In this document: piece after piece, positions 1-64,000 of the stretch
How positions within the stretch are numbered: position 1 is the first letter of the stretch
How the letters are laid out: every line of letters starts with the position of its first letter
Made by a program: the position numbers and the translations under genes
Notes under the pieces: generated by a model
What the model saw: only the letters and a program-made list of their open reading frames with translations
The model's database searches: none
What the model was told of the DNA's origin: nothing
Assembly (NCBI RefSeq): GCF_008728855.1
Contig: NZ_CP042906.1
Span: forward strand, 558,001-622,000
Direction of reading: 5' to 3'
Length of the DNA stretch: 64,000 bases
DNA from: Hypericibacter terrae
GTDB lineage: Bacteria > Pseudomonadota > Alphaproteobacteria > Dongiales > Dongiaceae

Positions 1-519
1 TCGATGAATCCGACGCTCGTCGTCGGCGACATGTTCACGGTCGCGACCTCGGTCTACAAGAATTCGCCACCCCGGCCGGGCGACGTCGTCGTGGTGAGGA
101 AAGAGGAGGGCGGGCGGAGCTTCGTCAAGCGGGTCGTCGCCGTTGCGGGCGACCGCGTCCAGATGAAGGACGGCCGGCTTTATATCAACGGGGCGATGGT
201 GGAGCGCGAGAAGCTGGGCGACTACAACGATCCGGGAAACGGGACCGGCTCGGCGGTTCTCACGCTCTATCGCGAAACCCTGCCGAATGGCCGCAGCTAT
301 CAGATCGCCGAGCTGTCCGACAAGGAATTCTTCGACAACACGCCGGAGTTCCAGGTGCCGCCCGACCATATCTTCGTGCTCGGCGACAATCGCGACAGCA
401 GCATGGACAGCCGCGCGCCGGGCGAGTTCGGCTTCATCGCGCTCGCTCATGTGGAGGGCCGTGTCGCCAAGATCACGGGGTCGCTGGACTCCAGCCGGAT
501 CGGGATCGAAGTCCAATAG
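1..519 (+). CDS. lepB: Signal peptidase I, C-terminal part (partial)
   Basis: This is the C-terminal catalytic part of signal peptidase I, the membrane-bound Ser/Lys protease that removes signal peptides on the periplasmic face. The reading frame is open at base 1. The first codon is Ser in the context SMNPTL, matching the catalytic Ser-Met-x-Pro-Thr box of family S26, so the N-terminal transmembrane anchor lies outside the window. The general-base Lys is in SFVKRVVAVAGD, and box E is present as GDNRDSSMDSR. An ATG at 4 exists but would exclude the catalytic Ser, so it is not a real start. In many proteobacteria lepB precedes rnc and era; upstream context is not visible here. Confidence 0.95.
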   Translation, partial: SMNPTLVVGDMFTVATSVYKNSPPRPGDVVVVRKEEGGRSFVKRVVAVAGDRVQMKDGRLYINGAMVEREKLGDYNDPGNGTGSAVLTLYRETLPNGRSYQIAELSDKEFFDNTPEFQVPPDHIFVLGDNRDSSMDSRAPGEFGFIALAHVEGRVAKITGSLDSSRIGIEVQ

Positions 520-558
520 CGCTCGCCCCGGGCTCGGCGCGACCTTCTCTCGCCGCCC

Positions 559-1125
559 TCAGATCAGCGCGAACGCGATCTGCGACAGGATCAGCATGAT
601 GACCAACTGCAGGACCGACAATCCGGCCGAGAGGGGCATGCTGACGTTGAGCGCCACCCGGGCGACGAACCAGGCATAGACGAACAGAAGCACCAGCTGC
701 GCGAAGAACAGGAGATTGACCAGGCCATCGGGCAGGATGCCCAACCAGAGCAGCAAGGCGAGGAGGAGGGAGAGCGGGCTGATGACGGCAGAGGTCCAGT
801 TCGAGACCGCGATATACCCCAGGACTTCGCGCTCGCGGCCCAGGAGCGGCGCCAGCCCCAGCATGAGGAACGGAAAGATGGCCCAGCCGATCGCGTAGGT
901 CGTGATCTCCGCGCCCAGGATCTGCCAGAGCGGCGCCGTCGATTGCGACAGATGCGCCAGGATGCCGAAATTGATCAGATCGAGCGGATAGAGCAGCGGC
1001 GCCAGCAGGAAGGAGCGCCAGGCGCCCGTGGGGCTGCGGTTGATCCAGTCGAGGCCGCGCCGGTCGCCCAGCAACAGCCGCCAAGCGCCATAGGCGCCAT
1101 GCAGAACCTCGTCGCGGGTCAGCAT
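559..1125 (-). CDS. Yip1-like multi-pass membrane protein
   Basis: A 188-aa integral membrane protein with about five hydrophobic helices and a short cytoplasmic N-terminus containing LTRDEVLHGAYGAWRLLLGD. The overall pattern resembles bacterial proteins of the Yip1 family, whose function is not established. The ATG at 1125 is preferred: it lies 13 bases past the dapE stop on the same strand, whereas the longer start at 1176 would overlap dapE and add a polar, arginine-rich segment. It is probably co-transcribed with dapD-dapE. Function is unassigned; the family call rests on topology and general resemblance only. Confidence 0.7.
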   Translation of the reverse strand: MLTRDEVLHGAYGAWRLLLGDRRGLDWINRSPTGAWRSFLLAPLLYPLDLINFGILAHLSQSTAPLWQILGAEITTYAIGWAIFPFLMLGLAPLLGREREVLGYIAVSNWTSAVISPLSLLLALLLWLGILPDGLVNLLFFAQLVLLFVYAWFVARVALNVSMPLSAGLSVLQLVIMLILSQIAFALI

Positions 1126-1138
1126 GAGCGGTAGGGCA

Positions 1139-2304
1139 TCAGGGGGCCGGGAAGTAACCCTCGAGCACGCCCTCATAGATGCGCGTCAGCGTCTCGAGAT
1201 CCTGGACCGGCACGCGCTCGTCGACCTTGTGCATGGTGCTGCCCGCCAGGCCGAACTCCGCGACCGGGCAGAAATCCTTGATGAAGCGCGCGTCGGAGGT
1301 GCCGCCCGTGGTGCTGAGCTCGGGCGTCAGGCCGGTCTCGCGCGCGACCGCCCTGGCGATCAGGTCGGAGAGCGGGCCCGGCGGCGTCAGGAAGGATTCG
1401 CCGCTGACATGGATGCGCAGCTCGTAATTTGCGCCCGAGCCGGTGCAGACCGCCCGCAGCCAGTGCTCGATCGAGGCCGAGCTGTGGCGGTCGTTGAAGC
1501 GGATATTGAAGACCGCGCGCGCTTCGGCCGGGATCACGTTGGTCGCGGGATTGCCGACATCGACCGAGACGATCTGCAGGGTCGAGGGTTGAAAATGCTC
1601 GCTGCCCTTGTCCAAAGGCTCCGCGATCAACCTGTTCAGGATGCCGACCAGGCGATGGACCGGATTGTCGGCCAGGTGCGGATAGGCCGAATGGCCCTGC
1701 ACGCCCTTGACCGTCAGCCAGCCGCTCATGCTGCCGCGCCGGCCGATCTTGATCATCTGTCCCAGCCGCTCGGGATTGGTGGGCTCGCCGACGATGCAGG
1801 CATCGAGCGTTTCGCCGCGTTCCTTGAGCCAGCCCAGCACCGGCTTGGTACCGTTGACCGAAGGTCCTTCCTCGTCGCCGGTGATGAGGAGGCTGATCGA
1901 GCCATCGAGCCGGCTCTTGCGCTTCGCCAGGAAGCGCGAGGCGGCGGCAGCAAAGGCGCCGATCGCGCCCTTCATGTCGGCGGCACCCCGGCCGATCAGC
2001 TCGCCATCGATGACGGCCGCGTCATAGGGATCGACGCGCCAATGATCCTTGTTGCCGTGCGGCACGACGTCGGTATGGCCGGCGAAGCAGAAATTGCGGC
2101 CGCTCTTGCCGAAGCGGGCATAGAGATTCTCGACGCGCGGGCTGTCGTTCAGCGCGAAGGGCAGGCGATGGCAATCGAAGCCGAGCGGCGTCAGCGCCGC
2201 CTCGAGCACGCTCAGGGCGCCCGCATCGGCCGGCGTCACGCTGGGGCAGCGGATCAGGGCCTGGGTGAGCGCGAGCGGGTCGAGGGGTGCCGGTGTCGTC
2301 AGGA

Positions 2305-2308
<4 letters not shown>
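1139..2308 (-). CDS. dapE: Succinyl-diaminopimelate desuccinylase
   Basis: DapE hydrolyses N-succinyl-LL-2,6-diaminopimelate to LL-diaminopimelate in the succinylase branch of lysine and peptidoglycan synthesis. It is an M20 di-zinc hydrolase: metal ligands are visible in [11 protein letters not shown] (His), GRGAADMKG (bridging Asp), TGDEEGPS (catalytic and metal Glu) and GSTMHKVDE (His). The dimerisation domain lies between roughly residues 175 and 290. About 389 aa is normal for the family. No ATG, GTG or TTG occurs in frame near the expected N-terminus; the family homology begins at [18 protein letters not shown], so a CTG at 2308, overlapping the dapD TGA, is the best candidate start, with CTG at 2302 as an alternative. 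Translational coupling to dapD is likely. Confidence 0.9.
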
Positions 2309-3162
<854 letters not shown>

Positions 3163-3261
3163 CGGGAAGGTCCGTCCTTCAAGGATAGGGGGCCCGTGGG
3201 CCGCGAAAACGGCCCCGAAGATGGGGCAGCGCCGCTCGGCCTGTCAACCTGGCAACCTCTC

Positions 3262-3452
3262 TTTCCTCTCCGCCCGCGCAGCGGGAGGAGAGGGATGCGA
3301 AGGCTTAGTCGGAGCGAAGCGGAGACTTAGCCGGAGCTGGGAGAGGTGGGCCACTTCCTGCGCATATCACCCTCTCCCAGCTTCGGCTAGGGCTCGACTT
3401 CGTCTCGCCCAAGCCTGCGCAACCCTCCCCCTCATGAATGAGGGGGAGGAAA
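3262..3452. repeat. GC-rich inverted-repeat element in intergenic space
   Basis: The 383-bp gap between dapD and the catalase gene holds two imperfect inverted arms of about 90 bases (about 3262-3350 and 3362-3452). Each contains a smaller palindrome: CTCTCC...GGAGAG near 3266-3292 and CCTCCCCCTCAT/ATGAGGGGGAGG near 3423-3449. The arms share the ordered blocks GCGAAGGCTTAG, GGAGCGAAGCGGAGAC and AGCTGGGAGAGG in opposite orientation. No protein is likely here. It resembles a palindromic intergenic repeat or small non-autonomous element; related GC-rich elements occur near 17.5 and 46.2 kb. Confidence 0.65.
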
Positions 3453-3545
3453 GAAATGCAGGTGCTCAAGACCAAAAATGGAAACGGCGGGCGATCCAGG
3501 CCGGACCGCTCGCCGTTCGTTGTCGTCGGGCCGTTTCTCCGAGGT

Positions 3546-5018
3546 CTATTCGGCGGCGCTCTTCTTGCCCGTGAGCCCCAGCCGCTGGGCCACGCCCTCG
3601 CCATAGCGCGGGTCGGCCTTGGTGAAATGCTCGATCTGCCGGCGCTGGATCGCCTCCGGCACGGTCTGCATGGCGCCCGCGATATTGTCCATGAGCGCCT
3701 TGCGCTGGGCCTCGGTCATGAGGCGGAACAAGGCCCCCGGCTGGCTGTAATCGTCGTTGCCGATACGATGATTGTAACGATCGGCATCGCCCGAGATCTT
3801 GAGCGGCGGCTCCTTCACCGACGGGTCCTCGACCGGCCCGCCGAAGGAGTTGGGTTCGTAATTGACCGAGCCGCCGCCATTCTCGTCGAAGCGCATCTGG
3901 CCGTCGCGGTGATAGCTGTGGACCGGCACGCGCGGCCGGTTGACCGGCAGGCTGTCATGATTGATGCCGAGCCGGTAACGATGCGCGTCGGCATAGGAGA
4001 AGATGCGGAACTGCAGCATCTTGTCGGGGCTGTGGCTGATGCCCGGCACGACATTGGCCGGCGAGAAGCCCGACTGCTCGACCTCCGCATGGTAGTTCTC
4101 CGGATTCCGGTTGAGCTCCATCACGCCCACTTCGATCAGCGGATAGTCCTTGTGCGGCCACACCTTGGTGAGGTCGAAGGGGTTGTAGGGCGTCTTCTCG
4201 GCGTCGGCCTCGGGCATGATCTGTACCTCGACCCGCCATTTCGGGAAGTCCTTGCGCTCGATCGCCTCGAACAGGTCGCGCTGGTTGGATTCGCGGTCGT
4301 TGGCGATGATCGCCGCCGCTTCCTCGTTGGTCAGGTTCTGGATGCCTTGCAGCGTCTTGAAATGGAATTTGACCCAGTGACGTTCGTTCCTGGCGTTGAT
4401 GAAGCTGTAGGTGTGCGAGCCGAAGCCATGCACATGGCGCAGGCTCTTCGGGATGCCGCGGTCGGAGAACAGGATCGTGACCTGATGCAGGCTCTCCGGG
4501 CTCAAGGACCAGAAATCCCACATCGCCGTCGGGTTGCGCAGGTTGGTCTTGGGGTCGCGCTTCTGGGTCCGGATGAAATCCGGGAACTTGAAGGGGTCGC
4601 GCACGAAGAAGACCGGCGTGTTGTTGCCGACCAGATCCCAATTGCCTTCGTCGGTATAGAATTTCAGCGCGAAGCCGCGCACGTCGCGCTCGGCGTCGGC
4701 GGCCCCGCGCTCGCCGGCGACGGTCGAGAAGCGCAGGAACATCGGCGTTTCCTTGCCGACCTGGGCGAAGATCCTGGCCTTGGTGTAGCGGGTGATGTCC
4801 TTGGTCACTTTGAAGGTGCCGTAGGCGGCCGAACCCTTGGCATGGACGACGCGCTCGGGGATCCGCTCGCGATTGAAATGGGCATGCTTCTCGAACAGCT
4901 GCCAGTCCTGCACCAACAGGGGCCCGCGCGGACCCGCGGTGAGGCTGTTCTGATTGTCGGGGACCGGAATGCCGGCGCCGGTGGTCAGGGTCGGGGGCTT
5001 CGTGGGTGTTTTCGCCAT
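3546..5018 (-). CDS. katA: Monofunctional haem catalase (clade 3)
   Basis: A small-subunit haem catalase that dismutates hydrogen peroxide to water and oxygen in the cytoplasm. The active-site His is in [13 protein letters not shown] and the Asn in [15 protein letters not shown]. The proximal haem-ligand Tyr is in [14 protein letters not shown]. At about 490 aa it matches clade-3 catalases. The ATG at 5018 is chosen because it starts [16 protein letters not shown], follows the family N-terminus, and has GGAGAGG about 10 bases upstream; the longer frame to 5123 is not family-like. It stands alone between an intergenic repeat and a nucleotidase gene. No OxyR gene is seen in the window. Confidence 0.95.
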
Positions 5019-5213
5019 GGGATTTTGCCTCTCCAGAGGGGGACCGAAGGGAGCGTTCGGGGAAAATCTAGAAGGCCGTCCCCGGCGGCACCTAGGACTA
5101 TGGTTTAAGGCCTGCCCGACCATTGCAGAAACCGATTGTTCCGATTTCTTTGATCGTTCCCTTCGATCAATCGCGGCAAGCCGGGTTCGGCGGCAAAGCC
5201 TCCGCGGCTGCCG

Positions 5214-5978
5214 TCAGCGCGGCGGCAGCTTGTCGACGATCTCCACCAGCCAGCCGGCGAGATCGTCCGTCACATGATGGATGTGCGCCGCATCGCGGCC
5301 GGCCTGGGCCCAGGGCGAATCGGTGCGCACCAGCACCGTGACCATGCCCATGGCCGCCGCCGGTTCCAGATTCTGCGGCAGGTCCTCGAACAGGGCCGCG
5401 CGCGCCGGCTCGATGCCGTGGCGTTCGATCAGCGCGCGATAGCTCGATTCCTTCGGCTTCGGCTCGAAATTGCCGGCGACGATGTCGAAGATGTCCGAGA
5501 AATGCTCGCGCACGCCGAGCCGGTCCATCACGCGCTCCGCATGAGCGACCGAGCCGTTGGTGTAGATCAGCTTGCGACCCGGGAGCTTCGCCAGGGCGCC
5601 GGCCAAGGTCGGGCTCGGCTGCACCGGCGAGACGTCGATCGCATGGACGAACTCGAGATAGTGATGCGGATCGACCCCATGGCGCAGCATCAGCCCGTTC
5701 ATCGTCGTGCCGTACTCCTGGAAATACTGCTTCTGCAACCGATGGGCCTGCTCGGCATCGAGATTGAGATGCTGGGCCACATAGGCGCCGATCAGCCGCT
5801 CCACCTGATCGAACAGCCGGCAACTCGCCGGATAGAGCGTGTTGTCGAGATCGAAGATCCAGGTATCGACATGATCGAATCCGGCGGATCCGGAACGGTC
5901 CGCCGGGACCGGCACGGCCGCAGTCTCTGGCATGGGGCTCATGGCTGGCAACATGGCCATGGCGCGGCTGGCGCGCAA
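5214..5978 (-). CDS. HAD-family pyrimidine 5'-nucleotidase
   Basis: A haloacid-dehalogenase-superfamily phosphatase of the pyrimidine 5'-nucleotidase type, probably dephosphorylating UMP/CMP or similar monophosphates in the cytosol. Motif I is FDLDNTLYP (nucleophile and acid Asp), motif II is IYTNGS, the motif III Lys lies in NFEPKPKESS, and motif IV is ALFEDLPQNL. About 254 aa with the longest start; several Met codons at residues 7, 9, 13 and 16 make the true start uncertain, and the family core begins at FDHVDTWIFDLDNT. In alphaproteobacteria this gene is often found near dapD-dapE-argB, as here. Confidence 0.85.
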   Translation of the reverse strand: MRASRAMAMLPAMSPMPETAAVPVPADRSGSAGFDHVDTWIFDLDNTLYPASCRLFDQVERLIGAYVAQHLNLDAEQAHRLQKQYFQEYGTTMNGLMLRHGVDPHHYLEFVHAIDVSPVQPSPTLAGALAKLPGRKLIYTNGSVAHAERVMDRLGVREHFSDIFDIVAGNFEPKPKESSYRALIERHGIEPARAALFEDLPQNLEPAAAMGMVTVLVRTDSPWAQAGRDAAHIHHVTDDLAGWLVEIVDKLPPR

Positions 5979-6020
5979 GCCCCTTGCCGCCGCGCCCGCC
6001 GGGCGGGCTTCGCGGTCGCG

Positions 6021-6185
6021 CTAATGCTTCGAGCCGGGGCCTTCCCCACCCATCATGTGGTGGTGAGGGGCCCGATTATAGCTATCACTGTCGAACGCGT
6101 CGGAACTGCAGGCAGCGAGGCCGCTCGACAGGAGCCCGGCCAGAAGCAGGAAGCCGAAGGTCAAACCCCTGTATCTGCACAGCAC
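6021..6185 (-). CDS. Small lipoprotein 1 (54 aa)
   Basis: A very short predicted lipoprotein. A GTG at 6185 is preceded by GGGAGG at good spacing. The product starts with LCRYRG, has a hydrophobic stretch LTFGFLLLAGLLSSGL and a lipobox ending LAAC, leaving a mature peptide of about 30 residues with a HHHMMGGEGPGSKH tail. An ATG at 6239 in frame would add 18 residues but has no comparable ribosome binding site. It is the last of five consecutive small lipoprotein genes on this strand. Function unknown; the His/Met-rich tail could bind metal, which is speculation. Confidence 0.6.
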   Translation of the reverse strand: MLCRYRGLTFGFLLLAGLLSSGLAACSSDAFDSDSYNRAPHHHMMGGEGPGSKH

Positions 6186-6272
6186 GGCACCTCCCTTCGG
6201 CAGCGGTCGCCGCCACCCGAACGATTGTGACCCCGGCATTTCAGATGGGCGGCCGGCGACGGCGGTGCAAGG

Positions 6273-6422
6273 CTAGGCGTGACTCCCGCGCGAATGCGGT
6301 TCGGATGTCGGGTTCCACCCGCCATTGTCGTGATGACTGCCGGTATTGCAGGCGCTGAGCCCGCCGAGCAAAAGCCCGGCGAACAGAATCAGGGCGAGGG
6401 CCGGCCCGGTGAATCGACGCAT
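6273..6422 (-). CDS. Small lipoprotein 2 (49 aa)
   Basis: A 49-codon frame starting at ATG 6422 with MRRFTGPALALILFAG, a positively charged n-region, a hydrophobic core and a lipobox LSAC (Cys25). The mature part is about 25 residues, NTGSHHDNGGWNP and a Ser/His-rich end. A purine-rich GAAGGAA lies upstream. The signal peptide resembles that of small lipoprotein 1, suggesting paralogy. It is too short for most automatic gene finders. No function is recognised. Confidence 0.6.
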   Translation of the reverse strand: MRRFTGPALALILFAGLLLGGLSACNTGSHHDNGGWNPTSEPHSRGSHA

Positions 6423-6573
6423 GATGGGATGTTCCTTCGGTCGCGATCGCCGCCGACCCCGGGAAACGAGGTCCGCCGATCAAGGTGACGCGACCCCATA
6501 ACGACGCACAGACGGGATGCGTTCCCGCGCGCCCCCTTGCCCGGGATTCGGACGCGACCTTGGGAGCGCCCCC

Positions 6574-6699
6574 TCAGTCGCTCAGATCGCCGCGGATACC
6601 GTGGCTGGGGCTGGCGTAATACTCCCTTTCGCTCGTGCAGCCGGGCAGGACCGCGGCGAACAAGGCGAGAGTCAGGAGGAAGGCGGCAATCCGTTTCAT
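6574..6699 (-). CDS. Small lipoprotein 3 (41 aa)
   Basis: A 41-codon frame starting at ATG 6699, preceded by GGGAGA. It begins MKRIAAFLLTLALFAAVLPG followed by the lipobox Cys21, so the mature lipopeptide would be only about 21 residues (CTSEREYYASPSHGIRGDLS and a final Asp). The clean signal-peptide-plus-lipobox layout and its position in the series of five support it as a real gene. No function is recognised. Peptides of this size anchored in the outer membrane resemble entericidin-like lipoproteins in layout only. Confidence 0.55.
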   Translation of the reverse strand: MKRIAAFLLTLALFAAVLPGCTSEREYYASPSHGIRGDLSD

Positions 6700-6835
6700 G
6701 GGTGCTCTCCCGGACGCTGGGCCGTTCTGGGGAGTTCTGCAATGCGACGGCATAGGATTTCATGCATAGCGCATCACCCGGTGCAAGCGGAGCCAGAAGG
6801 CCTCCTGCGGCTATGGTTGCGGGGCGAGGTGCCGG

Positions 6836-6982
6836 TTAATAACCGCCGCCCATGCCACCACCCATGCCGCTGCCGCCGTTTTCCTGTGTCTGACTATGCT
6901 GGTCGGTCGTGGGTTTGCTGACGCAGGCACCGGTGCCGGCCAGCATGAGCATCAGCAACGCGCAGAGGACAAGCTGCTTCAT
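6836..6982 (-). CDS. Small lipoprotein 4 (48 aa), Gly/Met-rich tail
   Basis: A 48-codon frame from ATG 6982 with GGAGGCGGCG just upstream. It starts MKQLVLCALLMLMLAGTGAC, a signal peptide ending in lipobox Cys20. The mature part reads VSKPTTDQHSQTQENGG and then a GSGMGGGMGGGY tail. It is closely similar in layout to small lipoprotein 5 (Cys20, K-P-x-x-x-Q, Gly-rich end with aromatic last residue), and their upstream regions also share a motif, so the two look like a tandem duplication. Function unknown. Confidence 0.6.
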   Translation of the reverse strand: MKQLVLCALLMLMLAGTGACVSKPTTDQHSQTQENGGSGMGGGMGGGY

Positions 6983-7101
6983 CGCCGCCTCCTTCCGTCG
7001 ATGAGCGAAACCGATATCGCCTCCTCAGTTCCGGACATGCGACCGCGACATCGAGCGGAAAGGGTGGCGAAGGAACCGCCAAGCCCTTTCCCGAATGCTG
7101 G

Positions 7102-7272
7102 TCAATAGCGACCGCCGCCTCCACCGCCCGAACCGCCACCGCCGCTGCTGCCGCCCCCGCCACCGCCACTGCCGGACTGGGTCTGGACGCTTTGTTCAAC
7201 GGGCTTGTTGGCGCATGCGCTGACACCACTCAAGACGGTCAGCAGCAATGCCAGAACGCCGAGGATCTTCAT
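7102..7272 (-). CDS. Small lipoprotein 5 (56 aa), Gly-rich tail
   Basis: A 56-codon frame from ATG 7272 starting MKILGVLALLLTVLSGVSAC, with lipobox Cys20. The mature part is ANKPVEQSVQTQ followed by about 24 residues that are almost all Gly and Ser, ending RY. It is the first gene of the five-lipoprotein series on the minus strand and the likely duplicate of lipoprotein 4. The 293 bases between it and argB contain no gene I can support, only its upstream region, with CGATATCGC at 7296-7304 and a CCCATG/CATGGG inverted repeat near 7313-7330. Function unknown. Confidence 0.6.
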   Translation of the reverse strand: MKILGVLALLLTVLSGVSACANKPVEQSVQTQSGSGGGGGGSSGGGGSGGGGGGRY

Positions 7273-7565
7273 CGTTGCCTCTTCTCATCGGTGTGCGATA
7301 TCGCGGGTTGCCCCATGATGTCGGACATGGGCCGATGAGGGCTCGGCGCAAGCGGCCCCGCGCGAGGGAAAGCATCAAAGTTCCGTGAGCCGATGGTGAT
7401 GGCCGGACGGTGCCCGATTGGTCTTCGAAACCGCGTGCGCCACGATGGGGGCTGGTGCAGGAGCCCGCGTTCCGGGCCCCACAACCCGGCAGGGCTGCTG
7501 CTGGAATGGCAAACGCTATCCGTTCCGGCCAGACCGTCCTTCGGCGAGAGCGCGGCAGGAGCGGA

Positions 7566-8456
7566 TCAGCCCTGATGGACCAGCGTGCCGAGTCCGTGGG
7601 GCGTGAAGATCTCGAGCAGCAGCGCGTGCGGCACGCGCCCGTCGAGAATGACCGAGGCCTCGACGCCCTTCTCGACCGCGTCGACGCAGGTCTCGAGCTT
7701 CGGGATCATGCCGCCGCTGATGGTGCCGTCGGCCATGAGCTGGCGCACCTGGCTGACGGTCAGGTCCTCGATCAGCTTGCCGGTCTTGTCGAGCACGCCC
7801 GCCACGTCGGTCAGCATCAGCAGGCGCTTGGCCTTGGCTGCCGCCGCGATGGCGCCGGCCGCCGTGTCGGCATTGATGTTGTAGGTGAGGCCGTCGGGGC
7901 CGAAGCCGACCGGGGCGATCACCGGGACGAAATCGGAATTCTGCAGCAGGTCGATCACCTGCGGATTGACCTTCGCCGGCTCGCCGACCAAGCCGATATC
8001 GATCTGCTTGCCGTCCTTCTCGAGGAAATGCCTGCGCGCCTCGATCAGGCCTGCATCCTTGCCCGAGAGACCGATGGCGCTGCCGCCGGCGCTGTTGATG
8101 GCGGCGACGATCTGCTTGTTGATGGTGCCGGCCAGCACCATCTCGACCACCTCGACGGTGGCGGCGTCGGTGACGCGCAGGCCGTCGACGAAGCTGCTCT
8201 TGATCTGCAGCCGGTCGAGCATCTGCCCGATCTGCGGGCCGCCGCCATGGACCACGATCGGATGGATCCCGATCTGCTTCATCAGCACGATGTCCTGGGC
8301 GAAGACCTTGGCCAGCTCGGCATCGACCATGGCGTGCCCGCCATATTTGATGACGAAGCGTTTGCCGGCATAGCGCTGCATATAGGGCAGCGCCTCCGAG
8401 ATCGTGCGCGCGGTGCGCAGCCAGTATTTCGTTTCGCTGAAATTGCTCTGAGACAT
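7566..8456 (-). CDS. argB: Acetylglutamate kinase
   Basis: ArgB phosphorylates N-acetyl-L-glutamate with ATP, the second step of arginine synthesis and usually the feedback-controlled one. The 296-aa protein is an amino-acid kinase: the phosphate-binding Lys/Gly segment is [10 protein letters not shown], the substrate loop is [14 protein letters not shown], and the C-terminal nucleotide region contains [12 protein letters not shown] 8456 gives the typical alphaproteobacterial start [20 protein letters not shown]. It lies directly downstream of engB, with a gap of 11 bases, so it is the last gene of the rpmH-rnpA-yidD-yidC-engB unit, an arrangement common in Rhodospirillales. Confidence 0.96.
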
Positions 8457-8467
8457 GGCGGCGGACT

Positions 8468-9130
8468 TTACCTCAAAGGGGTTGGGCTCGCCAGCGCGGC
8501 GAGCAGCGCGCGCAGGGTGGAAATGCCTTCGCCGGTGACGGCACTGGTGGCAACGAGTTCGGGGTGGGCGGCGGGATGGCGCGCCGCCCGGGCGGCCACC
8601 TGGTCGCGCAGCTCCGCCAGGGCCGCCGGCTTCAGCTTGTCGGCTTTGGTCAACACCACTTGGTAGGATTGCGCGGATTCATCAAGCTGCGACATGACGC
8701 GCTCGTCGATCGGCTTCAGCCCCTGGCGGGCGTCGATCAGCAGCAGGGCGCGGCGCAGGGAGGGCCGGCCCTTGAGATAGAGCGTCGCCAGCCCCTGCCA
8801 TTCCTTGACCTCCTTGCGCGAGGCCTTGGCGTAGCCGTAGCCCGGCATGTCGACGAGCATCAGCCGGCCGCCCAGGCGGAAGAAGTTGATCTGCTGGGTG
8901 CGGCCGGGCGTGTTCGAGGTGCGGGCCAGGGTCTTGCGGCCGGTGAGCGCGTTGATCAGGCTCGACTTGCCGACATTGGAACGGCCGGCGAAGGCGACCT
9001 CGGGCAGGCCGATCGGCGGCAGGATTTCGGGGCTCGTGGCGCCGGCGACGAACTCGCATTCCGCCGCAAACAGCAGCCGGCCGGCTTCGATCGCCTTTTG
9101 ATCGATCTCGTCGGTTGTCCGCTGCGCCAT
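8468..9130 (-). CDS. engB: Ribosome biogenesis GTP-binding protein EngB/YihA
   Basis: An essential TRAFAC-class GTPase acting in 50S subunit assembly. The 220-aa product carries G1 [10 protein letters not shown]3 [11 protein letters not shown]4 TKADK and G5 SAV, with the switch I Thr in SNTPGRTQ. The start ATG at 9130 gives [18 protein letters not shown]. The frame is open far upstream through yidC, but that part is antisense-like noise. It sits between yidC and argB on the same strand, with 38 bp to yidC. Confidence 0.95.
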
Positions 9131-9168
9131 CCCGGGATCCGGCTGCCTCCGCTTGCGCTCGCGACCGA

Positions 9169-10896
9169 TCAGGCCTTCACGCCCATCCGCCACATGATGA
9201 AGCGCTGCTGGGCGACCGAGAGCGTGTTGTTCCAGGCCCAGTAGATCACCAGGCCGGCGGTGTACTGGCCCAGCATGAAGGTGAAGATGACCGGCAGCAG
9301 CGACATGATGCGCGCCTGCACCGGATCGGGCGGCGCCGGATTGAGGCGCTGCTGCATCCACATGGTGAAGCCCATGACCAGCGGCCAGACGCCGATGCTG
9401 AGGAGGTTGAGCGGCCCCAGATCGGGAACGTGGTAGGGCAGCAGCCCGAAGAGATTCAAGACCGAGGTCGGATCCTTCGCCGACAGATCCTTGATCCAGC
9501 CGAAGAAGGGCGCGTGGCGCATCTCGATGGTGACGAACAGCACCTTGTAGAGCGAGAAGAAGATCGGGATCTGCACCAGGATCGGCAGACAGCCGGCGGC
9601 AGGATTGACCTTCTCCTTCTTGTAGAGGGCCATGATCTCCTGCTGCATGCGCGCCTTGTCGTCCTTGAAGCGCTCCTTCATCTTCGTCATTTCGGGCCCG
9701 AGCGCCTTCATCTTGCTCATGGCCTTGTAGGACTTGTTGGCGAGCGGGAACAGGATCAGCCGGATCAGCACCGTCAGCAGCATGATGGCGACGCCGAAAT
9801 TCCCGACCAGCCCGTAGAGGAAGTCGAGCACGCGGAAGATCGGCTTGGTCAGGAAGTAGAGATAGCCGAAATCGACCGCGCGATCGAACAGCGGGATCTT
9901 GTACTCGTCGCCATATTTGTCGAGCAGGCTGACGACCTTGGCGCCGGCGAACAGCTGGGTGCTGTTCTCGGCCGACGCACCCGCGGCCAACGGCGTTGCC
10001 TCGCCGCGATAGTCGGCCTGGTAGAGGTCGGTCGTGCCCGCGAGCGTATGGCTGAAGCGGGCCGTGATCTTGGCCGCCTGGTCGGGAACCAGCGCCACCA
10101 GCCAATATTTGTCGGTGATGCCGAGCCAGCCGCCGGTCGAGCTGTAATTGATCTGCTTCTTCTCGCGGATGTCCTTGTAGGAGACATTGTCGACGAGGGA
10201 GCCGTCCAGCACGCCGAGGAGGCCCTCATGCAGAATGTAGTAGTTGAGCAGATGGGGCGTGCCGTGGCGCGCGATCAGGCCGTAGGGGAAGAGCGTGACG
10301 GTCTGGCCGCTGTCGTTCTGGACGCGCTGCGTCACCTTGAACATGAAGTTCTCGTCGAGCTCGAAGCGGCGCTCGAACTTGAGGCCCTGGCCGTTGTCCC
10401 AGGTGAGGGTGACGGTCTGGCCCGGCGCCAACTGGTCGCCCTGCGCCTGCCAGACGGTATCGGGACCGGGCAGCACGACGCCGGGCTCCTGCGGGACCCA
10501 GCCGAAATCCGCGTAATAGGCGTTGGCGGCGCCCACCGGCGACAACAGGATGATGTTGGGCGATGTCGGATCGACCGTCTCGCGATAGTCGTTGAGCACC
10601 AGATCGTCGAGGCGCCCGCCCTTGAGGTCAATCGAGCCGGTGAGGCGCGGCGAATGGATGGCGATGCGGCTCGTGGCGGCGATCACCTGGCCGCGATCGG
10701 CCAGCGGCTGCTCGGAGGCGGCCGCGGGCGCGCTGGGCGCGGCGCTGCCGTCGGCGGTCGTCCCGGTTCCGGTCGAGGTGGTCTGCGTGGCGACAGGAGC
10801 GGGCTTGGGCGGGAAGAAGACCGCCGTCACCACCTGCGAGCCGATCAGGATCGCGACCGAGACGGCGATCGCGATGATGAGATTGCGTTGTTCCAT
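9169..10896 (-). CDS. yidC: Membrane protein insertase YidC
   Basis: YidC inserts and folds inner-membrane proteins, alone or with SecYEG. The 575-aa protein has an N-terminal membrane anchor (MEQRNLIIAIAVSVAILIGS), a large periplasmic domain (about residues 60 to 340) and the conserved five-helix insertase core starting near YGLVGNFGVAIMLLTVLIR. The cytoplasmic coiled hairpin includes SKMKALGPEMTKMKERFKDD. The core arginine is in LTVLIRLILFPLANKSYKAM, and the conserved end is WRMGVKA. It has family-typical length and position, downstream of yidD. Confidence 0.97.
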   Translation of the reverse strand: MEQRNLIIAIAVSVAILIGSQVVTAVFFPPKPAPVATQTTSTGTGTTADGSAAPSAPAAASEQPLADRGQVIAATSRIAIHSPRLTGSIDLKGGRLDDLVLNDYRETVDPTSPNIILLSPVGAANAYYADFGWVPQEPGVVLPGPDTVWQAQGDQLAPGQTVTLTWDNGQGLKFERRFELDENFMFKVTQRVQNDSGQTVTLFPYGLIARHGTPHLLNYYILHEGLLGVLDGSLVDNVSYKDIREKKQINYSSTGGWLGITDKYWLVALVPDQAAKITARFSHTLAGTTDLYQADYRGEATPLAAGASAENSTQLFAGAKVVSLLDKYGDEYKIPLFDRAVDFGYLYFLTKPIFRVLDFLYGLVGNFGVAIMLLTVLIRLILFPLANKSYKAMSKMKALGPEMTKMKERFKDDKARMQQEIMALYKKEKVNPAAGCLPILVQIPIFFSLYKVLFVTIEMRHAPFFGWIKDLSAKDPTSVLNLFGLLPYHVPDLGPLNLLSIGVWPLVMGFTMWMQQRLNPAPPDPVQARIMSLLPVIFTFMLGQYTAGLVIYWAWNNTLSVAQQRFIMWRMGVKA

Positions 10897-10925
10897 GAGG
10901 GACCGGGCCAGAACTCGTCAGTAGG

Positions 10926-11210
10926 TCAAAAGGAGGGAGAGCGGCGCTCGGGACGGGCGAGCCGTCCGCAGAGCTGCCGCCATGAGAAGGTTGGGGGCAC
11001 GGGGTCGTATCCATGACCGCCCCAGGGATTGCAGCGCAACAGCCGCCAGGCCGTCAGCGCCAGGCCGGCCAGCACGCCATGATGCTTGAAGGCCTCGATG
11101 CCGTAATGGGAGCAGCTCGGTTCGAAGCGGCAGGAGCGCGGCAGCAGCGGCCCGACCAGAAGCTGGTAGGCCCGGATCATGCCGATGCAGAGCCAACGCG
11201 CCGCCTTCAT
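10926..11210 (-). CDS. yidD: Membrane protein insertion efficiency factor YidD
   Basis: A small membrane-associated protein helping membrane-protein insertion, conserved between rnpA and yidC. Diagnostic segments are LPRSCRFEPSCSHYGIEA with its three Cys and CNPWGGHGYDPVP. The ATG at 11210 (MKAARWLCIGMIRAYQ) is preferred over the one at 11219, which lies three codons upstream (MEGM). The protein is about 94 aa. Spacing to rnpA is 28 bp. Confidence 0.94.
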   Translation of the reverse strand: MKAARWLCIGMIRAYQLLVGPLLPRSCRFEPSCSHYGIEAFKHHGVLAGLALTAWRLLRCNPWGGHGYDPVPPTFSWRQLCGRLARPERRSPSF

Positions 11211-11238
11211 CCCTTCCACCCCGTTTCGATCCGGTCGT

Positions 11239-11631
11239 TCAATGCCGGATCCGATAGAGCTTCAGCTGCTTCAGCCCGGCCGAAAGGTCGGCCAGGAGAT
11301 CGCCATAGGCCCGCGTCAACGTTCCGGCCCGCGCGACCAGGACATAATCATGATCGGACGCCGCATGGGCCCGCATGATCGTCTCGCTCGCGGCCTTGAG
11401 CCGGCGCCGCGCCCGGTTGCGCGCGACCGCGTTGCCGACCTTGCGACTGGCGGTGAAGCCGATCCGCAAGGCCGCCTCGCCGCCGACCGAATCGACCGGG
11501 ACGGCGGATGGGCTGCCGTCGGTCGAATGTCTGCGGGCCTGCAGGATTAGTCCCGGCGCGACGAACTTTCGTCCGCTCGCCGCGACCGCCAGGAATTCCT
11601 GGCGCCGCTTCAATCTTGCGAGCTGCGCCAA
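11239..11631 (-). CDS. rnpA: Ribonuclease P protein component
   Basis: The protein subunit of RNase P, which supports the catalytic RNA in maturing tRNA 5' ends. The core motif is present as RIGFTASRKVGNAVARNRARRR, and the N-terminal LKRRQEFLAVAASG block is family-typical. No ATG is available at a sensible position. A TTG at 11631 gives a 130-aa protein starting LAQLARLKRRQEF and leaves 16 bp to the rpmH stop; a second TTG at 11613 is also possible. The longer frame from 11760 runs through rpmH and is not credible. It is part of the rpmH-rnpA-yidD-yidC operon. Confidence 0.92.
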   Translation of the reverse strand: MAQLARLKRRQEFLAVAASGRKFVAPGLILQARRHSTDGSPSAVPVDSVGGEAALRIGFTASRKVGNAVARNRARRRLKAASETIMRAHAASDHDYVLVARAGTLTRAYGDLLADLSAGLKQLKLYRIRH

Positions 11632-11647
11632 GGGAGGCTCGAACGGC

Positions 11648-11782
11648 TTAAGCGCTGAGGCGCTTGCGGCCCTTGGCGCGACGCGACGAGATGACTTTGC
11701 GGCCGCCCACAGTCGCCATGCGGGAGCGGAAGCCATGCCGGCGCTTGCGGACGAGCACACTGGGTTGGTAGGTGCGCTTCAC
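11648..11782 (-). CDS. rpmH: 50S ribosomal protein L34
   Basis: Ribosomal protein L34, 44 aa, highly basic, with [20 protein letters not shown] at the N-terminus and [18 protein letters not shown] at the end. The start codon is GTG at 11782; no in-frame ATG is available at the family N-terminus. It is the first gene of the operon that continues with rnpA. It is short and on a non-ATG start, so easily missed. Confidence 0.97.
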
Positions 11783-11829
11783 GATTAAGTCTCCGAAATC
11801 TCGGGAAAGCTTGGGTAAATTGCCGGCGC

Positions 11830-11858
11830 TGTATAAGGGCTGGGCGCGCCTGAGTCAA
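11830..11858 (-). promoter_or_regulatory. Sigma70-type promoter of the rpmH operon
   Basis: On the minus strand TTGACT (11858-11853) and TATACA (11835-11830) are separated by exactly 17 bases, close to the sigma70 consensus. The -10 box lies 48 bases upstream of the rpmH GTG. Position and quality fit a strong promoter driving the rpmH-rnpA-yidD-yidC-engB-argB unit. Confidence 0.75.
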
Positions 11859-11901
11859 CGATAGCCGGTCGGTCGGCGTCCCGCGGGACGTCCGATATAG
11901 G

Positions 11902-11916
11902 TGAGTAAATTACTCA
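11902..11916. promoter_or_regulatory. 15-bp perfect palindrome in AT-rich intergenic patch
   Basis: TGAGTAA-A-TTACTCA is a perfect palindrome in an AT-rich island inside GC-rich DNA, bracketed by GATATA (11894-11899) and TATATC (11924-11929). It lies in the 392-bp space between the divergent rpmH and TVP38-family genes, upstream of the rpmH promoter. It looks like a binding site for a dimeric regulator; the factor is unknown. The rest of this space (11930-12174) shows nothing further I can support. Confidence 0.5.
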
Positions 11917-12174
11917 GTTACTTTATATCCCATCTGAGTCATCCTGGGGACGCTGTCGGCGATCCCCGTGGAGGGCGTTTCATAGAGGCTTTTGCGGCTT
12001 GCCGATAGGGGCTGACTTTCCGCCGTTATCCGGCCCTTTCGAAAGCCGGACGCGCGACCGGCCCGTCGCCCCCTGCGCTATGGCGTTGGGGGGCGGGAGA
12101 GTGTTAGAGGGGCGCGCAGCTTCTCCAGCCGGGTGGCGATTCGGGCCGTCGGGCCTTCCGGGACAGGATGACGC

Positions 12175-12978
12175 ATGGCCGACGACCGAGAGCCTGCCGG
12201 CCTGACGCCGGGTTCGCCCACTCACCTCGAGCTGGACGAGCCGGCCCTGGCGAAGATGGAACGGCCGCTCTGGCATCGGGCCGTGGCCCTGCTGGCCGGC
12301 CTCGCGCTGCTCGCCGGCGGCGTCGCCTTCGGGCTCAACCGTTATTTCGACTGGAACACGCTGCAGACGCATCGCGACGAGCTGCGGATGCTGGTCGAAT
12401 CCTACTGGTATCTCGTGATCCCGGTTTATCTGCTGCTCTATTCGGTCATCGTGGTGAGCTCGGTCCCCGGCTGCGTGGTCATGACCATCGTCGGCGGATT
12501 CCTGTTCGGCCAGATCTTCGGCAGCCTGCTGGCCGTAACGGGTGCCACGATGGGTGCCACCATCGTCTTCGTCGTGGCCCGCGGCGCGCTGGGTCCCTGG
12601 ATCCGTCGGCGCGCGGGCCCGTGGATCGTCAAGATCGAGCGCGGCTTCGCGGAAAACGGCATGAGCTTTCTCCTGGTGCTGCGGCTGATTCCGCTCTTCC
12701 CCTTCTTCATCCTGAATCTGGTGCTGCCTTTCGTCGGTCTGCCCCTGCGCCGCTATGTGCTCGGAACCTTCCTCGGAATCCTGCCGGCCAATTTCTTCTA
12801 TGCCAGCTTCGGCGCGGGGCTCGGCGTCTTCTTCGATCGCGGCGACAAGGTGAGCTGGCACTCGGTCCTCACGCCGGAAATGATCATGGGGCTGAGCGGC
12901 CTGGCGGTGCTGGCGCTGCTCCCGGTGCTCTACAAATACTGGCAGCGCCGCCGCCGCCAGACACGCGGTCAGGCTTGA
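12175..12978 (+). CDS. TVP38/TMEM64 (DedA-superfamily) membrane protein
   Basis: A 267-aa inner-membrane protein of the TVP38/TMEM64 (SNARE-associated, VTT domain) family, some members of which are lipid scramblases or transporters. Features are an N-terminal membrane helix (about residues 37-57), the re-entrant VTT block SSVPGCVVMTIVGGFLFGQ, and the second half with RLIPLFPFFILNLVLPFVGL and LGTFLGILPANFFYASFGAG. The substrate is unknown. The flavin disulfide reductase starts 12 bp downstream. In many proteobacteria a TVP38 gene is adjacent to, or fused with, a mercuric-reductase-like gene, which this pairing repeats. Confidence 0.88.
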   Translation: MADDREPAGLTPGSPTHLELDEPALAKMERPLWHRAVALLAGLALLAGGVAFGLNRYFDWNTLQTHRDELRMLVESYWYLVIPVYLLLYSVIVVSSVPGCVVMTIVGGFLFGQIFGSLLAVTGATMGATIVFVVARGALGPWIRRRAGPWIVKIERGFAENGMSFLLVLRLIPLFPFFILNLVLPFVGLPLRRYVLGTFLGILPANFFYASFGAGLGVFFDRGDKVSWHSVLTPEMIMGLSGLAVLALLPVLYKYWQRRRRQTRGQA

Positions 12979-12989
12979 GGCCCGCGTCC

Positions 12990-14417
12990 ATGCCCGAGCG
13001 CATCAGCGTGGATCTCTGTGTCGTCGGCGCCGGTTCGGGTGGCCTCACGATCGCGGCCGCCGGCGCGCAGCTCGGCCTCTCCACCGTTCTGGTCGAAGGC
13101 GCGGCGATGGGCGGCGATTGCCTCAACAGCGGCTGCGTGCCCTCCAAGGCTTTGATCGCCGCGGCGCGGGCCGCGACTCAGCATCGGCACAGTGCCGCCT
13201 TCGGCATCAGCTACGATCCGCCGCGGATCGACTTCGCGCGCGTGCGCGCTCACGTGAAAGAGGCGATCGACTCCATCGCGCCGCATGATTCGCAGGCGCG
13301 CTGCGAGGGTCTCGGCGTGCGCGTGATCCGCGCCATGGCGCGCTTCACGGGGCCCGATCGCCTGGCGGCCGGCGACACCGAGATCGTGGCGCGGCGTTTC
13401 TGTCTTGCCACCGGCGCCCATCCCCTGCGGCCGCCGATCTCCGGCCTCGATCGGGTTCCCCATCGCACCCATCTCGAGATCTTCGACCTGGCCGAATTGC
13501 CCTCGCATCTTCTGGTGATCGGCGGGGGCGCCGTCGGCTGCGAGCTGGGTCAGGCCTTTCGGCGCCTGGGCGCCGCGGTCACGATCCTGGAGGCGAAGCG
13601 GATTCTCGGCGACGAGGATCCGGAGCTGGTCGAAGTGATTCGTCGGCGTCTGAAAAGCGAGGGGATCGACCTGCGCGAAGGGGTTGCGGTGACCGGGGTC
13701 GCGAGCGCCGGCGCGGGCCTTCGCGTCACGCTCGGGGAGGGAGCCGGCATCGCGACGCTCGACGGCTCGCATCTGCTGCTGGCGGCCGGCCGCGTTCCGG
13801 CCAGCGATGGCCTCGGGCTGGAGGCGGCGGGAGTCGCCTGCGACGGCAAGGCGATCAGGATCGATCGGCGCTGCCGCACCTCGAACCGGCGCATCTTTGC
13901 CATCGGCGACGTGACCGGCGGGCCGCAATCCACCCATTGGGCCACGCACCAGGCCATGGTCGCGATCCGATCGATGATGTTCCGGCTGCCGGCGCGGACA
14001 CGGCCTGTGATCCTGCCGCGCGTCACCTTCACCGATCCCGAGCTCGCGCAGGTCGGCCTGACCGAGGCCGAGGCGCGGTCGGCCGGCCATGCGCAGCTCG
14101 TTGTCCGCCGTTTCCCCTTTGCCGAGCTCGATCGCGGGGAGACTGACCGGAACACCGCAGGATTCATCAAGCTCGTGGCTACGCCCCAGGGCAGGATCAT
14201 CGGCGCCGGAATCGCGGGCGCGTCGGCGGGTGAGCTCATTCACAGCTGGAGCCTCGCGCTCGCCTCGGGTTTGTCCTTGCGCGCCTTCACCGAGATGATC
14301 ACGGCCTATCCAACCTTGAGCGAAATCAGCAAACGCGTCGCGGGCGGTTTCTACGCCCAACGGATGCTCACCGAGCGCACGCGCCGCTGGGTCCGGTGGC
14401 TTGCGCGATGGCCATGA
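12990..14417 (+). CDS. Mercuric-reductase-like FAD/NAD(P)-disulfide oxidoreductase
   Basis: A 475-aa class I pyridine nucleotide-disulfide oxidoreductase. The FAD-binding GAGSGG motif is near residue 14 and the redox-active pair is in GGDCLNSGCVPSKA. The NAD(P) Rossmann motif is GGGAVGCELGQAF, the second FAD contact is IFAIGDVTGG, and the dimerisation domain is at the C-terminus. The catalytic His-Glu of lipoamide dehydrogenases is not in its usual HAHPT form; here the sequence reads MITAYPTLSE, as in the reductases that accompany TVP38 proteins. It lacks the C-terminal CysCys of true MerA, so mercury reduction is not implied. The stop overlaps the next gene's ATG (ATGA). Confidence 0.9.
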   Translation: MPERISVDLCVVGAGSGGLTIAAAGAQLGLSTVLVEGAAMGGDCLNSGCVPSKALIAAARAATQHRHSAAFGISYDPPRIDFARVRAHVKEAIDSIAPHDSQARCEGLGVRVIRAMARFTGPDRLAAGDTEIVARRFCLATGAHPLRPPISGLDRVPHRTHLEIFDLAELPSHLLVIGGGAVGCELGQAFRRLGAAVTILEAKRILGDEDPELVEVIRRRLKSEGIDLREGVAVTGVASAGAGLRVTLGEGAGIATLDGSHLLLAAGRVPASDGLGLEAAGVACDGKAIRIDRRCRTSNRRIFAIGDVTGGPQSTHWATHQAMVAIRSMMFRLPARTRPVILPRVTFTDPELAQVGLTEAEARSAGHAQLVVRRFPFAELDRGETDRNTAGFIKLVATPQGRIIGAGIAGASAGELIHSWSLALASGLSLRAFTEMITAYPTLSEISKRVAGGFYAQRMLTERTRRWVRWLARWP

Positions 14418-15811
14418 ACCGTCCCCGTCCGAAGCTGCCGGTCCTGTGGCACAGCCTGTCGGCGCGGCTGCTGGTGCTGACGATCGCCTTCGTGATGGTG
14501 AGCGAGGTGCTGATCTTCGTGCCCTCGATCGCCTCCTTCCGCCTGAAATATCTGGAGGAGCGGCTCGCCGCCGCCAACATCGCGGTCCTGGCGCTGCTGG
14601 CCACGCCCGACGCGATGGTGAGCGACGAGCTCGAGATGGAGTTGCTGAGCCAGGCCGGCGCCTATGTGATCGGCATGAAGCGTCCGGACGGCAAGAAGCT
14701 GATGCTGGGCATGGAAGACAAGGTGCCGGCGATCGATGCGCAATTCGACCTGCGCCAGCATGGCCTGTTCCGCTCCGTCCGCGATGCGGTGGTGGCATTG
14801 GTCCAGGGCCGCAACCGGATATTGCGCGTAGTCGGAGTCTCGCCGCGCCATAACGAGACCGAGGTCGAGATCGTGATCGACGAGGCGCCGCTGCATGACG
14901 CCATGCTCGATTATGGCGCGCAGATCCTGGCGGTCTCGATCGTGATCTCGCTGGTCACCGCGAGTCTCGTCTATCTGGCGCTCCAATGGTGGATGGTGCG
15001 CCCGATCCGGCGCATGACCGAAAGCATGATCGCCTTCCGCGGCGATCCCGAGGATCTCTCCCGTCCCTTGCGGGTCGAGCGGCGTTCCGACGAGATCGGC
15101 GTCGCCCAGGCCGAACTGGCCGAGATGCAGGCCGGGTTGCGCGCGTCGCTGCAGCAGAAGACGCGTCTCGCGGCGCTGGGCACCGCGGTCACCAAGATCA
15201 GCCACGATCTTCGCAATATGCTGGCGACGGCGCAGCTGGTGTCGGACCGGCTGGTTTCCAGCGCCGATCCGCAGGTCAAGCGCGCGGCCCCCACGCTGGT
15301 GGCGGCCATCGACCGTGCCGTCGATCTCTGCACCCGCACCCTCGATTTCACCCGCGAGGGCCCGGTGCGGCTCGACTATCGGCGCTTCGCGCTCAAGGGA
15401 CTGATCCATGAGATCGGTGCCGACGGGTTCGCCAATGGCAAGACCGAGCTCGTCGATGCGGTCGGCGATATCGAGCTCGAGGCCGATCGCGACCAGCTCT
15501 ATCGCGTGCTTGCCAATCTGGTGCGCAACGCGTCCGAAGCGGGCGCGGTCGAGGTGACCGTCTCGGCCGCGACCGAAGGCGAGCGCGTCATCATCGAGGT
15601 GCGCGATAACGGCCCCGGCCTGGCGCCGCGGGCGCGGCAGAATCTCTTCACGCCCTTCGCCGGCTCGGGCCGGGCGGGCGGCTCGGGCCTCGGCCTCGCC
15701 ATCGCCCGCGAACTGGCGCACGCCCATGGCGGCGATCTCTCGCTCGTCAGCAGCGATGCCGGCGGGACCCTGTTCCGCATCGATCTGCCGGCCCGCAGGC
15801 CCGCCGCCTGA
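14414..15811 (+). CDS. Sensor histidine kinase (orphan)
   Basis: A 465-aa membrane sensor kinase. One transmembrane segment lies near residues 16-38 and a second near 170-190, enclosing a periplasmic sensor region of about 130 residues, followed by a HAMP-like linker. The phosphoacceptor is His264 in KISHDLRNML. The ATP domain shows the N box LVRNASEAG, the G1 box DNGPGLAP and the G2 box GSGLGLAIARELA. ATG 14414 overlaps the upstream TGA as ATGA, implying translational coupling with the reductase gene. No response regulator gene is adjacent, so its partner lies elsewhere. Confidence 0.92.
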   Translation: MNRPRPKLPVLWHSLSARLLVLTIAFVMVSEVLIFVPSIASFRLKYLEERLAAANIAVLALLATPDAMVSDELEMELLSQAGAYVIGMKRPDGKKLMLGMEDKVPAIDAQFDLRQHGLFRSVRDAVVALVQGRNRILRVVGVSPRHNETEVEIVIDEAPLHDAMLDYGAQILAVSIVISLVTASLVYLALQWWMVRPIRRMTESMIAFRGDPEDLSRPLRVERRSDEIGVAQAELAEMQAGLRASLQQKTRLAALGTAVTKISHDLRNMLATAQLVSDRLVSSADPQVKRAAPTLVAAIDRAVDLCTRTLDFTREGPVRLDYRRFALKGLIHEIGADGFANGKTELVDAVGDIELEADRDQLYRVLANLVRNASEAGAVEVTVSAATEGERVIIEVRDNGPGLAPRARQNLFTPFAGSGRAGGSGLGLAIARELAHAHGGDLSLVSSDAGGTLFRIDLPARRPAA

Positions 15812-15990
15812 GGCCGATTTCTCGATCCGGAACAGGCCGTTGAGACGATGCCGTCGCCGCCCTGCGGCGGCGCTTGGCGCAGTTGCGCGGACCCGCCGAT
15901 CCCCTTATCTTGCCGGCGCCTGGGCCCATGGACGAATCCGCTGGTTTCGTCGGCAAGGGGTCGGGTTTGAGGTCAGAAGGAGCAAGCAAG

Positions 15991-16185
15991 ATGGGTAGCG
16001 CGTCGAGTTGGGTCCTGTCGGGACTGGTGGCGCTGATGGGCCTGGTCGGTCTTTTCGTCGCGGCGCGCGGCGGCCACTCGATGCCCTATTGGGGCGGACT
16101 GGTGTTCTTCATCTTCGCCGTGCTGTTCGTCTTCTACATGATCAAACGCGGCTTCGATCACGCCGAGCATCGCAACTCGCACTGA
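15991..16185 (+). CDS. Small two-helix membrane protein (64 aa)
   Basis: A 64-aa protein with two hydrophobic segments (about residues 7-24 and 33-51) joined by a short loop with AARGGHSMPYWGG, and a basic, His-containing C-terminal tail (KRGFDHAEHRNSH). AGAAGGAGC lies upstream of the ATG at 15991, a good ribosome binding site. I do not recognise a characterised family. The 179 bases before it hold no other gene. Confidence 0.7.
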   Translation: MGSASSWVLSGLVALMGLVGLFVAARGGHSMPYWGGLVFFIFAVLFVFYMIKRGFDHAEHRNSH

Positions 16186-16222
16186 GCGTTCGCGCCTTCG
16201 GACCGACGGACGCCTTGCGGCC

Positions 16223-17434
16223 TCAGTCGATCTGCAGCAGGAGCCCCTTGAGATAGGCGCTCTCCGGCAGGGCCGGATGAACCGGATGATCGGGCGCCGC
16301 CCCGGTCGATGCCAGGATCCGCGCCTCGCGCGCCAGGTCGTGGATCCCGCGGCGTACTTCCTCGGCGAACAGGCCCGCCTCCATATTGTGCGAGCAGGAG
16401 GCGATGAAGAGGAATCCGCCGGGCCGCACGCATTCCGCCGACAGCCGCGCCAGCTTGCGATAGGCGCGCGCGCCCTGGCCCAGATCCTTCTTCGATTTGA
16501 CGAAGGCAGGCGGGTCGGCCACCACGATGTCGAAATTCTGCCGTGACTTCACCATCGCCTCGAGCTCGGTGAAGGCGTCGGCGCGCCGGAAGCGGCAGCG
16601 CTCGGCGAGCCCGTTCAGGGCGGCGGCCTGCTCGGCGAGCGCCAGCGCCGCTTCGGAGCGATCCACGGCCGTCACTTCGCTGGCACCGGCTGCGGCCGCC
16701 GTAAGCGCAAAGCCGCCGCAATAGCTGTAGACGTCGAGTACCCGCAGGCCCTTCGCCAGCGCCGCGACCCGGGCGCGGTTCTCGCGCTGATCGAAGAACC
16801 AGCCGGTCTTCTGCCCCTCCCGCGGATCGGCGAGGAAGCGCACGCCGTTCTCCTCGAGCGACAGCGGTCCTTCCAACGCTCCCGACACCATGCGCACATA
16901 AGGCTCGAGCCCCTCGAGCTTGCGAGCCGGGCTGTCGTTGCGCAGCAGCAGGGCTTGCGGCTTGAGCACCCTGTCGATCGCGTCGGCCAGCGCGTCGAGC
17001 AGCCGCTCCATGCCGGCACTGTTGGTCTGCAGCACCAGCGTGTCGCCGAAGCGGTCGAGCACCACGCCCGGCAACCCGTCGGCTTCGGCATGGATCAGGC
17101 GATAGAACGGCTTGTCGTAGAGCCGCTCGCGCAGGGCGAGGGCCCGCTCCAGCCGCTGCGCCAGGAACAGGGCGTCGATCACGCGATGGGGATCGGCATC
17201 GAGCAGGCGGCCCGCGATCAGGCTGTGCGGGTTGAAGAGCGCGGTGCCGATCGGCCGCCCATCCTCGGCATTCACCCGCACCACCTGGCCGGGCGGCAGC
17301 GCCTTCGCCGCCGGGGTCATCTCGATCTCGTTGGAATAGATCCAGGGATGCCCCGCCAGCGCGCGCCGCTGCGAACCCTTGCGCAAGGTGATGGTCGGGC
17401 GGTCCAGGACGGGAGCGGGGCTCGGGCTGTTCAT
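16223..17434 (-). CDS. Class I SAM-dependent rRNA methyltransferase (RlmI family)
   Basis: A 403-aa RNA methyltransferase of the RlmI/YccW type, which makes 5-methylcytosine in 23S rRNA. An N-terminal PUA domain covers about residues 10-85 and a central EEHxx-like domain follows. The Rossmann methyltransferase domain shows RVLDVYSYCGGFALTAAAAG (SAM loop) and the catalytic motif DPPAFVKSKKDL. A conserved Cys is in FIASCSHNM. It is an isolated minus-strand gene convergent with the 64-aa membrane protein and followed upstream by an intergenic repeat. The exact target nucleotide is inferred from family only. Confidence 0.9.
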   Translation of the reverse strand: MNSPSPAPVLDRPTITLRKGSQRRALAGHPWIYSNEIEMTPAAKALPPGQVVRVNAEDGRPIGTALFNPHSLIAGRLLDADPHRVIDALFLAQRLERALALRERLYDKPFYRLIHAEADGLPGVVLDRFGDTLVLQTNSAGMERLLDALADAIDRVLKPQALLLRNDSPARKLEGLEPYVRMVSGALEGPLSLEENGVRFLADPREGQKTGWFFDQRENRARVAALAKGLRVLDVYSYCGGFALTAAAAGASEVTAVDRSEAALALAEQAAALNGLAERCRFRRADAFTELEAMVKSRQNFDIVVADPPAFVKSKKDLGQGARAYRKLARLSAECVRPGGFLFIASCSHNMEAGLFAEEVRRGIHDLAREARILASTGAAPDHPVHPALPESAYLKGLLLQID

Positions 17435-17493
17435 GGCGGGCGCACTCTGCCGCCTGCGCCAGGGACGGGCAAGCTTTGAGAGGGAGTCTGAGG

Positions 17494-17634
17494 CACCCCT
17501 CCCCCTTCCCCCTCCCGCAAGGGGAGGGGGCGTGGATTTTTTCTTCCCTTCACTGGATTCACGATCGGGGAAGGGGCGCGATTATTGTTAGTTCGAGCCC
17601 CCTCCCCTTGCGGGAGGGGGTAGGGGGAGGGGTG
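17494..17634. repeat. 38-bp inverted repeat pair, GC-rich intergenic element
   Basis: Two 38-base arms (17494-17531 and 17597-17634) are reverse complements with one mismatch. Each contains an inner palindrome CCCTCCCGCAAGGGGAGGG. The 65-base centre is more AT-rich (TTTTTTCTTCCC). It separates the rRNA methyltransferase and gamma-glutamyltransferase genes. The layout matches the element at 46171-46296 and is related to the one at 3262-3452, so it belongs to a dispersed palindromic repeat family in this genome. Confidence 0.85.
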
Positions 17635-17655
17635 GGCCCGGACGCGATGCTTCCG

Positions 17656-19449
17656 CTAATCCCCCAGCACCGCGCTCTCGCGCCTGGGGTCGCCACCGCC
17701 GACGAGGCCCTCGGCGGTGACGCGGATCGAGTTGAGGCCGCTGGTCAAGTCCGTGAAGCGGACGTCATGGCCGCGCTCGGCCAGGACCGGCGCGATGCTG
17801 CTCAAGGCGGTGCCGGCTTCGAGCTCGGTGGCGCCGTTGCGGTTGACGAAGTTGGGCAGCGCCGCCGCCGAGGCGGGATCGAGATCGCCGTCGAGCATGG
17901 CGATCAGCGCCTTCGTCACATAGCCGATGATCGCGCTGCCGCCGGGCGAGCCGGTGACGAGGACGAGGCGGCCCTCGCGATCGAACACCATTACCGGCGT
18001 GATCGAGCTGCGCGGACGCTTGCCGGGCTGGACCCGGTTGGCCACGGGCCTGCCATCGACCTCGGGGATCGAGGCGAAATCGGTGAGCTCGTTGTTGAGC
18101 AGGAAGCCGTGGACCATGATCTTGGAACCGAAGGCGCTCTCGATCGTGGCGGTCAGGCTGACGGCATTGCCCGCGTCGTCGACGATGCTGATCTGCGTGG
18201 TGCCGGCCGGCTCATATTGCGTCGGCGGTACGGCGAAGGCCTGCTGGGTCGGCGGTGTGCCGGGCAGGGCCTTGCCCATGCTGCAGGCATCCGAGATCTG
18301 GTCGCCGCGCTTGGCCAGATATTTGGTGTCGAGCAGGCCTGCGGTCGGGACCGGGACGAAATCGGGATCACCCAGATAGAGCGCGCGATCGGCATAGGCG
18401 AGCGCCTCGGCCTGGGTCACGAGATGCAGGCTCTCGACATTGCCCGTCCCCGGCGCGCCGAGCCGGTAGGGCTCGAGCATGGTCAGGATCTGCAGCAACG
18501 CCACGCCGCCGGAGCTGGGCGGCGGCACGCTGCAGACCTTCCAATCGCGATAGGGCCGGCAAAGCGCGTCCGGCGCATGGGCGCGATAGGCCGCGAGGTC
18601 GCCCGCCGTCATCTCGATCGGATGACGCCAGGCCTCGCTGACCGAGCTCGCAATGTCGGCTGCGATGGGACCGCGATAGAACGGTGCCGTGCCCTGCGCC
18701 GCGATCGTCTTCAGCGTCTGCGCGAACTCCGGATTGCGCAGGATGCTGCCCACGGGCTTGGGCCTGCCGTCGGCCTGGTAGAAGTAGGCGGCGGCGGTCG
18801 GCGAATGCGGCAGATATTCGTCGTCCGCCAGGAGCTGCGCCAGCCTGGGCGAAATGGCGAATCCGGCCTCGGCCAGATGGATCGCCGGCGCGAACAGCGC
18901 CGCCCAAGGCAGTTTTCCAAACTGCCGGTGGGCCAGCTCATACATGGCGAGAATGCCCGGCACGCCGACCGAGAGGCCGCTCGCCTGCGCATCCTCGAAT
19001 TCGAGCGGCTTGCCGTCCGCGCCCAGGAACCGGTCGGGCTTGGCCGAGGCCGGCGCCGTCTCGCGGCCTTCGAACGCCTGGAGCTTGTTGTGCTGCGCGT
19101 CGAAGGCGAGCATGAAGCCGCCGCCGCCGAGCCCCGAGGATTGCGGCTCGACCAGATTGAGCACGAGGGCCGTGGCGATCGCCGCATCCACGGCGCTGCC
19201 GCCCTGACGGAGGATTTCGCGGCCCGCTTCGGCCGCCAGCGGATTGGCGGCGACGATCATGTGGCGCTGGGCCCGGACGGCGATGCTGGCCTGTTGCCCG
19301 GTCGCCGCTTCCGGAGCCGGTGCCGCCGCATCCGAGGCTTCGACCTTGCCGGGCGTGCAAGGTGGGAATGGACCGCTGCAGCCGGCAAGCGCGATGCTGG
19401 AGACCAGCGAAAAAACCACGAACCACCGCGTTCGCAGCACTCTCGTCAC
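17656..19449 (-). CDS. ggt: Gamma-glutamyltransferase, lipoprotein type
   Basis: An autoprocessing N-terminal-nucleophile hydrolase that transfers or hydrolyses the gamma-glutamyl group of glutathione and related compounds in the periplasm. The cleavage Thr, which becomes the nucleophile, is in EPAGTTQISIVDDAGNAV; substrate-binding blocks GLGGGGFML and the GSPGGSAIIGYV loop are present. The N-terminus (LRTRWFVVFSLVSSIALAGC) is a lipoprotein signal peptide with lipobox LAGC. GTG at 19449 gives a compact signal peptide (about 597 aa total). The longer ATG starts at 19518 and 19563 would overlap the divergent channel gene at 19517. The exact start is uncertain. Confidence 0.92.
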   Translation of the reverse strand: MTRVLRTRWFVVFSLVSSIALAGCSGPFPPCTPGKVEASDAAAPAPEAATGQQASIAVRAQRHMIVAANPLAAEAGREILRQGGSAVDAAIATALVLNLVEPQSSGLGGGGFMLAFDAQHNKLQAFEGRETAPASAKPDRFLGADGKPLEFEDAQASGLSVGVPGILAMYELAHRQFGKLPWAALFAPAIHLAEAGFAISPRLAQLLADDEYLPHSPTAAAYFYQADGRPKPVGSILRNPEFAQTLKTIAAQGTAPFYRGPIAADIASSVSEAWRHPIEMTAGDLAAYRAHAPDALCRPYRDWKVCSVPPPSSGGVALLQILTMLEPYRLGAPGTGNVESLHLVTQAEALAYADRALYLGDPDFVPVPTAGLLDTKYLAKRGDQISDACSMGKALPGTPPTQQAFAVPPTQYEPAGTTQISIVDDAGNAVSLTATIESAFGSKIMVHGFLLNNELTDFASIPEVDGRPVANRVQPGKRPRSSITPVMVFDREGRLVLVTGSPGGSAIIGYVTKALIAMLDGDLDPASAAALPNFVNRNGATELEAGTALSSIAPVLAERGHDVRFTDLTSGLNSIRVTAEGLVGGGDPRRESAVLGD

Positions 19450-19516
19450 AGCGCCCGCGAACCCGGTAGCGTATGCTGCAGGCAGGGCGGGTCGTCCGTC
19501 GGACAGGGGACCATTC

Positions 19517-20020
19517 ATGATCGTCGGCATGTTTTCCAGCGTTCTGCTCGTTCTCGTCTGCATTCTGGTGCATTACGAAGCTTTGCGCATCGTCTCCTCG
19601 CAATTGCCGGGTCCTTCATGGATCGGGTTGCGCGGACGGATGCTCGCCGTGGTGGCCGCCTGCTTTCTTGCCCATACGATCGAGGTGTGGATCTTCGCGG
19701 TCGCCTATTATTTTCTCTCCGATCACTTCGCGCTGGGTTCTATCGCCGGCGAGCGGCAGATCGATTTTCCCGACCTGGTCTATTTTTCTGCCGTCACCTA
19801 CAGCACCATCGGGTTCGGAGACCTCTATCCGATCGGCGGCGCCAGGTTGCTCGCCGGCGTCGAGGCCGTCATCGGGCTGCTCCTGATCGGCTGGTCGGCC
19901 TCCTTCACCTATCTGGTCATGGAGCGGTTCTGGCCTCTGCACGCCATCCGGAAAAAGCGGCTTGCGGCCGATGGCAAGGAGCCGGTGCCCCCGCGGCTCT
20001 GGCACCGGCTCCCGGATTGA
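19517..20020 (+). CDS. Two-helix potassium channel protein
   Basis: A 167-aa ion-channel protein. The selectivity filter is TIGFGDLYP (Thr97-Asp102), preceded by a pore helix (DLVYFSAVTYS) and followed by an inner helix near residues 108-135. N-terminal hydrophobic segments at about 3-19 and 42-66 supply the outer helix. No C-terminal RCK or cyclic-nucleotide domain is present, only a basic tail (HAIRKKRLAADGK). It is probably a minimal K+ leak channel. It is divergently transcribed from ggt with a shared short regulatory space. Confidence 0.85.
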   Translation: MIVGMFSSVLLVLVCILVHYEALRIVSSQLPGPSWIGLRGRMLAVVAACFLAHTIEVWIFAVAYYFLSDHFALGSIAGERQIDFPDLVYFSAVTYSTIGFGDLYPIGGARLLAGVEAVIGLLLIGWSASFTYLVMERFWPLHAIRKKRLAADGKEPVPPRLWHRLPD

Positions 20021-20059
20021 ACCGTTAAGCCATTGGTGCAGAGCGAAACCGGCCGAAAG

Positions 20060-20073
20060 TCCAGATATCTGGA
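20060..20073. promoter_or_regulatory. 14-bp palindrome upstream of panB
   Basis: TCCAGATATCTGGA is a perfect palindrome in the 240-bp space between the channel gene and panB. The same space carries two direct copies of CCATTGGyGCA (20030-20040 and 20128-20138). These are candidate regulatory sites for the pan genes; no factor can be named. Confidence 0.4.
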
Positions 20074-20260
20074 ACGGTTTTTGCAGTGGCGAAGGTCGTT
20101 GTGCGTTGCACCATTATTGGCGTAAAACCATTGGCGCAATGCGCCGGCCCCTGAAGGGGTGGGATCGGCCGCTGGGTAGACGAGCGGTTGGCGGCAAGGG
20201 TCTTCGGCCCCAGAGGCGAGCGCGCCTCGAGGACCCTCAGGATCGCCAGGAGGGTTCTCG

Positions 20261-21082
20261 ATGAGCACCGTAAGGCGGCTCGGGCGTATTTCCGTTCCCG
20301 AACTCAAGGCCCGCAAAGGCGGCGAACCCATCGTCTGCCTCACGGCCTACACTACGCCCATGGCGCGTCGGCTCGATCCCCATGTCGACCTGCTGATGGT
20401 CGGCGATTCCCTCGGCATGGTGCTCTATGGCTTCGACAGCACCCTGCGGGTGACGCTCGACATGATGGTTGCCCATGGCGCCGCCGTGCGCCGCGGCAGC
20501 GAACGAGCCTGTCTTGTGGTCGATCTTCCCTTCGCCAGCTACCAGGAATCGCCCGAGGTCGCCTACCGGGCGGCCGCGCGGCTCATGGCCGAGACCGGCT
20601 GCTCCGCCGTCAAGCTCGAAGGCGGCCGCGAGATGGCACCGACGGTGGCGTTCCTGGTGGCGCGCGGCATTCCGGTGATGGGCCATGTCGGCCTCACGCC
20701 GCAGTCCGTCAACATGCTGGGCGGCTATCGCGCGCGCGGGCGCGATCCGGAACAGCGCGAGGCGATCACCGCGGATGCGGTCGCGATCGCCGAGGCCGGC
20801 GCCTTCTCCCTCGTGGTCGAGGGCGTGGTCGAGCCGCTGGCGCGCGCGATCACCCAGCGCATCGCGATCCCGACCATCGGCATCGGCGGCTCGCCGGCCT
20901 GCGACGGGCAGGTGCTGGTGATCGACGATCTGATCGGCATGTTCGACAGCTTCACGCCGAAATTCGTGAAGCGCTATGCCGAGATCGGCGATCAGGTGGC
21001 GGCGGCGGCGATCGCCTATGCCGCCGATGTCCGCGCGCGGCGCTTCCCGGCCAAAGAACATCTGTTCGGCACCGAGACCTGA
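20261..21082 (+). CDS. panB: 3-methyl-2-oxobutanoate hydroxymethyltransferase
   Basis: PanB transfers a hydroxymethyl group from methylenetetrahydrofolate to alpha-ketoisovalerate, giving ketopantoate for pantothenate and CoA synthesis. It is a 273-aa TIM-barrel enzyme. Metal and substrate segments are visible as [14 protein letters not shown], the Lys/Glu segment [25 protein letters not shown] and the Glu-containing [10 protein letters not shown]-type block (here [12 protein letters not shown]). AGGAGG precedes ATG 20261. panC follows 22 bp after its stop, forming a panBC pair. Confidence 0.97.
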
Positions 21083-21104
21083 CGGGTCCCCCGAGGGCAT
21101 CATC

Positions 21105-21992
21105 ATGGCGGCCCTGGCTCAACGTTCGGCCCTCCCGGAAACGCCGGTCCTGCGGACGGTCGCAGAATTGCGCGCGCAGATCGGCGAATGGCGCGGGCAA
21201 GGCGAGACGATCGGCCTGGTCCCGACCATGGGTGCGCTGCATGAGGGCCATCTGACGCTGGTGCGCCAGGCGAAGGCCGAATGCAGCCGGGCCGTGGCGA
21301 CCCTCTTCGTCAATCCGACGCAGTTCGCGCCGGCCGAGGATTTCGACGCCTATCCGCGCGACGAGGCCAAGGATCGCGCGCTCCTGGCGACGGTCGGCTG
21401 CGATCTCCTGTTCGCGCCCTCGGTCGAAACCGTCTATCCGCAAGGTTTCTCGACTACGGTCGAAGTGAAGGGGCTGACGCGCCATCTCGACGGGCCGTTC
21501 CGCCCGTCCCATTTTGCTGGCGTCGCCACCGTGGTGTCGAAGCTGCTGCTGATGGCCGCTCCCGCCCGCGCCTATTTCGGCGAGAAGGATTTCCAGCAGT
21601 ACCAGGTGATCCGGCGGCTGGCGCGCGACCTCGACATCCCGACCCAGATCGTCGGCGTGCCCACGGTGCGCGAGGCCGACGGCCTGGCGCTCTCCTCGCG
21701 CAATCGCTACATGACGCCGGCCGAGCGGCAGATCGCGTCCAGGCTGCCGCGGCTGATGCAGACATTGGCGGCGCGGCTCGAGGGTGGCGCCGAGATCGAG
21801 GCGGCGCTCGCCCAGGCGCGCCTCGAGCTTCTGAGCGCCGGCTTCGACCGGGTCGATTATCTCGATCTGGCGGACGAGGCGACCTTGACGCCCTCGGTCG
21901 CGCCGCAAGGGCCCGCGCGGCTCTTCGTCGCCGTCTGGATCGGCCGCACGCGCCTCATCGACAATTGGCCGTTGTCGCTTCCCGAGAATTGA
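21105..21992 (+). CDS. panC: Pantothenate synthetase (pantoate-beta-alanine ligase)
   Basis: PanC condenses pantoate and beta-alanine with ATP through a pantoyl-adenylate. The 295-aa protein has the HIGH-like segment LVPTMGALHEGHLTLV, the FVNPTQF pantoate site, the YFGEKDFQQ motif and the KMSKS-like LSSRNRYMTPAER. ATG 21105 yields MAALAQRSALPETPVLRTV and has GAGGG upstream. It is followed by a strong hairpin terminator shared with the convergent cobalt-transport operon. Confidence 0.97.
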   Translation: MAALAQRSALPETPVLRTVAELRAQIGEWRGQGETIGLVPTMGALHEGHLTLVRQAKAECSRAVATLFVNPTQFAPAEDFDAYPRDEAKDRALLATVGCDLLFAPSVETVYPQGFSTTVEVKGLTRHLDGPFRPSHFAGVATVVSKLLLMAAPARAYFGEKDFQQYQVIRRLARDLDIPTQIVGVPTVREADGLALSSRNRYMTPAERQIASRLPRLMQTLAARLEGGAEIEAALAQARLELLSAGFDRVDYLDLADEATLTPSVAPQGPARLFVAVWIGRTRLIDNWPLSLPEN

Positions 21993-22008
21993 CGCTTCCC
22001 GAAAATTA

Positions 22009-22044
22009 AAAGCCTCCCGGAGCTGCCGGCCCGCGGGAGGCTTT
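22009..22044. terminator. Bidirectional hairpin terminator after panC / cbtA
   Basis: AAAGCCTCCCG (22009-22019) pairs perfectly with CGGGAGGCTTT (22034-22044) around a 14-base loop. A-rich sequence before and T-rich sequence after the stem make it a plausible intrinsic terminator for both panC (plus) and cbtA (minus), which converge here. Confidence 0.8.
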
Positions 22045-22074
22045 CGATTCCGGCGCCGGAACCGGCCCTGATGA

Positions 22075-22842
22075 TCAGGCCGGCTTGACGAAGCGCTGGT
22101 AGAAATAGCCCGATAGCGTGCCGAGCGCCGCCCAGAACACGAGGCTGGTGATGACCACCGCCACGATGAACTGATGCGTGATCGATTCCGGTGCGGCGCT
22201 CTCGGCGTGATCGAGCTGCGGCGCGCCGACGATATGCGGCACCACGAGCAGCGCCAGGCCCGCCAGGCACCAGAGCGGCTTGCGCCCGAAGAAGAGGCAA
22301 GCCAATCCGCCGCAAGCCGCGGCCACCGTGAAGACCCACCAGATCTGACGGGCCAGCAAGGGGGCGGCCTGCGTTCCCGGCACTTCCGGCGGCAGCCCCA
22401 GGCCCGGCGCCAGGGTGAAGGCGACGAAGCCGGCGAGACCCCAATAGAGTCCGGTCTGCCAGTTCATCGCGCCGCCCCGCAGCGCGAAGGCCGAGACCAG
22501 CAGCAGCGCGAAGCCGACGCCGGTCAGGAGATCCGCCAGCACGGTGAAGGCATTGCGCTGGAAGCCGTCGGCCGGCTCCCATTCCCCCGCCTCATGTTCC
22601 ATGCCGGGCATGCTCGCCATGCTGCTGTCGGCCGTGCTGGCCGCGGTCGAGCTGCCGTCGGTGGTTGTGGCGGTTGTCGTGGTCGTGCTGGCCGTGGCTG
22701 CGGCGGCGTCGGCCGCCTTCTCATAGACCTCTGCCTTGAGGATCACCGGCACGGTCGAGACCTGATGCACGACGGTCACGAACGCGCCGGCGATCAGTCC
22801 CGCCGCGGCGGCGGCGAAGATCAGTTTGCGAAACAGTTCCAT
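22075..22842 (-). CDS. cbtA: CbtA-family cobalt transporter subunit
   Basis: A 255-aa multi-pass membrane protein of the CbtA family, predicted to import cobalt for cobalamin synthesis. About five hydrophobic segments are present; the first (KLIFAAAAAGLIAGAFVTV) carries a conserved small-residue face. A long Ala/Thr/Ser linker at about residues 45-80 leads to MPGMEHEAGEWEP, a possible metal-contact segment. The last segments include SGYFYQRFVKP. ATG 22842 follows cbtB closely. A B12 riboswitch leads the operon, which supports the cobalt role by established association. Confidence 0.9.
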   Translation of the reverse strand: MELFRKLIFAAAAAGLIAGAFVTVVHQVSTVPVILKAEVYEKAADAAAATASTTTTTATTTDGSSTAASTADSSMASMPGMEHEAGEWEPADGFQRNAFTVLADLLTGVGFALLLVSAFALRGGAMNWQTGLYWGLAGFVAFTLAPGLGLPPEVPGTQAAPLLARQIWWVFTVAAACGGLACLFFGRKPLWCLAGLALLVVPHIVGAPQLDHAESAAPESITHQFIVAVVITSLVFWAALGTLSGYFYQRFVKPA

Positions 22843-22871
22843 GGATGTGCCCCCTTTTGGGGCTGCCTGGA

Positions 22872-23057
22872 TCAGTGGCAGGGGAAGGCGTTCGAGTGCC
22901 GCACATCGTGGGCGGCATTGTGGAACGCGCTGACATGAGAGAAGCCGACGCCGAAGATCAGGAAGGCGCCGAGGAAGGCGGCGAAGGCGACGGGCAGGGC
23001 GCGGCTGGCGACGGAGGCATCGGTGCGGCCGTCGGCATGGGTACGGATCGTGTTCAT
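22872..23057 (-). CDS. cbtB: CbtB-family cobalt transporter subunit
   Basis: A 61-aa single-pass membrane protein. One transmembrane helix lies at about residues 22-43 (LPVAFAAFLGAFLIFGVGFS), and the C-terminus is His-rich (HVSAFHNAAHDVRH ... CH), the CbtB hallmark thought to bind cobalt. The ATG at 23057 overlaps the stop of the upstream 114-aa gene as ATGA, so the two are probably translationally coupled. cbtA follows after 29 bp. Confidence 0.9.
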   Translation of the reverse strand: MNTIRTHADGRTDASVASRALPVAFAAFLGAFLIFGVGFSHVSAFHNAAHDVRHSNAFPCH

Positions 23058-23398
23058 GTGAGGGACTCCCCAAAGGCTGGATGATGATGGAAACGGGAAC
23101 GGCGCCGCTCGCTCGCGTAGCGCGCGAGACGGCTCAAGGAGAACTGGCTGACGACATCGAGGAGCTGATGCAGCGGCGCCGACAAGGTCGGCCCCGGCGA
23201 TCCGCTCTGATAGTCGAGGACGGCGCGGGCCGCCCGGGCCGGATCGAGATCGTCGGGCAGCGACATCACCCAATCCAGCAGGTTGAGGCGATCCTCGTCC
23301 TGGCGATGGGTGTCGAGCGCCAGCAGCCGGTCGAACAGAGCGGCTGCGGGAATCTCGGCACTGCCGGCGGTCGGGCCGGAACGGGTGTCAGCGACCAA
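23054..23398 (-). CDS. Unknown 114-aa protein in the B12-riboswitch operon
   Basis: A soluble 114-aa protein with no membrane segment or family I recognise. It is helical, rich in Leu/Asp/Arg (FDRLLALDTHRQDEDRLNLL), and has a C-terminal basic His-rich stretch RYASERRRSRFHHHP. The start is a TTG at 23398 with GGAGG eight bases upstream, a strong ribosome binding site. Its stop overlaps the cbtB ATG as ATGA. Position between riboswitch and cbtBA suggests a role in cobalt handling, for example an accessory or metal-binding protein; that is inference from context only. Confidence 0.65.
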   Translation of the reverse strand: MVADTRSGPTAGSAEIPAAALFDRLLALDTHRQDEDRLNLLDWVMSLPDDLDPARAARAVLDYQSGSPGPTLSAPLHQLLDVVSQFSLSRLARYASERRRSRFHHHPAFGESLT

Positions 23399-23477
23399 AG
23401 GAATCGCCTCCGGATCGAACCGGCTGCGTCGTCGCCTGGGCGGGTCTGCACCGAAGAATCGTCGGGAAGATGATCAT
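23388..23477 (-). CDS. Short 29-codon ORF directly after the riboswitch
   Basis: ATG 23477 is preceded by GGAGG with ideal spacing (GGAGGAAGCCATG) and opens a 29-codon frame, MIIFPTILRCRPAQATTQPV followed by RSGGDSFGR. Its stop lies just inside the start of the 114-aa gene, in a different frame. It could be a leader peptide that couples translation to the downstream gene, or part of the riboswitch expression platform. No homologue is recognised. Confidence 0.4.
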   Translation of the reverse strand: MIIFPTILRCRPAQATTQPVRSGGDSFGR

Positions 23478-23520
23478 GGCTTCCTCCAGGGCACCCCGCC
23501 CCGATGTTGAAATCCAATCC

Positions 23521-23710
23521 CTCGATGGCAGGTCTCCTGGCTCGCGGGTCGCTGCCTGACGCCGGACCTTCCCGATTTCCCAGTGGTCGAAAAGGCGACA
23601 GGCTCGCCGCTTACAGTTGCGGGGGCAGCCACGGTTTTGGCCCCGATTGGGTCGTCCACACCGTGTTCCCTTTTGATCCCCTGGAATTCATCCGTCGGGG
23701 AACCATCGAG
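23521..23710 (-). promoter_or_regulatory. Cobalamin riboswitch
   Basis: A cobalamin (adenosylcobalamin-class) aptamer upstream of the cobalt-transport operon. On the minus strand the conserved blocks appear in order: GGATCAAAAGGGAA, CCCGCAACTGTAAGCGG, CCACTGGGAAATCGGG and the B12 box GCGAGCCAGGAGACCTGCC. The closing P1 stem is perfect over eight pairs: CTCGATGG (23710-23703) with CCATCGAG (23528-23521). A TTGACA hexamer lies at 23746-23741, but no convincing -10 was seen. The expected effect is repression of cobalt import when cobalamin is abundant. Confidence 0.95.
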
Positions 23711-23895
23711 AATCGGACGGTGCCACCCTGAATCACCGGGTGTCAAGCGACCGGAGCGGGCGCCGAGAAAGCGGCATGGCAGCGACCGGTTTGCATGCGG
23801 ATGCGACGGCGGGGGCTTGATCCCCGTCAATGCATGCGGGGGCTCTTGGCGCCAGTCTGTCGGCCGAAACCCATCGATCGTCGTCGGAGGTTCAT

Positions 23896-24513
23896 ATGGC
23901 ATCGCGAGTCCGTGGCGGCTTGGCCGCTTTGTTCCTGGTGGTTGCGACCATCGGCTCCGCTGGGGCCGCCGAACCCACAACCATGGTGCGGGTCGTCCTG
24001 CTCGACATGACGGCAGTCGCGAGCGGCGGGGCCGGGGTCGGGATGATGGGGTACGGGCCTGGCATGATGGGCCCGTGGGGCGCAGGGCCCGGCGGCGGGA
24101 TGATGGGTTACGGCCAGGGCATGATGGGCCCGTGGGGCCCGGGGCCCGGCGGCGGGGGAATGATGGGCGGCGGCATGGGCATGATGGGGCACGGCATGAT
24201 GGCCGTGCGCGCCGATCGGGACAGCGTGCCGGCCGGCACGATCACCTTCGACGTCACCAACTGGTCGCGCAGTGTCGTTCACGAGCTGATCGTCGTTGCC
24301 GTCGACAGCGCGACCGCGCCGCTGCCCTACGACTACAACAGCTGGCGCGTGGTCGAGGATCAGATTGTGCGCGCTGGCGACAGCGGCGAACTGTCGCCGA
24401 GCGCCAGCAAGACGCTCGAGCTCAAGCTGGCGCCGGGCACCTATCTGCTGATCTGCAATGTGGCGGGGCACTACGCCGCCGGCATGGCGCTTCCCTTGAC
24501 CGTCACGCCTTGA
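23896..24513 (+). CDS. Secreted cupredoxin with Met/Gly-rich repeat insert
   Basis: A 205-aa protein with a Sec signal peptide (residues 1 to about 25, cleavage near GSAGAAEP) and a cupredoxin domain. Type 1 copper ligands are all recognisable: His129 (VVHELIVV), Cys187, His192 and Met197 in CNVAGHYAAGM. Between the first strand and the rest (about residues 44-102) is an insert with two copies of a 19-residue unit MMGYGxGMMGPWGxGPGGG, then MMGGGMGMMGHGMM: 15 methionines in all. Met-rich stretches often bind Cu(I), so periplasmic copper handling is plausible. CGGAGG precedes ATG 23896. No copper regulator or oxidase gene adjoins it. Confidence 0.85.
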   Translation: MASRVRGGLAALFLVVATIGSAGAAEPTTMVRVVLLDMTAVASGGAGVGMMGYGPGMMGPWGAGPGGGMMGYGQGMMGPWGPGPGGGGMMGGGMGMMGHGMMAVRADRDSVPAGTITFDVTNWSRSVVHELIVVAVDSATAPLPYDYNSWRVVEDQIVRAGDSGELSPSASKTLELKLAPGTYLLICNVAGHYAAGMALPLTVTP

Positions 24514-24544
24514 CGTCGGCGTTGGGGCCGGCAGGGCCCGCGCC

Positions 24545-25033
24545 TCACCCGTTCCGGCGCTTGGCGATCGGTTGGATGAATTGCGGCTCGATGTCCCAGG
24601 GGAACAGGATCCAGGTGTCCTGGCTGACCTCGGTGACATAGGTGTCGACCAGGGGCTTGCCGGCAGGCTTGGCGTAGATGGTCGCGAAATGGGCCTTGGG
24701 CAGCATCTCGCGGACCGCCCGGGCGGTCCGGCCGGTATCGACCAGATCGTCCACGATCAGCCAGTCATGGCCGTCACCGGCCACGCCCTTGAGCACCTTG
24801 AGCTGACCCTGGCTGAACTCGTCATAGCTGATGATACAGACCGTATCGATCAGCCGGATATCGAGCTCGCGCGCCACGATGGCGGCCGGCACCAGCCCGC
24901 CGCGGGTCACGGCCGCGATGCCGGTGAAGGGACCCATCTCCGACAGCCGCCAGGCGAGCGCCTTGGCGTTGCGGTGCAGCTCTTCCCACGTGACCGGGAA
25001 ACTCTTGTCTGGCGGTGCGCTCATGGCCGGCAC
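24545..25033 (-). CDS. gpt: Xanthine(-guanine) phosphoribosyltransferase
   Basis: A purine salvage enzyme joining xanthine or guanine to PRPP. The 162-aa protein has the PRPP-binding motif [19 protein letters not shown] and the N-terminal [19 protein letters not shown] typical of Gpt. The C-terminal WILFPWD segment closes the base pocket. Two ATG codons (25033 and 25024) are possible; the second gives [11 protein letters not shown]. It sits alone between the convergent cupredoxin gene and a DUF4864 gene. Confidence 0.95.
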
Positions 25034-25076
25034 TTCGCCAGCACCGGCCGGGCGGCGTCAAGGGCGAGGCGGGCGG

Positions 25077-25511
25077 TCAGACGCTCTGGTCGGGCGCCTG
25101 GGTCATATAGACGCCGTTGATCCGCCAGGAGCCGTCGGGCTGCTTCTGCATGAGGTAGATCATCAGGACCGGGATGCCGTCCGGACCGACCACCCGTACA
25201 TTCTGGACCGGTCCGACATCTTCGACCGAGAGGTCCTCGAACTCGACCGATTTCGGCCGATAGACCTGCGGATAGCCGGTCTTGACCATGGCCATGAAGT
25301 TGCCCGGGTCGCCGAACTTCTGCTGGATCGCGGGCGAGGCGAAACCGAAGGCGGTGGCGCCGTCGTCATGCCGGAAGGCGTCGATCTGGCGCTCGATCAC
25401 TTGATGGATGGCGTTGGCATCGGCCGGTGCCAGGCTTTCGTCGCCGGCCCGGGCCGCGAGGGGCGCCGAGAGAACCCAACCGAGCACCAGTGCCGTGAGG
25501 AGAACCCGCAT
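25077..25511 (-). CDS. DUF4864 domain-containing exported protein
   Basis: A 144-aa protein with a cleavable signal peptide (MRVLLTALVLGWVLSAPLAA, cleavage near ARAG). The rest is a DUF4864-like domain: the N-terminal helix DANAIHQVIERQIDAFRHDD, ATAFGFASPAIQQKFG, then strands ending MIYLMQKQPDGSWRINGVYM. The fold resembles the SnoaL/NTF2 group. Function unknown. It is common in alphaproteobacteria as a single gene. Confidence 0.85.
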   Translation of the reverse strand: MRVLLTALVLGWVLSAPLAARAGDESLAPADANAIHQVIERQIDAFRHDDGATAFGFASPAIQQKFGDPGNFMAMVKTGYPQVYRPKSVEFEDLSVEDVGPVQNVRVVGPDGIPVLMIYLMQKQPDGSWRINGVYMTQAPDQSV

Positions 25512-25604
25512 CTGCCCCTCCTGTCGGGCGCCTCTCTCCCAAGGCGCCTTTCATCGAGACTAGGCCCGGCCGCCGGGCTTCCAAGGGCCTGGGGCCACCT
25601 TTGC

Positions 25605-25640
25605 GCCCAAAAAGAAACCGGCGCCTGGAGGGCGCCGGTT
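25605..25640 (-). terminator. Intrinsic terminator after the OmpA-like gene
   Basis: AACCGGCGCC (25616-25625) and GGCGCCGGTT (25631-25640) form a perfect 10-bp stem with a 5-base loop. On the minus strand it is followed by TTCTTTTT, a U tract, 34 bases past the OmpA-like stop. Confidence 0.85.
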
Positions 25641-25673
25641 CCGTCGTCGGGTTATGAGGTGAGGTGTAGAGGT

Positions 25674-26801
25674 CTATCGGACGTAAAGCTGGACTTCGTT
25701 GGTCTGCGCGTTCGGGCTCGTCATGGTCGAGAGGCTCACGCGGTCGGGCGAGAGGCCCATCGAGGTCAGCGAGCGCAGCACCTTGTCGGCGCTGCGGCGC
25801 GCGGCACTGCTGTTGAGCGACACCTGGGCCGCCGTGCCGGCCGAAGGCGCCACGGCGACCAGATCGAAGCCGGCATTGGGCCGGCGGTCGAGGGCGGCGC
25901 TGACGGCGGCGAACAGCGCCTGCTCGTAATCCGGATTGTCGCGGTCGAAGCGGATCACCACCAACGGCCGGCCGGTCGCGATCCCGGAACCCGGCGGCAG
26001 CGGCGGCGCCATCGCCGGCGCGTAGTTGCGCGCGGCGAAGCTCTCGCCATAGAGCTCGCCATTGTTCACCGCGAGCGCCAGGGTATTGAGGTTCGAGCGC
26101 TCGGCGCCGAGATAGTTGGTCTGGCGCGAGATGTCCTCGGTGAGCTCGGTCAGGAGACGATCGATCAGCACCGTGGTGCGGTTGGTCTCGTCCTCGAGGA
26201 TCGAGAGCTGGCGATGGTCCTCGTCGACCGCGCCCGAGATGCCGAAGGCGGCGCGCGAGGCTTCGAGCAGGTAGCTCGACAGCGCCGCGTTGCTTGCGAC
26301 CTCGTTGGCCAGCGAGTTCATGTGGCCGAGATCGGTATTGACCGCCTCGAGCTGGGCCTGGGCCTGGTTCCATTGGGCGACCAGGATCGGGTTGCCCTTG
26401 GTGGTGCCGACCTGCAGCTTCGCCTGGATCGCGGCGACGGTGTTGTGGTAGTTGCTCGCGGTGGTGACGGACTGGGCGCGCAGCTCCTGCAGCTGCTTGT
26501 TCTCGTCCGCCACGGAGGCCTGGAGGCGCGTCAAATCCGCGCGCAGATCCTCGACCTTCTTGCCGACGAGCGTTCCGGTCGGCTGTCCCGGCGTCACCCC
26601 TTCGGGCTGGAAATTGCCGCTGTTGAGCTGCAGGGGACTGTTGCTGGCGGTCGCGGGGGCCGTCGTCGAGGTCGAAGCCGTCTGCGTCGAAGTGCTGGGG
26701 GGCGACGCGGAAGCAGCGGCCGGCGCAGCCGTTTGGCCTGTATTGGTACATGCCGACAGGACCAGAAGGGCGCCTGCGATGGCTGCGCGAATTGGCTTCA
26801 T
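25674..26801 (-). CDS. OmpA-like lipoprotein with coiled-coil region
   Basis: A roughly 375-aa lipoprotein. The signal peptide MKPIRAAIAGALLVLSAC ends at a lipobox Cys, followed by a Ser/Thr/Ala-rich linker, a long heptad-like helical region (KVEDLRADLTRLQASVADEN ...), and a C-terminal OmpA-like fold (PLVVIRFDRDNPDYEQALFA ... ARRSADKVLRSLTSMGL ... VQLYVR). The domain may contact peptidoglycan. ATG 26807 gives two extra residues. A strong terminator follows. Function is structural or envelope-related by inference. Confidence 0.8.
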   Translation of the reverse strand: MKPIRAAIAGALLVLSACTNTGQTAAPAAASASPPSTSTQTASTSTTAPATASNSPLQLNSGNFQPEGVTPGQPTGTLVGKKVEDLRADLTRLQASVADENKQLQELRAQSVTTASNYHNTVAAIQAKLQVGTTKGNPILVAQWNQAQAQLEAVNTDLGHMNSLANEVASNAALSSYLLEASRAAFGISGAVDEDHRQLSILEDETNRTTVLIDRLLTELTEDISRQTNYLGAERSNLNTLALAVNNGELYGESFAARNYAPAMAPPLPPGSGIATGRPLVVIRFDRDNPDYEQALFAAVSAALDRRPNAGFDLVAVAPSAGTAAQVSLNSSAARRSADKVLRSLTSMGLSPDRVSLSTMTSPNAQTNEVQLYVR

Positions 26802-27076
26802 GCTCATGCGATGGCTCGACCCTGCAATCATGGTGGGGAATCGCCGACCGGCAGACGCCAGTCCGCATGCGCAAGCCGCTTCCCCACGATCCCCCATTCT
26901 GGCGTGGGAATCATAACGAAGCCCTACCAGCGCCACAAGCGGGTTTTCCCGCTAGCTTGCGAAGAATTCAGCCCTTTTTGCCGCTTGGCTGCTGCTCTTG
27001 CCAGCGCCTCCGGCTTTCGTGTAGGTTCCGCCGCCTGTCGCAGGGCGCCCTGGCGCCACGCTGCGACAAAAGTGAT

Positions 27077-27153
27077 GCGCCCGTAGCTCAATTGGATAGA
27101 GCACCAGACTACGAATCTGGGGGTTGGGAGTTCGAGTCTCTCCGGGCGCGCCA
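27077..27153 (+). tRNA. tRNA-Arg (anticodon ACG)
   Basis: A complete cloverleaf of 77 bases with encoded CCA. The acceptor stem is GCGCCCG/CGGGCGC with discriminator G; the D arm contains AGCTCAATTGGATAGAGC. The anticodon arm is CCAGA-CTACGAA-TCTGG, and the T arm contains GTTCGAGTC. The anticodon ACG, with A34 normally edited to inosine, reads CGU/CGC/CGA. Upstream, TGTCGCAG (27036-27043) and CTGCGACA (27061-27068) form an inverted repeat in the 5' flank. Confidence 0.98.
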
Positions 27154-27318
27154 TTCCTGAACAAAGCCGGGCACACCCTACAAAGCCCCGGCGACGGACG
27201 GGCCGCGACCGCTTTGACGAGGTCCGCCGGGCCTCCGCTCGGGAAGAGCTTCCGGCCCATCGACACTGCCTTCCGCACCAGCAGCCGGACAACGACCACC
27301 GGCGCCGCGGTCGCCCAC

Positions 27319-28260
27319 CTACAATGCCCGCAGATAGGCTTCCCAGCGCCAGTCGCGCAGATGAAACCGTCCGCGCAGGTTGAGCCAGGCGCCATATTTT
27401 GCGTAGTCGAAGCGAAGGGTGGAAAGGCGTCTCTGGACCGACGCCCATAGGGTCCACTTGATGCAGATCAGGACCTTGTAGACGGCGACGCGCGCCTTCA
27501 GCTCGGGTCGGCAGGCGCCGAAATAGGCTTCGATCAGTTCGTCCTCGATCGTCTCGGCAAAGAACAGCTCGAAGAACCAGATCGCGAGGTCCGCGCAACG
27601 GTCGTTGTTGGAAGCATACTCGAAATCGACGAGCTTGATCTCCTTCCGGTCGTTGACCATGAAGTCGGTGACGTAGGTATCGTTGATGCAAGGCACGACA
27701 TCCAGGCCCGCCGCGGTGAGCGCGCGGCGAATCCTGTCATAGTGCCATTGCAGCGCTTCCCAATCCCTGGGGAGCGCCGCGGACAGATCGTCGATCTGCC
27801 GGCGATGCTCCTCGATCATGTCGAAGTAGGTCTTGGTCAGGCGCAAAGCCGGCCCGTGATGGAGCCGCTTGAGCGCGGCGAGGGCATTCATGCGGAGATC
27901 GCGATCCCGGAAATCGATGCTGTTGCAGCTCCGGTATCCGGTCAGGTACTCGAAGACCTCCACGCCGCTGTCTTCCTGGTAGTGGAGGACGCGTGGCCCG
28001 ACGCCGACCAGCGCCGCAGTCATGTTCGCGTCATGCGCGGCCTTGCGGTCGATGAACAGCTCCGTCCCCGTCCCGGGCACCTTCAGGAACAGCAGCTCGT
28101 TGCCGGGCCTGCGGCGAATCCGCCAGTTCGCGTTGGTGATGCCCGCGGCGATGCGCTCATAGGTGAGATCCTGCCCATGCAGCTCGGGGATCCGGCGCAA
28201 CGCGTTCTCGACAGCCGCCTCGTCCGCGGTGGAGGCCTGGCCCAGTCGTCGCTCGGACAT
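27319..28260 (-). CDS. Choline/ethanolamine-kinase-like phosphotransferase, degenerate catalytic loop
   Basis: A 313-aa APH/choline-kinase-fold protein. The N-lobe includes ITNANWRIRR and LLFLKVPG; the Mg-binding loop is KLVDFEYASNNDRCADLA, as in choline kinases. The Brenner-type loop normally reading HNDxxxxN is CINDTYVTDFM here: Asp is kept, but His is Ile and the Asn is Asp, so activity may be altered or lost. Start ATG 28260 follows the upstream phosphotransferase stop by one base. It is the last gene of the amidase-kinase operon under a LuxR-type regulator. A role in phosphorylating ethanolamine-like amidase products is inferred from context. Confidence 0.85.
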   Translation of the reverse strand: MSERRLGQASTADEAAVENALRRIPELHGQDLTYERIAAGITNANWRIRRRPGNELLFLKVPGTGTELFIDRKAAHDANMTAALVGVGPRVLHYQEDSGVEVFEYLTGYRSCNSIDFRDRDLRMNALAALKRLHHGPALRLTKTYFDMIEEHRRQIDDLSAALPRDWEALQWHYDRIRRALTAAGLDVVPCINDTYVTDFMVNDRKEIKLVDFEYASNNDRCADLAIWFFELFFAETIEDELIEAYFGACRPELKARVAVYKVLICIKWTLWASVQRRLSTLRFDYAKYGAWLNLRGRFHLRDWRWEAYLRAL

Positions 28261-28261
28261 T

Positions 28262-29221
28262 TCACAGTCCCCGCAGCATCTCGTCCACCGGCCAGATGCG
28301 CAGGTGATAGCGGCAACGCAGCAGGCGGAACTCACCGTATTTCAGGAACTCGACGTGACGGCGCGGCGACGACTCCGCCGCAATCAATGCCAGCCGGGCC
28401 CACATCATGTCGTCGAGGATCATGTGCAGCTTGATCCGGTTCGCCACCTTTCTGTCGACGTTCCCGCAATAGATCTCGATCGCTTCCTCGATACCATCGT
28501 CCCATGGCTCGATGTCGAGCAGTGTGGCGGCGAGGTCGTAAAGCGGATCGTTGTTGGCCGCAAAGTCGAAATCGACAAGGAAGATGGCATCGTCCGGCCC
28601 CAGCAGGACGTTGGACGCATGGCCATCCCCATGACAGGGGCGCACCTCGTATCCCGATGCGACGAAGGCGGCGGCGATGCGGTCGGCATGGTCGACGAGC
28701 GTGCGATGGTCATCGGGCCAGATCGTGCCGAGACGGTCACCCAGCCCGGTGAGCTCCTGAAGATGGCTGAAGATCGTGCGGTGGCGGGGAAACATGCGTC
28801 CGTCGTGAAGCCGCTTCTTCAGCCTGACCAGGGATTCGCGGCGCGGGCCTCGCTTCAGGTCGTCCATATAGGCGCTGCGCCAGCCCTCACCCAGCCAGGT
28901 CAGCGCGATGGCGCCGCTGGCGGCATCGTAGGCGATGGGGGGCGGCGTCACGCCGATGGACGCGGCGGCGGCGATTGCGCCGTGAGCGGCGGCGGGGTCG
29001 AGGAATGGTTTCATGTCGGGGCTCGGCACCTTCAGGAAGGCCCGCGTCTCTCCCGATTCCACCAGCCAGCAATCATGGTCGACGGCGCAGAACATAGGCA
29101 CGGCAACCGTTGCGGCGGCGGGCTGCAGGCCGAGCTCAGCGCCGGCCCAGCAGGCCATCCGTCCGGCTGCCGCCTCCGCGCGCGCTCTCGGTGAAACGGG
29201 TTCGAAATCCTCTGCAGCCAT
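28262..29221 (-). CDS. Choline/ethanolamine-kinase-like phosphotransferase
   Basis: A 319-aa aminoglycoside-phosphotransferase/choline-kinase-fold enzyme. The N-lobe Lys is in TRAFLKVPSPD, the catalytic loop is RPCHGDGHASNVLL (canonical HGDxxxxN), and the metal-binding loop is FLVDFDFAANNDPLYDLA. The C-terminus matches the neighbouring paralogue (KYGEFRLLRCRYHLRIW versus KYGAWLNLRGRFHLRDW). It lies 15 bp downstream of the amidase gene and one base upstream of the second kinase. The substrate is not proven; an alkanolamine is suggested by family and neighbours. Confidence 0.88.
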   Translation of the reverse strand: MAAEDFEPVSPRARAEAAAGRMACWAGAELGLQPAAATVAVPMFCAVDHDCWLVESGETRAFLKVPSPDMKPFLDPAAAHGAIAAAASIGVTPPPIAYDAASGAIALTWLGEGWRSAYMDDLKRGPRRESLVRLKKRLHDGRMFPRHRTIFSHLQELTGLGDRLGTIWPDDHRTLVDHADRIAAAFVASGYEVRPCHGDGHASNVLLGPDDAIFLVDFDFAANNDPLYDLAATLLDIEPWDDGIEEAIEIYCGNVDRKVANRIKLHMILDDMMWARLALIAAESSPRRHVEFLKYGEFRLLRCRYHLRIWPVDEMLRGL

Positions 29222-29236
29222 TGGCGGGGCACCCCG

Positions 29237-30676
29237 TCAGAGAACCGGCAGGCTCGCCCGCGATCCGCGGAGTGACTCGAAAGCTGCGGCCAGCCGCAAC
29301 AAAGCGTGGTCGGCAAATCGCTGGCCGATGATCTGCAAGCCGATCGGCAGCCCGTCCCGATCGAATCCGCAGGGAACGGACAGCGCCGGCTGCTGCGTCT
29401 GGTTGTAGGCCGCGGTGAAGAGGAGATGGGACCAGGCGCGGTCTCGATCCGGAAAAGCGATATCGGCGGCATAGGCCGTCATCGGCATGACGGGGGACAG
29501 CACGAAATCGAGGCTGGCAAAGGCGTCGTTGACATGCACCCGCAGCCGGTCGAGGCCGTTCATGGCCTCGAGCAGGTCCGCGGCGGAGAGACCTTTCGCG
29601 CCGCCGCACCAGCCTTGTACGTCGGGGTGGGCCGCCGCCTGACGATCGGGTGGCAGATGCTGCAACTCCGAGAGCGCGCGCGCCCTGAAATATGTCTCGA
29701 TCGCCCATTCGGGATCCTCGGGGAACAGGGCGGGCACGGGCTCCACCTTCGCCCCGTGGGCCGCGAGCAGCCGGCCCGCCCCCTCGACCGCCGCGCGGAT
29801 CTCGGGGCCGGCGGGCGTGCCGGCGCCCAGCTCCAGCAGCAGGCCGATGCGCGCCCCGCGGACCGACTCTTCCGGGGCTTCGGGGGTCGGGTCGGGTGGC
29901 GGGGAAAAGGGCAGCGACAGGCAGTCGCGCCGATCGGGCTGCGACAGGACGGCGGTCAGCAACATGACGTCGGCGACGGAGCGGGCCAGGGGACCGGCCG
30001 ATCGCATGCTGCTGGCAGGGATATGGGGAATCCGGCCCTGGGTCGGCTTGAACCCGACCAGGCCGCAGAAAGCGGCAGGGATGCGAACCGATCCGCCCAG
30101 GTCGGAGCCGACCGTCAAGGGGCCGAGGCCGGCGGCCACGGCCGCCGCCCCGCCCGAGGTCGACCCGCCCGGCGTGCGGGCGAGATTCCAAGGGTTCCGC
30201 GCCGTCCCATGCTGGCTGCTGACGCCCGAGGCCAGGCAGCCGAGATCGGGCATCGTGGTCTTGCCGAGCAGGATCGCCCCGGCCTCGCGCAACCGCGCCG
30301 TGGGCGGCGCATCGACGGATGACGGCACCGCCGGCGCATAGGCCTTGCTGCCGCGGTACATCGGTCGCCCGGCCACGGCGATGCTGTCCTTGATCGATAC
30401 CGGCACGCCGTCGAGCGGGCCCGCAGGCACCCCGCGCATCCAGCGTGCCTCCGAGGCGAGGGCGGCCGCCATGGCGCCATCGTCGACTAGGTAGAAGGCC
30501 AGGAGCGCGGGATTGAGACGGTGAATCCGGCCGAGGATGGACGCGGTCACATCGACCGGCGAAAGCCGGCGCGTCGCATAGGCCGCGATCAACTCGGTCG
30601 CGGTCAGGCGGCACAATTCGTCGGGCTCACCCGCGGGCGGCGCGCCGACCATCGACGATGAGCTGTCCTCCGTCAT
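29237..30676 (-). CDS. Amidase-signature-family amidase
   Basis: A 479-aa hydrolase of the amidase signature family. The catalytic Lys is in VPVSIKDSIAVAG, the cis-Ser in PGGSTSGGAAAVAAG, and the nucleophile Ser in GSDLGGSVRIPAAFCG; the following GLVGFKPTQGRIP is typical. Such enzymes hydrolyse carboxamides to acid plus ammonia or amine. It lies directly downstream of the LuxR-type gene (114-bp gap, which holds a palindrome and a lux-box-like motif) and upstream of two kinase-like genes. Context suggests the substrate is a transported amide, possibly an ethanolamine amide; this is inference. ATG 30676 is used; the Met at residue 9 is an alternative. Confidence 0.92.
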   Translation of the reverse strand: MTEDSSSSMVGAPPAGEPDELCRLTATELIAAYATRRLSPVDVTASILGRIHRLNPALLAFYLVDDGAMAAALASEARWMRGVPAGPLDGVPVSIKDSIAVAGRPMYRGSKAYAPAVPSSVDAPPTARLREAGAILLGKTTMPDLGCLASGVSSQHGTARNPWNLARTPGGSTSGGAAAVAAGLGPLTVGSDLGGSVRIPAAFCGLVGFKPTQGRIPHIPASSMRSAGPLARSVADVMLLTAVLSQPDRRDCLSLPFSPPPDPTPEAPEESVRGARIGLLLELGAGTPAGPEIRAAVEGAGRLLAAHGAKVEPVPALFPEDPEWAIETYFRARALSELQHLPPDRQAAAHPDVQGWCGGAKGLSAADLLEAMNGLDRLRVHVNDAFASLDFVLSPVMPMTAYAADIAFPDRDRAWSHLLFTAAYNQTQQPALSVPCGFDRDGLPIGLQIIGQRFADHALLRLAAAFESLRGSRASLPVL

Positions 30677-30680
30677 GACC

Positions 30681-30693
30681 CGACCTTAGGTCG
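30681..30693. promoter_or_regulatory. 13-bp palindrome just upstream of the amidase start
   Basis: CGACCT-T-AGGTCG is a perfect palindrome ending four bases before the amidase ATG codon (30676-30674). It could act as an operator or as an mRNA hairpin over the ribosome binding site. No factor can be named. Confidence 0.35.
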
Positions 30694-30709
30694 ATGCCGG
30701 CGGCGCGCG

Positions 30710-30731
30710 ACAGCTAGCAAAATCGTTAGGT
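30710..30731 (-). promoter_or_regulatory. Lux-box-like motif upstream of the amidase operon
   Basis: Read on the minus strand this is ACCTAACGATTTTGCTAGCTGT, in total 22 bases, shown here by its parts: ACCTA, then TTTTGCTAGCT. It shares CCTA and the 11-base TTTTGCTAGCT at identical spacing with the site at 31704-31727 in front of the transporter operon. It lies 34-55 bases upstream of the amidase ATG, a fitting place for an activator site. It probably binds the adjacent LuxR-type regulator. Confidence 0.5.
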
Positions 30732-30790
30732 GGGATCCCGACCGATCTTCCGGCGAGGCGCATTGTCGAGGGAGGAGGACGAAGCGGATC

Positions 30791-31558
30791 TCAGATGCCG
30801 TCGATCAACTGGCCCTGGACGGCCAGGGACACCGCGTGGGTGCGGTTCCGCGCGCCCAGCTTGCGCGTGGCGTTCTGCAGATGGAGGGTCGCGGTGCCGA
30901 TGGAGCGGCCAAGCCTCGCCGCGATCTGCTTCGCCGAATAACCTTGCGCGCTCAATTTCAGGCACTCGACTTCACGCCGCGTCAGTCGAACCGGTGTCGG
31001 GCTGCCCGCGGCCGGACGCAGCTTCGGCATGGCGAAGTTGTGGAACATGTAGGCCGCCAGGCCGATCTCGCTCAGATGCTGTTCGAGGTCGCGATGGAAG
31101 TGCCGCTCCGGGTCGACGCGGATGCCGGTGAAGGTCGCGAGCGCGCCGTTTCCGTATCTGATGGGCACGGTGACGCCGATCGTCAGGCGGGTGTCGTGAA
31201 GGTAGTTCGCGACGGGACGCGCGCGGTCGTCAAGGATGGGAGTGAGCGACGACAGCGCATTTTCGAAGTACGACCAGGTGAACGGCACTGTCCGCGTGTT
31301 GGCGACCCGCATGACCGGATCGATTTGGTAGTAGCCGGCGTTGCGCCACAGGTCGATCATGCTGTCCGGGGCGTTGCGCGTCACCAGAAGCACGGGCGTG
31401 ACGATTTCCTGGTCCTTCGTCAACGGCATCGGGGAATAGTCGTAATTGATGCTGCTGAGGCCGAAACGGGAGAAGGCGTCGACCATGACGTCCAACCCCG
31501 CATCGAGGTCGGCCGCCCCGTTCAATCCCTCTTCGAGAGCGAGGAACCAGTCTTCCAT
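30791..31558 (-). CDS. LuxR-family transcriptional regulator, plant-responsive (OryR/PipR-like) solo
   Basis: A 255-aa regulator with an N-terminal autoinducer-binding domain (about residues 15-165) and a C-terminal GerE helix-turn-helix (LTRREVECLKLSAQGYSAKQ and IGTATLHLQNATRKLGARN). Aligned to TraR with a constant offset of 10, Trp57 is Met67 and Tyr61 is Trp71, while Asp70, Pro71 and Trp85 are kept (Asp80, Pro81, Trp95). Met57/Trp61 is the signature of plant-associated LuxR solos (OryR, XccR, PsoR, PipR group), which respond to plant compounds rather than acyl-homoserine lactones. No luxI homologue is nearby. The amidase gene follows; the ABC transporter operon is divergent. Confidence 0.93.
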   Translation of the reverse strand: MEDWFLALEEGLNGAADLDAGLDVMVDAFSRFGLSSINYDYSPMPLTKDQEIVTPVLLVTRNAPDSMIDLWRNAGYYQIDPVMRVANTRTVPFTWSYFENALSSLTPILDDRARPVANYLHDTRLTIGVTVPIRYGNGALATFTGIRVDPERHFHRDLEQHLSEIGLAAYMFHNFAMPKLRPAAGSPTPVRLTRREVECLKLSAQGYSAKQIAARLGRSIGTATLHLQNATRKLGARNRTHAVSLAVQGQLIDGI

Positions 31559-31703
31559 CGCGGGACTCTAGCCCATCGTCTTGAGCAGTCAACCGATTGG
31601 GCCGTCGAACGGCGGTAATCCCGGATGGACCGGTCATCGCCGACCTCCTCGCTCGGGTCTTCGCCACACCCGCCATGACCCGCGCGCGGGAAAGAAGTCC
31701 GTA

Positions 31704-31727
31704 GCCTAGGACTTTTGCTAGCTAGGC
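31704..31727 (+). promoter_or_regulatory. Lux-box-like inverted repeat upstream of the ABC operon
   Basis: GCCTAG (31704-31709) and CTAGGC (31722-31727) are inverted arms around GACTTTTGCTAG. It lies in the 304-bp divergent space between the LuxR gene and the peptide-type transporter, 135 bases before the transporter ATG and 145 bases before the luxR ATG. The match of CCTA-N5-TTTTGCTAGCT to the amidase upstream motif suggests one regulator controls both arms. Confidence 0.55.
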
Positions 31728-31862
31728 CGGCGGTCGAGGGCGACGATACCTTCGCCAGACTACACATCGCCTCCCCGGGAGGCGGGAGCGGGAGCGAAGC
31801 GGCTGCCGTCGATTTGGAAAGATGCGCAAGTCGTCGCAATCCAGCCATCGGAGAACTGGCAA

Positions 31863-33548
31863 ATGAAACCAAACAGACAGAAGGCATCATACCTTGCGGC
31901 GGCTTGCGTGATCGCCGGCCTGACGTCGGCCATGACGGTCAGCGGCGATGTCAGGGCGGACGACATGGCCGGGCACCGGGGCGGGACGTTGCGCATGGTG
32001 GCCCGGTCGGCGGCGGGTACCCTTGACCCCCACGTCAACTACACATTGCAGTACTGGCAGCTGTTCCAACCTCTCTATGACGGGCTGCTCGCCTTCAAGA
32101 AAGTCGCAGGCCCCGACAGCTTCGCCGTCGTGCCTGACATCGCCGAAGCCATTCCGGAAGCGCAGGACGGCGGCAAGACCTACGTCTTCAAGATCCGACA
32201 GGGCATCAAGTTCTCCAACGGGCAGGAAGTCGGCGTGAAAGACGTCGTCGCCTCCTATCAGCGAATTTTCAAGGTGGCCGGGCCAACCGCGGGCACCTTC
32301 TATTCCGTGCTGGTGGGCGCCGATGCATGCCTGAAGACGCCCGCGGATTGCACCCTGGAAGGCGGCGTGGTGGGGGACGAGGCGGCGCGCACCGTCACCT
32401 TCCATCTGACGCGTCCCGACGCCGAGTTCTTCGACAAGCTCGCCATCCCGCACGCGGCGATTCTTCCGGCCGACACAGCCGGGACCGACGCCGGAACGAC
32501 ACCCATTCCCGGCACCGGTCCCTATCACATCGTCTCCTACGACCCGAACCAGCAGATGAAGCTGGAGCGCAATCCCTACTTCAAGGTGTGGAGCGAGGAC
32601 GCCCAGCCGGACGGCCACGCGGACGAGATCCTGTACGACTTCGGACTGACGGAACAGGCGCAGGTGAATGCCGTGCAGAACGGCCAGGCCGACTGGATGT
32701 TCGATCAGCCGCCGCCCGACCGGTTGAACGAGCTGGGCACGAAATATGCCGACCGTGTCCACATCACTCCGCTCACCGCGATGTGGTACGTCCCCATGAA
32801 CACGAACCTGCCGCCCTTCAACAACGAGCTGGCGCGACGGGCAGTCAACTACGCCATCGACAGAAAGGGCCTTGTGAAGCTGTTCGGCGGCCCCAACCTC
32901 GCGACGCCGACCTGCCAACTTCTGCCGCCCAACTTTCCGGGCCACAAAGACTACTGCCCCTACACGCTCGATCCCGGCACGGTCTGGTCGGCGCCGGACC
33001 CGGAGAAGGCCCGGCAGCTCGTCAAGGAATCGGGGACGGCGGGACAGGAGGTCACCATCATCGCCGAGGACACGACGATCTCGCGCAGCATCGGCGCCTA
33101 TCTGCAGAGCGTGCTGAACGATCTCGGATACGTTGCCAAGGTCAAGGCCATCTCGCCCGACATCCAGTTCACCTATATCCAGAACACCAACAACAAGGTG
33201 CAGATGAGCATCTCGCAGTGGTATCAGGACTACCCATCCGGCTCGGATTTCCTGTACACCCTGCTGAGCTGTGACTCGTTCCATCCGGGATCGGATGCCT
33301 CGGTCAACATCTCCGGCTTCTGCGATCCCGCGATCGACGCCGAGATGAAGAAGGCCATGGATCTTCAGATCACCGATCTTGCGGCTGCCAACGCCAAGTG
33401 GGCCGAGATCGACCGCATGGTGGTCGACAAGTCCCCGGTCGCCGTGCTGTTCACGCCCAAGCATCTGGATTTCGTCTCGCAGCGTGTCGGCGGCTTCAGC
33501 TTCAGCCTGCAATACTACTTCTTGTTCGCGAACGCGTGGGTTCAGTAG
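31863..33548 (+). CDS. ABC transporter substrate-binding protein, peptide/nickel type
   Basis: A 561-aa periplasmic solute-binding protein of the SBP_bac_5 (DppA/OppA) family. A signal peptide covers about residues 1-33 (cleavage near DVRADD). Diagnostic stretches are GGTLRMVARSAAGTLDPHVN, the LFQPLYDGLLAF segment, YVFKIRQGIKFSNGQ and GTGPYHIVSYDPNQQMKLER. It begins the divergent operon next to the LuxR solo; both permeases and both ATPases follow. In this family ligands range from peptides to sugars and opines; the genomic setting suggests a plant-derived amide. Confidence 0.95.
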   Translation: MKPNRQKASYLAAACVIAGLTSAMTVSGDVRADDMAGHRGGTLRMVARSAAGTLDPHVNYTLQYWQLFQPLYDGLLAFKKVAGPDSFAVVPDIAEAIPEAQDGGKTYVFKIRQGIKFSNGQEVGVKDVVASYQRIFKVAGPTAGTFYSVLVGADACLKTPADCTLEGGVVGDEAARTVTFHLTRPDAEFFDKLAIPHAAILPADTAGTDAGTTPIPGTGPYHIVSYDPNQQMKLERNPYFKVWSEDAQPDGHADEILYDFGLTEQAQVNAVQNGQADWMFDQPPPDRLNELGTKYADRVHITPLTAMWYVPMNTNLPPFNNELARRAVNYAIDRKGLVKLFGGPNLATPTCQLLPPNFPGHKDYCPYTLDPGTVWSAPDPEKARQLVKESGTAGQEVTIIAEDTTISRSIGAYLQSVLNDLGYVAKVKAISPDIQFTYIQNTNNKVQMSISQWYQDYPSGSDFLYTLLSCDSFHPGSDASVNISGFCDPAIDAEMKKAMDLQITDLAAANAKWAEIDRMVVDKSPVAVLFTPKHLDFVSQRVGGFSFSLQYYFLFANAWVQ

Positions 33549-33626
33549 CCGGCGGCGCAGGACCGTTCCCTCGGCAGATTCCTCGGCGCTTGTCGATTCA
33601 AGAGGAACCATGGGCGCGAGCGAGAG

Positions 33627-34676
33627 ATGACAGCGGATCTCTTTCCGGCAAATCCATCGCCGGAGTGCATGGTGGGCTCTGCGGAGACGATGCGGGCATC
33701 CGGACCATGGCGCGTTGCCATGGCCCGTCTCGCGAGAAACCGGTCCGCCTGGGCCGCATCGGCGCTGTTGCTGACAATCGTGTCGCTGTGCCTGCTGGCC
33801 CCGCTCTACGCCCAACGCGTGACCGGTGTCGATCCGTTCCAGTCGAATATCGAAGGGGTCGTCGAGATCGACGGTCAGGTGAGGAACCTTCTGGAGCCGA
33901 ACACCGAGGGGCTCGGAATCGGCTCGACGCCGATCGGCCCGACCTGGAACCTCGCCGCATATTTCCTCGGCGCCGATGCCCAGGGCCGCGATGTCGCCGG
34001 ACGCCTGCTCTACGGGGGTCGCAACTCGCTGCTGATCGGTGCGGCCGCGACGGCCATCACCTTGGCGGTCGCTTGCTTCGTCGGCATCGCCGCCGGGTAC
34101 TTCGGCGGCATGACCGACATGATCATTTCGCGGGGCCTCGACGTGCTCTGGGCTTTCCCGGTCTACCTGCTGGCCATTTCGCTGTCGATCGTGCTGATCA
34201 GCGGCGGATTCAAGATCGGGCCGTTCACTTTGACGTCAGGCAGCCTGTGGCTGCCGATCTGGATCGTGGGCATCGTGTACGTGCCCTACGTGGCCAGGCC
34301 CATCCGAGGCCGTGTCCTCACGCTGCGCGAAAGCGAGTTCATTCTCGCCTCGGTTTGCCTCGGCGTATCCCCGCATCGCATCCTGCTGCGCGACATCCTT
34401 CCCAATGTCGCGACCACGGTGATCGTCTTCGCACCCCTGATGATGGCGCTCAGTGTGCTCGCGGAGTCGGCACTGTCGTTCCTGTCCATCGGCGTGCAGC
34501 CGCCGGACGCGAGCTGGGGCACGATCATACAGGACGGGCTGGAGCTCCTCTACAGCCGGCCGATCGTCGTGCTGGCGCCCGGCGTGGCGGTCGGGCTCAC
34601 GGTGCTGGCGCTCAACGTCCTCGGCGAGGCCTTGCGCGAAGCGATCGATCCCCGCGCCAAGCTCAGGGTCGCCTGA
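33627..34676 (+). CDS. ABC transporter permease, DppC type
   Basis: A 349-aa permease with the N-terminal OppC-type helix (SAWAASALLLTIVSLCLLAP near residue 50) and the core membrane domain (about 130-340). The coupling EAA-like segment is LTLRESEFILASVCLGVSPH. The 30-50 residue polar N-terminus is longer than usual; later ATG codons (for example 33669 or 33690) are alternative starts. It is 78 bp after the binding-protein gene. Notably the DppC-type gene precedes the DppB-type gene, the reverse of the usual order. Confidence 0.92.
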   Translation: MTADLFPANPSPECMVGSAETMRASGPWRVAMARLARNRSAWAASALLLTIVSLCLLAPLYAQRVTGVDPFQSNIEGVVEIDGQVRNLLEPNTEGLGIGSTPIGPTWNLAAYFLGADAQGRDVAGRLLYGGRNSLLIGAAATAITLAVACFVGIAAGYFGGMTDMIISRGLDVLWAFPVYLLAISLSIVLISGGFKIGPFTLTSGSLWLPIWIVGIVYVPYVARPIRGRVLTLRESEFILASVCLGVSPHRILLRDILPNVATTVIVFAPLMMALSVLAESALSFLSIGVQPPDASWGTIIQDGLELLYSRPIVVLAPGVAVGLTVLALNVLGEALREAIDPRAKLRVA

Positions 34677-34679
34677 GCG

Positions 34680-35651
34680 ATGGTAGCGCTGCTCCTGCGA
34701 CGCGTCGCCCAGATGCTCTTCGTGATGTTCGGGATCAGCGTGCTGTCCTTCATGATATTTTTCGCGACGCCCGGATCGGATCCCGCGGCGCGCATCGCCG
34801 GGCGCAACGCCGCGCCCGAGACGCTCGCCGAGGTGCGCCGGGATTTCGGCCTCGATCGGCCGCTCTACGTCCAATATGCCCTGATGATGAATCGGCTGTT
34901 CATCACCCGCGACCTCACCTCGTTCGTCAATCGCGGCCACAAAGTGATCCCCCAGATCATCGACGCGACGCCGGTGACGTTGTCGCTTGTGCTCGGCGCC
35001 GCCATATTCTGGATCATCGGGGGCATCTCGATCGGCGTGCTGTCCGCCGCGTTCAAGGGCGGCGTTCTCGACACCGTTCTGATGGGCTTCTGTCTCATCT
35101 GCATATCGATGCCCGTCTATTGGCTGGGCGAGGTTCTCAACCTCATCACCCAGAGCCGAATGCATGACGGCTGGCTGTTTTCCTGGGTGCCGCCGCTGGG
35201 ATATGTGGCGCTGACCGTGGATCCCTGGGGATGGTTCAAGGCGCTGGTCATTCCCGCCCTGACCTTGTCGGCGTTGTATATCGGCCTCTATGGCAGGGTT
35301 CTGCGGGCCGCGATCATCGAATCGAACCAGGAGGACTTTATCCGCACGGCGCACGCGAAGGGCCTGAGCGCGACCCGGATCATGCTCAATCATTCGCTGC
35401 GGGTTTCGCTGGTCGGCATCGTCACGATGTTCGGCCTCGACTTCGGCGCGCTGGTCGGCGGCGCCGCGCTCTTGGCCGAGGTGGTGTTCGGCCTGCACGG
35501 CATTGGCAAGCTGACCTATGACAGCCTTCGCACCCTGGACCTGCCCGTCATCATGGCCACGGTGCTGTACGCTTCGTTCTTCGTCGTCGCGGCCAATTTC
35601 ATCGTCGACATCATATATGCAGCCATCGATCCCCGTGTCCGCCTTGGCTGA
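34680..35651 (+). CDS. ABC transporter permease, DppB type
   Basis: A 323-aa permease with the typical N-terminus LLLRRVAQMLFVMFGISVLSF and the segment FFATPGSDPAARIAG, followed by the core membrane domain. The EAA loop is FIRTAHAKGLSATRIMLNH. ATG 34680 lies three bases after the previous stop. It forms the heterodimeric pore with the DppC-type subunit. Confidence 0.94.
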   Translation: MVALLLRRVAQMLFVMFGISVLSFMIFFATPGSDPAARIAGRNAAPETLAEVRRDFGLDRPLYVQYALMMNRLFITRDLTSFVNRGHKVIPQIIDATPVTLSLVLGAAIFWIIGGISIGVLSAAFKGGVLDTVLMGFCLICISMPVYWLGEVLNLITQSRMHDGWLFSWVPPLGYVALTVDPWGWFKALVIPALTLSALYIGLYGRVLRAAIIESNQEDFIRTAHAKGLSATRIMLNHSLRVSLVGIVTMFGLDFGALVGGAALLAEVVFGLHGIGKLTYDSLRTLDLPVIMATVLYASFFVVAANFIVDIIYAAIDPRVRLG

Positions 35652-35652
35652 C

Positions 35653-36666
35653 ATGGGGGCAGCACCTCTGCTCGACGTCCGTGATCTGAGCATCTCCTTC
35701 CGGACCGGACGCGGCCTGGCCCGTGTCGTGGACGGCATCTCGTTCGCCATCGCACCGAAGGAGATCGTCGGATTGATCGGTGAATCCGGATCCGGCAAGA
35801 CCATGACCCTCATGAGCCTGATCGGGCTGATCGACGATCCGAACGTCGTCATCGAGGGGTCGATCCGGTTCAAGGGTCGCGAACTCGTCGGCATGAAGAA
35901 GTCGGCTCTGCGGACGATGCGGGGCAACGATATGTCCATCGTCTTCCAGGATCCGATGACCGCCCTGACACCGGTGCTCAGGATCGGCGAGCAGATCGAG
36001 GAACAGATCCGGGCGCACGAGCCGGTCGGCCGGAAGGCTGCGCACCGGCGCGCCATGGACCTGCTTGCCGCGATGGGCATCGCCGATCCCGCTGCGGTGG
36101 CCGAACGATATCCGCATCAGTTGTCGGGCGGCATGCGGCAACGGGTGTGCATCGCGATGGCGCTGTCGTGCCGGCCCTCCCTCCTGCTCGCTGACGAACC
36201 GACGACGGCGCTTGACGTGACGGTCCAGGCGCAGATCCTCGATCTCATCCGTCATCTGCGCATGGAGTTCGGGTCGTCGATCATCTTCGTCTCGCACGAC
36301 CTCGGCGTGGTCGCCGAGGTGGCGGATCGCATCGTGGTCATGTATGGCGGCACCATCGTCGAGAGCGGCACGACGGAGGACCTGTTCGTCAGCCCGTCGC
36401 ATCCCTATAGCCAGGCCCTGAAGGCATCGATTCTTCCGCTTTCGGGCGTGCGTCCGAAACGTCTCTGGTCGATCCCTGGGGGACCGCCGTCGCCGCTGAT
36501 GACGGCTGCATCAGGCTGTGCCTTCGCCCCGCGCTGCCAGCATCGCTTCGATGCCTGCAGCGAGCGCCCGCCGCTTTCCGGCGCGGGGGCGCATCTCGTT
36601 GCCTGTCATCTTGTGTCCGGCCGGCGGCAAGCCGACGAGGCCAGCTCGCCGGAAAGACGCCCATGA
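35653..36666 (+). CDS. ABC transporter ATP-binding protein, DppD type
   Basis: A 337-aa ATPase. Walker A is [14 protein letters not shown], the Q loop is [12 protein letters not shown], the signature is LSGGMRQRV, and Walker B is [13 protein letters not shown]; the H loop is VSHDLGVV. The C-terminal oligopeptide/dipeptide (OPT) extension carries Cys residues in [20 protein letters not shown], the Cys pattern seen in this group. ATG 35653 begins one base after the permease stop. Its own stop overlaps the next ATG (ATGA). Confidence 0.95.
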
Positions 36667-37667
36667 CGCCGCTTCGACAGGATCCTCCCTTGGTGGAGGC
36701 GATCGATATACGCAAGGAGTTCACGGTCGGCCGCAACTCGTGGCTCGGCGCCCGACGCCAAAAGGTCGCCGCCGTGGCGGGCGTCACGCTGTCGATCTCG
36801 GCGGGCGAGACGCTTTCGCTGGTGGGCGAAAGCGGGTGCGGCAAGTCGACATTGGCCCGCTGCCTGGTGCGCCTCTATGACATCACGGCCGGGCGGGTAT
36901 TGATCGACGGTGTCGATATTTCCGGTTTGTCGCGGCGCCAGATGCAGGGGGTGCGCCGGCGCATCCAGATGGTGTTCCAGGACCCCGGCGCGTCGCTGAA
37001 TCCGCGCCGGCGCATCGGCGATCTCATCGCCGAACCGTTGCGGGCCCATTTCAGGACCGACCCCGCGCAAATGGAGGTGCGCGTGGCCGAGCTTATGGAG
37101 CGGGTCGGCCTGTCGAGACATCAGCGCGATCGGTTTCCGCATGAACTTTCCGGCGGGCAGCGGCAGCGCGCCAGCATCGCGCGGGCCTTGGCTGTGCGCC
37201 CCGCCGTGATCGTGGCGGACGAACCGGTCTCCGCCCTCGACGTCTCGGTACGGGCGCAGATCATCAACCTCCTCGCCGAGCTTCAGGAAACTCTCGGCTT
37301 GGCCTACATCTTCATTTCCCACGATCTGTCCGTCGTTCGCCAGGTATCGCACCGGGTGGCGGTCATGTATCTCGGCTCGATCGTGGAGACCGGAACGACT
37401 GACCAACTCTACGAGTCGTCAGCACATCCCTACACACAGGCCCTGCTTTCTGCCGTCCCGGTGCCGGCATATGGTGCTCGCCGCGAGCGGATCGTCTTGA
37501 AGGGCGACGTCCCCAGCCCCATGAACCCGCCACAGGGATGCGGGTTCCATCCACGCTGCCCTTATGCGAGCCGGCTTTGCCGCGAGGCGCGTCCGACGCT
37601 CGCGCCCCTGCCGGACGGCCGCAATGTCGCATGCCATCACCCCTTGCCGATTTCGATGCCGGGTTGA
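36663..37667 (+). CDS. ABC transporter ATP-binding protein, DppF type
   Basis: A 334-aa ATPase with Walker A LVGESGCGKSTLARC, Q loop MVFQDPGASLNPR, signature LSGGQRQRAS, Walker B VIVADEPVSALDV and H loop ISHDLSVV. The C-terminal oligopeptide domain has GCGFHPRCPYASRLC. The start overlaps the previous gene by four bases, so the two ATPases are probably translationally coupled. It ends the five-gene transporter operon. Confidence 0.95.
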   Translation: MTPLRQDPPLVEAIDIRKEFTVGRNSWLGARRQKVAAVAGVTLSISAGETLSLVGESGCGKSTLARCLVRLYDITAGRVLIDGVDISGLSRRQMQGVRRRIQMVFQDPGASLNPRRRIGDLIAEPLRAHFRTDPAQMEVRVAELMERVGLSRHQRDRFPHELSGGQRQRASIARALAVRPAVIVADEPVSALDVSVRAQIINLLAELQETLGLAYIFISHDLSVVRQVSHRVAVMYLGSIVETGTTDQLYESSAHPYTQALLSAVPVPAYGARRERIVLKGDVPSPMNPPQGCGFHPRCPYASRLCREARPTLAPLPDGRNVACHHPLPISMPG

Positions 37668-38165
37668 GGCCGGAGGTCGGACACCGGCAGCTCGGCAATG
37701 GGTTCGCCGGACCCGAGCGTCGAGTTCGGAACCGGTCCGCATGCCGGCGATCGGCGTATCGCCTGTACCGGCATACGGATCGTTAAAGAATTCACAGCGA
37801 AGATGGTATGGTTGGCGATGCGGTCGTGATTCCGTTCGATCTGTGATCTCGGACGGCGACATCGCGCCATGCCATCGAGGGGCTGGCCATCGGCGGGTGA
37901 TTCGCGGATTGAGCTGCTCGCCATCGGCTTGTATGGTCGGTCGGGCTTTCTCGCCGGCTTCCGCGTGCGGTGCGTCGCTTCCTTGGGGGCGGCGGAAACG
38001 GGCGAAGGTAGGGGCAGTAAGGGCGATTTTCGGCGGCTACTCTCCCCTTGCGTAGAGCCCGCAAGGTCGTTGCTGCCGACGGGTCCATTCGAACGGATGC
38101 GACGCGGCGCCAGCTCGATCGCGAAGATCACCGGAAGGGTGTGAGCCGGATCGAGACGATAAGCC
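37668..38165. other. 498-bp intergenic stretch, no supported gene
   Basis: Between the ABC operon and a truncated gene. Several short frames overlap one another on both strands, but none has a ribosome binding site or recognisable product. The composition drifts from the neighbours around 37770-37860 (AT-richer, TTAAAGAATTCAC). It marks the edge between the plant-signal module and a patch of gene debris, and could be a recombination boundary. Confidence 0.4.
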
Positions 38166-38606
38166 ATGATCCATGTCGCGATTGTCGTTCATCGTCACGC
38201 CCGGCTTGTCGCCAACAGCTACTGGCTGCGGGCGATCGCGGAGTGCTGGCACGACAGCGGCGTTCGCCTCAGCGTGGTCACCGATCCGAAGGCCCGGATC
38301 GAGGCCGACATCGCGATTCTGCATGTCGATCTCACCGTCACGCCTCCGGACTATATCGCCTGCGCCCATCGCTGTGCCGTGGTCGTCAACGGCGCGGTTC
38401 CCGACATCTCCAAGCGGGCGATCAATGCGCATCTGCTGCGCCGCGGCGACCGGTATGAGGGCCCGGTCATCGTCAAGACAAACCGGAACTGCGCGGGCCA
38501 TCCGGGCGCCGTCGGCCGGGCGCTCACCCCCGAGCGGCTCGCCCGGCTCGATGCCGCCGGCGGCCCGACGGACATCATTCGCGGCCGGTCTCCAGCAGCG
38601 CCTTGA
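38166..38606 (+). CDS. Unknown protein, probably 3'-truncated
   Basis: A 146-aa frame starting MIHVAIVVHRHARLVANSYW. The first about 120 residues look like the start of a longer alphaproteobacterial protein family (segments LAILHVDLTV-like DIAILHVDLTVTPPDYI, VVNGAVPDISKRAIN and PVIVKTNRNCAG). The last 25 residues lose this character and run into the 3' end of the opposite-strand SRPBCC gene, overlapping it by 32 bases. I infer the original 3' half was lost. Function unknown. Confidence 0.5.
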   Translation: MIHVAIVVHRHARLVANSYWLRAIAECWHDSGVRLSVVTDPKARIEADIAILHVDLTVTPPDYIACAHRCAVVVNGAVPDISKRAINAHLLRRGDRYEGPVIVKTNRNCAGHPGAVGRALTPERLARLDAAGGPTDIIRGRSPAAP

Positions 38607-38981
38607 GCCGCTCCAGATCGCGCCGCACCCAGTCGGCGTCGGCGGCGAACTTCTCATCGCTCATGCCCGGCAGCCGGAACAGCGTCAGCGCGACCTCGCT
38701 GCCGCTGCCATTGGCGACGACGCGCAAGGGGATGAGGATCTCGACGCCGGGCGCCACGGTCACGCATGGTCGAGCACGCCGAAATCGTTCGGCGGCGAGA
38801 AGCGGATGCGGACCGGCCCCTCCGGGCCCTGCGCGCTCCATTCTTCGCCCGAGCGCTCGACGCCCGATCCGAGGCCGGAGGCCCAGTTGGCGAAGTTCTG
38901 CGGGACGGACGCATAGGCATAGACATCGCGCCAATCGCGATCGATCGAGATGCTGACGGTCCGGACCTCATGGGTGGGCAC
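38575..38981 (-). pseudogene. SRPBCC-family protein with a frameshift
   Basis: A polyketide-cyclase/SRPBCC-type protein split over two frames. From a GTG at 38981 the first frame gives THEVRTVSISIDRDWRDVYA through FSPPNDFGVLDHA and then stops at 38760. The next frame continues at once with VTVAPGVEILIPLRVVANG, SEVALTLFRLPGMSDEKFA and ends DLERLKALLETGRE at 38575. The junction reads GACCATGCGTGACC, consistent with loss of one base after CAT. Rejoined, it is about 135 aa, normal for this family. It is either a real pseudogene or a one-base sequencing error. Confidence 0.8.
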
Positions 38982-39144
38982 GGGCGTGTCTCCGTTCGTT
39001 CGTCCTCGCGATCGGCCGCCGCGCTCACAGCGCGAGGACTGTCTTTGGGCTGAAACCTTCTCGCCGCGCGGGCGCCGCCGGCTTCCCGAGAGCCGCGACC
39101 GCCGCCGCGGCGCTTGCGAGCCCCGGCGGCAGCGGTCGTTCAGG

Positions 39145-39843
39145 TCAGGCGGCGTCGACGAAGACCAACTCGGCATCCTCGACGGCGGTCACCCGAACGA
39201 CCGATTCGTCCTGGATGGCGGCGCCGTCGCGGGCTTCGAGCCGGACGCCATTGACCTCGACCGTGCCCTTGGCCGGCACCAGATAGCCGTGCCGGTTCTT
39301 GCCCAGCGTATATTCCGCCGTCTCGCCGGCCTTGAGCGTCGCGCCCAGCACGCGTGCGTCGGTGCGGATCGGCAGCGCGTCGGTGTCATCCTCGAATCCG
39401 CTGGCGAGGGTCACGAAGCGGCCGGAGCGATCGCCCTTGGGAAAGGGCTTGGCGCCCCAGGACGGCGCGCCGCCGCGACGGTTGGGAACGATCCAGATCT
39501 GGAAGATCCGTGTCTGGTCCGGTTCGAGATTGTATTCCGAGTGGCGGATGCCTGACCCGGCGCTCATCACCTGGACGTCGCCCGCTTCCGTGCGGCCCTT
39601 GTTGCCCTGATTGTCCTGGTGCGTGATGGCGCCCTCGCGGACATAGGTGACGATCTCCATGTCGGCATGCGGGTGGGCGGGAAAGCCCGTGTTGGGCGCG
39701 ATGGTGTCGTCGTTCCACACCCGCAAGGCGCCCCAGCCCATGCGCGCCGGGTCGTAATAGTCGGCGAAGGAGAAGTGATGCTTGGCGTCGAGCCAGCCAT
39801 GGTTGGCGCCGCCCAGCGATTTGAAGGTTCTGCGTTCGATCAT
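39145..39843 (-). CDS. Pirin family protein
   Basis: A 232-aa bicupin of the pirin (YhhW-like) family; some members have quercetin dioxygenase activity. Metal ligands lie in GFPAHPHADMEIVTYVREG (two His and a Glu) and MSAGSGIRHSEYN (His), in the N-terminal cupin. The N-terminus FKSLGGANHGWLDAKHHFSF is characteristic. It is divergent from a LysR-type regulator 130 bp away, the usual pairing, so it is probably controlled by it. Confidence 0.93.
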   Translation of the reverse strand: MIERRTFKSLGGANHGWLDAKHHFSFADYYDPARMGWGALRVWNDDTIAPNTGFPAHPHADMEIVTYVREGAITHQDNQGNKGRTEAGDVQVMSAGSGIRHSEYNLEPDQTRIFQIWIVPNRRGGAPSWGAKPFPKGDRSGRFVTLASGFEDDTDALPIRTDARVLGATLKAGETAEYTLGKNRHGYLVPAKGTVEVNGVRLEARDGAAIQDESVVRVTAVEDAELVFVDAA

Positions 39844-39951
39844 GATGTCTGTCCGTCCGTTTCTTCGGGCGACCGGCTCCTGAGGGCCTGGGTCGCGTTT
39901 CCATGGCTTGAAGAATGGCGACCGGCGGGCTATACGAAAATAGAAAATATA

Positions 39952-39966
39952 GAAACAGATTGTTTC
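39952..39966. promoter_or_regulatory. Inverted repeat operator between pirin and LysR genes
   Basis: GAAACA-GAT-TGTTTC lies in an AT-rich patch (CGAAAATAGAAAATATAGAA) seven bases before the LysR ATG and 108 bases before the pirin ATG. Its position fits an autoregulatory site for the LysR-type protein. Confidence 0.5.
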
Positions 39967-39973
39967 ATTTTTT

Positions 39974-40906
39974 ATGCCAAAGCTCCCTGACTTCGAAGCC
40001 TGGGCGATCTTCGCGCGCGTGGCCTATCTGGGGTCATTCTCGCGCGCGGCCGAGGAGCTGGGCTTGTCCAAAGCGACCGTCTCGAAGGCGGTGACCCGGC
40101 TCGAGAGCAATCTGGCGACGCCCTTGTTTCACCGCACCTCGCGCCGCCTGTCGCTGACCGAGAGCGGCCGCGCCGCGCTCGAGCGGGCCGAGCGGATCCT
40201 CTCCGAGGGCGAGGCGGTCGAATCCGAGCTGCGGGCGCAATCGGCAACGCCGCGCGGCCGGGTCCGCATGGCGGCCCCGATGTCCTTCGGTATCGCCCAT
40301 CTGGCGACGGCGCTCCCCGATTTCTTTGCCGCTTATCCGGAAGTCTCGATCGAGCTCAATCTGAGCGATCAACAGACTGACCTGGTGAGCGAGAATTTCG
40401 ATCTCGCCCTGCGCATCGCGACCCTGGTCGATTCCTCGCTGATCGCGCGGCGGCTCTGCGAGGTGCGCATCCTGCTGGTCGCTGCGCCTTCCTATTTCCG
40501 CGAGCATGGGCGGCCGAAGCATCCCAAGGATCTCGCCGCCCATCGCGGGCTGTTCTACACCTATGGCCGCTCGCAGGACGCCTGGCGGTTCTTCCACAAG
40601 CAGCAGGGCGAATATGCCGTGCGCATCGAAAGCCCGTTGCGGGCGAACAATGCCGATGTGCTGACGCCGTCGCTGCTGGCGGGGCTGGGGCTGGCGCTGC
40701 AGCCGGAGTTCCTGGTCTGGCGCGAACTGCAGTCGGGTGCGCTGGAGGCGGCGATGCCGGATTGGACGGTGCCGTCCATCGCCCTTCATCTGGTGACGCC
40801 GCCGAGCTTCATCCGCCCGGCGCGGGTCGAGGTGCTGCTGGATTTCCTGGCGAAGCGGTTCGCGACGGGCACGGCGCCCTGGGCGGCGCCGCGCAGCAGA
40901 AAATGA
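39974..40906 (+). CDS. LysR-family transcriptional regulator
   Basis: A 310-aa LysR-type regulator. The N-terminal winged helix-turn-helix spans residues 4-63 ([35 protein letters not shown]), followed by the linker helix and a substrate-binding domain ([30 protein letters not shown]). The pattern resembles the CrgA/DsdC-like group with [16 protein letters not shown]. It is divergent from the pirin gene, its likely target. The inducer is unknown. Confidence 0.93.
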
Positions 40907-40921
40907 CGGCGCCCGCGGCGC

Positions 40922-41254
40922 TCAGACCGGCAGGCCGTAATGCTGCCGGGCGATGAGGCATTCCGGGTCGCCGGGCTGGCAGGCGCGGCAGACCTCGGGG
41001 CGAACCGCGTAGATCGAGCAGCCGGTCGATTTCCCGACCTCGCCTTTCAGCGCCGAGCAGCGATCGCCCTCGCAGCGCATGCGCCCGCGGCTGTCGTCGA
41101 CCAGGGCCGGCGGGATGAGCGCCAGCGCCGCCTCGCTCTCGAGCGAGAAGCGGGGCCATTCGGCCGAATAGGCGCAGCAGGCGCCACAGCTCTGGCACAG
41201 CAACATCGCGGCTTCGGACGAGAGGCCGGCCCCGAACATCGCTCCGTCTTTCAC
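40922..41254 (-). CDS. YkgJ-family cysteine cluster protein
   Basis: A 110-aa protein with the CxxCGACC cluster (CQSCGACCAYSAEWPRF) followed by RCEGDRCSALKG, TGCSIYAVRPEVCRAC and a last Cys in PECL. Such cysteine clusters are presumed to bind Zn or Fe-S; function is unknown. The Met residues at 6 and 17 are alternative starts, the latter just before LLCQSCGACC. Its ATG at 41254 overlaps the stop of the upstream gene (ATGA). Confidence 0.85.
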   Translation of the reverse strand: MKDGAMFGAGLSSEAAMLLCQSCGACCAYSAEWPRFSLESEAALALIPPALVDDSRGRMRCEGDRCSALKGEVGKSTGCSIYAVRPEVCRACQPGDPECLIARQHYGLPV

Positions 41255-41535
41255 GTCTTGGTCTTGCGGCGGCGCTTGGTTTTGGACAGCCGGCGCTCAT
41301 TGGCGCGAACGCGGGTCCGGTAGTGGCGAACCACGGCCTCGGGCGAGCCGCCGGTCGCGAGGATCGTGGCCGCTTCGGCCATGGCCTCGCCCTTCTCGGC
41401 CACCATGCGCTCGGCTTCGCGCCCGGCAGCGGGCCCGCCCGCGGCCATCTTCATCACGCGCAACCCGATCACCCGCTGCGCTTCGAAGGCCAGCAGCGTC
41501 GTTCTCATCGTCAGGTCGAACCAGGCCTTGAACAT
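41251..41535 (-). CDS. Small helical protein, phasin-like (94 aa)
   Basis: A 94-aa helical protein beginning MFKAWFDLTMRTTLLAFEAQ, with an amphipathic central region and a strongly basic tail (RRLSKTKRRRKTKT). The N-terminal half resembles short phasin-like or unannotated alphaproteobacterial proteins; the family is uncertain. A GGAGG-rich stretch precedes ATG 41535. It is coupled by a 4-bp overlap to the YkgJ-like gene. Confidence 0.65.
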   Translation of the reverse strand: MFKAWFDLTMRTTLLAFEAQRVIGLRVMKMAAGGPAAGREAERMVAEKGEAMAEAATILATGGSPEAVVRHYRTRVRANERRLSKTKRRRKTKT

Positions 41536-41614
41536 CCTGTCCTCCGTTAAGCCGGAAGGAGGGTTCCTTGCGGGGTCGTCGACGATCCGGCGCCAGGGGC
41601 GCCGGCCCGATCGC

Positions 41615-41974
41615 CTAGCGCTGGCGTGCCTTCCGCGCCGCGTAGCGGGCGTCGCGGGCGATCTTCTGCTGGGCCAGGAGCTCGACCCGCGCGGCCTCTT
41701 CGGCGATCGCGCGCTCGGCCTGCTCTTTCTTCTCGGTGGCTTCCCGGAGGGCCTTCTCTTCGGCCAGCCGCTTCGCCTCGATTTCCTTCGCCGCCTTGCG
41801 CTCGGCGTTGCGGGCCTCGCGGGCCGCGACCAGCGCCTGGCGTGCCGCGCGCTGCTCGACGACGCTGGGGTCGTCAGGCCGGGGCTGCGCCTTGTGCTTT
41901 TCCAGCAGGGCGCGCTTCGCGCTGGCGGCGCTGCTCAGCCGCTCGTTGAATCCTAGGTCTTTGTAACCGCTCAT
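41615..41974 (-). CDS. DUF6481 family protein
   Basis: A 119-aa highly charged protein, MSGYKDLGFNERLSSAASAK at the N-terminus and then a long continuous helix rich in Ala, Glu, Lys and Arg (ERKAAKEIEAKRLAEEKALR). It matches the DUF6481 group found in alphaproteobacteria, often next to cold-shock genes. Function unknown; nucleic-acid or membrane association is conceivable from the charge pattern. The cold-shock gene lies upstream on the same strand. Confidence 0.8.
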   Translation of the reverse strand: MSGYKDLGFNERLSSAASAKRALLEKHKAQPRPDDPSVVEQRAARQALVAAREARNAERKAAKEIEAKRLAEEKALREATEKKEQAERAIAEEAARVELLAQQKIARDARYAARKARQR

Positions 41975-42045
41975 CGTCCTCGACTATGCCTCGATATCGT
42001 TTGCCGTCTCATGGCGCTTGCGGGACAACCCCGCAAAAAGCAGAA

Positions 42046-42070
42046 AAGCCGCCCCTTTTGGGGGCGGCTT
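42046..42070 (-). terminator. Intrinsic terminator of the cold-shock gene
   Basis: AAGCCGCCCC (42046-42055) and GGGGCGGCTT (42061-42070) form a perfect 10-bp stem with a 5-base loop. On the minus strand it is followed by TTCTGCTTTTTG. It lies 34 bases beyond the cold-shock stop. Confidence 0.85.
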
Positions 42071-42103
42071 CCAGGACCTTGCGGTCCCGCTAGTCTGATT
42101 GGC

Positions 42104-42313
42104 TTAGACGGCCTGGATCGTGCCGACGGCGATCTTGCCGGTGCGACGGTCTTCCTGGGTGTCGAACGACACCTTCTGGCCTTCATTCAGCGTGCGCATG
42201 CCCGCGCGCTCCAGAGCCGTGGCATGGACGAACACGTCCTTGCCGCCATCATCCGGCTGAATGAAACCAAAACCTTTTTGCGTGTTGTAGAACTTCACAG
42301 TACCGGTCTTCAT
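42104..42313 (-). CDS. Cold-shock protein, CspA family
   Basis: A 69-aa single-domain RNA chaperone. RNP1 is KGFGFIQP and RNP2 is VFVHATAL; the N-terminus [18 protein letters not shown] is typical. It binds single-stranded RNA/DNA and melts structures at low temperature. A long AT-containing leader upstream (about 42314-42480) may form the regulatory 5' untranslated region common to csp genes. Confidence 0.96.
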
Positions 42314-43107
42314 AGGATTGTCCTTTTATGACTGACGTTGGTGCATTTGGGCCAAAGACGCGCGGCAAGCGCGACATTCAACCCGGATCGTCGATGTTTG
42401 GAGAAGATCTGAACCTGCGCCCAGCGGTCAGCCAAGGCGAAACGGCCCGATAGTCCGGCCAAATGTCGATCGGAGAAACATAGGGGGCGCCCGGTCGCTT
42501 TGCAAGGAGAGGCTGGAGAGGCCCTCTTTATATTGCGCTTTATCCCCGTTTTTTCCGGCCGGATGTTGGCGGCCCCATCAATATCCCGGCTCTCGCCCGA
42601 CTGGCATCGCCTCATTGCAAAACCGGGCGACGCGCGCCCGCATTTCCACAATCAAAAATTGAATATCTATAACATAGCTGCCGCCGAAGCCGGCGGTTCG
42701 CGGGCAAGGACTGTAGCGACCGTCCGCGAGCGCGCTTGCGAAGCATCGCTAGGCAGGGGGCTGGCGTTTGCTTTAACATTGTCGGACGCATGCCGATGGC
42801 AGAGGGACGGGATGCGATGGCCTCCGGCCGCACCTCGATCGCCCGGCTGACCGCGCGTTTGGTTTCGCAATTGCGAGATGATCCACTGTGCAACTGCAGC
42901 ATGGATCATTGCGCAACCGCAACATGAACTGTATCACCTTGAATAGCCTTGACGGGTCATTGGCTGGGTGTAAAAGTTCAATCCCCCGATAGCTGTTCAA
43001 TAGAATGAACGGGAGCGCCCGACGGGCTGGTTGAAGACCAGCCGCCACGCTGAAAGAAGCTGCGAAAAAGCGGCCACTATTGAGAGAAACTAGGGAGGTA
43101 GGACAAG
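42314..43107. other. 794-bp intergenic region between csp and sugar ABC genes
   Basis: No protein gene is supported here. The left part is the presumed long leader and promoter of the cold-shock gene. The right part is the upstream region of the sugar-transport operon, with a palindrome and tandem repeat near 42865-42926 listed separately and a strong ribosome binding site GGGAGG at about 43092. The region is richer in A/T (for example 42645-42675) than the surrounding genes. Confidence 0.5.
42865..42926. repeat. Palindrome plus imperfect tandem repeat, candidate operator
   Basis: TCGCAATTGCGA (42865-42876) is a perfect 12-bp palindrome. Directly after it are two imperfect copies of a 24-base unit: GATCCACTGTGCAACTGCAG... 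(42880-42903) and GATCATTGCGCAACCGCAAC... (42904-42926). The consensus is GATC-ATTG-GCAAC-GCA-CATG. It lies about 180 bases upstream of the sugar-binding-protein gene and may bind its regulator. Confidence 0.5.
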
Positions 43108-44280
43108 ATGAAGCTTTTCCGAAGACTGAGCTATTTGCTGGCTTTGACACCTTTGTTCCTGTCCGGCGCAGCGATGGCCGAGGGCCTGGACGAACTGCCG
43201 CAGGACATCCAGCAGAGCCTCTACAACAAGGACATGCTGGACCCGCAGCAGCCCATCGGGCCGAGTGCCTATCGCGACTGGAAGGCGAAGCGTTCGCCGC
43301 CCTGGACGATCGGTTATGCCAGCTCCTATGCCGGCAATACCTGGCGCGCCATGGCGATGGATCGTCTCCAGAACGAGATCATCCCCAAATGGAAGGCGCT
43401 GGGGCTGCTCAAGGACGTGATCATCACCCAATCGAACCTGAAGGACGCGGTGCAGATCCAGCAGATCCGCCAGCTCGTCGATCAGGGTGTGGATGCGATC
43501 ATCGTCTGCTGCTCCAACCCGACCGCGCTCAACCAGTCGGTCAAATATGCCTATGACAAGGGCGTGCCGGTCTTCTCCTTCACCGGATATCTGACCTCGC
43601 CCTACGCCGTGAATTCCTCGAACAACTACCAGCTGGGCGGTTACCAGGTGGGCAAGGCCCTGACCGATCAACTCGGCGGCACGGGCAATGTCCTGGTGGT
43701 CGAAGGCATTCCCGGCACCTCCGGATCGGATTCGCAGGACCGCGGCATGAAGGCGGGTCTGGCGGCCGCACCGGGCGTCAAGATCGTGGGCGATGTGGCC
43801 GGCATGTGGACCGACCAGATCGGCCAGGCCGAAGTGCAGAAGTGGCTTGCCACGCATCCGGGCCAGTTGGACGGCATCGTCGTCCAGTCGGCGGCCGAGC
43901 TTGGCGTGCTGCGCGCTCTGCAGCAGTCGGGCCGCAAGATGGTGCCGATCACCATCGGCGGCGAATCCGGCGCGCTCTGCTATTGGCGCAAGAATCCGGA
44001 CTATCTCAAGGAGTCCTACCAGCTTTGGCCTCCCGGAGACGATATCGAGCTGATCTGGAACATCATGATGCGGACGCTTCAGGGCCAGGGCCCGAAGATC
44101 CAGTCGGTCCTGGTGAATTCGGTGAAGTTCACCTATGACGACGTGAAGGCTCGTCTCGACGAGAATTGCGACGAGAATTCCGACAAGTGGCAGAATGTCG
44201 GGATCGATAAATGGGGCGGGACGACCTATCTGGATCAGTTCTTCCTGCGCCCGGCCGATCCCGAGAAGTACAAGCCGTAA
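43108..44280 (+). CDS. Sugar ABC transporter substrate-binding protein
   Basis: A 390-aa periplasmic-binding protein of the ribose/galactose type (peripla_BP_4). The signal peptide is MKLFRRLSYLLALTPLFLSG with cleavage near AMAEG. Features include WTIGYASSYAGNTWRAMAMD (first strand), VDAIIVCCSNPTALN and GTGNVLVVEGIPGTSGSDSQ. The strong site GGGAGGTAGGACAAG precedes ATG. It starts an operon with a double ATPase, two permeases and, further on, a rhodopsin. The sugar is not predictable. Confidence 0.94.
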   Translation: MKLFRRLSYLLALTPLFLSGAAMAEGLDELPQDIQQSLYNKDMLDPQQPIGPSAYRDWKAKRSPPWTIGYASSYAGNTWRAMAMDRLQNEIIPKWKALGLLKDVIITQSNLKDAVQIQQIRQLVDQGVDAIIVCCSNPTALNQSVKYAYDKGVPVFSFTGYLTSPYAVNSSNNYQLGGYQVGKALTDQLGGTGNVLVVEGIPGTSGSDSQDRGMKAGLAAAPGVKIVGDVAGMWTDQIGQAEVQKWLATHPGQLDGIVVQSAAELGVLRALQQSGRKMVPITIGGESGALCYWRKNPDYLKESYQLWPPGDDIELIWNIMMRTLQGQGPKIQSVLVNSVKFTYDDVKARLDENCDENSDKWQNVGIDKWGGTTYLDQFFLRPADPEKYKP

Positions 44281-44346
44281 GACATCGCTCGAGGGCGTCT
44301 TTTGACGCTATCCGCAACATAGAACTGCGGCGAGACCGATCATCAG

Positions 44347-46095
44347 ATGTCTTCAACGGCTCACTACGCGTCGGGTCATCAACCGAGCGGTGCCGCCGAG
44401 GAATCCTCGGCGGCACCGCCGGTCTCTGTCACCGGCGACATCACCGTCACCGACGTCCGCAAATCCTTCGGGGTCACCCGGGCGCTCGATGGCTGCAGCT
44501 TCCGCGCGTCGCTGGGCGAGATCCACGCGATCGTTGGCGGCAATGGCTGCGGCAAGAGCACGCTCGCCAAGGTGATGTCGGGGGTGCTCCCGGTCGATTC
44601 CGGCCAGGTCTCGGTCATCGGCCATACGCCGACCTCGCCGCACGAGGCGCGGGCGGCCGGCATCGCCACCGTCTTCCAGGAAGTCCTCGTCGCCGACGAA
44701 TGCTCGGTCGTGGACAATCTCTATCTCGGCGCCGACCGGCTCTGGTCGAAGACCCTGCCGATGAAGGCCAAGATCCGCGACGCCGCCATCATGATGCGGG
44801 AGCTGACCGCCATCGACCTCGATGTCGAGGCGCCGGCCGGCACGCTCCCGCTCAGCATCAAGCAATGGATCACCATCGGCCGGGCCCTGCTGTGGAAGCC
44901 CAAGGTCCTGATCCTCGACGAATCCTCGGCCGCGCTCGATCTCGATTCGACCGAGCGGCTCTTCGCCAAGATGCGCGAGTTGCGCGACCAGGGCTCGGCG
45001 GTCCTGATCGTGACGCACCGGATCGCCGAGCTGATCCGCATCAGCGACCGCGCGACCGTGTTGCGCGACGGGCGCGATGTCGGCGTGCTCAGCAAGGGCG
45101 AGATCACCGAGAAGAACCTGCTGGGCCTCATGACCGGCCGCAGCGAATCGCCGCATATCCCAACCGCGGTGGCGCAGGAAGTGCTGCGCCACGACGTCGT
45201 CATGAAGACTTCCAAGCTAAAGGTCTGGCCGGAGAGCCAGCCGATCGACTTCGCGCTGCATAAGGGCGAGGTGCTGGGCATCGCCGGATTGGACGGGCAG
45301 GGCCAGAGCGACTTCGTGACGGTGCTGGCGGGCGTGCGCCGCGCGGCCGAAGGCCTGCCGATGGTCCGCACCGCCAGCAACGGATTCGCGGAGATCAGGG
45401 GTCTGGCCGAGGCGGCGCAGCATGGCGTCTCCTACGTGTCGGGCGACCGCAAGCGCGAAGGCATCTTCGCGAATATGAGCATCTTCGAGAATCTGCTGAT
45501 GCCGCTCTATCGCCGCACCGCGCGCGCGGGCAAGCTCGCGGTGATCGACTGGAGCAGCCTGACCGCTGTCTTCGACTGGGAGGCCGAGCGGCTCTCGGTG
45601 CGCATGGGCGAGCGGACCAACAAGATCACCTCGCTCAGCGGCGGCAACCAGCAGAAGGTCCTGATCGGGCGCGCCTTCGCCCTCAATCCCGACATCCTGG
45701 TGCTCAACGACCCGGCGCGCGGCGTCGATGTCGGTGCCAAGGCCGAGCTCTACAAGCATCTGACCGCCTTCGCCGAGCGCGGCAAGTCGGTGATCTATCT
45801 CTCGAGCGAGATCGAGGAATTCGTCGGCTTCGCCACCCGCGTCGTCGTGTTCCGCAACGGCAGCATCTTCGACGAGTTCGCCGGCAATGCGATCGAGCCC
45901 GCCAACATCCTCGAGGCGATGTTCGGCCAGCCGCGCGGCTCGCAGCGGCGCATCGATGCGGCACCGGGCGAGCCCAAGGCGGCCCAGGCCAAGGTCGCCG
46001 GGCTCATTCCCGGCAGCGCCGGGCTGCCGCCCTGGATGAGCCGGCGCAATCACCGGGAGCGGGACGCCGGCTCCGAGGGGTCGGGCACAAGATGA
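44347..46095 (+). CDS. Sugar ABC transporter ATP-binding protein (two NBDs)
   Basis: A 582-aa double nucleotide-binding-domain protein of the RbsA/MglA type. NBD1 has Walker A GGNGCGKSTL and Walker B LILDESSAALD, but its signature is degenerate (LPLSIKQWITIGRAL). NBD2 has a modified P-loop region GIAGLDGQGQSDF, as usual in this family, and a good signature LSGGNQQKVLIGRAF with ILVLNDPARGVDVG. The first about 30 residues are a Ser/Ala-rich extension encoded by a strong hairpin. The last 50 residues extend beyond the second domain. It is 66 bp after the binding-protein gene. Confidence 0.94.
   Translation: MSSTAHYASGHQPSGAAEESSAAPPVSVTGDITVTDVRKSFGVTRALDGCSFRASLGEIHAIVGGNGCGKSTLAKVMSGVLPVDSGQVSVIGHTPTSPHEARAAGIATVFQEVLVADECSVVDNLYLGADRLWSKTLPMKAKIRDAAIMMRELTAIDLDVEAPAGTLPLSIKQWITIGRALLWKPKVLILDESSAALDLDSTERLFAKMRELRDQGSAVLIVTHRIAELIRISDRATVLRDGRDVGVLSKGEITEKNLLGLMTGRSESPHIPTAVAQEVLRHDVVMKTSKLKVWPESQPIDFALHKGEVLGIAGLDGQGQSDFVTVLAGVRRAAEGLPMVRTASNGFAEIRGLAEAAQHGVSYVSGDRKREGIFANMSIFENLLMPLYRRTARAGKLAVIDWSSLTAVFDWEAERLSVRMGERTNKITSLSGGNQQKVLIGRAFALNPDILVLNDPARGVDVGAKAELYKHLTAFAERGKSVIYLSSEIEEFVGFATRVVVFRNGSIFDEFAGNAIEPANILEAMFGQPRGSQRRIDAAPGEPKAAQAKVAGLIPGSAGLPPWMSRRNHRERDAGSEGSGTR
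44387..44419 (+). promoter_or_regulatory. Perfect 16-bp hairpin at the start of the ATPase gene
   Basis: GCGGTGCCGCCGAGGA (44387-44402) and TCCTCGGCGGCACCGC (44404-44419) pair perfectly around A44403. It falls within codons 14-25 of the ATPase gene as annotated. It could stabilise the upstream binding-protein mRNA or attenuate downstream transcription, a common way to make more binding protein than ATPase. There is no U tract. Confidence 0.6.
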
Positions 46096-46170
46096 GTGCG
46101 CGTCTCCCGGCATCGCTGACGGCTGTCCGGTTGACGGCACTCGAGAAGAATCTCGGTGGTCCGCTTTCTT

Positions 46171-46296
46171 CCCCTCCCCCAACTTCTGGGGGAGGGCAGG
46201 GAGGGGGATGGCTCGGTCCAGGATCTCGTCGGGGTGCGAAGGGGCCGATACCGAGCAGCCCCCTCCCGAACCCTCCCCCAGAAGCTGGGGGAGGGG
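46171..46296. repeat. GC-rich inverted-repeat element inside the sugar ABC operon
   Basis: Arms at 46171-46207 and 46259-46296 are near-perfect reverse complements. Each contains the inner palindrome CCCTCCCCCAGAAG(C/T)TGGGGGAGGG. The 51-base centre has its own CTCGGT/ACCGAG arms. It occupies most of the 301-bp gap between the ATPase and first permease genes. It belongs with the elements near 3.3 and 17.5 kb. Frames through it are not credible genes. Confidence 0.85.
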
Positions 46297-46396
46297 ACGA
46301 GATAGAGCGGCGGCGTGAGATCGAAGAAACCTCAACCGGACAGCCCTGGACATCGCGCGCCGATGACGGGCGCTCCATGACGGCGGGGAGGTGGCC

Positions 46397-47821
46397 ATGG
46401 CTGCCACCCCGGTAAGGTCGTCATCGGCGGCGGCCAGTACCTATCTGCTGGTCCCCATCGTCCTCTTCTTCGCGCTGCTGATCGTGGCGGTCCTGCGCAG
46501 CGAGAGCCTGGTCACGGCCAACGGCCTCGGCAGCGCCGTGATCGTGGCGACGCCGCTGATCCTCGCGACCTATGCGCTGATGGCGACGACCATCGCGGGC
46601 CGCGGCACGGTCGATCTGGCGATCGGGCCGCTGCTGGGATTCATCAACGTGACCCTGGTCCAGCTCTTCGGCCAGGACATCATCTCCTCGCCGGTGGCCT
46701 TCTTCCTCTATGCGCTGGGCGTGGGCGTCGCCTATCAGCTCTTCATGGGCCTCATCATCGTCTTCGTGCGGGTGCAGCCGATCATCGTGTCGCTCAGCGG
46801 CTATCTGGCTCTCTCGGGCATCAATCTGGTGATCCTGGAGCGTCCGGGCGGAACGGCGCCGGACTGGATGATGCCCTGGGGGCTCGGCATTTCGATCATC
46901 TCGCCGGTGACGGCGATCCTGATCCTGGCCACGGTCGCCTGGCTGCTCTTCACCCGCACCGCCTTCTACGGCCATCTGAGATTGATGGGCTCGGACGAGC
47001 GCGCGGCCTTCACCAGCGGCGTGCGCATCAACCTGGTGCGGCTGGGCGCTCACTGCATCAGCGGCCTTTTCGCCGGCCTGGCGGCCCTGACCTACACCTC
47101 GCTCATCAGCTCGGGCGATCCGACCCAGGGCACGACCTACACGCTGATCGCGGTGACGGCGCTGGTTCTCGGCGGCGCCAGCCTCGCGGGCGGGCGCGGC
47201 GGCGTCATGGGCTCGCTGCTGGGGGCCGTGAACATCTATCTGATCACCTATGTGCTCGCGACCTTCAATTTCGGCGCGGTGCAGAGCTTCGTGACCGATC
47301 TCGCCTATGGCACGATCCTGGTGCTGTCGCTGCTGCTGACGGTGGTCCTGCCGCATATGCGCGGCGTGGTCCGCAGCGTCTCGCCGTTGCTCTTCTTCGT
47401 GATCCTCTCGCTGGTGGCGCTGGGCGTCATCATCCACGCGACCTACGACTACTCGGCACCGGCGCCGGCCGTGGCGACGACCGCGGCCACCGCGGCCGAC
47501 ACGACGGCGGCCGCGGCGACAACTCCCGCTACGCCGCCACCGAGCTCACCGGCACCGGGATTCATCTTCGAACAGACCGGCGAGGCGGCGGCGATTGCCG
47601 GCGGCGCCAATCTGGCCGGCCCCCTGGCGGTGGCGGGGCTCCTGCTGCTGTCGGTGCTGATCATCCTGCGGACCATGGTGGCGCAGGCCAAGACCGCGCG
47701 GAGCCTGTCGCCGCTGGTCTATGTCGTGGTCGCCGCCTTCATTCTGCTGGGCGTCTATGTGGTCGCCAATCCCGAGACGGTGAGCGGGCTTGGCATCTCC
47801 ACGACCCAGAGCGCGCCCTGA
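46397..47821 (+). CDS. Sugar ABC transporter permease, with low-complexity insert
   Basis: A 474-aa permease of the RbsC/BPD_transp_2 family. The core (about residues 15-345) contains the conserved IAGRGTVDLAIGPLLGF and ITALVLGGASLAGGRGG-like blocks (here VTALVLGGASLAGGRGGVMG). Unusually, after a helix near 345 there is about 40 residues of Ala/Thr/Pro-rich low-complexity sequence and then two extra hydrophobic helices (LAGPLAVAGLLLLSVLIIL and SPLVYVVVAAFILLGVYVVA). ATG 46397 has GGGGAGG upstream. It is longer than the usual about 330 aa. Confidence 0.9.
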   Translation: MAATPVRSSSAAASTYLLVPIVLFFALLIVAVLRSESLVTANGLGSAVIVATPLILATYALMATTIAGRGTVDLAIGPLLGFINVTLVQLFGQDIISSPVAFFLYALGVGVAYQLFMGLIIVFVRVQPIIVSLSGYLALSGINLVILERPGGTAPDWMMPWGLGISIISPVTAILILATVAWLLFTRTAFYGHLRLMGSDERAAFTSGVRINLVRLGAHCISGLFAGLAALTYTSLISSGDPTQGTTYTLIAVTALVLGGASLAGGRGGVMGSLLGAVNIYLITYVLATFNFGAVQSFVTDLAYGTILVLSLLLTVVLPHMRGVVRSVSPLLFFVILSLVALGVIIHATYDYSAPAPAVATTAATAADTTAAAATTPATPPPSSPAPGFIFEQTGEAAAIAGGANLAGPLAVAGLLLLSVLIILRTMVAQAKTARSLSPLVYVVVAAFILLGVYVVANPETVSGLGISTTQSAP

Positions 47822-47840
47822 GCGGTCGGGAGAGCGAGCG

Positions 47841-49238
47841 ATGACATCATCGACCCAGACAGCGCTGAAATGGACCGGGCTCGCGGTCGCCTTCATCGTC
47901 GCCGGCATCGGCCTCATCTTCGGCTTCTATCAGGGCCTGCCGGCGCAGCAGGTGATCCTCTACACCGCCGCGACCTTCGCGCTGGTGGCCTGGGCCTGGC
48001 GCGCCTTCACCTCGCGCTGGGGCGACGGCGCCAAGGCCGCGGTCGTCGTCGAGGGCGTGGATGCCGAGGGCAATCCGGCGCAGTCCTCGGCGAAAGCCGC
48101 GCGGCGCGTCTTCATCCGCAAGAACCGGCCGGTCATCGCCGGGTTGATTCTGCTCCTCCTCGTGTTCGGCATCTGCTCGATCACGATCACGGGCTTCTTC
48201 TCGGTCCTCAACATCATCTCGCTGCTGGTGCTGGTCGGGCTGCTGATCTTCTCCGCCTTCATGAGCAAGTTCGTGGTGGAGAACCGCAGCGCCTTCATCG
48301 GCCTGACCGTGCTGGTGGGCCTCTTCGTCGTCGGGTCGCTCAAGGTCGAGGGCTTCATCTACCCCGCCAACATCAAGTCGATGCTGCTCTTCGCCTCCTT
48401 CCTGGGGCTCGCCTGCGTCGGCCAGACCATGGTGGCGCTCCTCGGCGGCCTCGATCTCTCGATCCCCTTCATCATCGGCTCGGCCAATGTCGCGTTGCTC
48501 TATCTGATCGGGCTCGGCGTTCCGCCCTGGCTCGCCGTCGTCATCATCGTCGTGATCGGCATCGCCATCGGGTTGCTCAACGGATTCCTCAGTTTCAGGC
48601 TCCAGGGGCAGGCGCTGATTCTGACGCTCGGCGTCGGTTTTGCCACCTCCGGCATCACCCAGATCATCACCAGCCTCGGCTCGCGCTTCGCCGGCAATGT
48701 GTTCGGTGCGGTGCCGGAATGGCTCACCAACCTGGCCGCCATGAACGGCCGGACCTTCGGGCTCGACTTTCCGCCGGTGATCCTGATCTGGCTGGTCGTG
48801 GCCGTGTTGCTGATCGTCGGCATGAAGAACACGGTCTATGGCCGCTATCTCTATGCGCTGGGCGGGAACCGGACCTCGGCCTCGCGGCTCTCGATCTCGG
48901 AGCGGCGCTACTGGGTCGGAGCCTATGCCGTCAGCGGCGCGGTCTCGGCCTTGACCGGCTGCCTGCTGCTGGGCTGGAGCGGCGGCGGCTTCATCGGCGT
49001 CGGCCAGCCCTATCTGTTCATGACCCTGGCCGCGGTCGTCATCGGCGGCACCTCGCTTCTGGGCGGGGCCGGCGGCTACGGCTTCACCGTGATCGGCGTG
49101 CTGGTGCTCCAGGTGCTGACCTCGTTCCTGGTCGGCATCGGTCTCGATTATCAATGGCAGCAATTCATTTTCGGCCTGCTGATCCTGCCGATGGTCGCGC
49201 TCTATGCGCGCTCGCCGCATATCCGGACGCAGGTCTAG
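47841..49238 (+). CDS. Sugar ABC transporter permease
   Basis: A 465-aa RbsC-type permease. An N-terminal extension of about 110 residues with two helices (AFIVAGIGLIFGFYQG and a second near 35-55) precedes the core. Conserved blocks are VGQTMVALLGGLDLSIPFII and LAAVVIGGTSLLGGAGGYGF. ATG 47841 follows the previous stop by 19 bp and has GGGAGAGCGAGCG upstream. It pairs with the preceding permease. The rhodopsin gene starts 47 bp later. Confidence 0.93.
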   Translation: MTSSTQTALKWTGLAVAFIVAGIGLIFGFYQGLPAQQVILYTAATFALVAWAWRAFTSRWGDGAKAAVVVEGVDAEGNPAQSSAKAARRVFIRKNRPVIAGLILLLLVFGICSITITGFFSVLNIISLLVLVGLLIFSAFMSKFVVENRSAFIGLTVLVGLFVVGSLKVEGFIYPANIKSMLLFASFLGLACVGQTMVALLGGLDLSIPFIIGSANVALLYLIGLGVPPWLAVVIIVVIGIAIGLLNGFLSFRLQGQALILTLGVGFATSGITQIITSLGSRFAGNVFGAVPEWLTNLAAMNGRTFGLDFPPVILIWLVVAVLLIVGMKNTVYGRYLYALGGNRTSASRLSISERRYWVGAYAVSGAVSALTGCLLLGWSGGGFIGVGQPYLFMTLAAVVIGGTSLLGGAGGYGFTVIGVLVLQVLTSFLVGIGLDYQWQQFIFGLLILPMVALYARSPHIRTQV

Positions 49239-49285
49239 CGTGATCAATTCAACGGCAAGAAGCGCGTTGCCTTGGGAGGCGTCTG

Positions 49286-49987
49286 ATGGAACTTAAACTG
49301 CTCCAGTCGACCGACATCACCGGCGGGACATTTTCCCTGACCCTGGCCGGCATGTTCGCGACGGCGGTGTTGCTGTTTCTCGGGACCGGGTGGGTCGCGA
49401 AGAAATGGAAGCTCCCGGTGGCGCTCGCCGGCGTCGTGGCCCTGCTCGCCACGGCCTATTACTGGCAGGCGCGCGAGGTGTGGCTGGCCGCCGGCCAGAT
49501 GCCGGTCATCTATCGCTATATCGACTGGCTGATCACCGTCCCGATCCAGGTGCTGACGCTCTATTTCTTCATCGGCGCCGTGGCGCGGCCGCCGGTCGGC
49601 CTGTTCTGGCGCCTCCTGGTCGTCTCCGTCGTCATGATCCTCGCCCGCTATATGGGCGAGGTCGACTTCATGCATCCGACGCTGGGATTCCTCATCGGCA
49701 TCGTCGGCTGGCTCTACATCCTGGGCGAGATCTATTTCGGCAAGCTCGGCGAGATCAATTCCAAGAGCGCCACCGAGACGGTGCAGACCGGCTTCTTCTG
49801 GCTGCGGCTGGTCGTGACCGTCGGCTGGGCGATCTATCCGCTCTGCTATTTCATCGCCAGCTTCGCCGGCGGCGTCGACGAAGGCACCTTGAGCATCGTC
49901 TACAACCTCGCCGACTTCGTGAATCAGATCCTGTTCGGCTTGATCATTCTCTTTGCGGCGATGAAGGAATCGGCTTCGACCCGATGA
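49286..49987 (+). CDS. Microbial (type 1) rhodopsin lacking the Schiff-base lysine
   Basis: A 233-aa seven-helix protein clearly related to proteorhodopsins. Helix C reads YRYIDWLITVPIQVLTLYFF with Arg77, the counterion-type Asp80, Thr84 and, at the proton-donor position, Thr91 (a D-T-T pattern). Gln88 sits at the spectral-tuning site (Leu/Gln105 in proteorhodopsin). YMGE and GWAIYPLCYF are conserved. Helix G is YNLADFVNQILFGLII: Asp210 is kept, but the lysine that binds retinal is Gln214 (codon CAG, 49925-49927). No other Lys lies in helix G except Lys227 at its end, which is a separate conserved residue. It cannot form the normal chromophore. GGGAGG precedes ATG; it is 47 bp after the permease gene. 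Confidence 0.93.
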   Translation: MELKLLQSTDITGGTFSLTLAGMFATAVLLFLGTGWVAKKWKLPVALAGVVALLATAYYWQAREVWLAAGQMPVIYRYIDWLITVPIQVLTLYFFIGAVARPPVGLFWRLLVVSVVMILARYMGEVDFMHPTLGFLIGIVGWLYILGEIYFGKLGEINSKSATETVQTGFFWLRLVVTVGWAIYPLCYFIASFAGGVDEGTLSIVYNLADFVNQILFGLIILFAAMKESASTR

Positions 49988-50072
49988 ATGAGGTTCGCCC
50001 CCATTTGTCCAGAGATGCGAAACAACAAACCGGCAGCGGCCAGGTCCTGGGTCCGATGCGCCTGCTCCGGTA

Positions 50073-50105
50073 CGAGACGATGCCCGATTTCGGGCGCCCG
50101 TCTCG
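50073..50105 (+). other. Hairpin between rhodopsin and flotillin genes
   Basis: CGAGACG (50073-50079) and CGTCTCG (50099-50105) enclose a second stem GCCCGA/TCGGGC. The hairpin has no U tract and lies 85-117 bases after the rhodopsin stop and 23 bases before the flotillin ATG. It may act in mRNA processing or partial termination. Confidence 0.45.
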
Positions 50106-50128
50106 ATAATGCTATGGAGGGATGAGAC

Positions 50129-51829
50129 ATGAACGGCGCAAACATCATTGCCATCATCATCTTGGCGACGATCGTCATTGCGGTTGCCGTCTACCTGCTG
50201 CACTGGCTCTACCGGCGATCGACCAAGGACATCTCCTTCGTCCGCACAGGCTTCGGCGGCGAGAAGGTCGTGATGGGCGGCGGCGCCCTGGTGCTGCCGA
50301 TCGTCCATGACGTGACCGAGGTCAGCATGAACACGCTGCGCCTCGAGGTGCGGCGCGCCAAGGAGCAGTCGCTCATCACCAAGGACCGCATGCGCGTCGA
50401 GGTCACGGTCGAGTTCTTCGTCCGCGTCATTCCGCAGCCGGACGCGGTCGCGACCGCAGCCCGCACGCTCGGCCGGCGCACCATGAACCCGGAGAGCCTC
50501 AAGGACCTGGTCCAGGGCCGCTTCGTGGATGCGATGGGCATGGTCGCCGCCACCATGACCATGGAGGAGATGCATGAGCATCGCGGCAAATACATCAAGG
50601 GCGTACGCGACCAGGTGGCGGGCTCCTTGACCCAGAACGGTCTCGAGCTCGAGACCGCGTCGCTCACCAGCCTCGACCAGACCGACATCAAGCTCTTCAA
50701 TCCCTCGAACCAGTTCGACGCCGAGGGCTTGACCCGCCTGACCGAGGAGATCCAGACCCGCAAGAAAAAGCGCAACGACATCGAGCAGGACACGGCGATC
50801 GCGGTCCGCAACAAGAACCTGGAATCCGAGAAGCTGGCGCTGGATATCGACAAGGAGAGCGAATATTCGCGCATGGAGCAGGAGCGCGAGATCGCGATGC
50901 GCCGGGCCCAGCAGCGCGCCGAGATCGCGATCGAGAAGACCGAGCGCGACCGCGAAATCGAGGAAGCCCAGATCCGGGCCTCCGAGGAGATCGAGCGCGC
51001 CCGCATCCGCCAGGAGCGCGTGCTCGAGGCCGAGCGCATCGAACGCGAGCGCGAGACCGAGCGGCTCGAGGTGCAGCGCCGCCGGACCCTCGAGATCGAG
51101 GAGCAGGAGCGCGTCATCGCCGTCGCCACCAAATCGAAGTCCCAGTCCGAGGCACAGGCCGCGGCGGAGCAGGCTCGCTCGCTGATGGTCGAAGCCCAGG
51201 AAAATGTGACCACGATGCGCGAAAAGCAGATTGCGGATCGCCGCAAGCTGATCGAGCTCATCGGGGCGGAGCAGGAGGCGGAACGCGAGGCGATCAAGAT
51301 CGTCACCATGGCCGAGGCCGAGAAAAAGGCCGCCGTGGAGCGCGCCTCGGCCGACAATGCCTCTGCCGATGCCGCCAAGTACCGCTATGAGGTCGATGCC
51401 GAGGGCCAGCGCGCGCTCAACGAGGCTGAAAACCTGCGCTCCGACGCCAGCCGGCGCAGCGCGCTGCATCGCCGCCTGGTCGAGAATCTGCCGGAGATCA
51501 TCCGCGAGAGCGTCAAGCCGATCGAGCGGATCGAATCGATTCGCATCCTGCAGGTCGATGGCCTGCCGGGCCTCAGCAGCACCGGCGCGCTCGACGGTGC
51601 CGGCGGCGGTGGCGGGGATCAGGGCTCGGGCGGCGGCGATGGCGGCGGGCCCAAGGGCCGCAGCCTCGCCGACAGCGCGGTCAATGCCGCACTGCGCTAC
51701 CGGGCCCAGGCGCCCTTCGTCGACGACCTGCTGCAGCAGATCGGGATCTCGGCCGGGTCGGTCGGCAATCTCGGCAATCTGCTGAAGGCGCCGGCGCCGA
51801 AGGATCCGAAGCCGAGTGACAAGGGCTGA
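50129..51829 (+). CDS. Flotillin-family (SPFH) membrane protein, YqiK-like
   Basis: A 566-aa protein with one N-terminal membrane helix (NIIAIIILATIVIAVAVYLL), an SPFH/band 7 domain (about 25-200, with IVHDVTEVSMNTLRLEVRR) and a very long charged coiled coil (about 200-440, Glu/Arg/Lys-rich). A Gly-rich segment (GAGGGGGDQGSGGGDGGG) precedes the C-terminal flotillin-type end. YqiK-like flotillins organise functional membrane microdomains. GGAGGG precedes ATG. A 136-aa membrane protein follows after 81 bp, as YqiJ-type partners often do, though that protein is not YqiJ by length. Confidence 0.92.
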   Translation: MNGANIIAIIILATIVIAVAVYLLHWLYRRSTKDISFVRTGFGGEKVVMGGGALVLPIVHDVTEVSMNTLRLEVRRAKEQSLITKDRMRVEVTVEFFVRVIPQPDAVATAARTLGRRTMNPESLKDLVQGRFVDAMGMVAATMTMEEMHEHRGKYIKGVRDQVAGSLTQNGLELETASLTSLDQTDIKLFNPSNQFDAEGLTRLTEEIQTRKKKRNDIEQDTAIAVRNKNLESEKLALDIDKESEYSRMEQEREIAMRRAQQRAEIAIEKTERDREIEEAQIRASEEIERARIRQERVLEAERIERERETERLEVQRRRTLEIEEQERVIAVATKSKSQSEAQAAAEQARSLMVEAQENVTTMREKQIADRRKLIELIGAEQEAEREAIKIVTMAEAEKKAAVERASADNASADAAKYRYEVDAEGQRALNEAENLRSDASRRSALHRRLVENLPEIIRESVKPIERIESIRILQVDGLPGLSSTGALDGAGGGGGDQGSGGGDGGGPKGRSLADSAVNAALRYRAQAPFVDDLLQQIGISAGSVGNLGNLLKAPAPKDPKPSDKG

Positions 51830-51910
51830 GGCGGTCGCGAAGGCGAGGAGATCGGCTTCCGCCGATAGCCATCGACGCCTTCCGCCGGTTTCACGCTCAC
51901 GAGGTCGATC

Positions 51911-52321
51911 ATGATCACCATCAGGCAGACAGAGAGACGGCTCGCCGTCATCGCGAATTGGGGCCTGTTCGGCGCGTTCGGGCTGGGCCTGATCCAGTCG
52001 GGCATCGGCAGCGGTGCGGTCGTCGTCGGCCTCGTCGGCTTCGCGCTCATTCTCGTGGGCTTCGTCTCGCAGGTGATCATCAACCGCTTCTATGGCGGCG
52101 GCTTCACGGCCGGCGAGGTGGCGCTGGGCTTCATCGCCTTCGGCATCGCGGTTTTAGGATTCGTCGCGAGCTGGATCTTCGATCCGACCTTCGGCACCAC
52201 CGACATCGTGATCGGCCTCTCGGGCTTTGCCGCCATCATCATCGCCTTCATCGCCTATCTCGTGACGAAATACGGGCTGAAGGGCTCCTTCTCGATGTTC
52301 CACCAGATGGGTCGCCATTGA
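51911..52321 (+). CDS. Four-helix membrane protein (136 aa)
   Basis: A 136-aa integral membrane protein with about four hydrophobic segments arranged as two similar halves: IANWGLFGAFGLGLIQSG / GLVGFALILVGFVSQVIINR, and LGFIAFGIAVLGFVASWIFD / GLSGFAAIIIAFIAYLVTK. The N-terminal half starts TIRQTERRLAVIANW. I recognise no characterised family. It directly follows the flotillin gene, suggesting a partner role. Confidence 0.75.
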   Translation: MITIRQTERRLAVIANWGLFGAFGLGLIQSGIGSGAVVVGLVGFALILVGFVSQVIINRFYGGGFTAGEVALGFIAFGIAVLGFVASWIFDPTFGTTDIVIGLSGFAAIIIAFIAYLVTKYGLKGSFSMFHQMGRH

Positions 52322-52402
52322 TGTCATTGCGGGCACCCAGGATTCCGGCCGGACGCGCCGCCCCTCGGGGGCTGGTCGCGACAGACGGGGAGGGCCATTC
52401 CC

Positions 52403-54448
52403 TTGTCTGAAGGAGTCGTGTGGCTGCTCGCCTTCGTCGGGGCCTATTGGGCCTATTGCGTCTATTGGGGTGCGGCCAGCGCGCGCCTGATCGGCACGAC
52501 CGCCAACGACTATTTCCTGGCCGACCGCGGCATCTCGCCCTGGATCTTCGTGCTGGCGGCGACCGCGACCTCCTTTTCGGGGTGGGTCTTCCTCGGCCAT
52601 CCGAGCTTCATCCTCCAGGACGGATTCCAGTTCGCGCAGCTCTCGCTCTGCGCCATCACCATCCCGCTGACCGGCGTCATGTTCCTCAAGCGCCAATGGC
52701 TCCTGGGCAAGCGCTTCGGCTATGTCACGCCGGGCGACATGTTCGCCGACTATTTCGGCAGCGAGGGCATGCGCCGGCTGGTCGTGCTGATCGCGCTGGT
52801 GTTCTCAATCCCGTTCCTCGCCATGCAACTGACCGCCTCGGGTTATCTGCTCCAGATCCTCTCCGACGGCGAGGTCGATCGCCATGTGGCGATGTGGGTC
52901 CTGACCGCGGTGCTGTTCCTCTATGTCTGCGTCGGGGGCTTACGCGCGGTCGCCTATGTCGGGACCTTGCAGGGGCTGCTGATGGTGGCCGGTCTCGCCG
53001 CGATCGGTCTGGTCGCCTATGGCAGGCTCGGCGGCTTCGCGACCTTCAACGACGCGCTCGCCAAGCTGGGCGCCGGCGCGATCGCGCCCTTCGGCAGCAC
53101 GGCCGCCGGCTACAACAGCTATTTCGAGATCCCGGGCGTGATCCAGTTCACCCGCGGGCTCGGTATCGAGGCGCCGGTCGGCGGCACCTGGACCGCCTCC
53201 ATGATCCTCAGCTACAGCTTCGCGCTGATGGGGATCCAGGCGGCGCCGGCCTTCACCCTCTGGGCCTTCGCCAGCCGCAGCGCCAAGGGCTTCGCCGCGC
53301 AGCAGGTCTGGGCCTCGGCCGCGGTGATCGGGCTGATCCTCGTCTTCTTCTCGGTCCTGATCGGCATGGGTGCGCTCTTCCTCGGCGCCTCGCCGGCGGT
53401 GACGGCAGCCGGTCTCGCCGTCGCCGATTGGTTGCCGCCGATCGCGAGCCAGGACCCGGGCAATCTGGTCGCCTTCTTCATCCGCGCGATCGGCAAGAGC
53501 GATCCCTGGTTCACCGGCCTGCTCGCAGTCTGCGCGCTCGCCGCGATCCAGGCGATGATCGCCTTCTATGCCTCGACCGCCGGCACGATCCTCGCGCGCG
53601 ATGTCTATAAGCGTTATCTCAATCCGGAGGCCGGCGATCGCGAGCTCAAGCTCTATGGCCGGATCAGCATCGGGCTGGTGCTGCTGGCAGCCCTCCTCAC
53701 CGCCTCCTACCTGCCGGCGACCGAAAGCGAACTCGGCGCGCTGGCGCTTTCCTTCGGCTTCCAGCTCTGGCCGGCGCTGGCCGCCGTCTGCTGGTTCCCC
53801 TGGCTGACGCGCCAGGGCGTGGTGCTGGGGCTGGCGTTGGGGCTGGTGGCCGTGGTCTTCACCGAGCCCTTCGGCCAGTCGCTCAGCGCCTTCGTCGGGC
53901 TCCATCTGCCCTGGGGCCGCTGGCCCTGGACCATCCATTCGGCCGGCTGGGGCATGTTCTTCAATCTGCTGGCCTGCCTCATCGTCTCGGCCATGACGCA
54001 AGGCGGCGCCGAGCGGGCGCATCGCGGCAAGTATCATGACTATCTCGCCGAGAAGGCGGGGCTCTCGCCCGAGCGGCGCCTGCTGCGGCCCGCGGCCTGG
54101 GCGATCGCGCTCGCCTGGATCTTCTTCGCGGTCGGTCCGGGCGCCGTCTGGGGCAATGATTTCTTCGGCGCGCCGAATGGCGGGGTCGCCGCCTGGGTGC
54201 TGGGCCTGCCCTCGATCTGGGCCTGGCAGATTCTGTGGTGGGCGCTGGGCGTGCTGGTGATCTGGTTCCTGGCCTACAAAATGGGCATGTCCACGGCACC
54301 GCTCGGCAGCGTCGATACCCATATCAATTACAATCCGCCGGCCTTGTCGCGACAGGCGCTGGCGTCGGATTGGCGCAACTGGTTCTGGGGGCTCGTGATC
54401 GGCTTGGCGGTGCTCACCCTCGCGCATTGGATCTTCGGACGGGCGTGA
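52403..54448 (+). CDS. Sodium:solute symporter (SSS family)
   Basis: A 681-aa, about 13-14-helix transporter of the SSS family (PutP/PanF-like fold). Recognisable elements are the N-terminal NDYFLADRGISPWIFVLAAT and SGWVFLGHPSFI, GYVTPGDMFADYFGS, and the sodium-site helix near IQAMIAFYASTAGTILARDV. It is longer than PutP (about 500 aa); the extra length is at the C-terminus after AAWAIALAWIFFAV-like helices. The start is TTG at 52403 with GGGGAGGG upstream. The substrate is not predictable. The alcohol dehydrogenase gene is 28 bp downstream and may be co-transcribed. Confidence 0.9.
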   Translation: MSEGVVWLLAFVGAYWAYCVYWGAASARLIGTTANDYFLADRGISPWIFVLAATATSFSGWVFLGHPSFILQDGFQFAQLSLCAITIPLTGVMFLKRQWLLGKRFGYVTPGDMFADYFGSEGMRRLVVLIALVFSIPFLAMQLTASGYLLQILSDGEVDRHVAMWVLTAVLFLYVCVGGLRAVAYVGTLQGLLMVAGLAAIGLVAYGRLGGFATFNDALAKLGAGAIAPFGSTAAGYNSYFEIPGVIQFTRGLGIEAPVGGTWTASMILSYSFALMGIQAAPAFTLWAFASRSAKGFAAQQVWASAAVIGLILVFFSVLIGMGALFLGASPAVTAAGLAVADWLPPIASQDPGNLVAFFIRAIGKSDPWFTGLLAVCALAAIQAMIAFYASTAGTILARDVYKRYLNPEAGDRELKLYGRISIGLVLLAALLTASYLPATESELGALALSFGFQLWPALAAVCWFPWLTRQGVVLGLALGLVAVVFTEPFGQSLSAFVGLHLPWGRWPWTIHSAGWGMFFNLLACLIVSAMTQGGAERAHRGKYHDYLAEKAGLSPERRLLRPAAWAIALAWIFFAVGPGAVWGNDFFGAPNGGVAAWVLGLPSIWAWQILWWALGVLVIWFLAYKMGMSTAPLGSVDTHINYNPPALSRQALASDWRNWFWGLVIGLAVLTLAHWIFGRA

Positions 54449-54476
54449 TGGGCAGGGCGGATAAAGGAGGCAGACG

Positions 54477-55634
54477 ATGACCGCATTCAATTTCAATACC
54501 GCGCCCCGGATCGTCTTCGGCGACGGCGCCATCGCCCGCATCGGCGAGATCGCGGCGGCCCAACTCGGCAAGCGCGTGCTGCTGGTCACCGATCCCGGTC
54601 TCATCAAGGTTGGATTGATCGACCCGGCCCTGAAATCGCTCGAGGCCGCGGGCGTCGCCGTGTCGGTCTATTCCAAGGTCGAGGCCGATCCGCCCGAGGC
54701 GGTGATCATGACCTGCGTTTCGGCGGCGCAGGAATTCGAGGCGGACGCGGTGATCGGCTTGGGCGGCGGCTCCTCCATGGACAGCGCCAAGCTCGCGGCC
54801 CTGCTGGCGCCGGGCCGGGAGAAGCTCGCCGACATCTATGGCATCGGCAATGCGAAGGGGCCGCGCCTGCCGCTGCTGCTGGCACCCACCACGGCCGGCA
54901 CCGGCTCCGAGGTCACGCCGATCTCGATCGTCACCACCGGCGCCAGCGAGAAGAAGGGCGTGGTCACGCCCCTGATCCTTCCCGACGTGGCGCTGCTCGA
55001 TCCGGAGCTGACGCTGGGCCTGCCGCCGCATGTGACCGCGGCGACCGGCATCGACGCGATGGTCCATGCGATCGAGGCCTTCGCCTCGGCCAGCCCCAGC
55101 AACAATCCGGTCTCGCGCGCCCTGGCGCGGGAAGCGCTGCGGCTGATGGGGGCGGCATTGGAGCGTGCGGTCAAGAATGGCAAGGATCGCGCCGCGCGCG
55201 GCGACATGCTGCTGGGCGCCATGCTGGCGGGCCAGGCCTTCGCCAATTCGCCGGTGGCGGCGGTCCATGCGCTGGCCTATCCGATCGGCGGCCATTTCCA
55301 TGTGCCGCACGGGCTCTCCAACGCCCTGATGCTGCCCCATGTGCTGCGCTTCAACGCCGAGACGGCGAGTGCGGCCTATGCCGAGATCGCGCCCTATGCG
55401 TTCCCGGAGCTGGCGGAGGTCGGCACGCAAGGGCGGGCCTCGGCCTTCGCCGAGAAGCTCGCCGGGCTCTCGGTGCGCTGCGGGCTGGAGCAGCGCCTGC
55501 GCGATGTCGGCATCCCCAAGGACGCCGTCCCCATGCTGGCGCGGGACGCGATGAAGCAGACGCGCCTGCTGGTCAACAATCCGCGCGCCGTGACCGAAGC
55601 CGACGCGCTCGCCATCTATCAGCAGGCTTGGTGA
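54477..55634 (+). CDS. Iron-containing alcohol dehydrogenase
   Basis: A 385-aa group III metal-dependent alcohol dehydrogenase. The NAD-binding GLGGGSSMDSAKL motif is near residue 100 and TTAGTGSEVTPISIV follows. Metal ligands Asp and His lie in GIDAMVHAIEAFAS, SPVAAVHALAYPIGGHFHVP and the HGLSNALMLPHVL block. AAAGGAGG precedes ATG 54477. It probably oxidises a short or functionalised alcohol. It follows the SSS symporter closely, so one could supply the other's substrate; this is inference. Confidence 0.95.
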   Translation: MTAFNFNTAPRIVFGDGAIARIGEIAAAQLGKRVLLVTDPGLIKVGLIDPALKSLEAAGVAVSVYSKVEADPPEAVIMTCVSAAQEFEADAVIGLGGGSSMDSAKLAALLAPGREKLADIYGIGNAKGPRLPLLLAPTTAGTGSEVTPISIVTTGASEKKGVVTPLILPDVALLDPELTLGLPPHVTAATGIDAMVHAIEAFASASPSNNPVSRALAREALRLMGAALERAVKNGKDRAARGDMLLGAMLAGQAFANSPVAAVHALAYPIGGHFHVPHGLSNALMLPHVLRFNAETASAAYAEIAPYAFPELAEVGTQGRASAFAEKLAGLSVRCGLEQRLRDVGIPKDAVPMLARDAMKQTRLLVNNPRAVTEADALAIYQQAW

Positions 55635-55654
55635 GGCTCAAGACCGCGATGCGA

Positions 55655-56098
55655 TCATTTCACCATCAGTTCCTGCAGCGCGCTTCGCATCGCCTCGCCG
55701 ATCGCGACCGGGCGGTTGCTGGCGCGGTCGACATAGACATGGACGAAATGGCCGGCGGCGGCCGCGGCAGGCTCGTCGTTGCGGAACAGCCCGACCTCAT
55801 AGCGCACGCTGCTGCGCCCCAGATGCGCGACCCGCAGGCCCGCCGCGATCGTATCGGGAAAGGCGATCGGGCGGAAATAGCTGCAGGAGGTCTCGACCAC
55901 CAGGCCGATGGTCTCGCTGCGCAGGTAGTCGAGCTGCCCGCCGTCGATCAGCCATTTGTTCACGACCGTGTCGAAATAGCTGTAATAGACGACGTTGTTG
56001 ACGTGGCCATAGACATCGTTGTCCATCCATCGCGTCGGGATGGCGAGGAAATGGCGATAGGCCGCGCGGGTCTCGTCTTTGGAAGGCTTGGAACTCAC
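55655..56098 (-). CDS. Acyl-CoA thioesterase, hotdog fold
   Basis: A 147-aa hotdog-fold thioesterase of the 4-hydroxybenzoyl-CoA/YbgC type. The active-site Asp is in TRWMDNDVYGHVNNVVYYSY; the C-terminal part GHFVHVYVDRASNRPVAI is family-typical. It hydrolyses acyl-CoAs; the chain specificity is unknown. The start is a GTG at 56098 (SSKPSKDETRAAYRHF follows); longer frames from 56506 run through the neighbouring divergent gene. It converges with the alcohol dehydrogenase gene. Confidence 0.9.
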   Translation of the reverse strand: MSSKPSKDETRAAYRHFLAIPTRWMDNDVYGHVNNVVYYSYFDTVVNKWLIDGGQLDYLRSETIGLVVETSCSYFRPIAFPDTIAAGLRVAHLGRSSVRYEVGLFRNDEPAAAAAGHFVHVYVDRASNRPVAIGEAMRSALQELMVK

Positions 56099-56242
56099 AT
56101 CGTCACCCTGAAGGAAAGTTCGGATCGGCCCGCTGCACCGGTTGGCGCGGGCCGCGATCGCATCTTGAAGTTTAGTCGGCTCAACGCAGGCGTTTCGCCC
56201 TGATCGGGGAGCTCCCCGGGGCAAGAGGAAGAAGAGGCAACC

Positions 56243-56632
56243 ATGGCTATCGATGTCAAAGGCTGGGCGAGCAAGTTCAAGAGTCTGACCGACAATGATC
56301 AGACCATTGCGGCAATGGGAAAATACTACACCTGCACCTTCATGTACGACATGACGGACCGCAAGGTCATCATCGAGATGCATGACGGCAAGGTGAAGAA
56401 CATCAACACCAACCCGCAGCCGCTTGATGCCTACGACTTCGCGCTGCGGGCCAGCGCCCAGACCTGGCGGGAATTCGGCCAGCCGATGCCCAAGCCGATG
56501 TTTCACGGCATCTGGTCCGCGAGCTTCCGCGAGGATCTCAAGCTCGAGGGCAATCTGCTGGTGCTGATGCAGAACCTGCGGAATTTCACCGTGCAGTTCG
56601 AATTGCTGCGGAAGAGCGGCGTCCCGGTCTAG
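56243..56632 (+). CDS. SCP2-like small protein (129 aa)
   Basis: A 129-aa soluble protein. The pattern of helix, then CTFMYDMTDRKVIIEMHDGK strands, then RASAQTWREFGQPMPKPMFH and a final LMQNLRNFTVQFELLRKSG resembles a sterol-carrier-protein-2-like fold; this is a weak call. GGAAGAAGAGGC precedes ATG 56243. An alpha/beta hydrolase gene follows at 58 bp and a lactonase-type gene after that, so it is probably part of the same catabolic unit. Confidence 0.7.
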   Translation: MAIDVKGWASKFKSLTDNDQTIAAMGKYYTCTFMYDMTDRKVIIEMHDGKVKNINTNPQPLDAYDFALRASAQTWREFGQPMPKPMFHGIWSASFREDLKLEGNLLVLMQNLRNFTVQFELLRKSGVPV

Positions 56633-56690
56633 GACGCGGCCCGCGGAAACCGAACGAACACGCCAAACCTAACGCTCGAGGATCGCCCCC

Positions 56691-57545
56691 ATGGCAAAAC
56701 ACTCGCCAGTCACCGGCCGCTACGTCACGATCGAAGTCGACGGCCTGGAATACAAGGTCTTCTATCTCCATAATGGCCAGGGCCAGCCGCTGGTCTGCCA
56801 GCACACCGCGGGCTGCCATAACCATCAGTGGCGCGGGCTGCTCGAGGACGAGGAGATCACCAAGAACTACAACGTGATCGCCTATGACCTCGCCCGCCAC
56901 GGCAAGTCCGATCCCCCGCTCAACAGCGAGTGGTGGAAGTCGGAGTACAAGCTCACGGCCGACCATTATGTGAACTTCATCGTGAAGTTCTGCGACGCGC
57001 TCGAGCTCAAGAACCCGATCTTCATGGGCTCCTCCTTCGGCGGCAACGTCGCGCTGCAGCTCGCGCTGCGCCGCCCCGACCGCTTCAAGGCGGTGATTCC
57101 GGTCGAGGCCGCCGACTACGCACCGGGCTTCTTCCTCGACTGGTGGCGTCATCCTCATGCCAATGCGGCGCAGGTTTGCGCCAGCGGCGTGTGGGACCTG
57201 ATGGCGCCGCAGTCGCCCGAGATGGATCGCTGGCTGACCTGGCACTATTACACGCAAGGTTCGGAGGCCTTCAAAGGCGACCTCTATTTCTATTCGGTCG
57301 ATCACGACCTGCGGAAGCAGCTGGCCGACATCGACGGCAAGCGCTGCCCCGTCGTCATGATGACCGGCACCTACGACTATCTGACGCCGCCCGACGCGAC
57401 CGAGAACACGGCGCGCCAGATCAAGAACGGCGTCTATATCGAGATGACCGACATCGGCCATTTCCCGATGAGCGAGAACTACCCGCTGTTCCGGACCTAC
57501 CTCAAGGAAGCCTTGAGGATCATCCGCGAACGGACTGGCGACTGA
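56691..57545 (+). CDS. Alpha/beta hydrolase
   Basis: A 284-aa alpha/beta-hydrolase. The nucleophile elbow is FMGSSFGGNVALQ (Ser near residue 112), the acid is probably the Asp in MMTGTYDYLTPP, and the His is in TDIGHFPMSENYP. The oxyanion region reads QHTAGCHNHQWRG, where the usual HG is replaced by HTAGC. Cap residues FLDWWRHPHA are aromatic-rich. It lies between the SCP2-like and metallo-beta-lactamase genes. The substrate is unknown; an ester or lactone is plausible. Confidence 0.9.
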   Translation: MAKHSPVTGRYVTIEVDGLEYKVFYLHNGQGQPLVCQHTAGCHNHQWRGLLEDEEITKNYNVIAYDLARHGKSDPPLNSEWWKSEYKLTADHYVNFIVKFCDALELKNPIFMGSSFGGNVALQLALRRPDRFKAVIPVEAADYAPGFFLDWWRHPHANAAQVCASGVWDLMAPQSPEMDRWLTWHYYTQGSEAFKGDLYFYSVDHDLRKQLADIDGKRCPVVMMTGTYDYLTPPDATENTARQIKNGVYIEMTDIGHFPMSENYPLFRTYLKEALRIIRERTGD

Positions 57546-57595
57546 CGATCGCGGCGTGACGGCAGGCGGGGACCCCGGGAACAGGATGCCATGAC

Positions 57596-58687
57596 ATGAA
57601 GATCATCGAGTTCGGCAAGGACGGCGGCAGCAGCAAGAGCACCGCCAGGGATCGTCCGGAGCGGATGAAGATCCTCGAGTTCGGCGACGGGGTGCGTGGC
57701 GCAAGGCCGCCCTCGGGCTCGAAGATCGAGGTCAGGCCGGCCTCGACGGCTCCGCAGGCCGAGACGAAATGGGAGCCGGTGCCGGCACCCGCCTCCAGCG
57801 CCGGCTTGGCGGCCGTGCCGAAAACGAAGGCGTCACGGAGTCCCTTCGTCGGCTCCCGGTCGCTCAAGATGCATGTGCTCGACCTGGGCAAGCTGCGCCT
57901 CGACAAGAACTTCATGGTCGCGAACTCGACCGTGGCGATGGCCAAGAACCCGAACCCGCCGGGCAAGCTGATCGACATCCCGGTCTCGGCCTATTACATC
58001 GAGCATCCCGACGGCAACGTCCTGTTCGACACCGGCTGCCATCCCGACTGGGCAGGCCCCAACGGCCGCTGGCCGCAGAACCTGCAGGATGTGTTCCCGG
58101 TGATCGGGCCGGACGACTGCTATCTGCCGCACCGGCTGGAGGCGATGGGCATCGGGCCGAACCAGATCCGCCACGTGGTGCTGTCGCATCTCCATTGCGA
58201 TCATGCCGGCTGCATCGAGTTCTTCCGCAAGTCGAACATCGTTGTGCATGAGGACGAGTTCGCGGCAGCGGCCACGCACTACGCGAAGCGCGACCACAGC
58301 ACGCCCTATGCGCTGCGGGACGTCGAGACCTGGATCCGTCTCGACCTCAATTGGCGCGAGGTCGGCCGCGCGGAGCCGGACCGCAACCTCGTCGACGGAG
58401 TGAAGCTGCTCAATCTCGGCGCTGGCCATTCCTTCGGCATGCTGGGGATGATGGTGTCCCTGCGCGACCACGCGAATGTGATCCTGGCGTCGGACGCCTG
58501 CTACACCGCGGAGAATTACGGGCCGCCGATGAAGCCCGCGGGCATCAGCTACGATTCCATCGGTGCCGCCCGCACGATCCAGCGGATCCGCTCGATGGCG
58601 GAAGCGAATCACGCCGAGGTCTGGTTCGGTCACGACATTCCGCAGTTCGAATCGCTGCGGAAGGCGTCGGAGGGCTGGTACGAGTGA
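57596..58687 (+). CDS. Lactonase-type metallo-beta-lactamase-fold hydrolase with N-terminal extension
   Basis: A 363-aa protein whose C-terminal about 270 residues resemble N-acyl-homoserine lactonases (AiiA/AttM group). Metal ligands are His198, His200, Asp202 and His203 in LSHLHCDHAG, His278 in GAGHSF, Asp300 in ASDACY, and a His in WFGHDIP. The first about 91 residues are an unusual low-complexity extension containing MKIIEFG at residue 1 and MKILEFG at residue 24. A Met at residue 92 (MHVLDLGKLRLDKNFMV) would give a normal-length lactonase, so the start is uncertain. It may degrade a signalling or other lactone; this is not proven. Confidence 0.88.
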   Translation: MKIIEFGKDGGSSKSTARDRPERMKILEFGDGVRGARPPSGSKIEVRPASTAPQAETKWEPVPAPASSAGLAAVPKTKASRSPFVGSRSLKMHVLDLGKLRLDKNFMVANSTVAMAKNPNPPGKLIDIPVSAYYIEHPDGNVLFDTGCHPDWAGPNGRWPQNLQDVFPVIGPDDCYLPHRLEAMGIGPNQIRHVVLSHLHCDHAGCIEFFRKSNIVVHEDEFAAAATHYAKRDHSTPYALRDVETWIRLDLNWREVGRAEPDRNLVDGVKLLNLGAGHSFGMLGMMVSLRDHANVILASDACYTAENYGPPMKPAGISYDSIGAARTIQRIRSMAEANHAEVWFGHDIPQFESLRKASEGWYE

Positions 58688-58848
58688 CGGCGCCGTCCGG
58701 GCCGGGGGGCCGGGATCGGCGGTTTCATTTGAGGAGTCGGGAGATCATGCGGCGACGGGAATGGGGATAAGCGGGCAGAGCCGGGTTGAGTGAAGGGGAC
58801 GCCCGAGAACGCCGCGTTGGCGGAAGGGGCGATCCGGGGGAATCTCAA

Positions 58849-59688
58849 GTGCGCGGGTATATCTTGCCGGAATTCGGATCGAAGAAGCAGCTCACCAAAC
58901 TGCCCATCGGCGTCGGCGAAAAGGGCGTTCCCGCCCTCATTCGCGGCAGCCGGGTGCTCGATGCCGTGGTCGCGTCGGACCAGCCTCTGACGGTCTCGGA
59001 TCTGGCGCGGAAATTGAACCTGCCCAAGAGCACGGTTCACGGGCTCTGCGGCACCCTGGTCGATCTGGGGCTGCTCTCCAGGCGCAACGGCAACTCCTTC
59101 CTGATCGGGCCGCATGTCATGCGCTGGGCCAACGCGTTCCTGGCTCAGACCGATCTGACCGCCGAGTTCTCTTCGCTCTGGGACAGCCTCACTGTCCTCT
59201 CCGACGAGACCATCACGCTCTCCGTGCTCGACGGCTCGGAGGTGGTCTATATCGCCTGCCGCAACAGTTCTTCGTCGCTCGGCATCACCTTCCGGATCGG
59301 CATGCGGCTGCCCGCGCCCTTCACAGCCACCGGCAAGGCGATCCTGAGTACCATGTCGGACGCGCAGGTGCGCAAGCTCCTGGCCGGTCACTGGCCGCAG
59401 CCCCTGACCTCGCGCAGCGTCAAGAATATCGAGGGTCTGATGGCGGAGCTCGCCGACTGCCGGCGCCGCGGCTTCTCGATCGACGACGGCCAGACGCGCG
59501 ACGGCATGTATTGCTTCGGCACGGCCGTGCGCGATTCCTCGAACCAGGTGGTGGCGGGCGTCGCCGTCAGCCTGCTGGCGACGCGCGTCGATGACCGCAC
59601 CACCGATCTCGCGGCCAAGAGCATCCAGACCATCGCCCATCAGCTCTCGGTGCGCCTCGGCGCCGACATGAAGAAGCTGCCGGCCTGA
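58849..59688 (+). CDS. IclR-family transcriptional regulator
   Basis: An approximately 279-aa IclR-type regulator. The winged helix-turn-helix is RGSRVLDAVVASDQPLTVSD with LARKLNLPKSTVHGLCGTL, and the effector domain contains FRIGMRLPAPFTATGKAILS and the GFSIDDGQTRDGMYCFG block. GTG 58849 with GGGGGAA upstream is chosen; TTG 58786 is a longer alternative. It follows the hydrolase cluster and converges with the DddP-like gene, either of which it could control. Confidence 0.92.
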   Translation: MRGYILPEFGSKKQLTKLPIGVGEKGVPALIRGSRVLDAVVASDQPLTVSDLARKLNLPKSTVHGLCGTLVDLGLLSRRNGNSFLIGPHVMRWANAFLAQTDLTAEFSSLWDSLTVLSDETITLSVLDGSEVVYIACRNSSSSLGITFRIGMRLPAPFTATGKAILSTMSDAQVRKLLAGHWPQPLTSRSVKNIEGLMAELADCRRRGFSIDDGQTRDGMYCFGTAVRDSSNQVVAGVAVSLLATRVDDRTTDLAAKSIQTIAHQLSVRLGADMKKLPA

Positions 59689-59709
59689 ATCCTCGCCTGC
59701 GCCGGCACT

Positions 59710-60942
59710 TCAGCCGTAATCGTCTTCCAGCGGAGTGTCGGACAGCAGCAGTGGCCCGTCGGCCGTGATCCAGACCGGCTGCTCCAGCTTGACGCCCTCG
59801 GCACCGCCGACGGCGCCGACATAGCTTTCGCAGCAGACCACCATGTTCTCCTCGAACATGCCGTCATAGGCGCCCCATTCCTCGTCCTCGGGATACCAGA
59901 TCAACGGATACTCGACATTGAGGCCGCAGCCATGGGCGACGTCCGCATAGCGGTTGGGGAGGTAGATCTCGGGCAGCGCATAGGCCTTGGCCGAGAATTC
60001 GAGGAAGCGGATGCCGGGCTTGAGCAGCGCGATATTGTGATCGAGCTGGGCGCGCGATGTCGCATAGAGCCGGCGCTGCGCGTCGCTGGGCTTTCCGCCA
60101 TCGATGACCCAGGCGCGCGAGATGTCGGTGTAGAAGCCCATCGGCCCGATCAGGTCGGTATCGAAGGAGAGCATCTCGCCCTTCTGCATCGGCCGGGCCG
60201 AGGCCTCCTGGAACCAGGGGTTGGTGCGGGGCCCCGCGGTCAGGAGCCGCGTCTCGGGATATTCGCCGCCGCGCGCGAGGCTGGCCTTGAGCAGCAGGCC
60301 GAAGGCGGCCTGCTCCGTCGTCCCCGGTGTTATGGCGCCGCGCATCTCGGCGACCGCCGCATCGCAGGCCTCGAAGGAGCGCTTCATCGCGCGGATCTCC
60401 TCGAGCGATTTCTGCGCCCGGGCGCGCTCCAGCATGATCTTGCCGTCGACCAGGGCGAGGCCCCGCGCCTGCAGGGCCAGCGCCGTGGGCACGTCGAAGC
60501 GGTCGACCGCGAGACGCCGGTTGGCGCCGCCATGGGCGCGCATCAGCGCATCGATCTCGTCCGCCCATTTGCCGGCGATCTCGTCGGCGCGCTCCGCCAC
60601 GATCACGTAATCGGCCGACCAGGCGGGCCGGATCTCGTCGATGGTCTCGAGGCCGGCCGCCAGATGCTTGCTGGTCGCAAGGTCGAACAGCAGGCAAGGT
60701 CCGTCCGCCGCGACGAAGGCGTAGCGGACGAAGTTATGCATGGTCCAGACCTGCATGTTCCGGCTGCCGGTGGCGTAGCGCAGATTGATCGGATCGAAGA
60801 TCAGGGCCGCGGCCACGTCATGCTCGCGCAATTTGCGCCGCAGCCGCGCCAACCGGTCGCGCCGGATCGCCGCCTCGTCGATCGGACGCCGGTCCGCCAG
60901 CAAGGCGCGGGCTTCGGCGAGGGAGCAGGAGGTATTGGTCAT
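59710..60942 (-). CDS. M24-family protein, DddP-like
   Basis: A 410-aa pita-bread-fold protein closely resembling the DMSP lyase DddP: FDPINLRYATGSRNMQVW, TRLLTAGPRTNPWFQE and SFDTDLIGPMGFYTDISR are near-identical in pattern. The six metal ligands align with a constant offset of 34 to those I recall for Roseobacter-type DddP: Asp261, Asp263, Asp273, His337, Glu372 and Glu387. However, the residue aligning with the proposed catalytic Asp377 is Val343 (HGCGLNVEYP). It may therefore not be a DMSP lyase but a related peptidase or lyase. It converges with the IclR gene. Confidence 0.85.
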   Translation of the reverse strand: MTNTSCSLAEARALLADRRPIDEAAIRRDRLARLRRKLREHDVAAALIFDPINLRYATGSRNMQVWTMHNFVRYAFVAADGPCLLFDLATSKHLAAGLETIDEIRPAWSADYVIVAERADEIAGKWADEIDALMRAHGGANRRLAVDRFDVPTALALQARGLALVDGKIMLERARAQKSLEEIRAMKRSFEACDAAVAEMRGAITPGTTEQAAFGLLLKASLARGGEYPETRLLTAGPRTNPWFQEASARPMQKGEMLSFDTDLIGPMGFYTDISRAWVIDGGKPSDAQRRLYATSRAQLDHNIALLKPGIRFLEFSAKAYALPEIYLPNRYADVAHGCGLNVEYPLIWYPEDEEWGAYDGMFEENMVVCCESYVGAVGGAEGVKLEQPVWITADGPLLLSDTPLEDDYG

Positions 60943-60982
60943 TTCGCGCGGACGCCCAGCCTGGCTTTGAGCAGCGTCGACG

Positions 60983-61393
60983 TCAATCTACCCGCGCCAA
61001 GATCTGCTGCAGGGCCGCAAAGAACCGGGGCCACCCGCCCTTGGCACCCTGATAGGCCTGCTGCTGATCCGCCCGGAAGCCCGACTGCTCCATGCGCAGG
61101 TGGGTCCCACCGCTCGTCGGGGTGAGAGTCCAAGTGACGACACTCTCGAGACCATAGGCCGCCCAGCTGTAAGACAGCATTTTGTTCGGCTCCACGGCCA
61201 GGACCTGACAATCGACAGCACCCCAGTCTGCGCGAAGATTGAAACGGTGGTCCACGACAGGCTTGAAATCGTTCTTCATGAGCCACTCTTCGATCAGGTG
61301 TGGCTGCGTGAGCGCGCGCCAGATCTTTTCCGGCGGGTAAGGGATCTCACGGTCGACAACGACGGAGAGCGTTTCGGTCGCGGCTTGGGTCAT
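60983..61393 (-). CDS. SRPBCC (AHSA1-type) domain protein
   Basis: A 136-aa START/SRPBCC-fold protein with the typical REIPYPPEKIWRALTQPHLI and WLMKNDFKPVVDHRFN segments and a C-terminal GWPRFFAALQQILARVD helix. It belongs to the AHSA1 group often linked to ArsR-type repressors. Its ATG at 61393 overlaps the stop of the upstream ArsR gene (ATGA). Function unknown, probably ligand binding. Confidence 0.9.
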   Translation of the reverse strand: MTQAATETLSVVVDREIPYPPEKIWRALTQPHLIEEWLMKNDFKPVVDHRFNLRADWGAVDCQVLAVEPNKMLSYSWAAYGLESVVTWTLTPTSGGTHLRMEQSGFRADQQQAYQGAKGGWPRFFAALQQILARVD

Positions 61394-61713
61394 TGGTCCA
61401 TCCTTTTGAGCAAATCTTCGAGATGGTCGAATCGGCTTTGCCAGAATCCGGCCATTTGGCTTGTCCAGTCGATCAGCGGAGCCAAAGCGCCGAGCTGCGC
61501 GCTATAGTGCGTCTGGCGACCTTCGTGACGGTCGCGGACCAACCCGGCCTGCTTCAGCACGCCGAGATGCTTCGAGACGGCTGGTTGCGAAATCCCGGCC
61601 CGAGCCGTCAGAGCCCCGACTGTCTTCTCTCCTTCGCGGCACAGCCGTTCGAAGAGAGCCCGCCGCGTCGGATCGGCGAGCGTTTTGAAGAGGACGTCGT
61701 GAGCGTGCGGCAT
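61390..61713 (-). CDS. ArsR-family transcriptional regulator
   Basis: A 107-aa winged-helix repressor. The DNA-binding part is LFERLCREGEKTVGALTARA with GISQPAVSKHLGVLKQAG. It lacks the Cys pair of metal-sensing ArsR proteins, so it is probably not a metal sensor but the SRPBCC-associated subtype. It is coupled to the AHSA1-type gene and divergent from an NmrA-like oxidoreductase gene, with an inverted repeat between them. Confidence 0.92.
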   Translation of the reverse strand: MPHAHDVLFKTLADPTRRALFERLCREGEKTVGALTARAGISQPAVSKHLGVLKQAGLVRDRHEGRQTHYSAQLGALAPLIDWTSQMAGFWQSRFDHLEDLLKRMDQ

Positions 61714-61743
61714 GTTGATTTATAACCTGATGGCTATTGATTA

Positions 61744-61767
61744 ACGTATAATCGCCGAGATATACGT
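61744..61767. promoter_or_regulatory. Inverted repeat and -10-like box in the divergent arsR region
   Basis: ACGTATA (61744-61750) and TATACGT (61761-61767) are perfect 7-bp arms around a 10-base spacer. TATAAT (61747-61752) overlaps the left arm on the plus strand. It lies 31-54 bases upstream of the ArsR ATG and 29 bases before the NmrA-like ATG, an apt place for an ArsR operator controlling both directions. No good -35 was found. Confidence 0.55.
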
Positions 61768-61795
61768 TGGTCAAGCAAGAATGTGGAGCCGCCCA

Positions 61796-62662
61796 ATGAT
61801 CCTCGTCACAGGAGCCACCGGCCATGTGGGGCGCGCCGTCGTCTCCAGCCTGGCGTCACTCGCCCACGAGGTGGTCGCCATGGTCCGCGACGTCCGGGCC
61901 GCAAGCACGCGCCTGCCATCTGCAATCGCCCTGCGCGTTGCGGACTACGAGGATGCCTCCGCTCTGAAGAGGGCGCTCGCGGGCATCGACGATATGGTCC
62001 TCATCTCGAGCGATGGCGATACGAGCGCAGTCATGCGCCACCATGCCAATGCCATAGAGGCGGCTACGGCGACCAACATCCGGCATATTACCTTCACGAG
62101 CATCGTCGATACCGACGAGTTGTCGCCATTCTACTTCTCGCCCGTTTACCGAGACGCGGAGCGCCGGCTAGCGGTCTGCGGACTGCCTTCGACCATCCTC
62201 AGATGTGGCCTCTATTCCGACTTTATTCTCGACCATTGGCTTGCGCCGAGCCAGACGTCGGGAGAGCTGGTGCTGCCGACAGAGCAGGGTCGAGTTGCGC
62301 CGATCTCGCGTGACGACGTGGCGGCCGCCGTCGCAGCAGTCGCGGCCAAACCCGACAAATCTCGCAGCCCCTACATGATTACGGGACATCGAGCGTTGGG
62401 CTTTGACGAGATCGCCGCCTCTTATGGTGAAACGATCGCGAGGCAGATACGCTATCGCCCCTGTTCCATCGACAACTACCTGACGGAGGCGTCGGCGCGT
62501 CTCGACGATCCCTGGCCCCACGCTTTCTCCACCTTGTGCGCGTCGATCGCCGAAGGTCGCTACAGTCAGGTCTCCAATGACTTCACGGCCATTACGGGTC
62601 GAGAACCAGAGAGCTTTCGAGATTTCCTTCTTAGAGCAACGTTAGCGAATCCAGGAGATTGA
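61796..62662 (+). CDS. NmrA-like NAD(P)-binding oxidoreductase
   Basis: A 288-aa atypical short-chain dehydrogenase of the NmrA/QOR2 group. The Rossmann motif is MILVTGATGHVGRAVV; the central part HITFTSIVDTDELSPFYFSP and the PTEQGRVAPISRDDVAAAVA block are characteristic. It lacks the classical YxxxK pair, as in many NmrA-like proteins, so it may be a redox sensor or a quinone reductase. ATG 61796 is chosen over 61781. It is divergent from the ArsR gene and probably repressed by it. Confidence 0.88.
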   Translation: MILVTGATGHVGRAVVSSLASLAHEVVAMVRDVRAASTRLPSAIALRVADYEDASALKRALAGIDDMVLISSDGDTSAVMRHHANAIEAATATNIRHITFTSIVDTDELSPFYFSPVYRDAERRLAVCGLPSTILRCGLYSDFILDHWLAPSQTSGELVLPTEQGRVAPISRDDVAAAVAAVAAKPDKSRSPYMITGHRALGFDEIAASYGETIARQIRYRPCSIDNYLTEASARLDDPWPHAFSTLCASIAEGRYSQVSNDFTAITGREPESFRDFLLRATLANPGD

Positions 62663-62794
62663 ATAATCATAGTCCATCGGTTATGCATCATGCATAGTCG
62701 TTATCGATCCCAGGGGGCGTGGCGACGTGGTAACTCGTTTCATTTCGCCGTGACCCGCGGATGCCTCCGGCAATGCAACTTTTGTAGACAGGGC

Positions 62795-63913
62795 CTAGAC
62801 CGCAACCGATAAAGGCTGGCCCAGCACCTTCTCGTCCACCTCGATCCCCAGGCCCTTGCCGCGCGGCGCCGCCATCGAGCCGTCGCGCGTGTCGAAAACC
62901 TTGTCGGCGAAACCGGGCCGGGTGTGGCGCGTCGTGACCCAATTGTAGAAATCGCAGGTGTGCTGGCGGACGCCCTCGGGCGTCGACATCATGAGATGCG
63001 CCGTCGCCGCGGTGTTGATCTCGGCGCCGCCGGTATCCTCGATCGTGACGCCGAGCCCGAGTGCTGCGGCCGTGTCGCGGATGAGCTTGGCCTTGGTCAC
63101 GCCGCCGACGCGCGCGACCTTGATGGTGATGCCGTCGATCAGCCGGTCGCTCCAGGCGCGCATGAGGACATTCAGGCTGTCGATGGTCTCGTCCAGCACC
63201 AGCGGCCGGTCGCAATGGCGGCGCACCGCGAGATTGGCCTCGTAGGAGGCGCAAGGCTGCTCCAGCGTGTAATCGAGATCGCGGGTGGCGCGCAGGAACT
63301 CGATCGCCTGCTGCTGGCGCCAGGCGGCATTGGCATCGGCGAAGATGACGGTGCCCGACGGCACGGCATCGAGCACCGCTTCCGTCCGCGCGATGTCGTC
63401 CTTGACCTCGAGCCCGACCTTCACCTGGATCCGGCGATAACCCTCGGCGATGTATTTCTTGGCGCGCGCCGCCATGGCGTCGGGGGCCGCCTGCGGCACC
63501 GAGCGGTAGAGCGCCATGCGCTCGCCGAAGCGCCCGCCCAGCGCTTCCGCGAGCGGAATGCCGGCCTGCCGCGCCTTCAGGTCCCAGCAGGCCATGTCGA
63601 ACGCGGCCTTCACATAAGGATGGCCGTTCAGCAGCAGATCCAGGCGCTCATTGACGAGGTTGGCCTGCGCCGGATCCATGCCGATCAGGGCCGGCGCCAG
63701 CTCCGTCATGCCGGCCCTGGCGCCGCCGAGGAAGGAGGGGTCGTAGAACGAGCCCAGCGGCGCCATCTCGCCCCAGCCGGTCAGGCCCGCGTCGGTCTCG
63801 ATCTTGGCGATGCTGGATTCGAATCCCTCGGCAGAGCGTCCGCCCGAGCAGGTATAGGTGCCGTCGCGAAAGGGCTGGTTCTGGGCAAAAAGCGTGACTC
63901 TCGTGATCTTCAC
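62795..63913 (-). CDS. Enolase-superfamily dehydratase/racemase, hydroxyproline-type
   Basis: A 372-aa mandelate-racemase/muconate-lactonising-type enzyme. Metal ligands are the Asp in VIFADANAAWR, the Glu in TLEQPCASYE and the Asp in PLVLDETIDSL. General bases are the Lys in RIQVKVGLEV and in GITIKVARVGG. The pattern resembles cis-3-hydroxy-L-proline dehydratases or proline-betaine racemases; the exact substrate is uncertain. ATG 63913 starts MKITRVTLFAQNQPFRDG. The upstream gap (62663-62794) holds no gene I can support. The next gene, at the window edge, is on the same strand. Confidence 0.85.
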   Translation of the reverse strand: MKITRVTLFAQNQPFRDGTYTCSGGRSAEGFESSIAKIETDAGLTGWGEMAPLGSFYDPSFLGGARAGMTELAPALIGMDPAQANLVNERLDLLLNGHPYVKAAFDMACWDLKARQAGIPLAEALGGRFGERMALYRSVPQAAPDAMAARAKKYIAEGYRRIQVKVGLEVKDDIARTEAVLDAVPSGTVIFADANAAWRQQQAIEFLRATRDLDYTLEQPCASYEANLAVRRHCDRPLVLDETIDSLNVLMRAWSDRLIDGITIKVARVGGVTKAKLIRDTAAALGLGVTIEDTGGAEINTAATAHLMMSTPEGVRQHTCDFYNWVTTRHTRPGFADKVFDTRDGSMAAPRGKGLGIEVDEKVLGQPLSVAV

Positions 63914-63976
63914 AAATCGGCTCCCGGGGATGAAGGCCCGCCTACTTTAATCCAGCCGCCGGCCCTGTCGTGAGGC

Positions 63977-64000
63977 CTAGAGATCGCGCCTGAGCCATTC
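63977..64000 (-). CDS. C-terminal end of a minus-strand gene (partial)
   Basis: The last 24 bases, read on the minus strand, give EWLRRDL and a TAG stop. The position 63 bases upstream of the dehydratase start and the same orientation suggest the end of a co-transcribed gene. Too little is visible to name the product. Confidence 0.35.
   Translation of the reverse strand, partial: EWLRRDL

Follow-up and report, generated by a model that had tools for sequence, protein, structure and literature searches.

A flotillin-associated rhodopsin without the retinal-binding lysine, encoded beside an extended ABC permease in Hypericibacter terrae

Introduction

What does a microbial rhodopsin do once it has lost the lysine to which retinal is attached, and why would a bacterium keep it? 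The question is raised by a gene of Hypericibacter terrae that lies in the 64,000-nucleotide stretch analyzed here (the window; positions 558,001 to 622,000 of contig NZ_CP042906.1). Opsins without this lysine were the subject of a 2016 paper (PMC4915679). Flotillin-associated rhodopsins (FArhodopsins) were published as a family in 2023 (Haro-Moreno et al., 2023; PMC10308929), in a text that already mentions freshwater metagenome members with Q, T, L, or R instead of lysine. The family itself was already known; what is new here is evidence on its origin, its host range, and its likely partner.

Results

A maintained rhodopsin gene with glutamine at the Schiff-base position

The 702-bp ORF at 49286–49987 (plus strand) begins with ATG, is preceded by GGGAGG, and encodes a full-length bacteriorhodopsin-family protein of 233 amino acids that matches the Pfam Bac_rhodopsin profile with an E value of 2.7e-30 (106 bits; cut-off 24.6). 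Its GC content by codon position (57/40/89%) fits a coding frame within a window of 66% GC. Helix G reads YNLADFVNQILFG, and codon 214 (49925–49927, plus strand), at the position of the retinal Schiff-base lysine, is CAG (Gln). Alignments to four solved chains (Med12 proteorhodopsin, 4jq6, and PDB entries 9r21, 9r22, and 9r23) run through the helix G region without a gap and pair Gln214 with the lysines of PsFAR and of Med12 proteorhodopsin, so misalignment of the site is ruled out. The initial annotation was thus right that the lysine is absent and that no normal covalent chromophore can form. It had also listed Arg77, Asp80, Thr84, and Asp210 as kept, and all four are present.

The protein combines the seven-helix bacteriorhodopsin fold and the family profile of type-1 rhodopsins (Pfam and predicted model) with loss of their helix-G lysine. 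Its helix C motif is Asp80-Thr84-Thr91, that is, DTT; light-driven proton pumps have DTE with a carboxylate donor, and residue 91 here is Thr, not Glu. The predicted model (mean pLDDT 76.7, from an alignment of 16 rows), which is too coarse for the cavity, best matches PsFAR (VIA Z 23.5–23.7, TM 0.82–0.84, 3.0 Å over 226 residues, approximately 41% identity). For pocket positions we relied on reference sites that we take to be the retinal-pocket residues of bacteriorhodopsin.

Could the glutamine be a private mutation or an assembly error? The orthologue from the same genus is 88% identical and also carries Gln at 214, and that of Tistlia consotensis is 82% identical and carries Arg. Together with the clade-wide non-Lys state described below, the congener's glutamine rules out both explanations, and with them the refuting case that the initial annotation had foreseen, in which all close relatives would carry Lys. 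By the NG86 method, dN/dS is 0.20 (0.071/0.345) against the congener and 0.24 (0.111/0.467) against Tistlia, close to the values of 0.24 and 0.25 for the neighboring permease 2 in the same two comparisons. The gene is under purifying selection, and its earlier description as maintained is borne out. Among 41 lysine-less rows of our alignment, 41 positions are at least 95% conserved, and Trp81, Trp142, Trp181, Tyr184, and Pro185 are nearly invariant. Although the family's hallmark residue has been lost, gene decay or an error in the sequence is scarcely credible given this conservation, the low dN/dS, and the lysine-less relatives.

The rhodopsin belongs to the known FArhodopsin family

The next gene downstream, on the same strand (50129–51829, plus), directly adjoins the rhodopsin and encodes a flotillin with SPFH and Flot domains (Flot, E value 2.2e-34; Band_7, E value 1.2e-14); the rhodopsin is therefore a FArhodopsin. 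The initial annotation missed this neighbor and hence the family, published in 2023 (PMC10308929). The other features set out in that text are also found here: a clade separate within or next to the proteorhodopsins (47 rows on one side of a branch of our 63-row tree, support 100/99), a helix C motif other than DTE, and a cluster shared with a sodium symporter, an iron-dependent alcohol dehydrogenase, and an alpha/beta hydrolase (PMC10308929, section 14). The best solved matches to the window rhodopsin are PDB entries named flotillin-associated rhodopsin. Because PMC10308929 describes the same arrangement along with freshwater lysine-less members, we assign the window rhodopsin to this family.

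The window gene differs from the FArhodopsins of that paper, as far as its text describes them, in four respects. Its host genome, at 5.9 Mb, is not streamlined; a single rhodopsin and thus no proteorhodopsin partner was found there (a proton-pumping proteorhodopsin elsewhere in the genome has been reported for marine SAGs but does not define the family); the cluster includes a complete sugar-type ABC importer with extended permeases; and residue 121 is Arg. The main text of PMC10308929 contains none of the terms soil, Rhizobi, and Tistlia. Among open-licence papers, we found FArhodopsin only in two, both from 2023, and none that linked Rhizobiaceae, bacteriorhodopsin, and flotillin. Rh-noK of betaproteobacteria is also a type-1 rhodopsin without lysine, but it is related to xanthorhodopsins and stands in tandem with a working rhodopsin gene (PMC10308929), neither of which holds for the only rhodopsin gene of this genome.

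Loss of the lysine maps to one event

Searches of genomes for rhodopsin genes gave matches in 2 of 17 genomes of the order (both of the window's genus), 35 of 385 of the class, 9 of 398 of the phylum, 4 of 61 of the order of Tistlia, and 27 of 394 and 19 of 397 in two families, and plasmid records gave 8 of 72,556. In a search of genome contigs, the best 80 of 566 matches were Tistlia and 79 Pelagibacteraceae loci; as these 79 have both the lysine and Glu at position 91, they are proteorhodopsins and were rejected as FArhodopsins, and few named FArhodopsins therefore came from that scan. The resulting FArhodopsin set consists of 46 loci and the window (n = 47), each with the rhodopsin beside a flotillin gene. 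Most are from genomes of the window's class, with Tistlia, Martelella, Hoeflea, Pararhizobium, and Shinella as named hosts; freshwater metagenome, SAR11, and gammaproteobacterial FArhodopsins lie outside the set. The tree was built with column 214 excluded and contains 12 proteorhodopsins, chosen from roughly a hundred found, and xanthorhodopsin-type rows as the outgroup, on which the direction of changes rests. Copies (L082, L127) and distant matches (L143, L144, L152, L153, L189–L199) were left out.

At position 214, the 47 FArhodopsins have Arg (29), Leu (10), Lys (6), or Gln (2), and all 12 proteorhodopsin and 4 xanthorhodopsin-type rows have Lys. The 41 lysine-less FArhodopsins form one group (100/100); the six with Lys fall outside it, with weak grouping of their own (90/33). 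The tree requires a single change from Lys to another residue, a single change to Arg121, and a single loss of Asp80. Loss of the lysine among these 47 sequences thus maps to one event, along with fixation of Arg121. In the window this residue is encoded by CGC (49646–49648, plus strand). It is present in 41/41 lysine-less rows and 0/22 others: the six FArhodopsins with Lys have Ala (4) or Gly (2), and the 12 proteorhodopsins and 4 xanthorhodopsin-type rows all have Gly. The claim of the initial annotation that the retinal-pocket segments are kept is consequently only partly true.

Of the 41 lysine-less rows, 38 have lost Asp80, the three exceptions being the window, its congener, and Tistlia; 30 have a changed Arg77, and 11 retain it. 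The relative order of losses is Lys with Arg121, followed by Asp80, with Arg77 changed in those 30 rows. The window gene, in which Arg77, Asp80, and Thr84 are all kept, represents an early stage. The congener also has a second, divergent FArhodopsin cluster (L128; C1:935000-954999) that includes a separate importer, hydrolase, flotillin, and symporter and whose rhodopsin is 38% identical and has Leu at 214 and Gly in place of Asp80.

The closest solved structures offer a view of position 121. PDB entry 9r21 is wild-type PsFAR, and 9r23 is a cryo-EM structure of its H84V/E120G double mutant; E120 aligns with Arg121 and H84 with Val85 of the window rhodopsin. PsFAR differs in keeping the lysine and in having Glu where the window rhodopsin has Arg121. 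From the entry titles, we infer that the depositors of 9r23 meant to reopen the pocket, and Arg121 probably fills part of the cavity. No paper on PsFAR was found among open-licence papers.

Retinal supply in the host genomes

The window genome is a single contig of 5,894,118 bases (99.65% complete). A Pfam model search of three genomes found no second PF01036 protein in it or in Tistlia, and in the congener found only the second lysine-less FArhodopsin; for the remaining hosts, a single rhodopsin rests on one match per genome, often with only 7 candidates scored. The initial annotation saw no blh gene in the window, and a PF15461 search that used proteorhodopsin genomes as positive controls found none in the whole genome. 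The same search found blh in 11/16 proteorhodopsin genomes, in 2/2 genomes that carry both rhodopsins (two 1.4-Mb genomes with a DNI motif, which we call HIMB59-like), and in 1/40 FArhodopsin hosts without a proteorhodopsin match, the sole case (G1316) being a partial match of 309 bases. It found blh in none of the four hosts, a subset of these 40, whose FArhodopsin keeps the lysine. Because blh is also missing from 5 of the 16 proteorhodopsin genomes, its absence alone is no proof. The window genome has one RPE65-family carotenoid-oxygenase-like gene (G000:C1:4838390-4839685), which scores below the curated cut-offs for named activities, and four matches to the squalene/phytoene-synthase family. 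Two of these are within about 2.4 kb of each other, presumably the paired arrangement of hopanoid synthesis.

Because four lines of evidence (the missing lysine, Arg121, the missing blh, and the later loss of Asp80 in relatives) point to loss of retinal use, the prediction that this rhodopsin is retinal-free is well supported, and it probably binds no retinal in vivo.

The rhodopsin lies between an extended ABC permease and a flotillin

Which proteins might such a rhodopsin serve? Upstream on the same strand are genes for a periplasmic substrate-binding protein of a sugar-type ABC importer (43108–44280; Peripla_BP_4), an importer ATPase with two ABC stretches (44347–46095; Pfam), and two permeases, both recognized by Pfam and examined by hydropathy count. 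Permease 1 (46391–47821; 476 amino acids) has a C-terminal extension. Permease 2 (47790–49238, the start being uncertain and probably slightly downstream; 482 amino acids) has an N-terminal membrane extension and is directly upstream of the rhodopsin. Beyond the flotillin gene, also on the plus strand, follow a small hydrophobic protein of 136 amino acids (51911–52321) that has no Pfam match and is conserved in most of the clusters compared, a sodium:solute symporter of the SSS family (52403–54448; SSF, E value 1.1e-27), and an iron-containing alcohol dehydrogenase (54477–55634) that scores below all curated cut-offs and whose 4-hydroxybutyrate-type role is a guess. An alpha/beta hydrolase (56691–57545; Pfam and cluster comparison), a metallo-beta-lactamase-fold lactonase-like protein related to AhlS/AttM (57596–58687; below curated cut-offs), and an IclR-family regulator (58786–59688; profile match) complete the series on this strand.

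The order permease 2, rhodopsin, flotillin, on one strand, recurs in 45 of the 46 other loci and in the window (46/47); the contig of the exception (L185) ends before permease 2. Neither flotillin nor permease 2 adjoins any of the listed proteorhodopsin or xanthorhodopsin-type rows. Matches to the binding protein, the ATPase, both permeases, the hydrolase, and the symporter are all present in the 12 other clusters with 16–29 kb of sequence. In three f65 genomes whose rhodopsin keeps the lysine, the symporter is encoded on the opposite strand, past the gene for the binding protein. Among the 12 other clusters, hydrolase identity is 81–97% in 10 and about 46% in the two second-type clusters, L128 and L137.

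Comparison with importers that have no rhodopsin points to the permease extensions. Plasmids of Agrobacterium and Rhizobium tropici carry a related importer, with permease 2 60–62% identical over the shared part and a hydrolase and succinate-semialdehyde dehydrogenase nearby; the stretch shown includes neither a flotillin nor a rhodopsin. Measured as stop-to-stop frames, with segments taken from a simple hydropathy count, the permeases of these sisters have 330–343 amino acids and 7–8 hydrophobic segments, compared to at least 463 amino acids and 10–19 segments in 13 FArhodopsin clusters. Neither of these two rhodopsin-free transporters has the C-terminal extension of permease 1. Among 222 plasmid records with a match to permease 2, at least 80% of the query is covered in six, the same six that carry a FArhodopsin (38.8–52.8% identical to that of the window); the other two plasmid records with a rhodopsin are from Polymorphobacter, at 26.5%. 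The six are few and include three near copies: two from Martelella, one labelled Dysgonomonadaceae, and one each from Hoeflea, Pararhizobium, and Shinella. When plasmids were searched with the permease 2 extension alone, only Hoeflea matched (E value 1e-5); the presence of an extension is better conserved than its sequence. In the clusters L129–L133, whose rhodopsin keeps the lysine, the permease 1 frame has 759–816 amino acids, far more than in the window, with 18–19 hydrophobic segments in four clusters and 10 in L131.

Possible resemblance of the cluster to a lactone degradation module

By analogy, the cluster resembles a module for uptake and degradation of gamma-butyrolactone or 4-hydroxybutyrate. 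The blcABC (attKLM) operon of Agrobacterium converts gamma-butyrolactone to succinate (PMC3907764). Enzymes of these kinds occur in the Martelella FArhodopsin cluster, where an AttM lactonase and a succinate-semialdehyde dehydrogenase both score above the curated cut-offs (415 against 390 bits and 696 against 646 bits, respectively) and are accompanied by an iron-containing alcohol dehydrogenase and an IclR regulator. In contrast to this full set, the window has the IclR regulator, and its lactonase-like protein and alcohol dehydrogenase are both below the cut-offs. The repressor of blcABC is of the IclR family, and the middle step from gamma-butyrolactone to succinate is carried out by an iron-containing alcohol dehydrogenase. 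To our knowledge, blcABC includes no rhodopsin or flotillin.

Compared to solved structures, the alpha/beta hydrolase matched only generic hydrolases, with E values of 4e-9 or weaker. The hydrolase also occurs, at 76–77% identity, beside an aldehyde dehydrogenase on Rhodococcus plasmids (L138, L139), where there is no match to the importer or the rhodopsin. Beside the FArhodopsin cluster of the window is an M24-family protein (59713–60942, minus strand); among NCBIfam models, it scores highest with that of the DMSP lyase DddP, at 329 bits against a cut-off of 600.

Discussion

What might a rhodopsin without retinal contribute to these clusters? The explanation that we regard as best, although our confidence in it is evenly balanced, is that it is a retinal-free, light-independent membrane subunit of a flotillin-organized importer. 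This lysine-less FArhodopsin would work without retinal or light, as a seven-helix membrane protein retained to serve the importer of its own gene cluster in a dedicated accessory or scaffolding role. By linking the flotillin of the cluster with the additional membrane segments of the ABC permeases, it may place the importer, and probably also the sodium symporter, in a flotillin membrane domain. The operon would then import and degrade a small compound, such as a lactone, an ester, or a hydroxy acid, by a route like that for gamma-butyrolactone or 4-hydroxybutyrate; this substrate assignment is predicted from the gene content. Contact with the permease is suggested by gene order and the shared presence of the permease extensions, and contact with flotillin would likewise be expected. 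The initial annotation had proposed several roles, including sensor, retinal or carotenoid carrier, and light-independent channel; its interpretation is partly supported, with "a subunit for the neighboring transporter" the best supported by gene order and the shared extensions. Several points count against the subunit. The kept Arg77, Asp80, Thr84, and Asp210 and the near-invariant Trp, Tyr, and Pro residues would also suit a core that binds something; the missing blh is not decisive, and the genome has an RPE65-family oxygenase; the permease extensions vary in sequence; the lactonase-like protein and the alcohol dehydrogenase score below the cut-offs; and other candidate partners are the symporter and the small hydrophobic protein.

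More tentatively, we envision that an ABC importer acquired the rhodopsin fold as a lasting subunit that needs no light, and that its permeases gained segments together with the rhodopsin and flotillin. The lysine and later the counter-ion Asp would then have been lost, with Arg121 plugging the retinal site and the window gene preserving an early stage.

It is also conceivable, if unlikely, that the protein is a chemosensor: a small molecule, which might be the imported compound itself, would bind within the seven helices in the space left by retinal, and the protein would signal in a GPCR-like manner to the importer, flotillin, or a kinase. This idea, raised in section 17 of PMC10308929, would account for the conservation of the core aromatic residues and the Asp210 site, and the FAR cluster of Pseudothioglobus is reported to encode a hybrid sensor kinase along with a LuxR regulator (PMC10308929, section 14). 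However, no kinase, receiver, or transducer is present among the scanned genes of the window cluster or the annotated stretches of three plasmid clusters, and the side chain of Arg121 would probably occupy some of the proposed binding site. Less probable still is that the rhodopsin modulates the sodium:solute symporter and not the ABC importer. The symporter is co-conserved, and its matches of at least 80% coverage are on the same six plasmid records as FArhodopsin, but the direct neighbor in 46/47 loci is permease 2, and the displaced symporter of the three f65 genomes also counts against this reading.

Might light still be sensed or used, through retinal or a carotenoid held non-covalently? 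The four polar residues and the aromatic cage kept in the window copy, and the RPE65-family oxygenase, would be compatible with such binding, but we consider it improbable in view of Arg121, the fate of Asp80 in most lysine-less relatives, and the genome's lack of a blh match. For marine forms, help to a proton-pumping proteorhodopsin in a mixed complex has been hypothesized (PMC10308929), since marine hosts always had both (section 18 of that paper), as do the two HIMB59-like genomes; with no other rhodopsin in the window genome or Tistlia and only a lysine-less one in the congener, such a role is unlikely for the window genome, as far as its record is complete, and as an account of this protein has very little in its favor.

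Our preferred reading, of a light-independent importer subunit, offers a specific partner that can be tested, the extended ABC permease, and the findings in the window host disfavor, for this host, the published idea that such proteins assist a proteorhodopsin (PMC10308929). Lysine-less FArhodopsins also occur in genomes of large size, and plasmids that carry them belong to named Rhizobiales isolates, in which gene deletions are practicable. One of the plasmid records, CP070278.1 (246,192 bp), labelled Dysgonomonadaceae bacterium zrk40, has the same matches and the same sample type as NZ_CP066788.1 of Martelella lutilitoris (246,197 bp) and was perhaps mislabelled or derived from a mixed culture.
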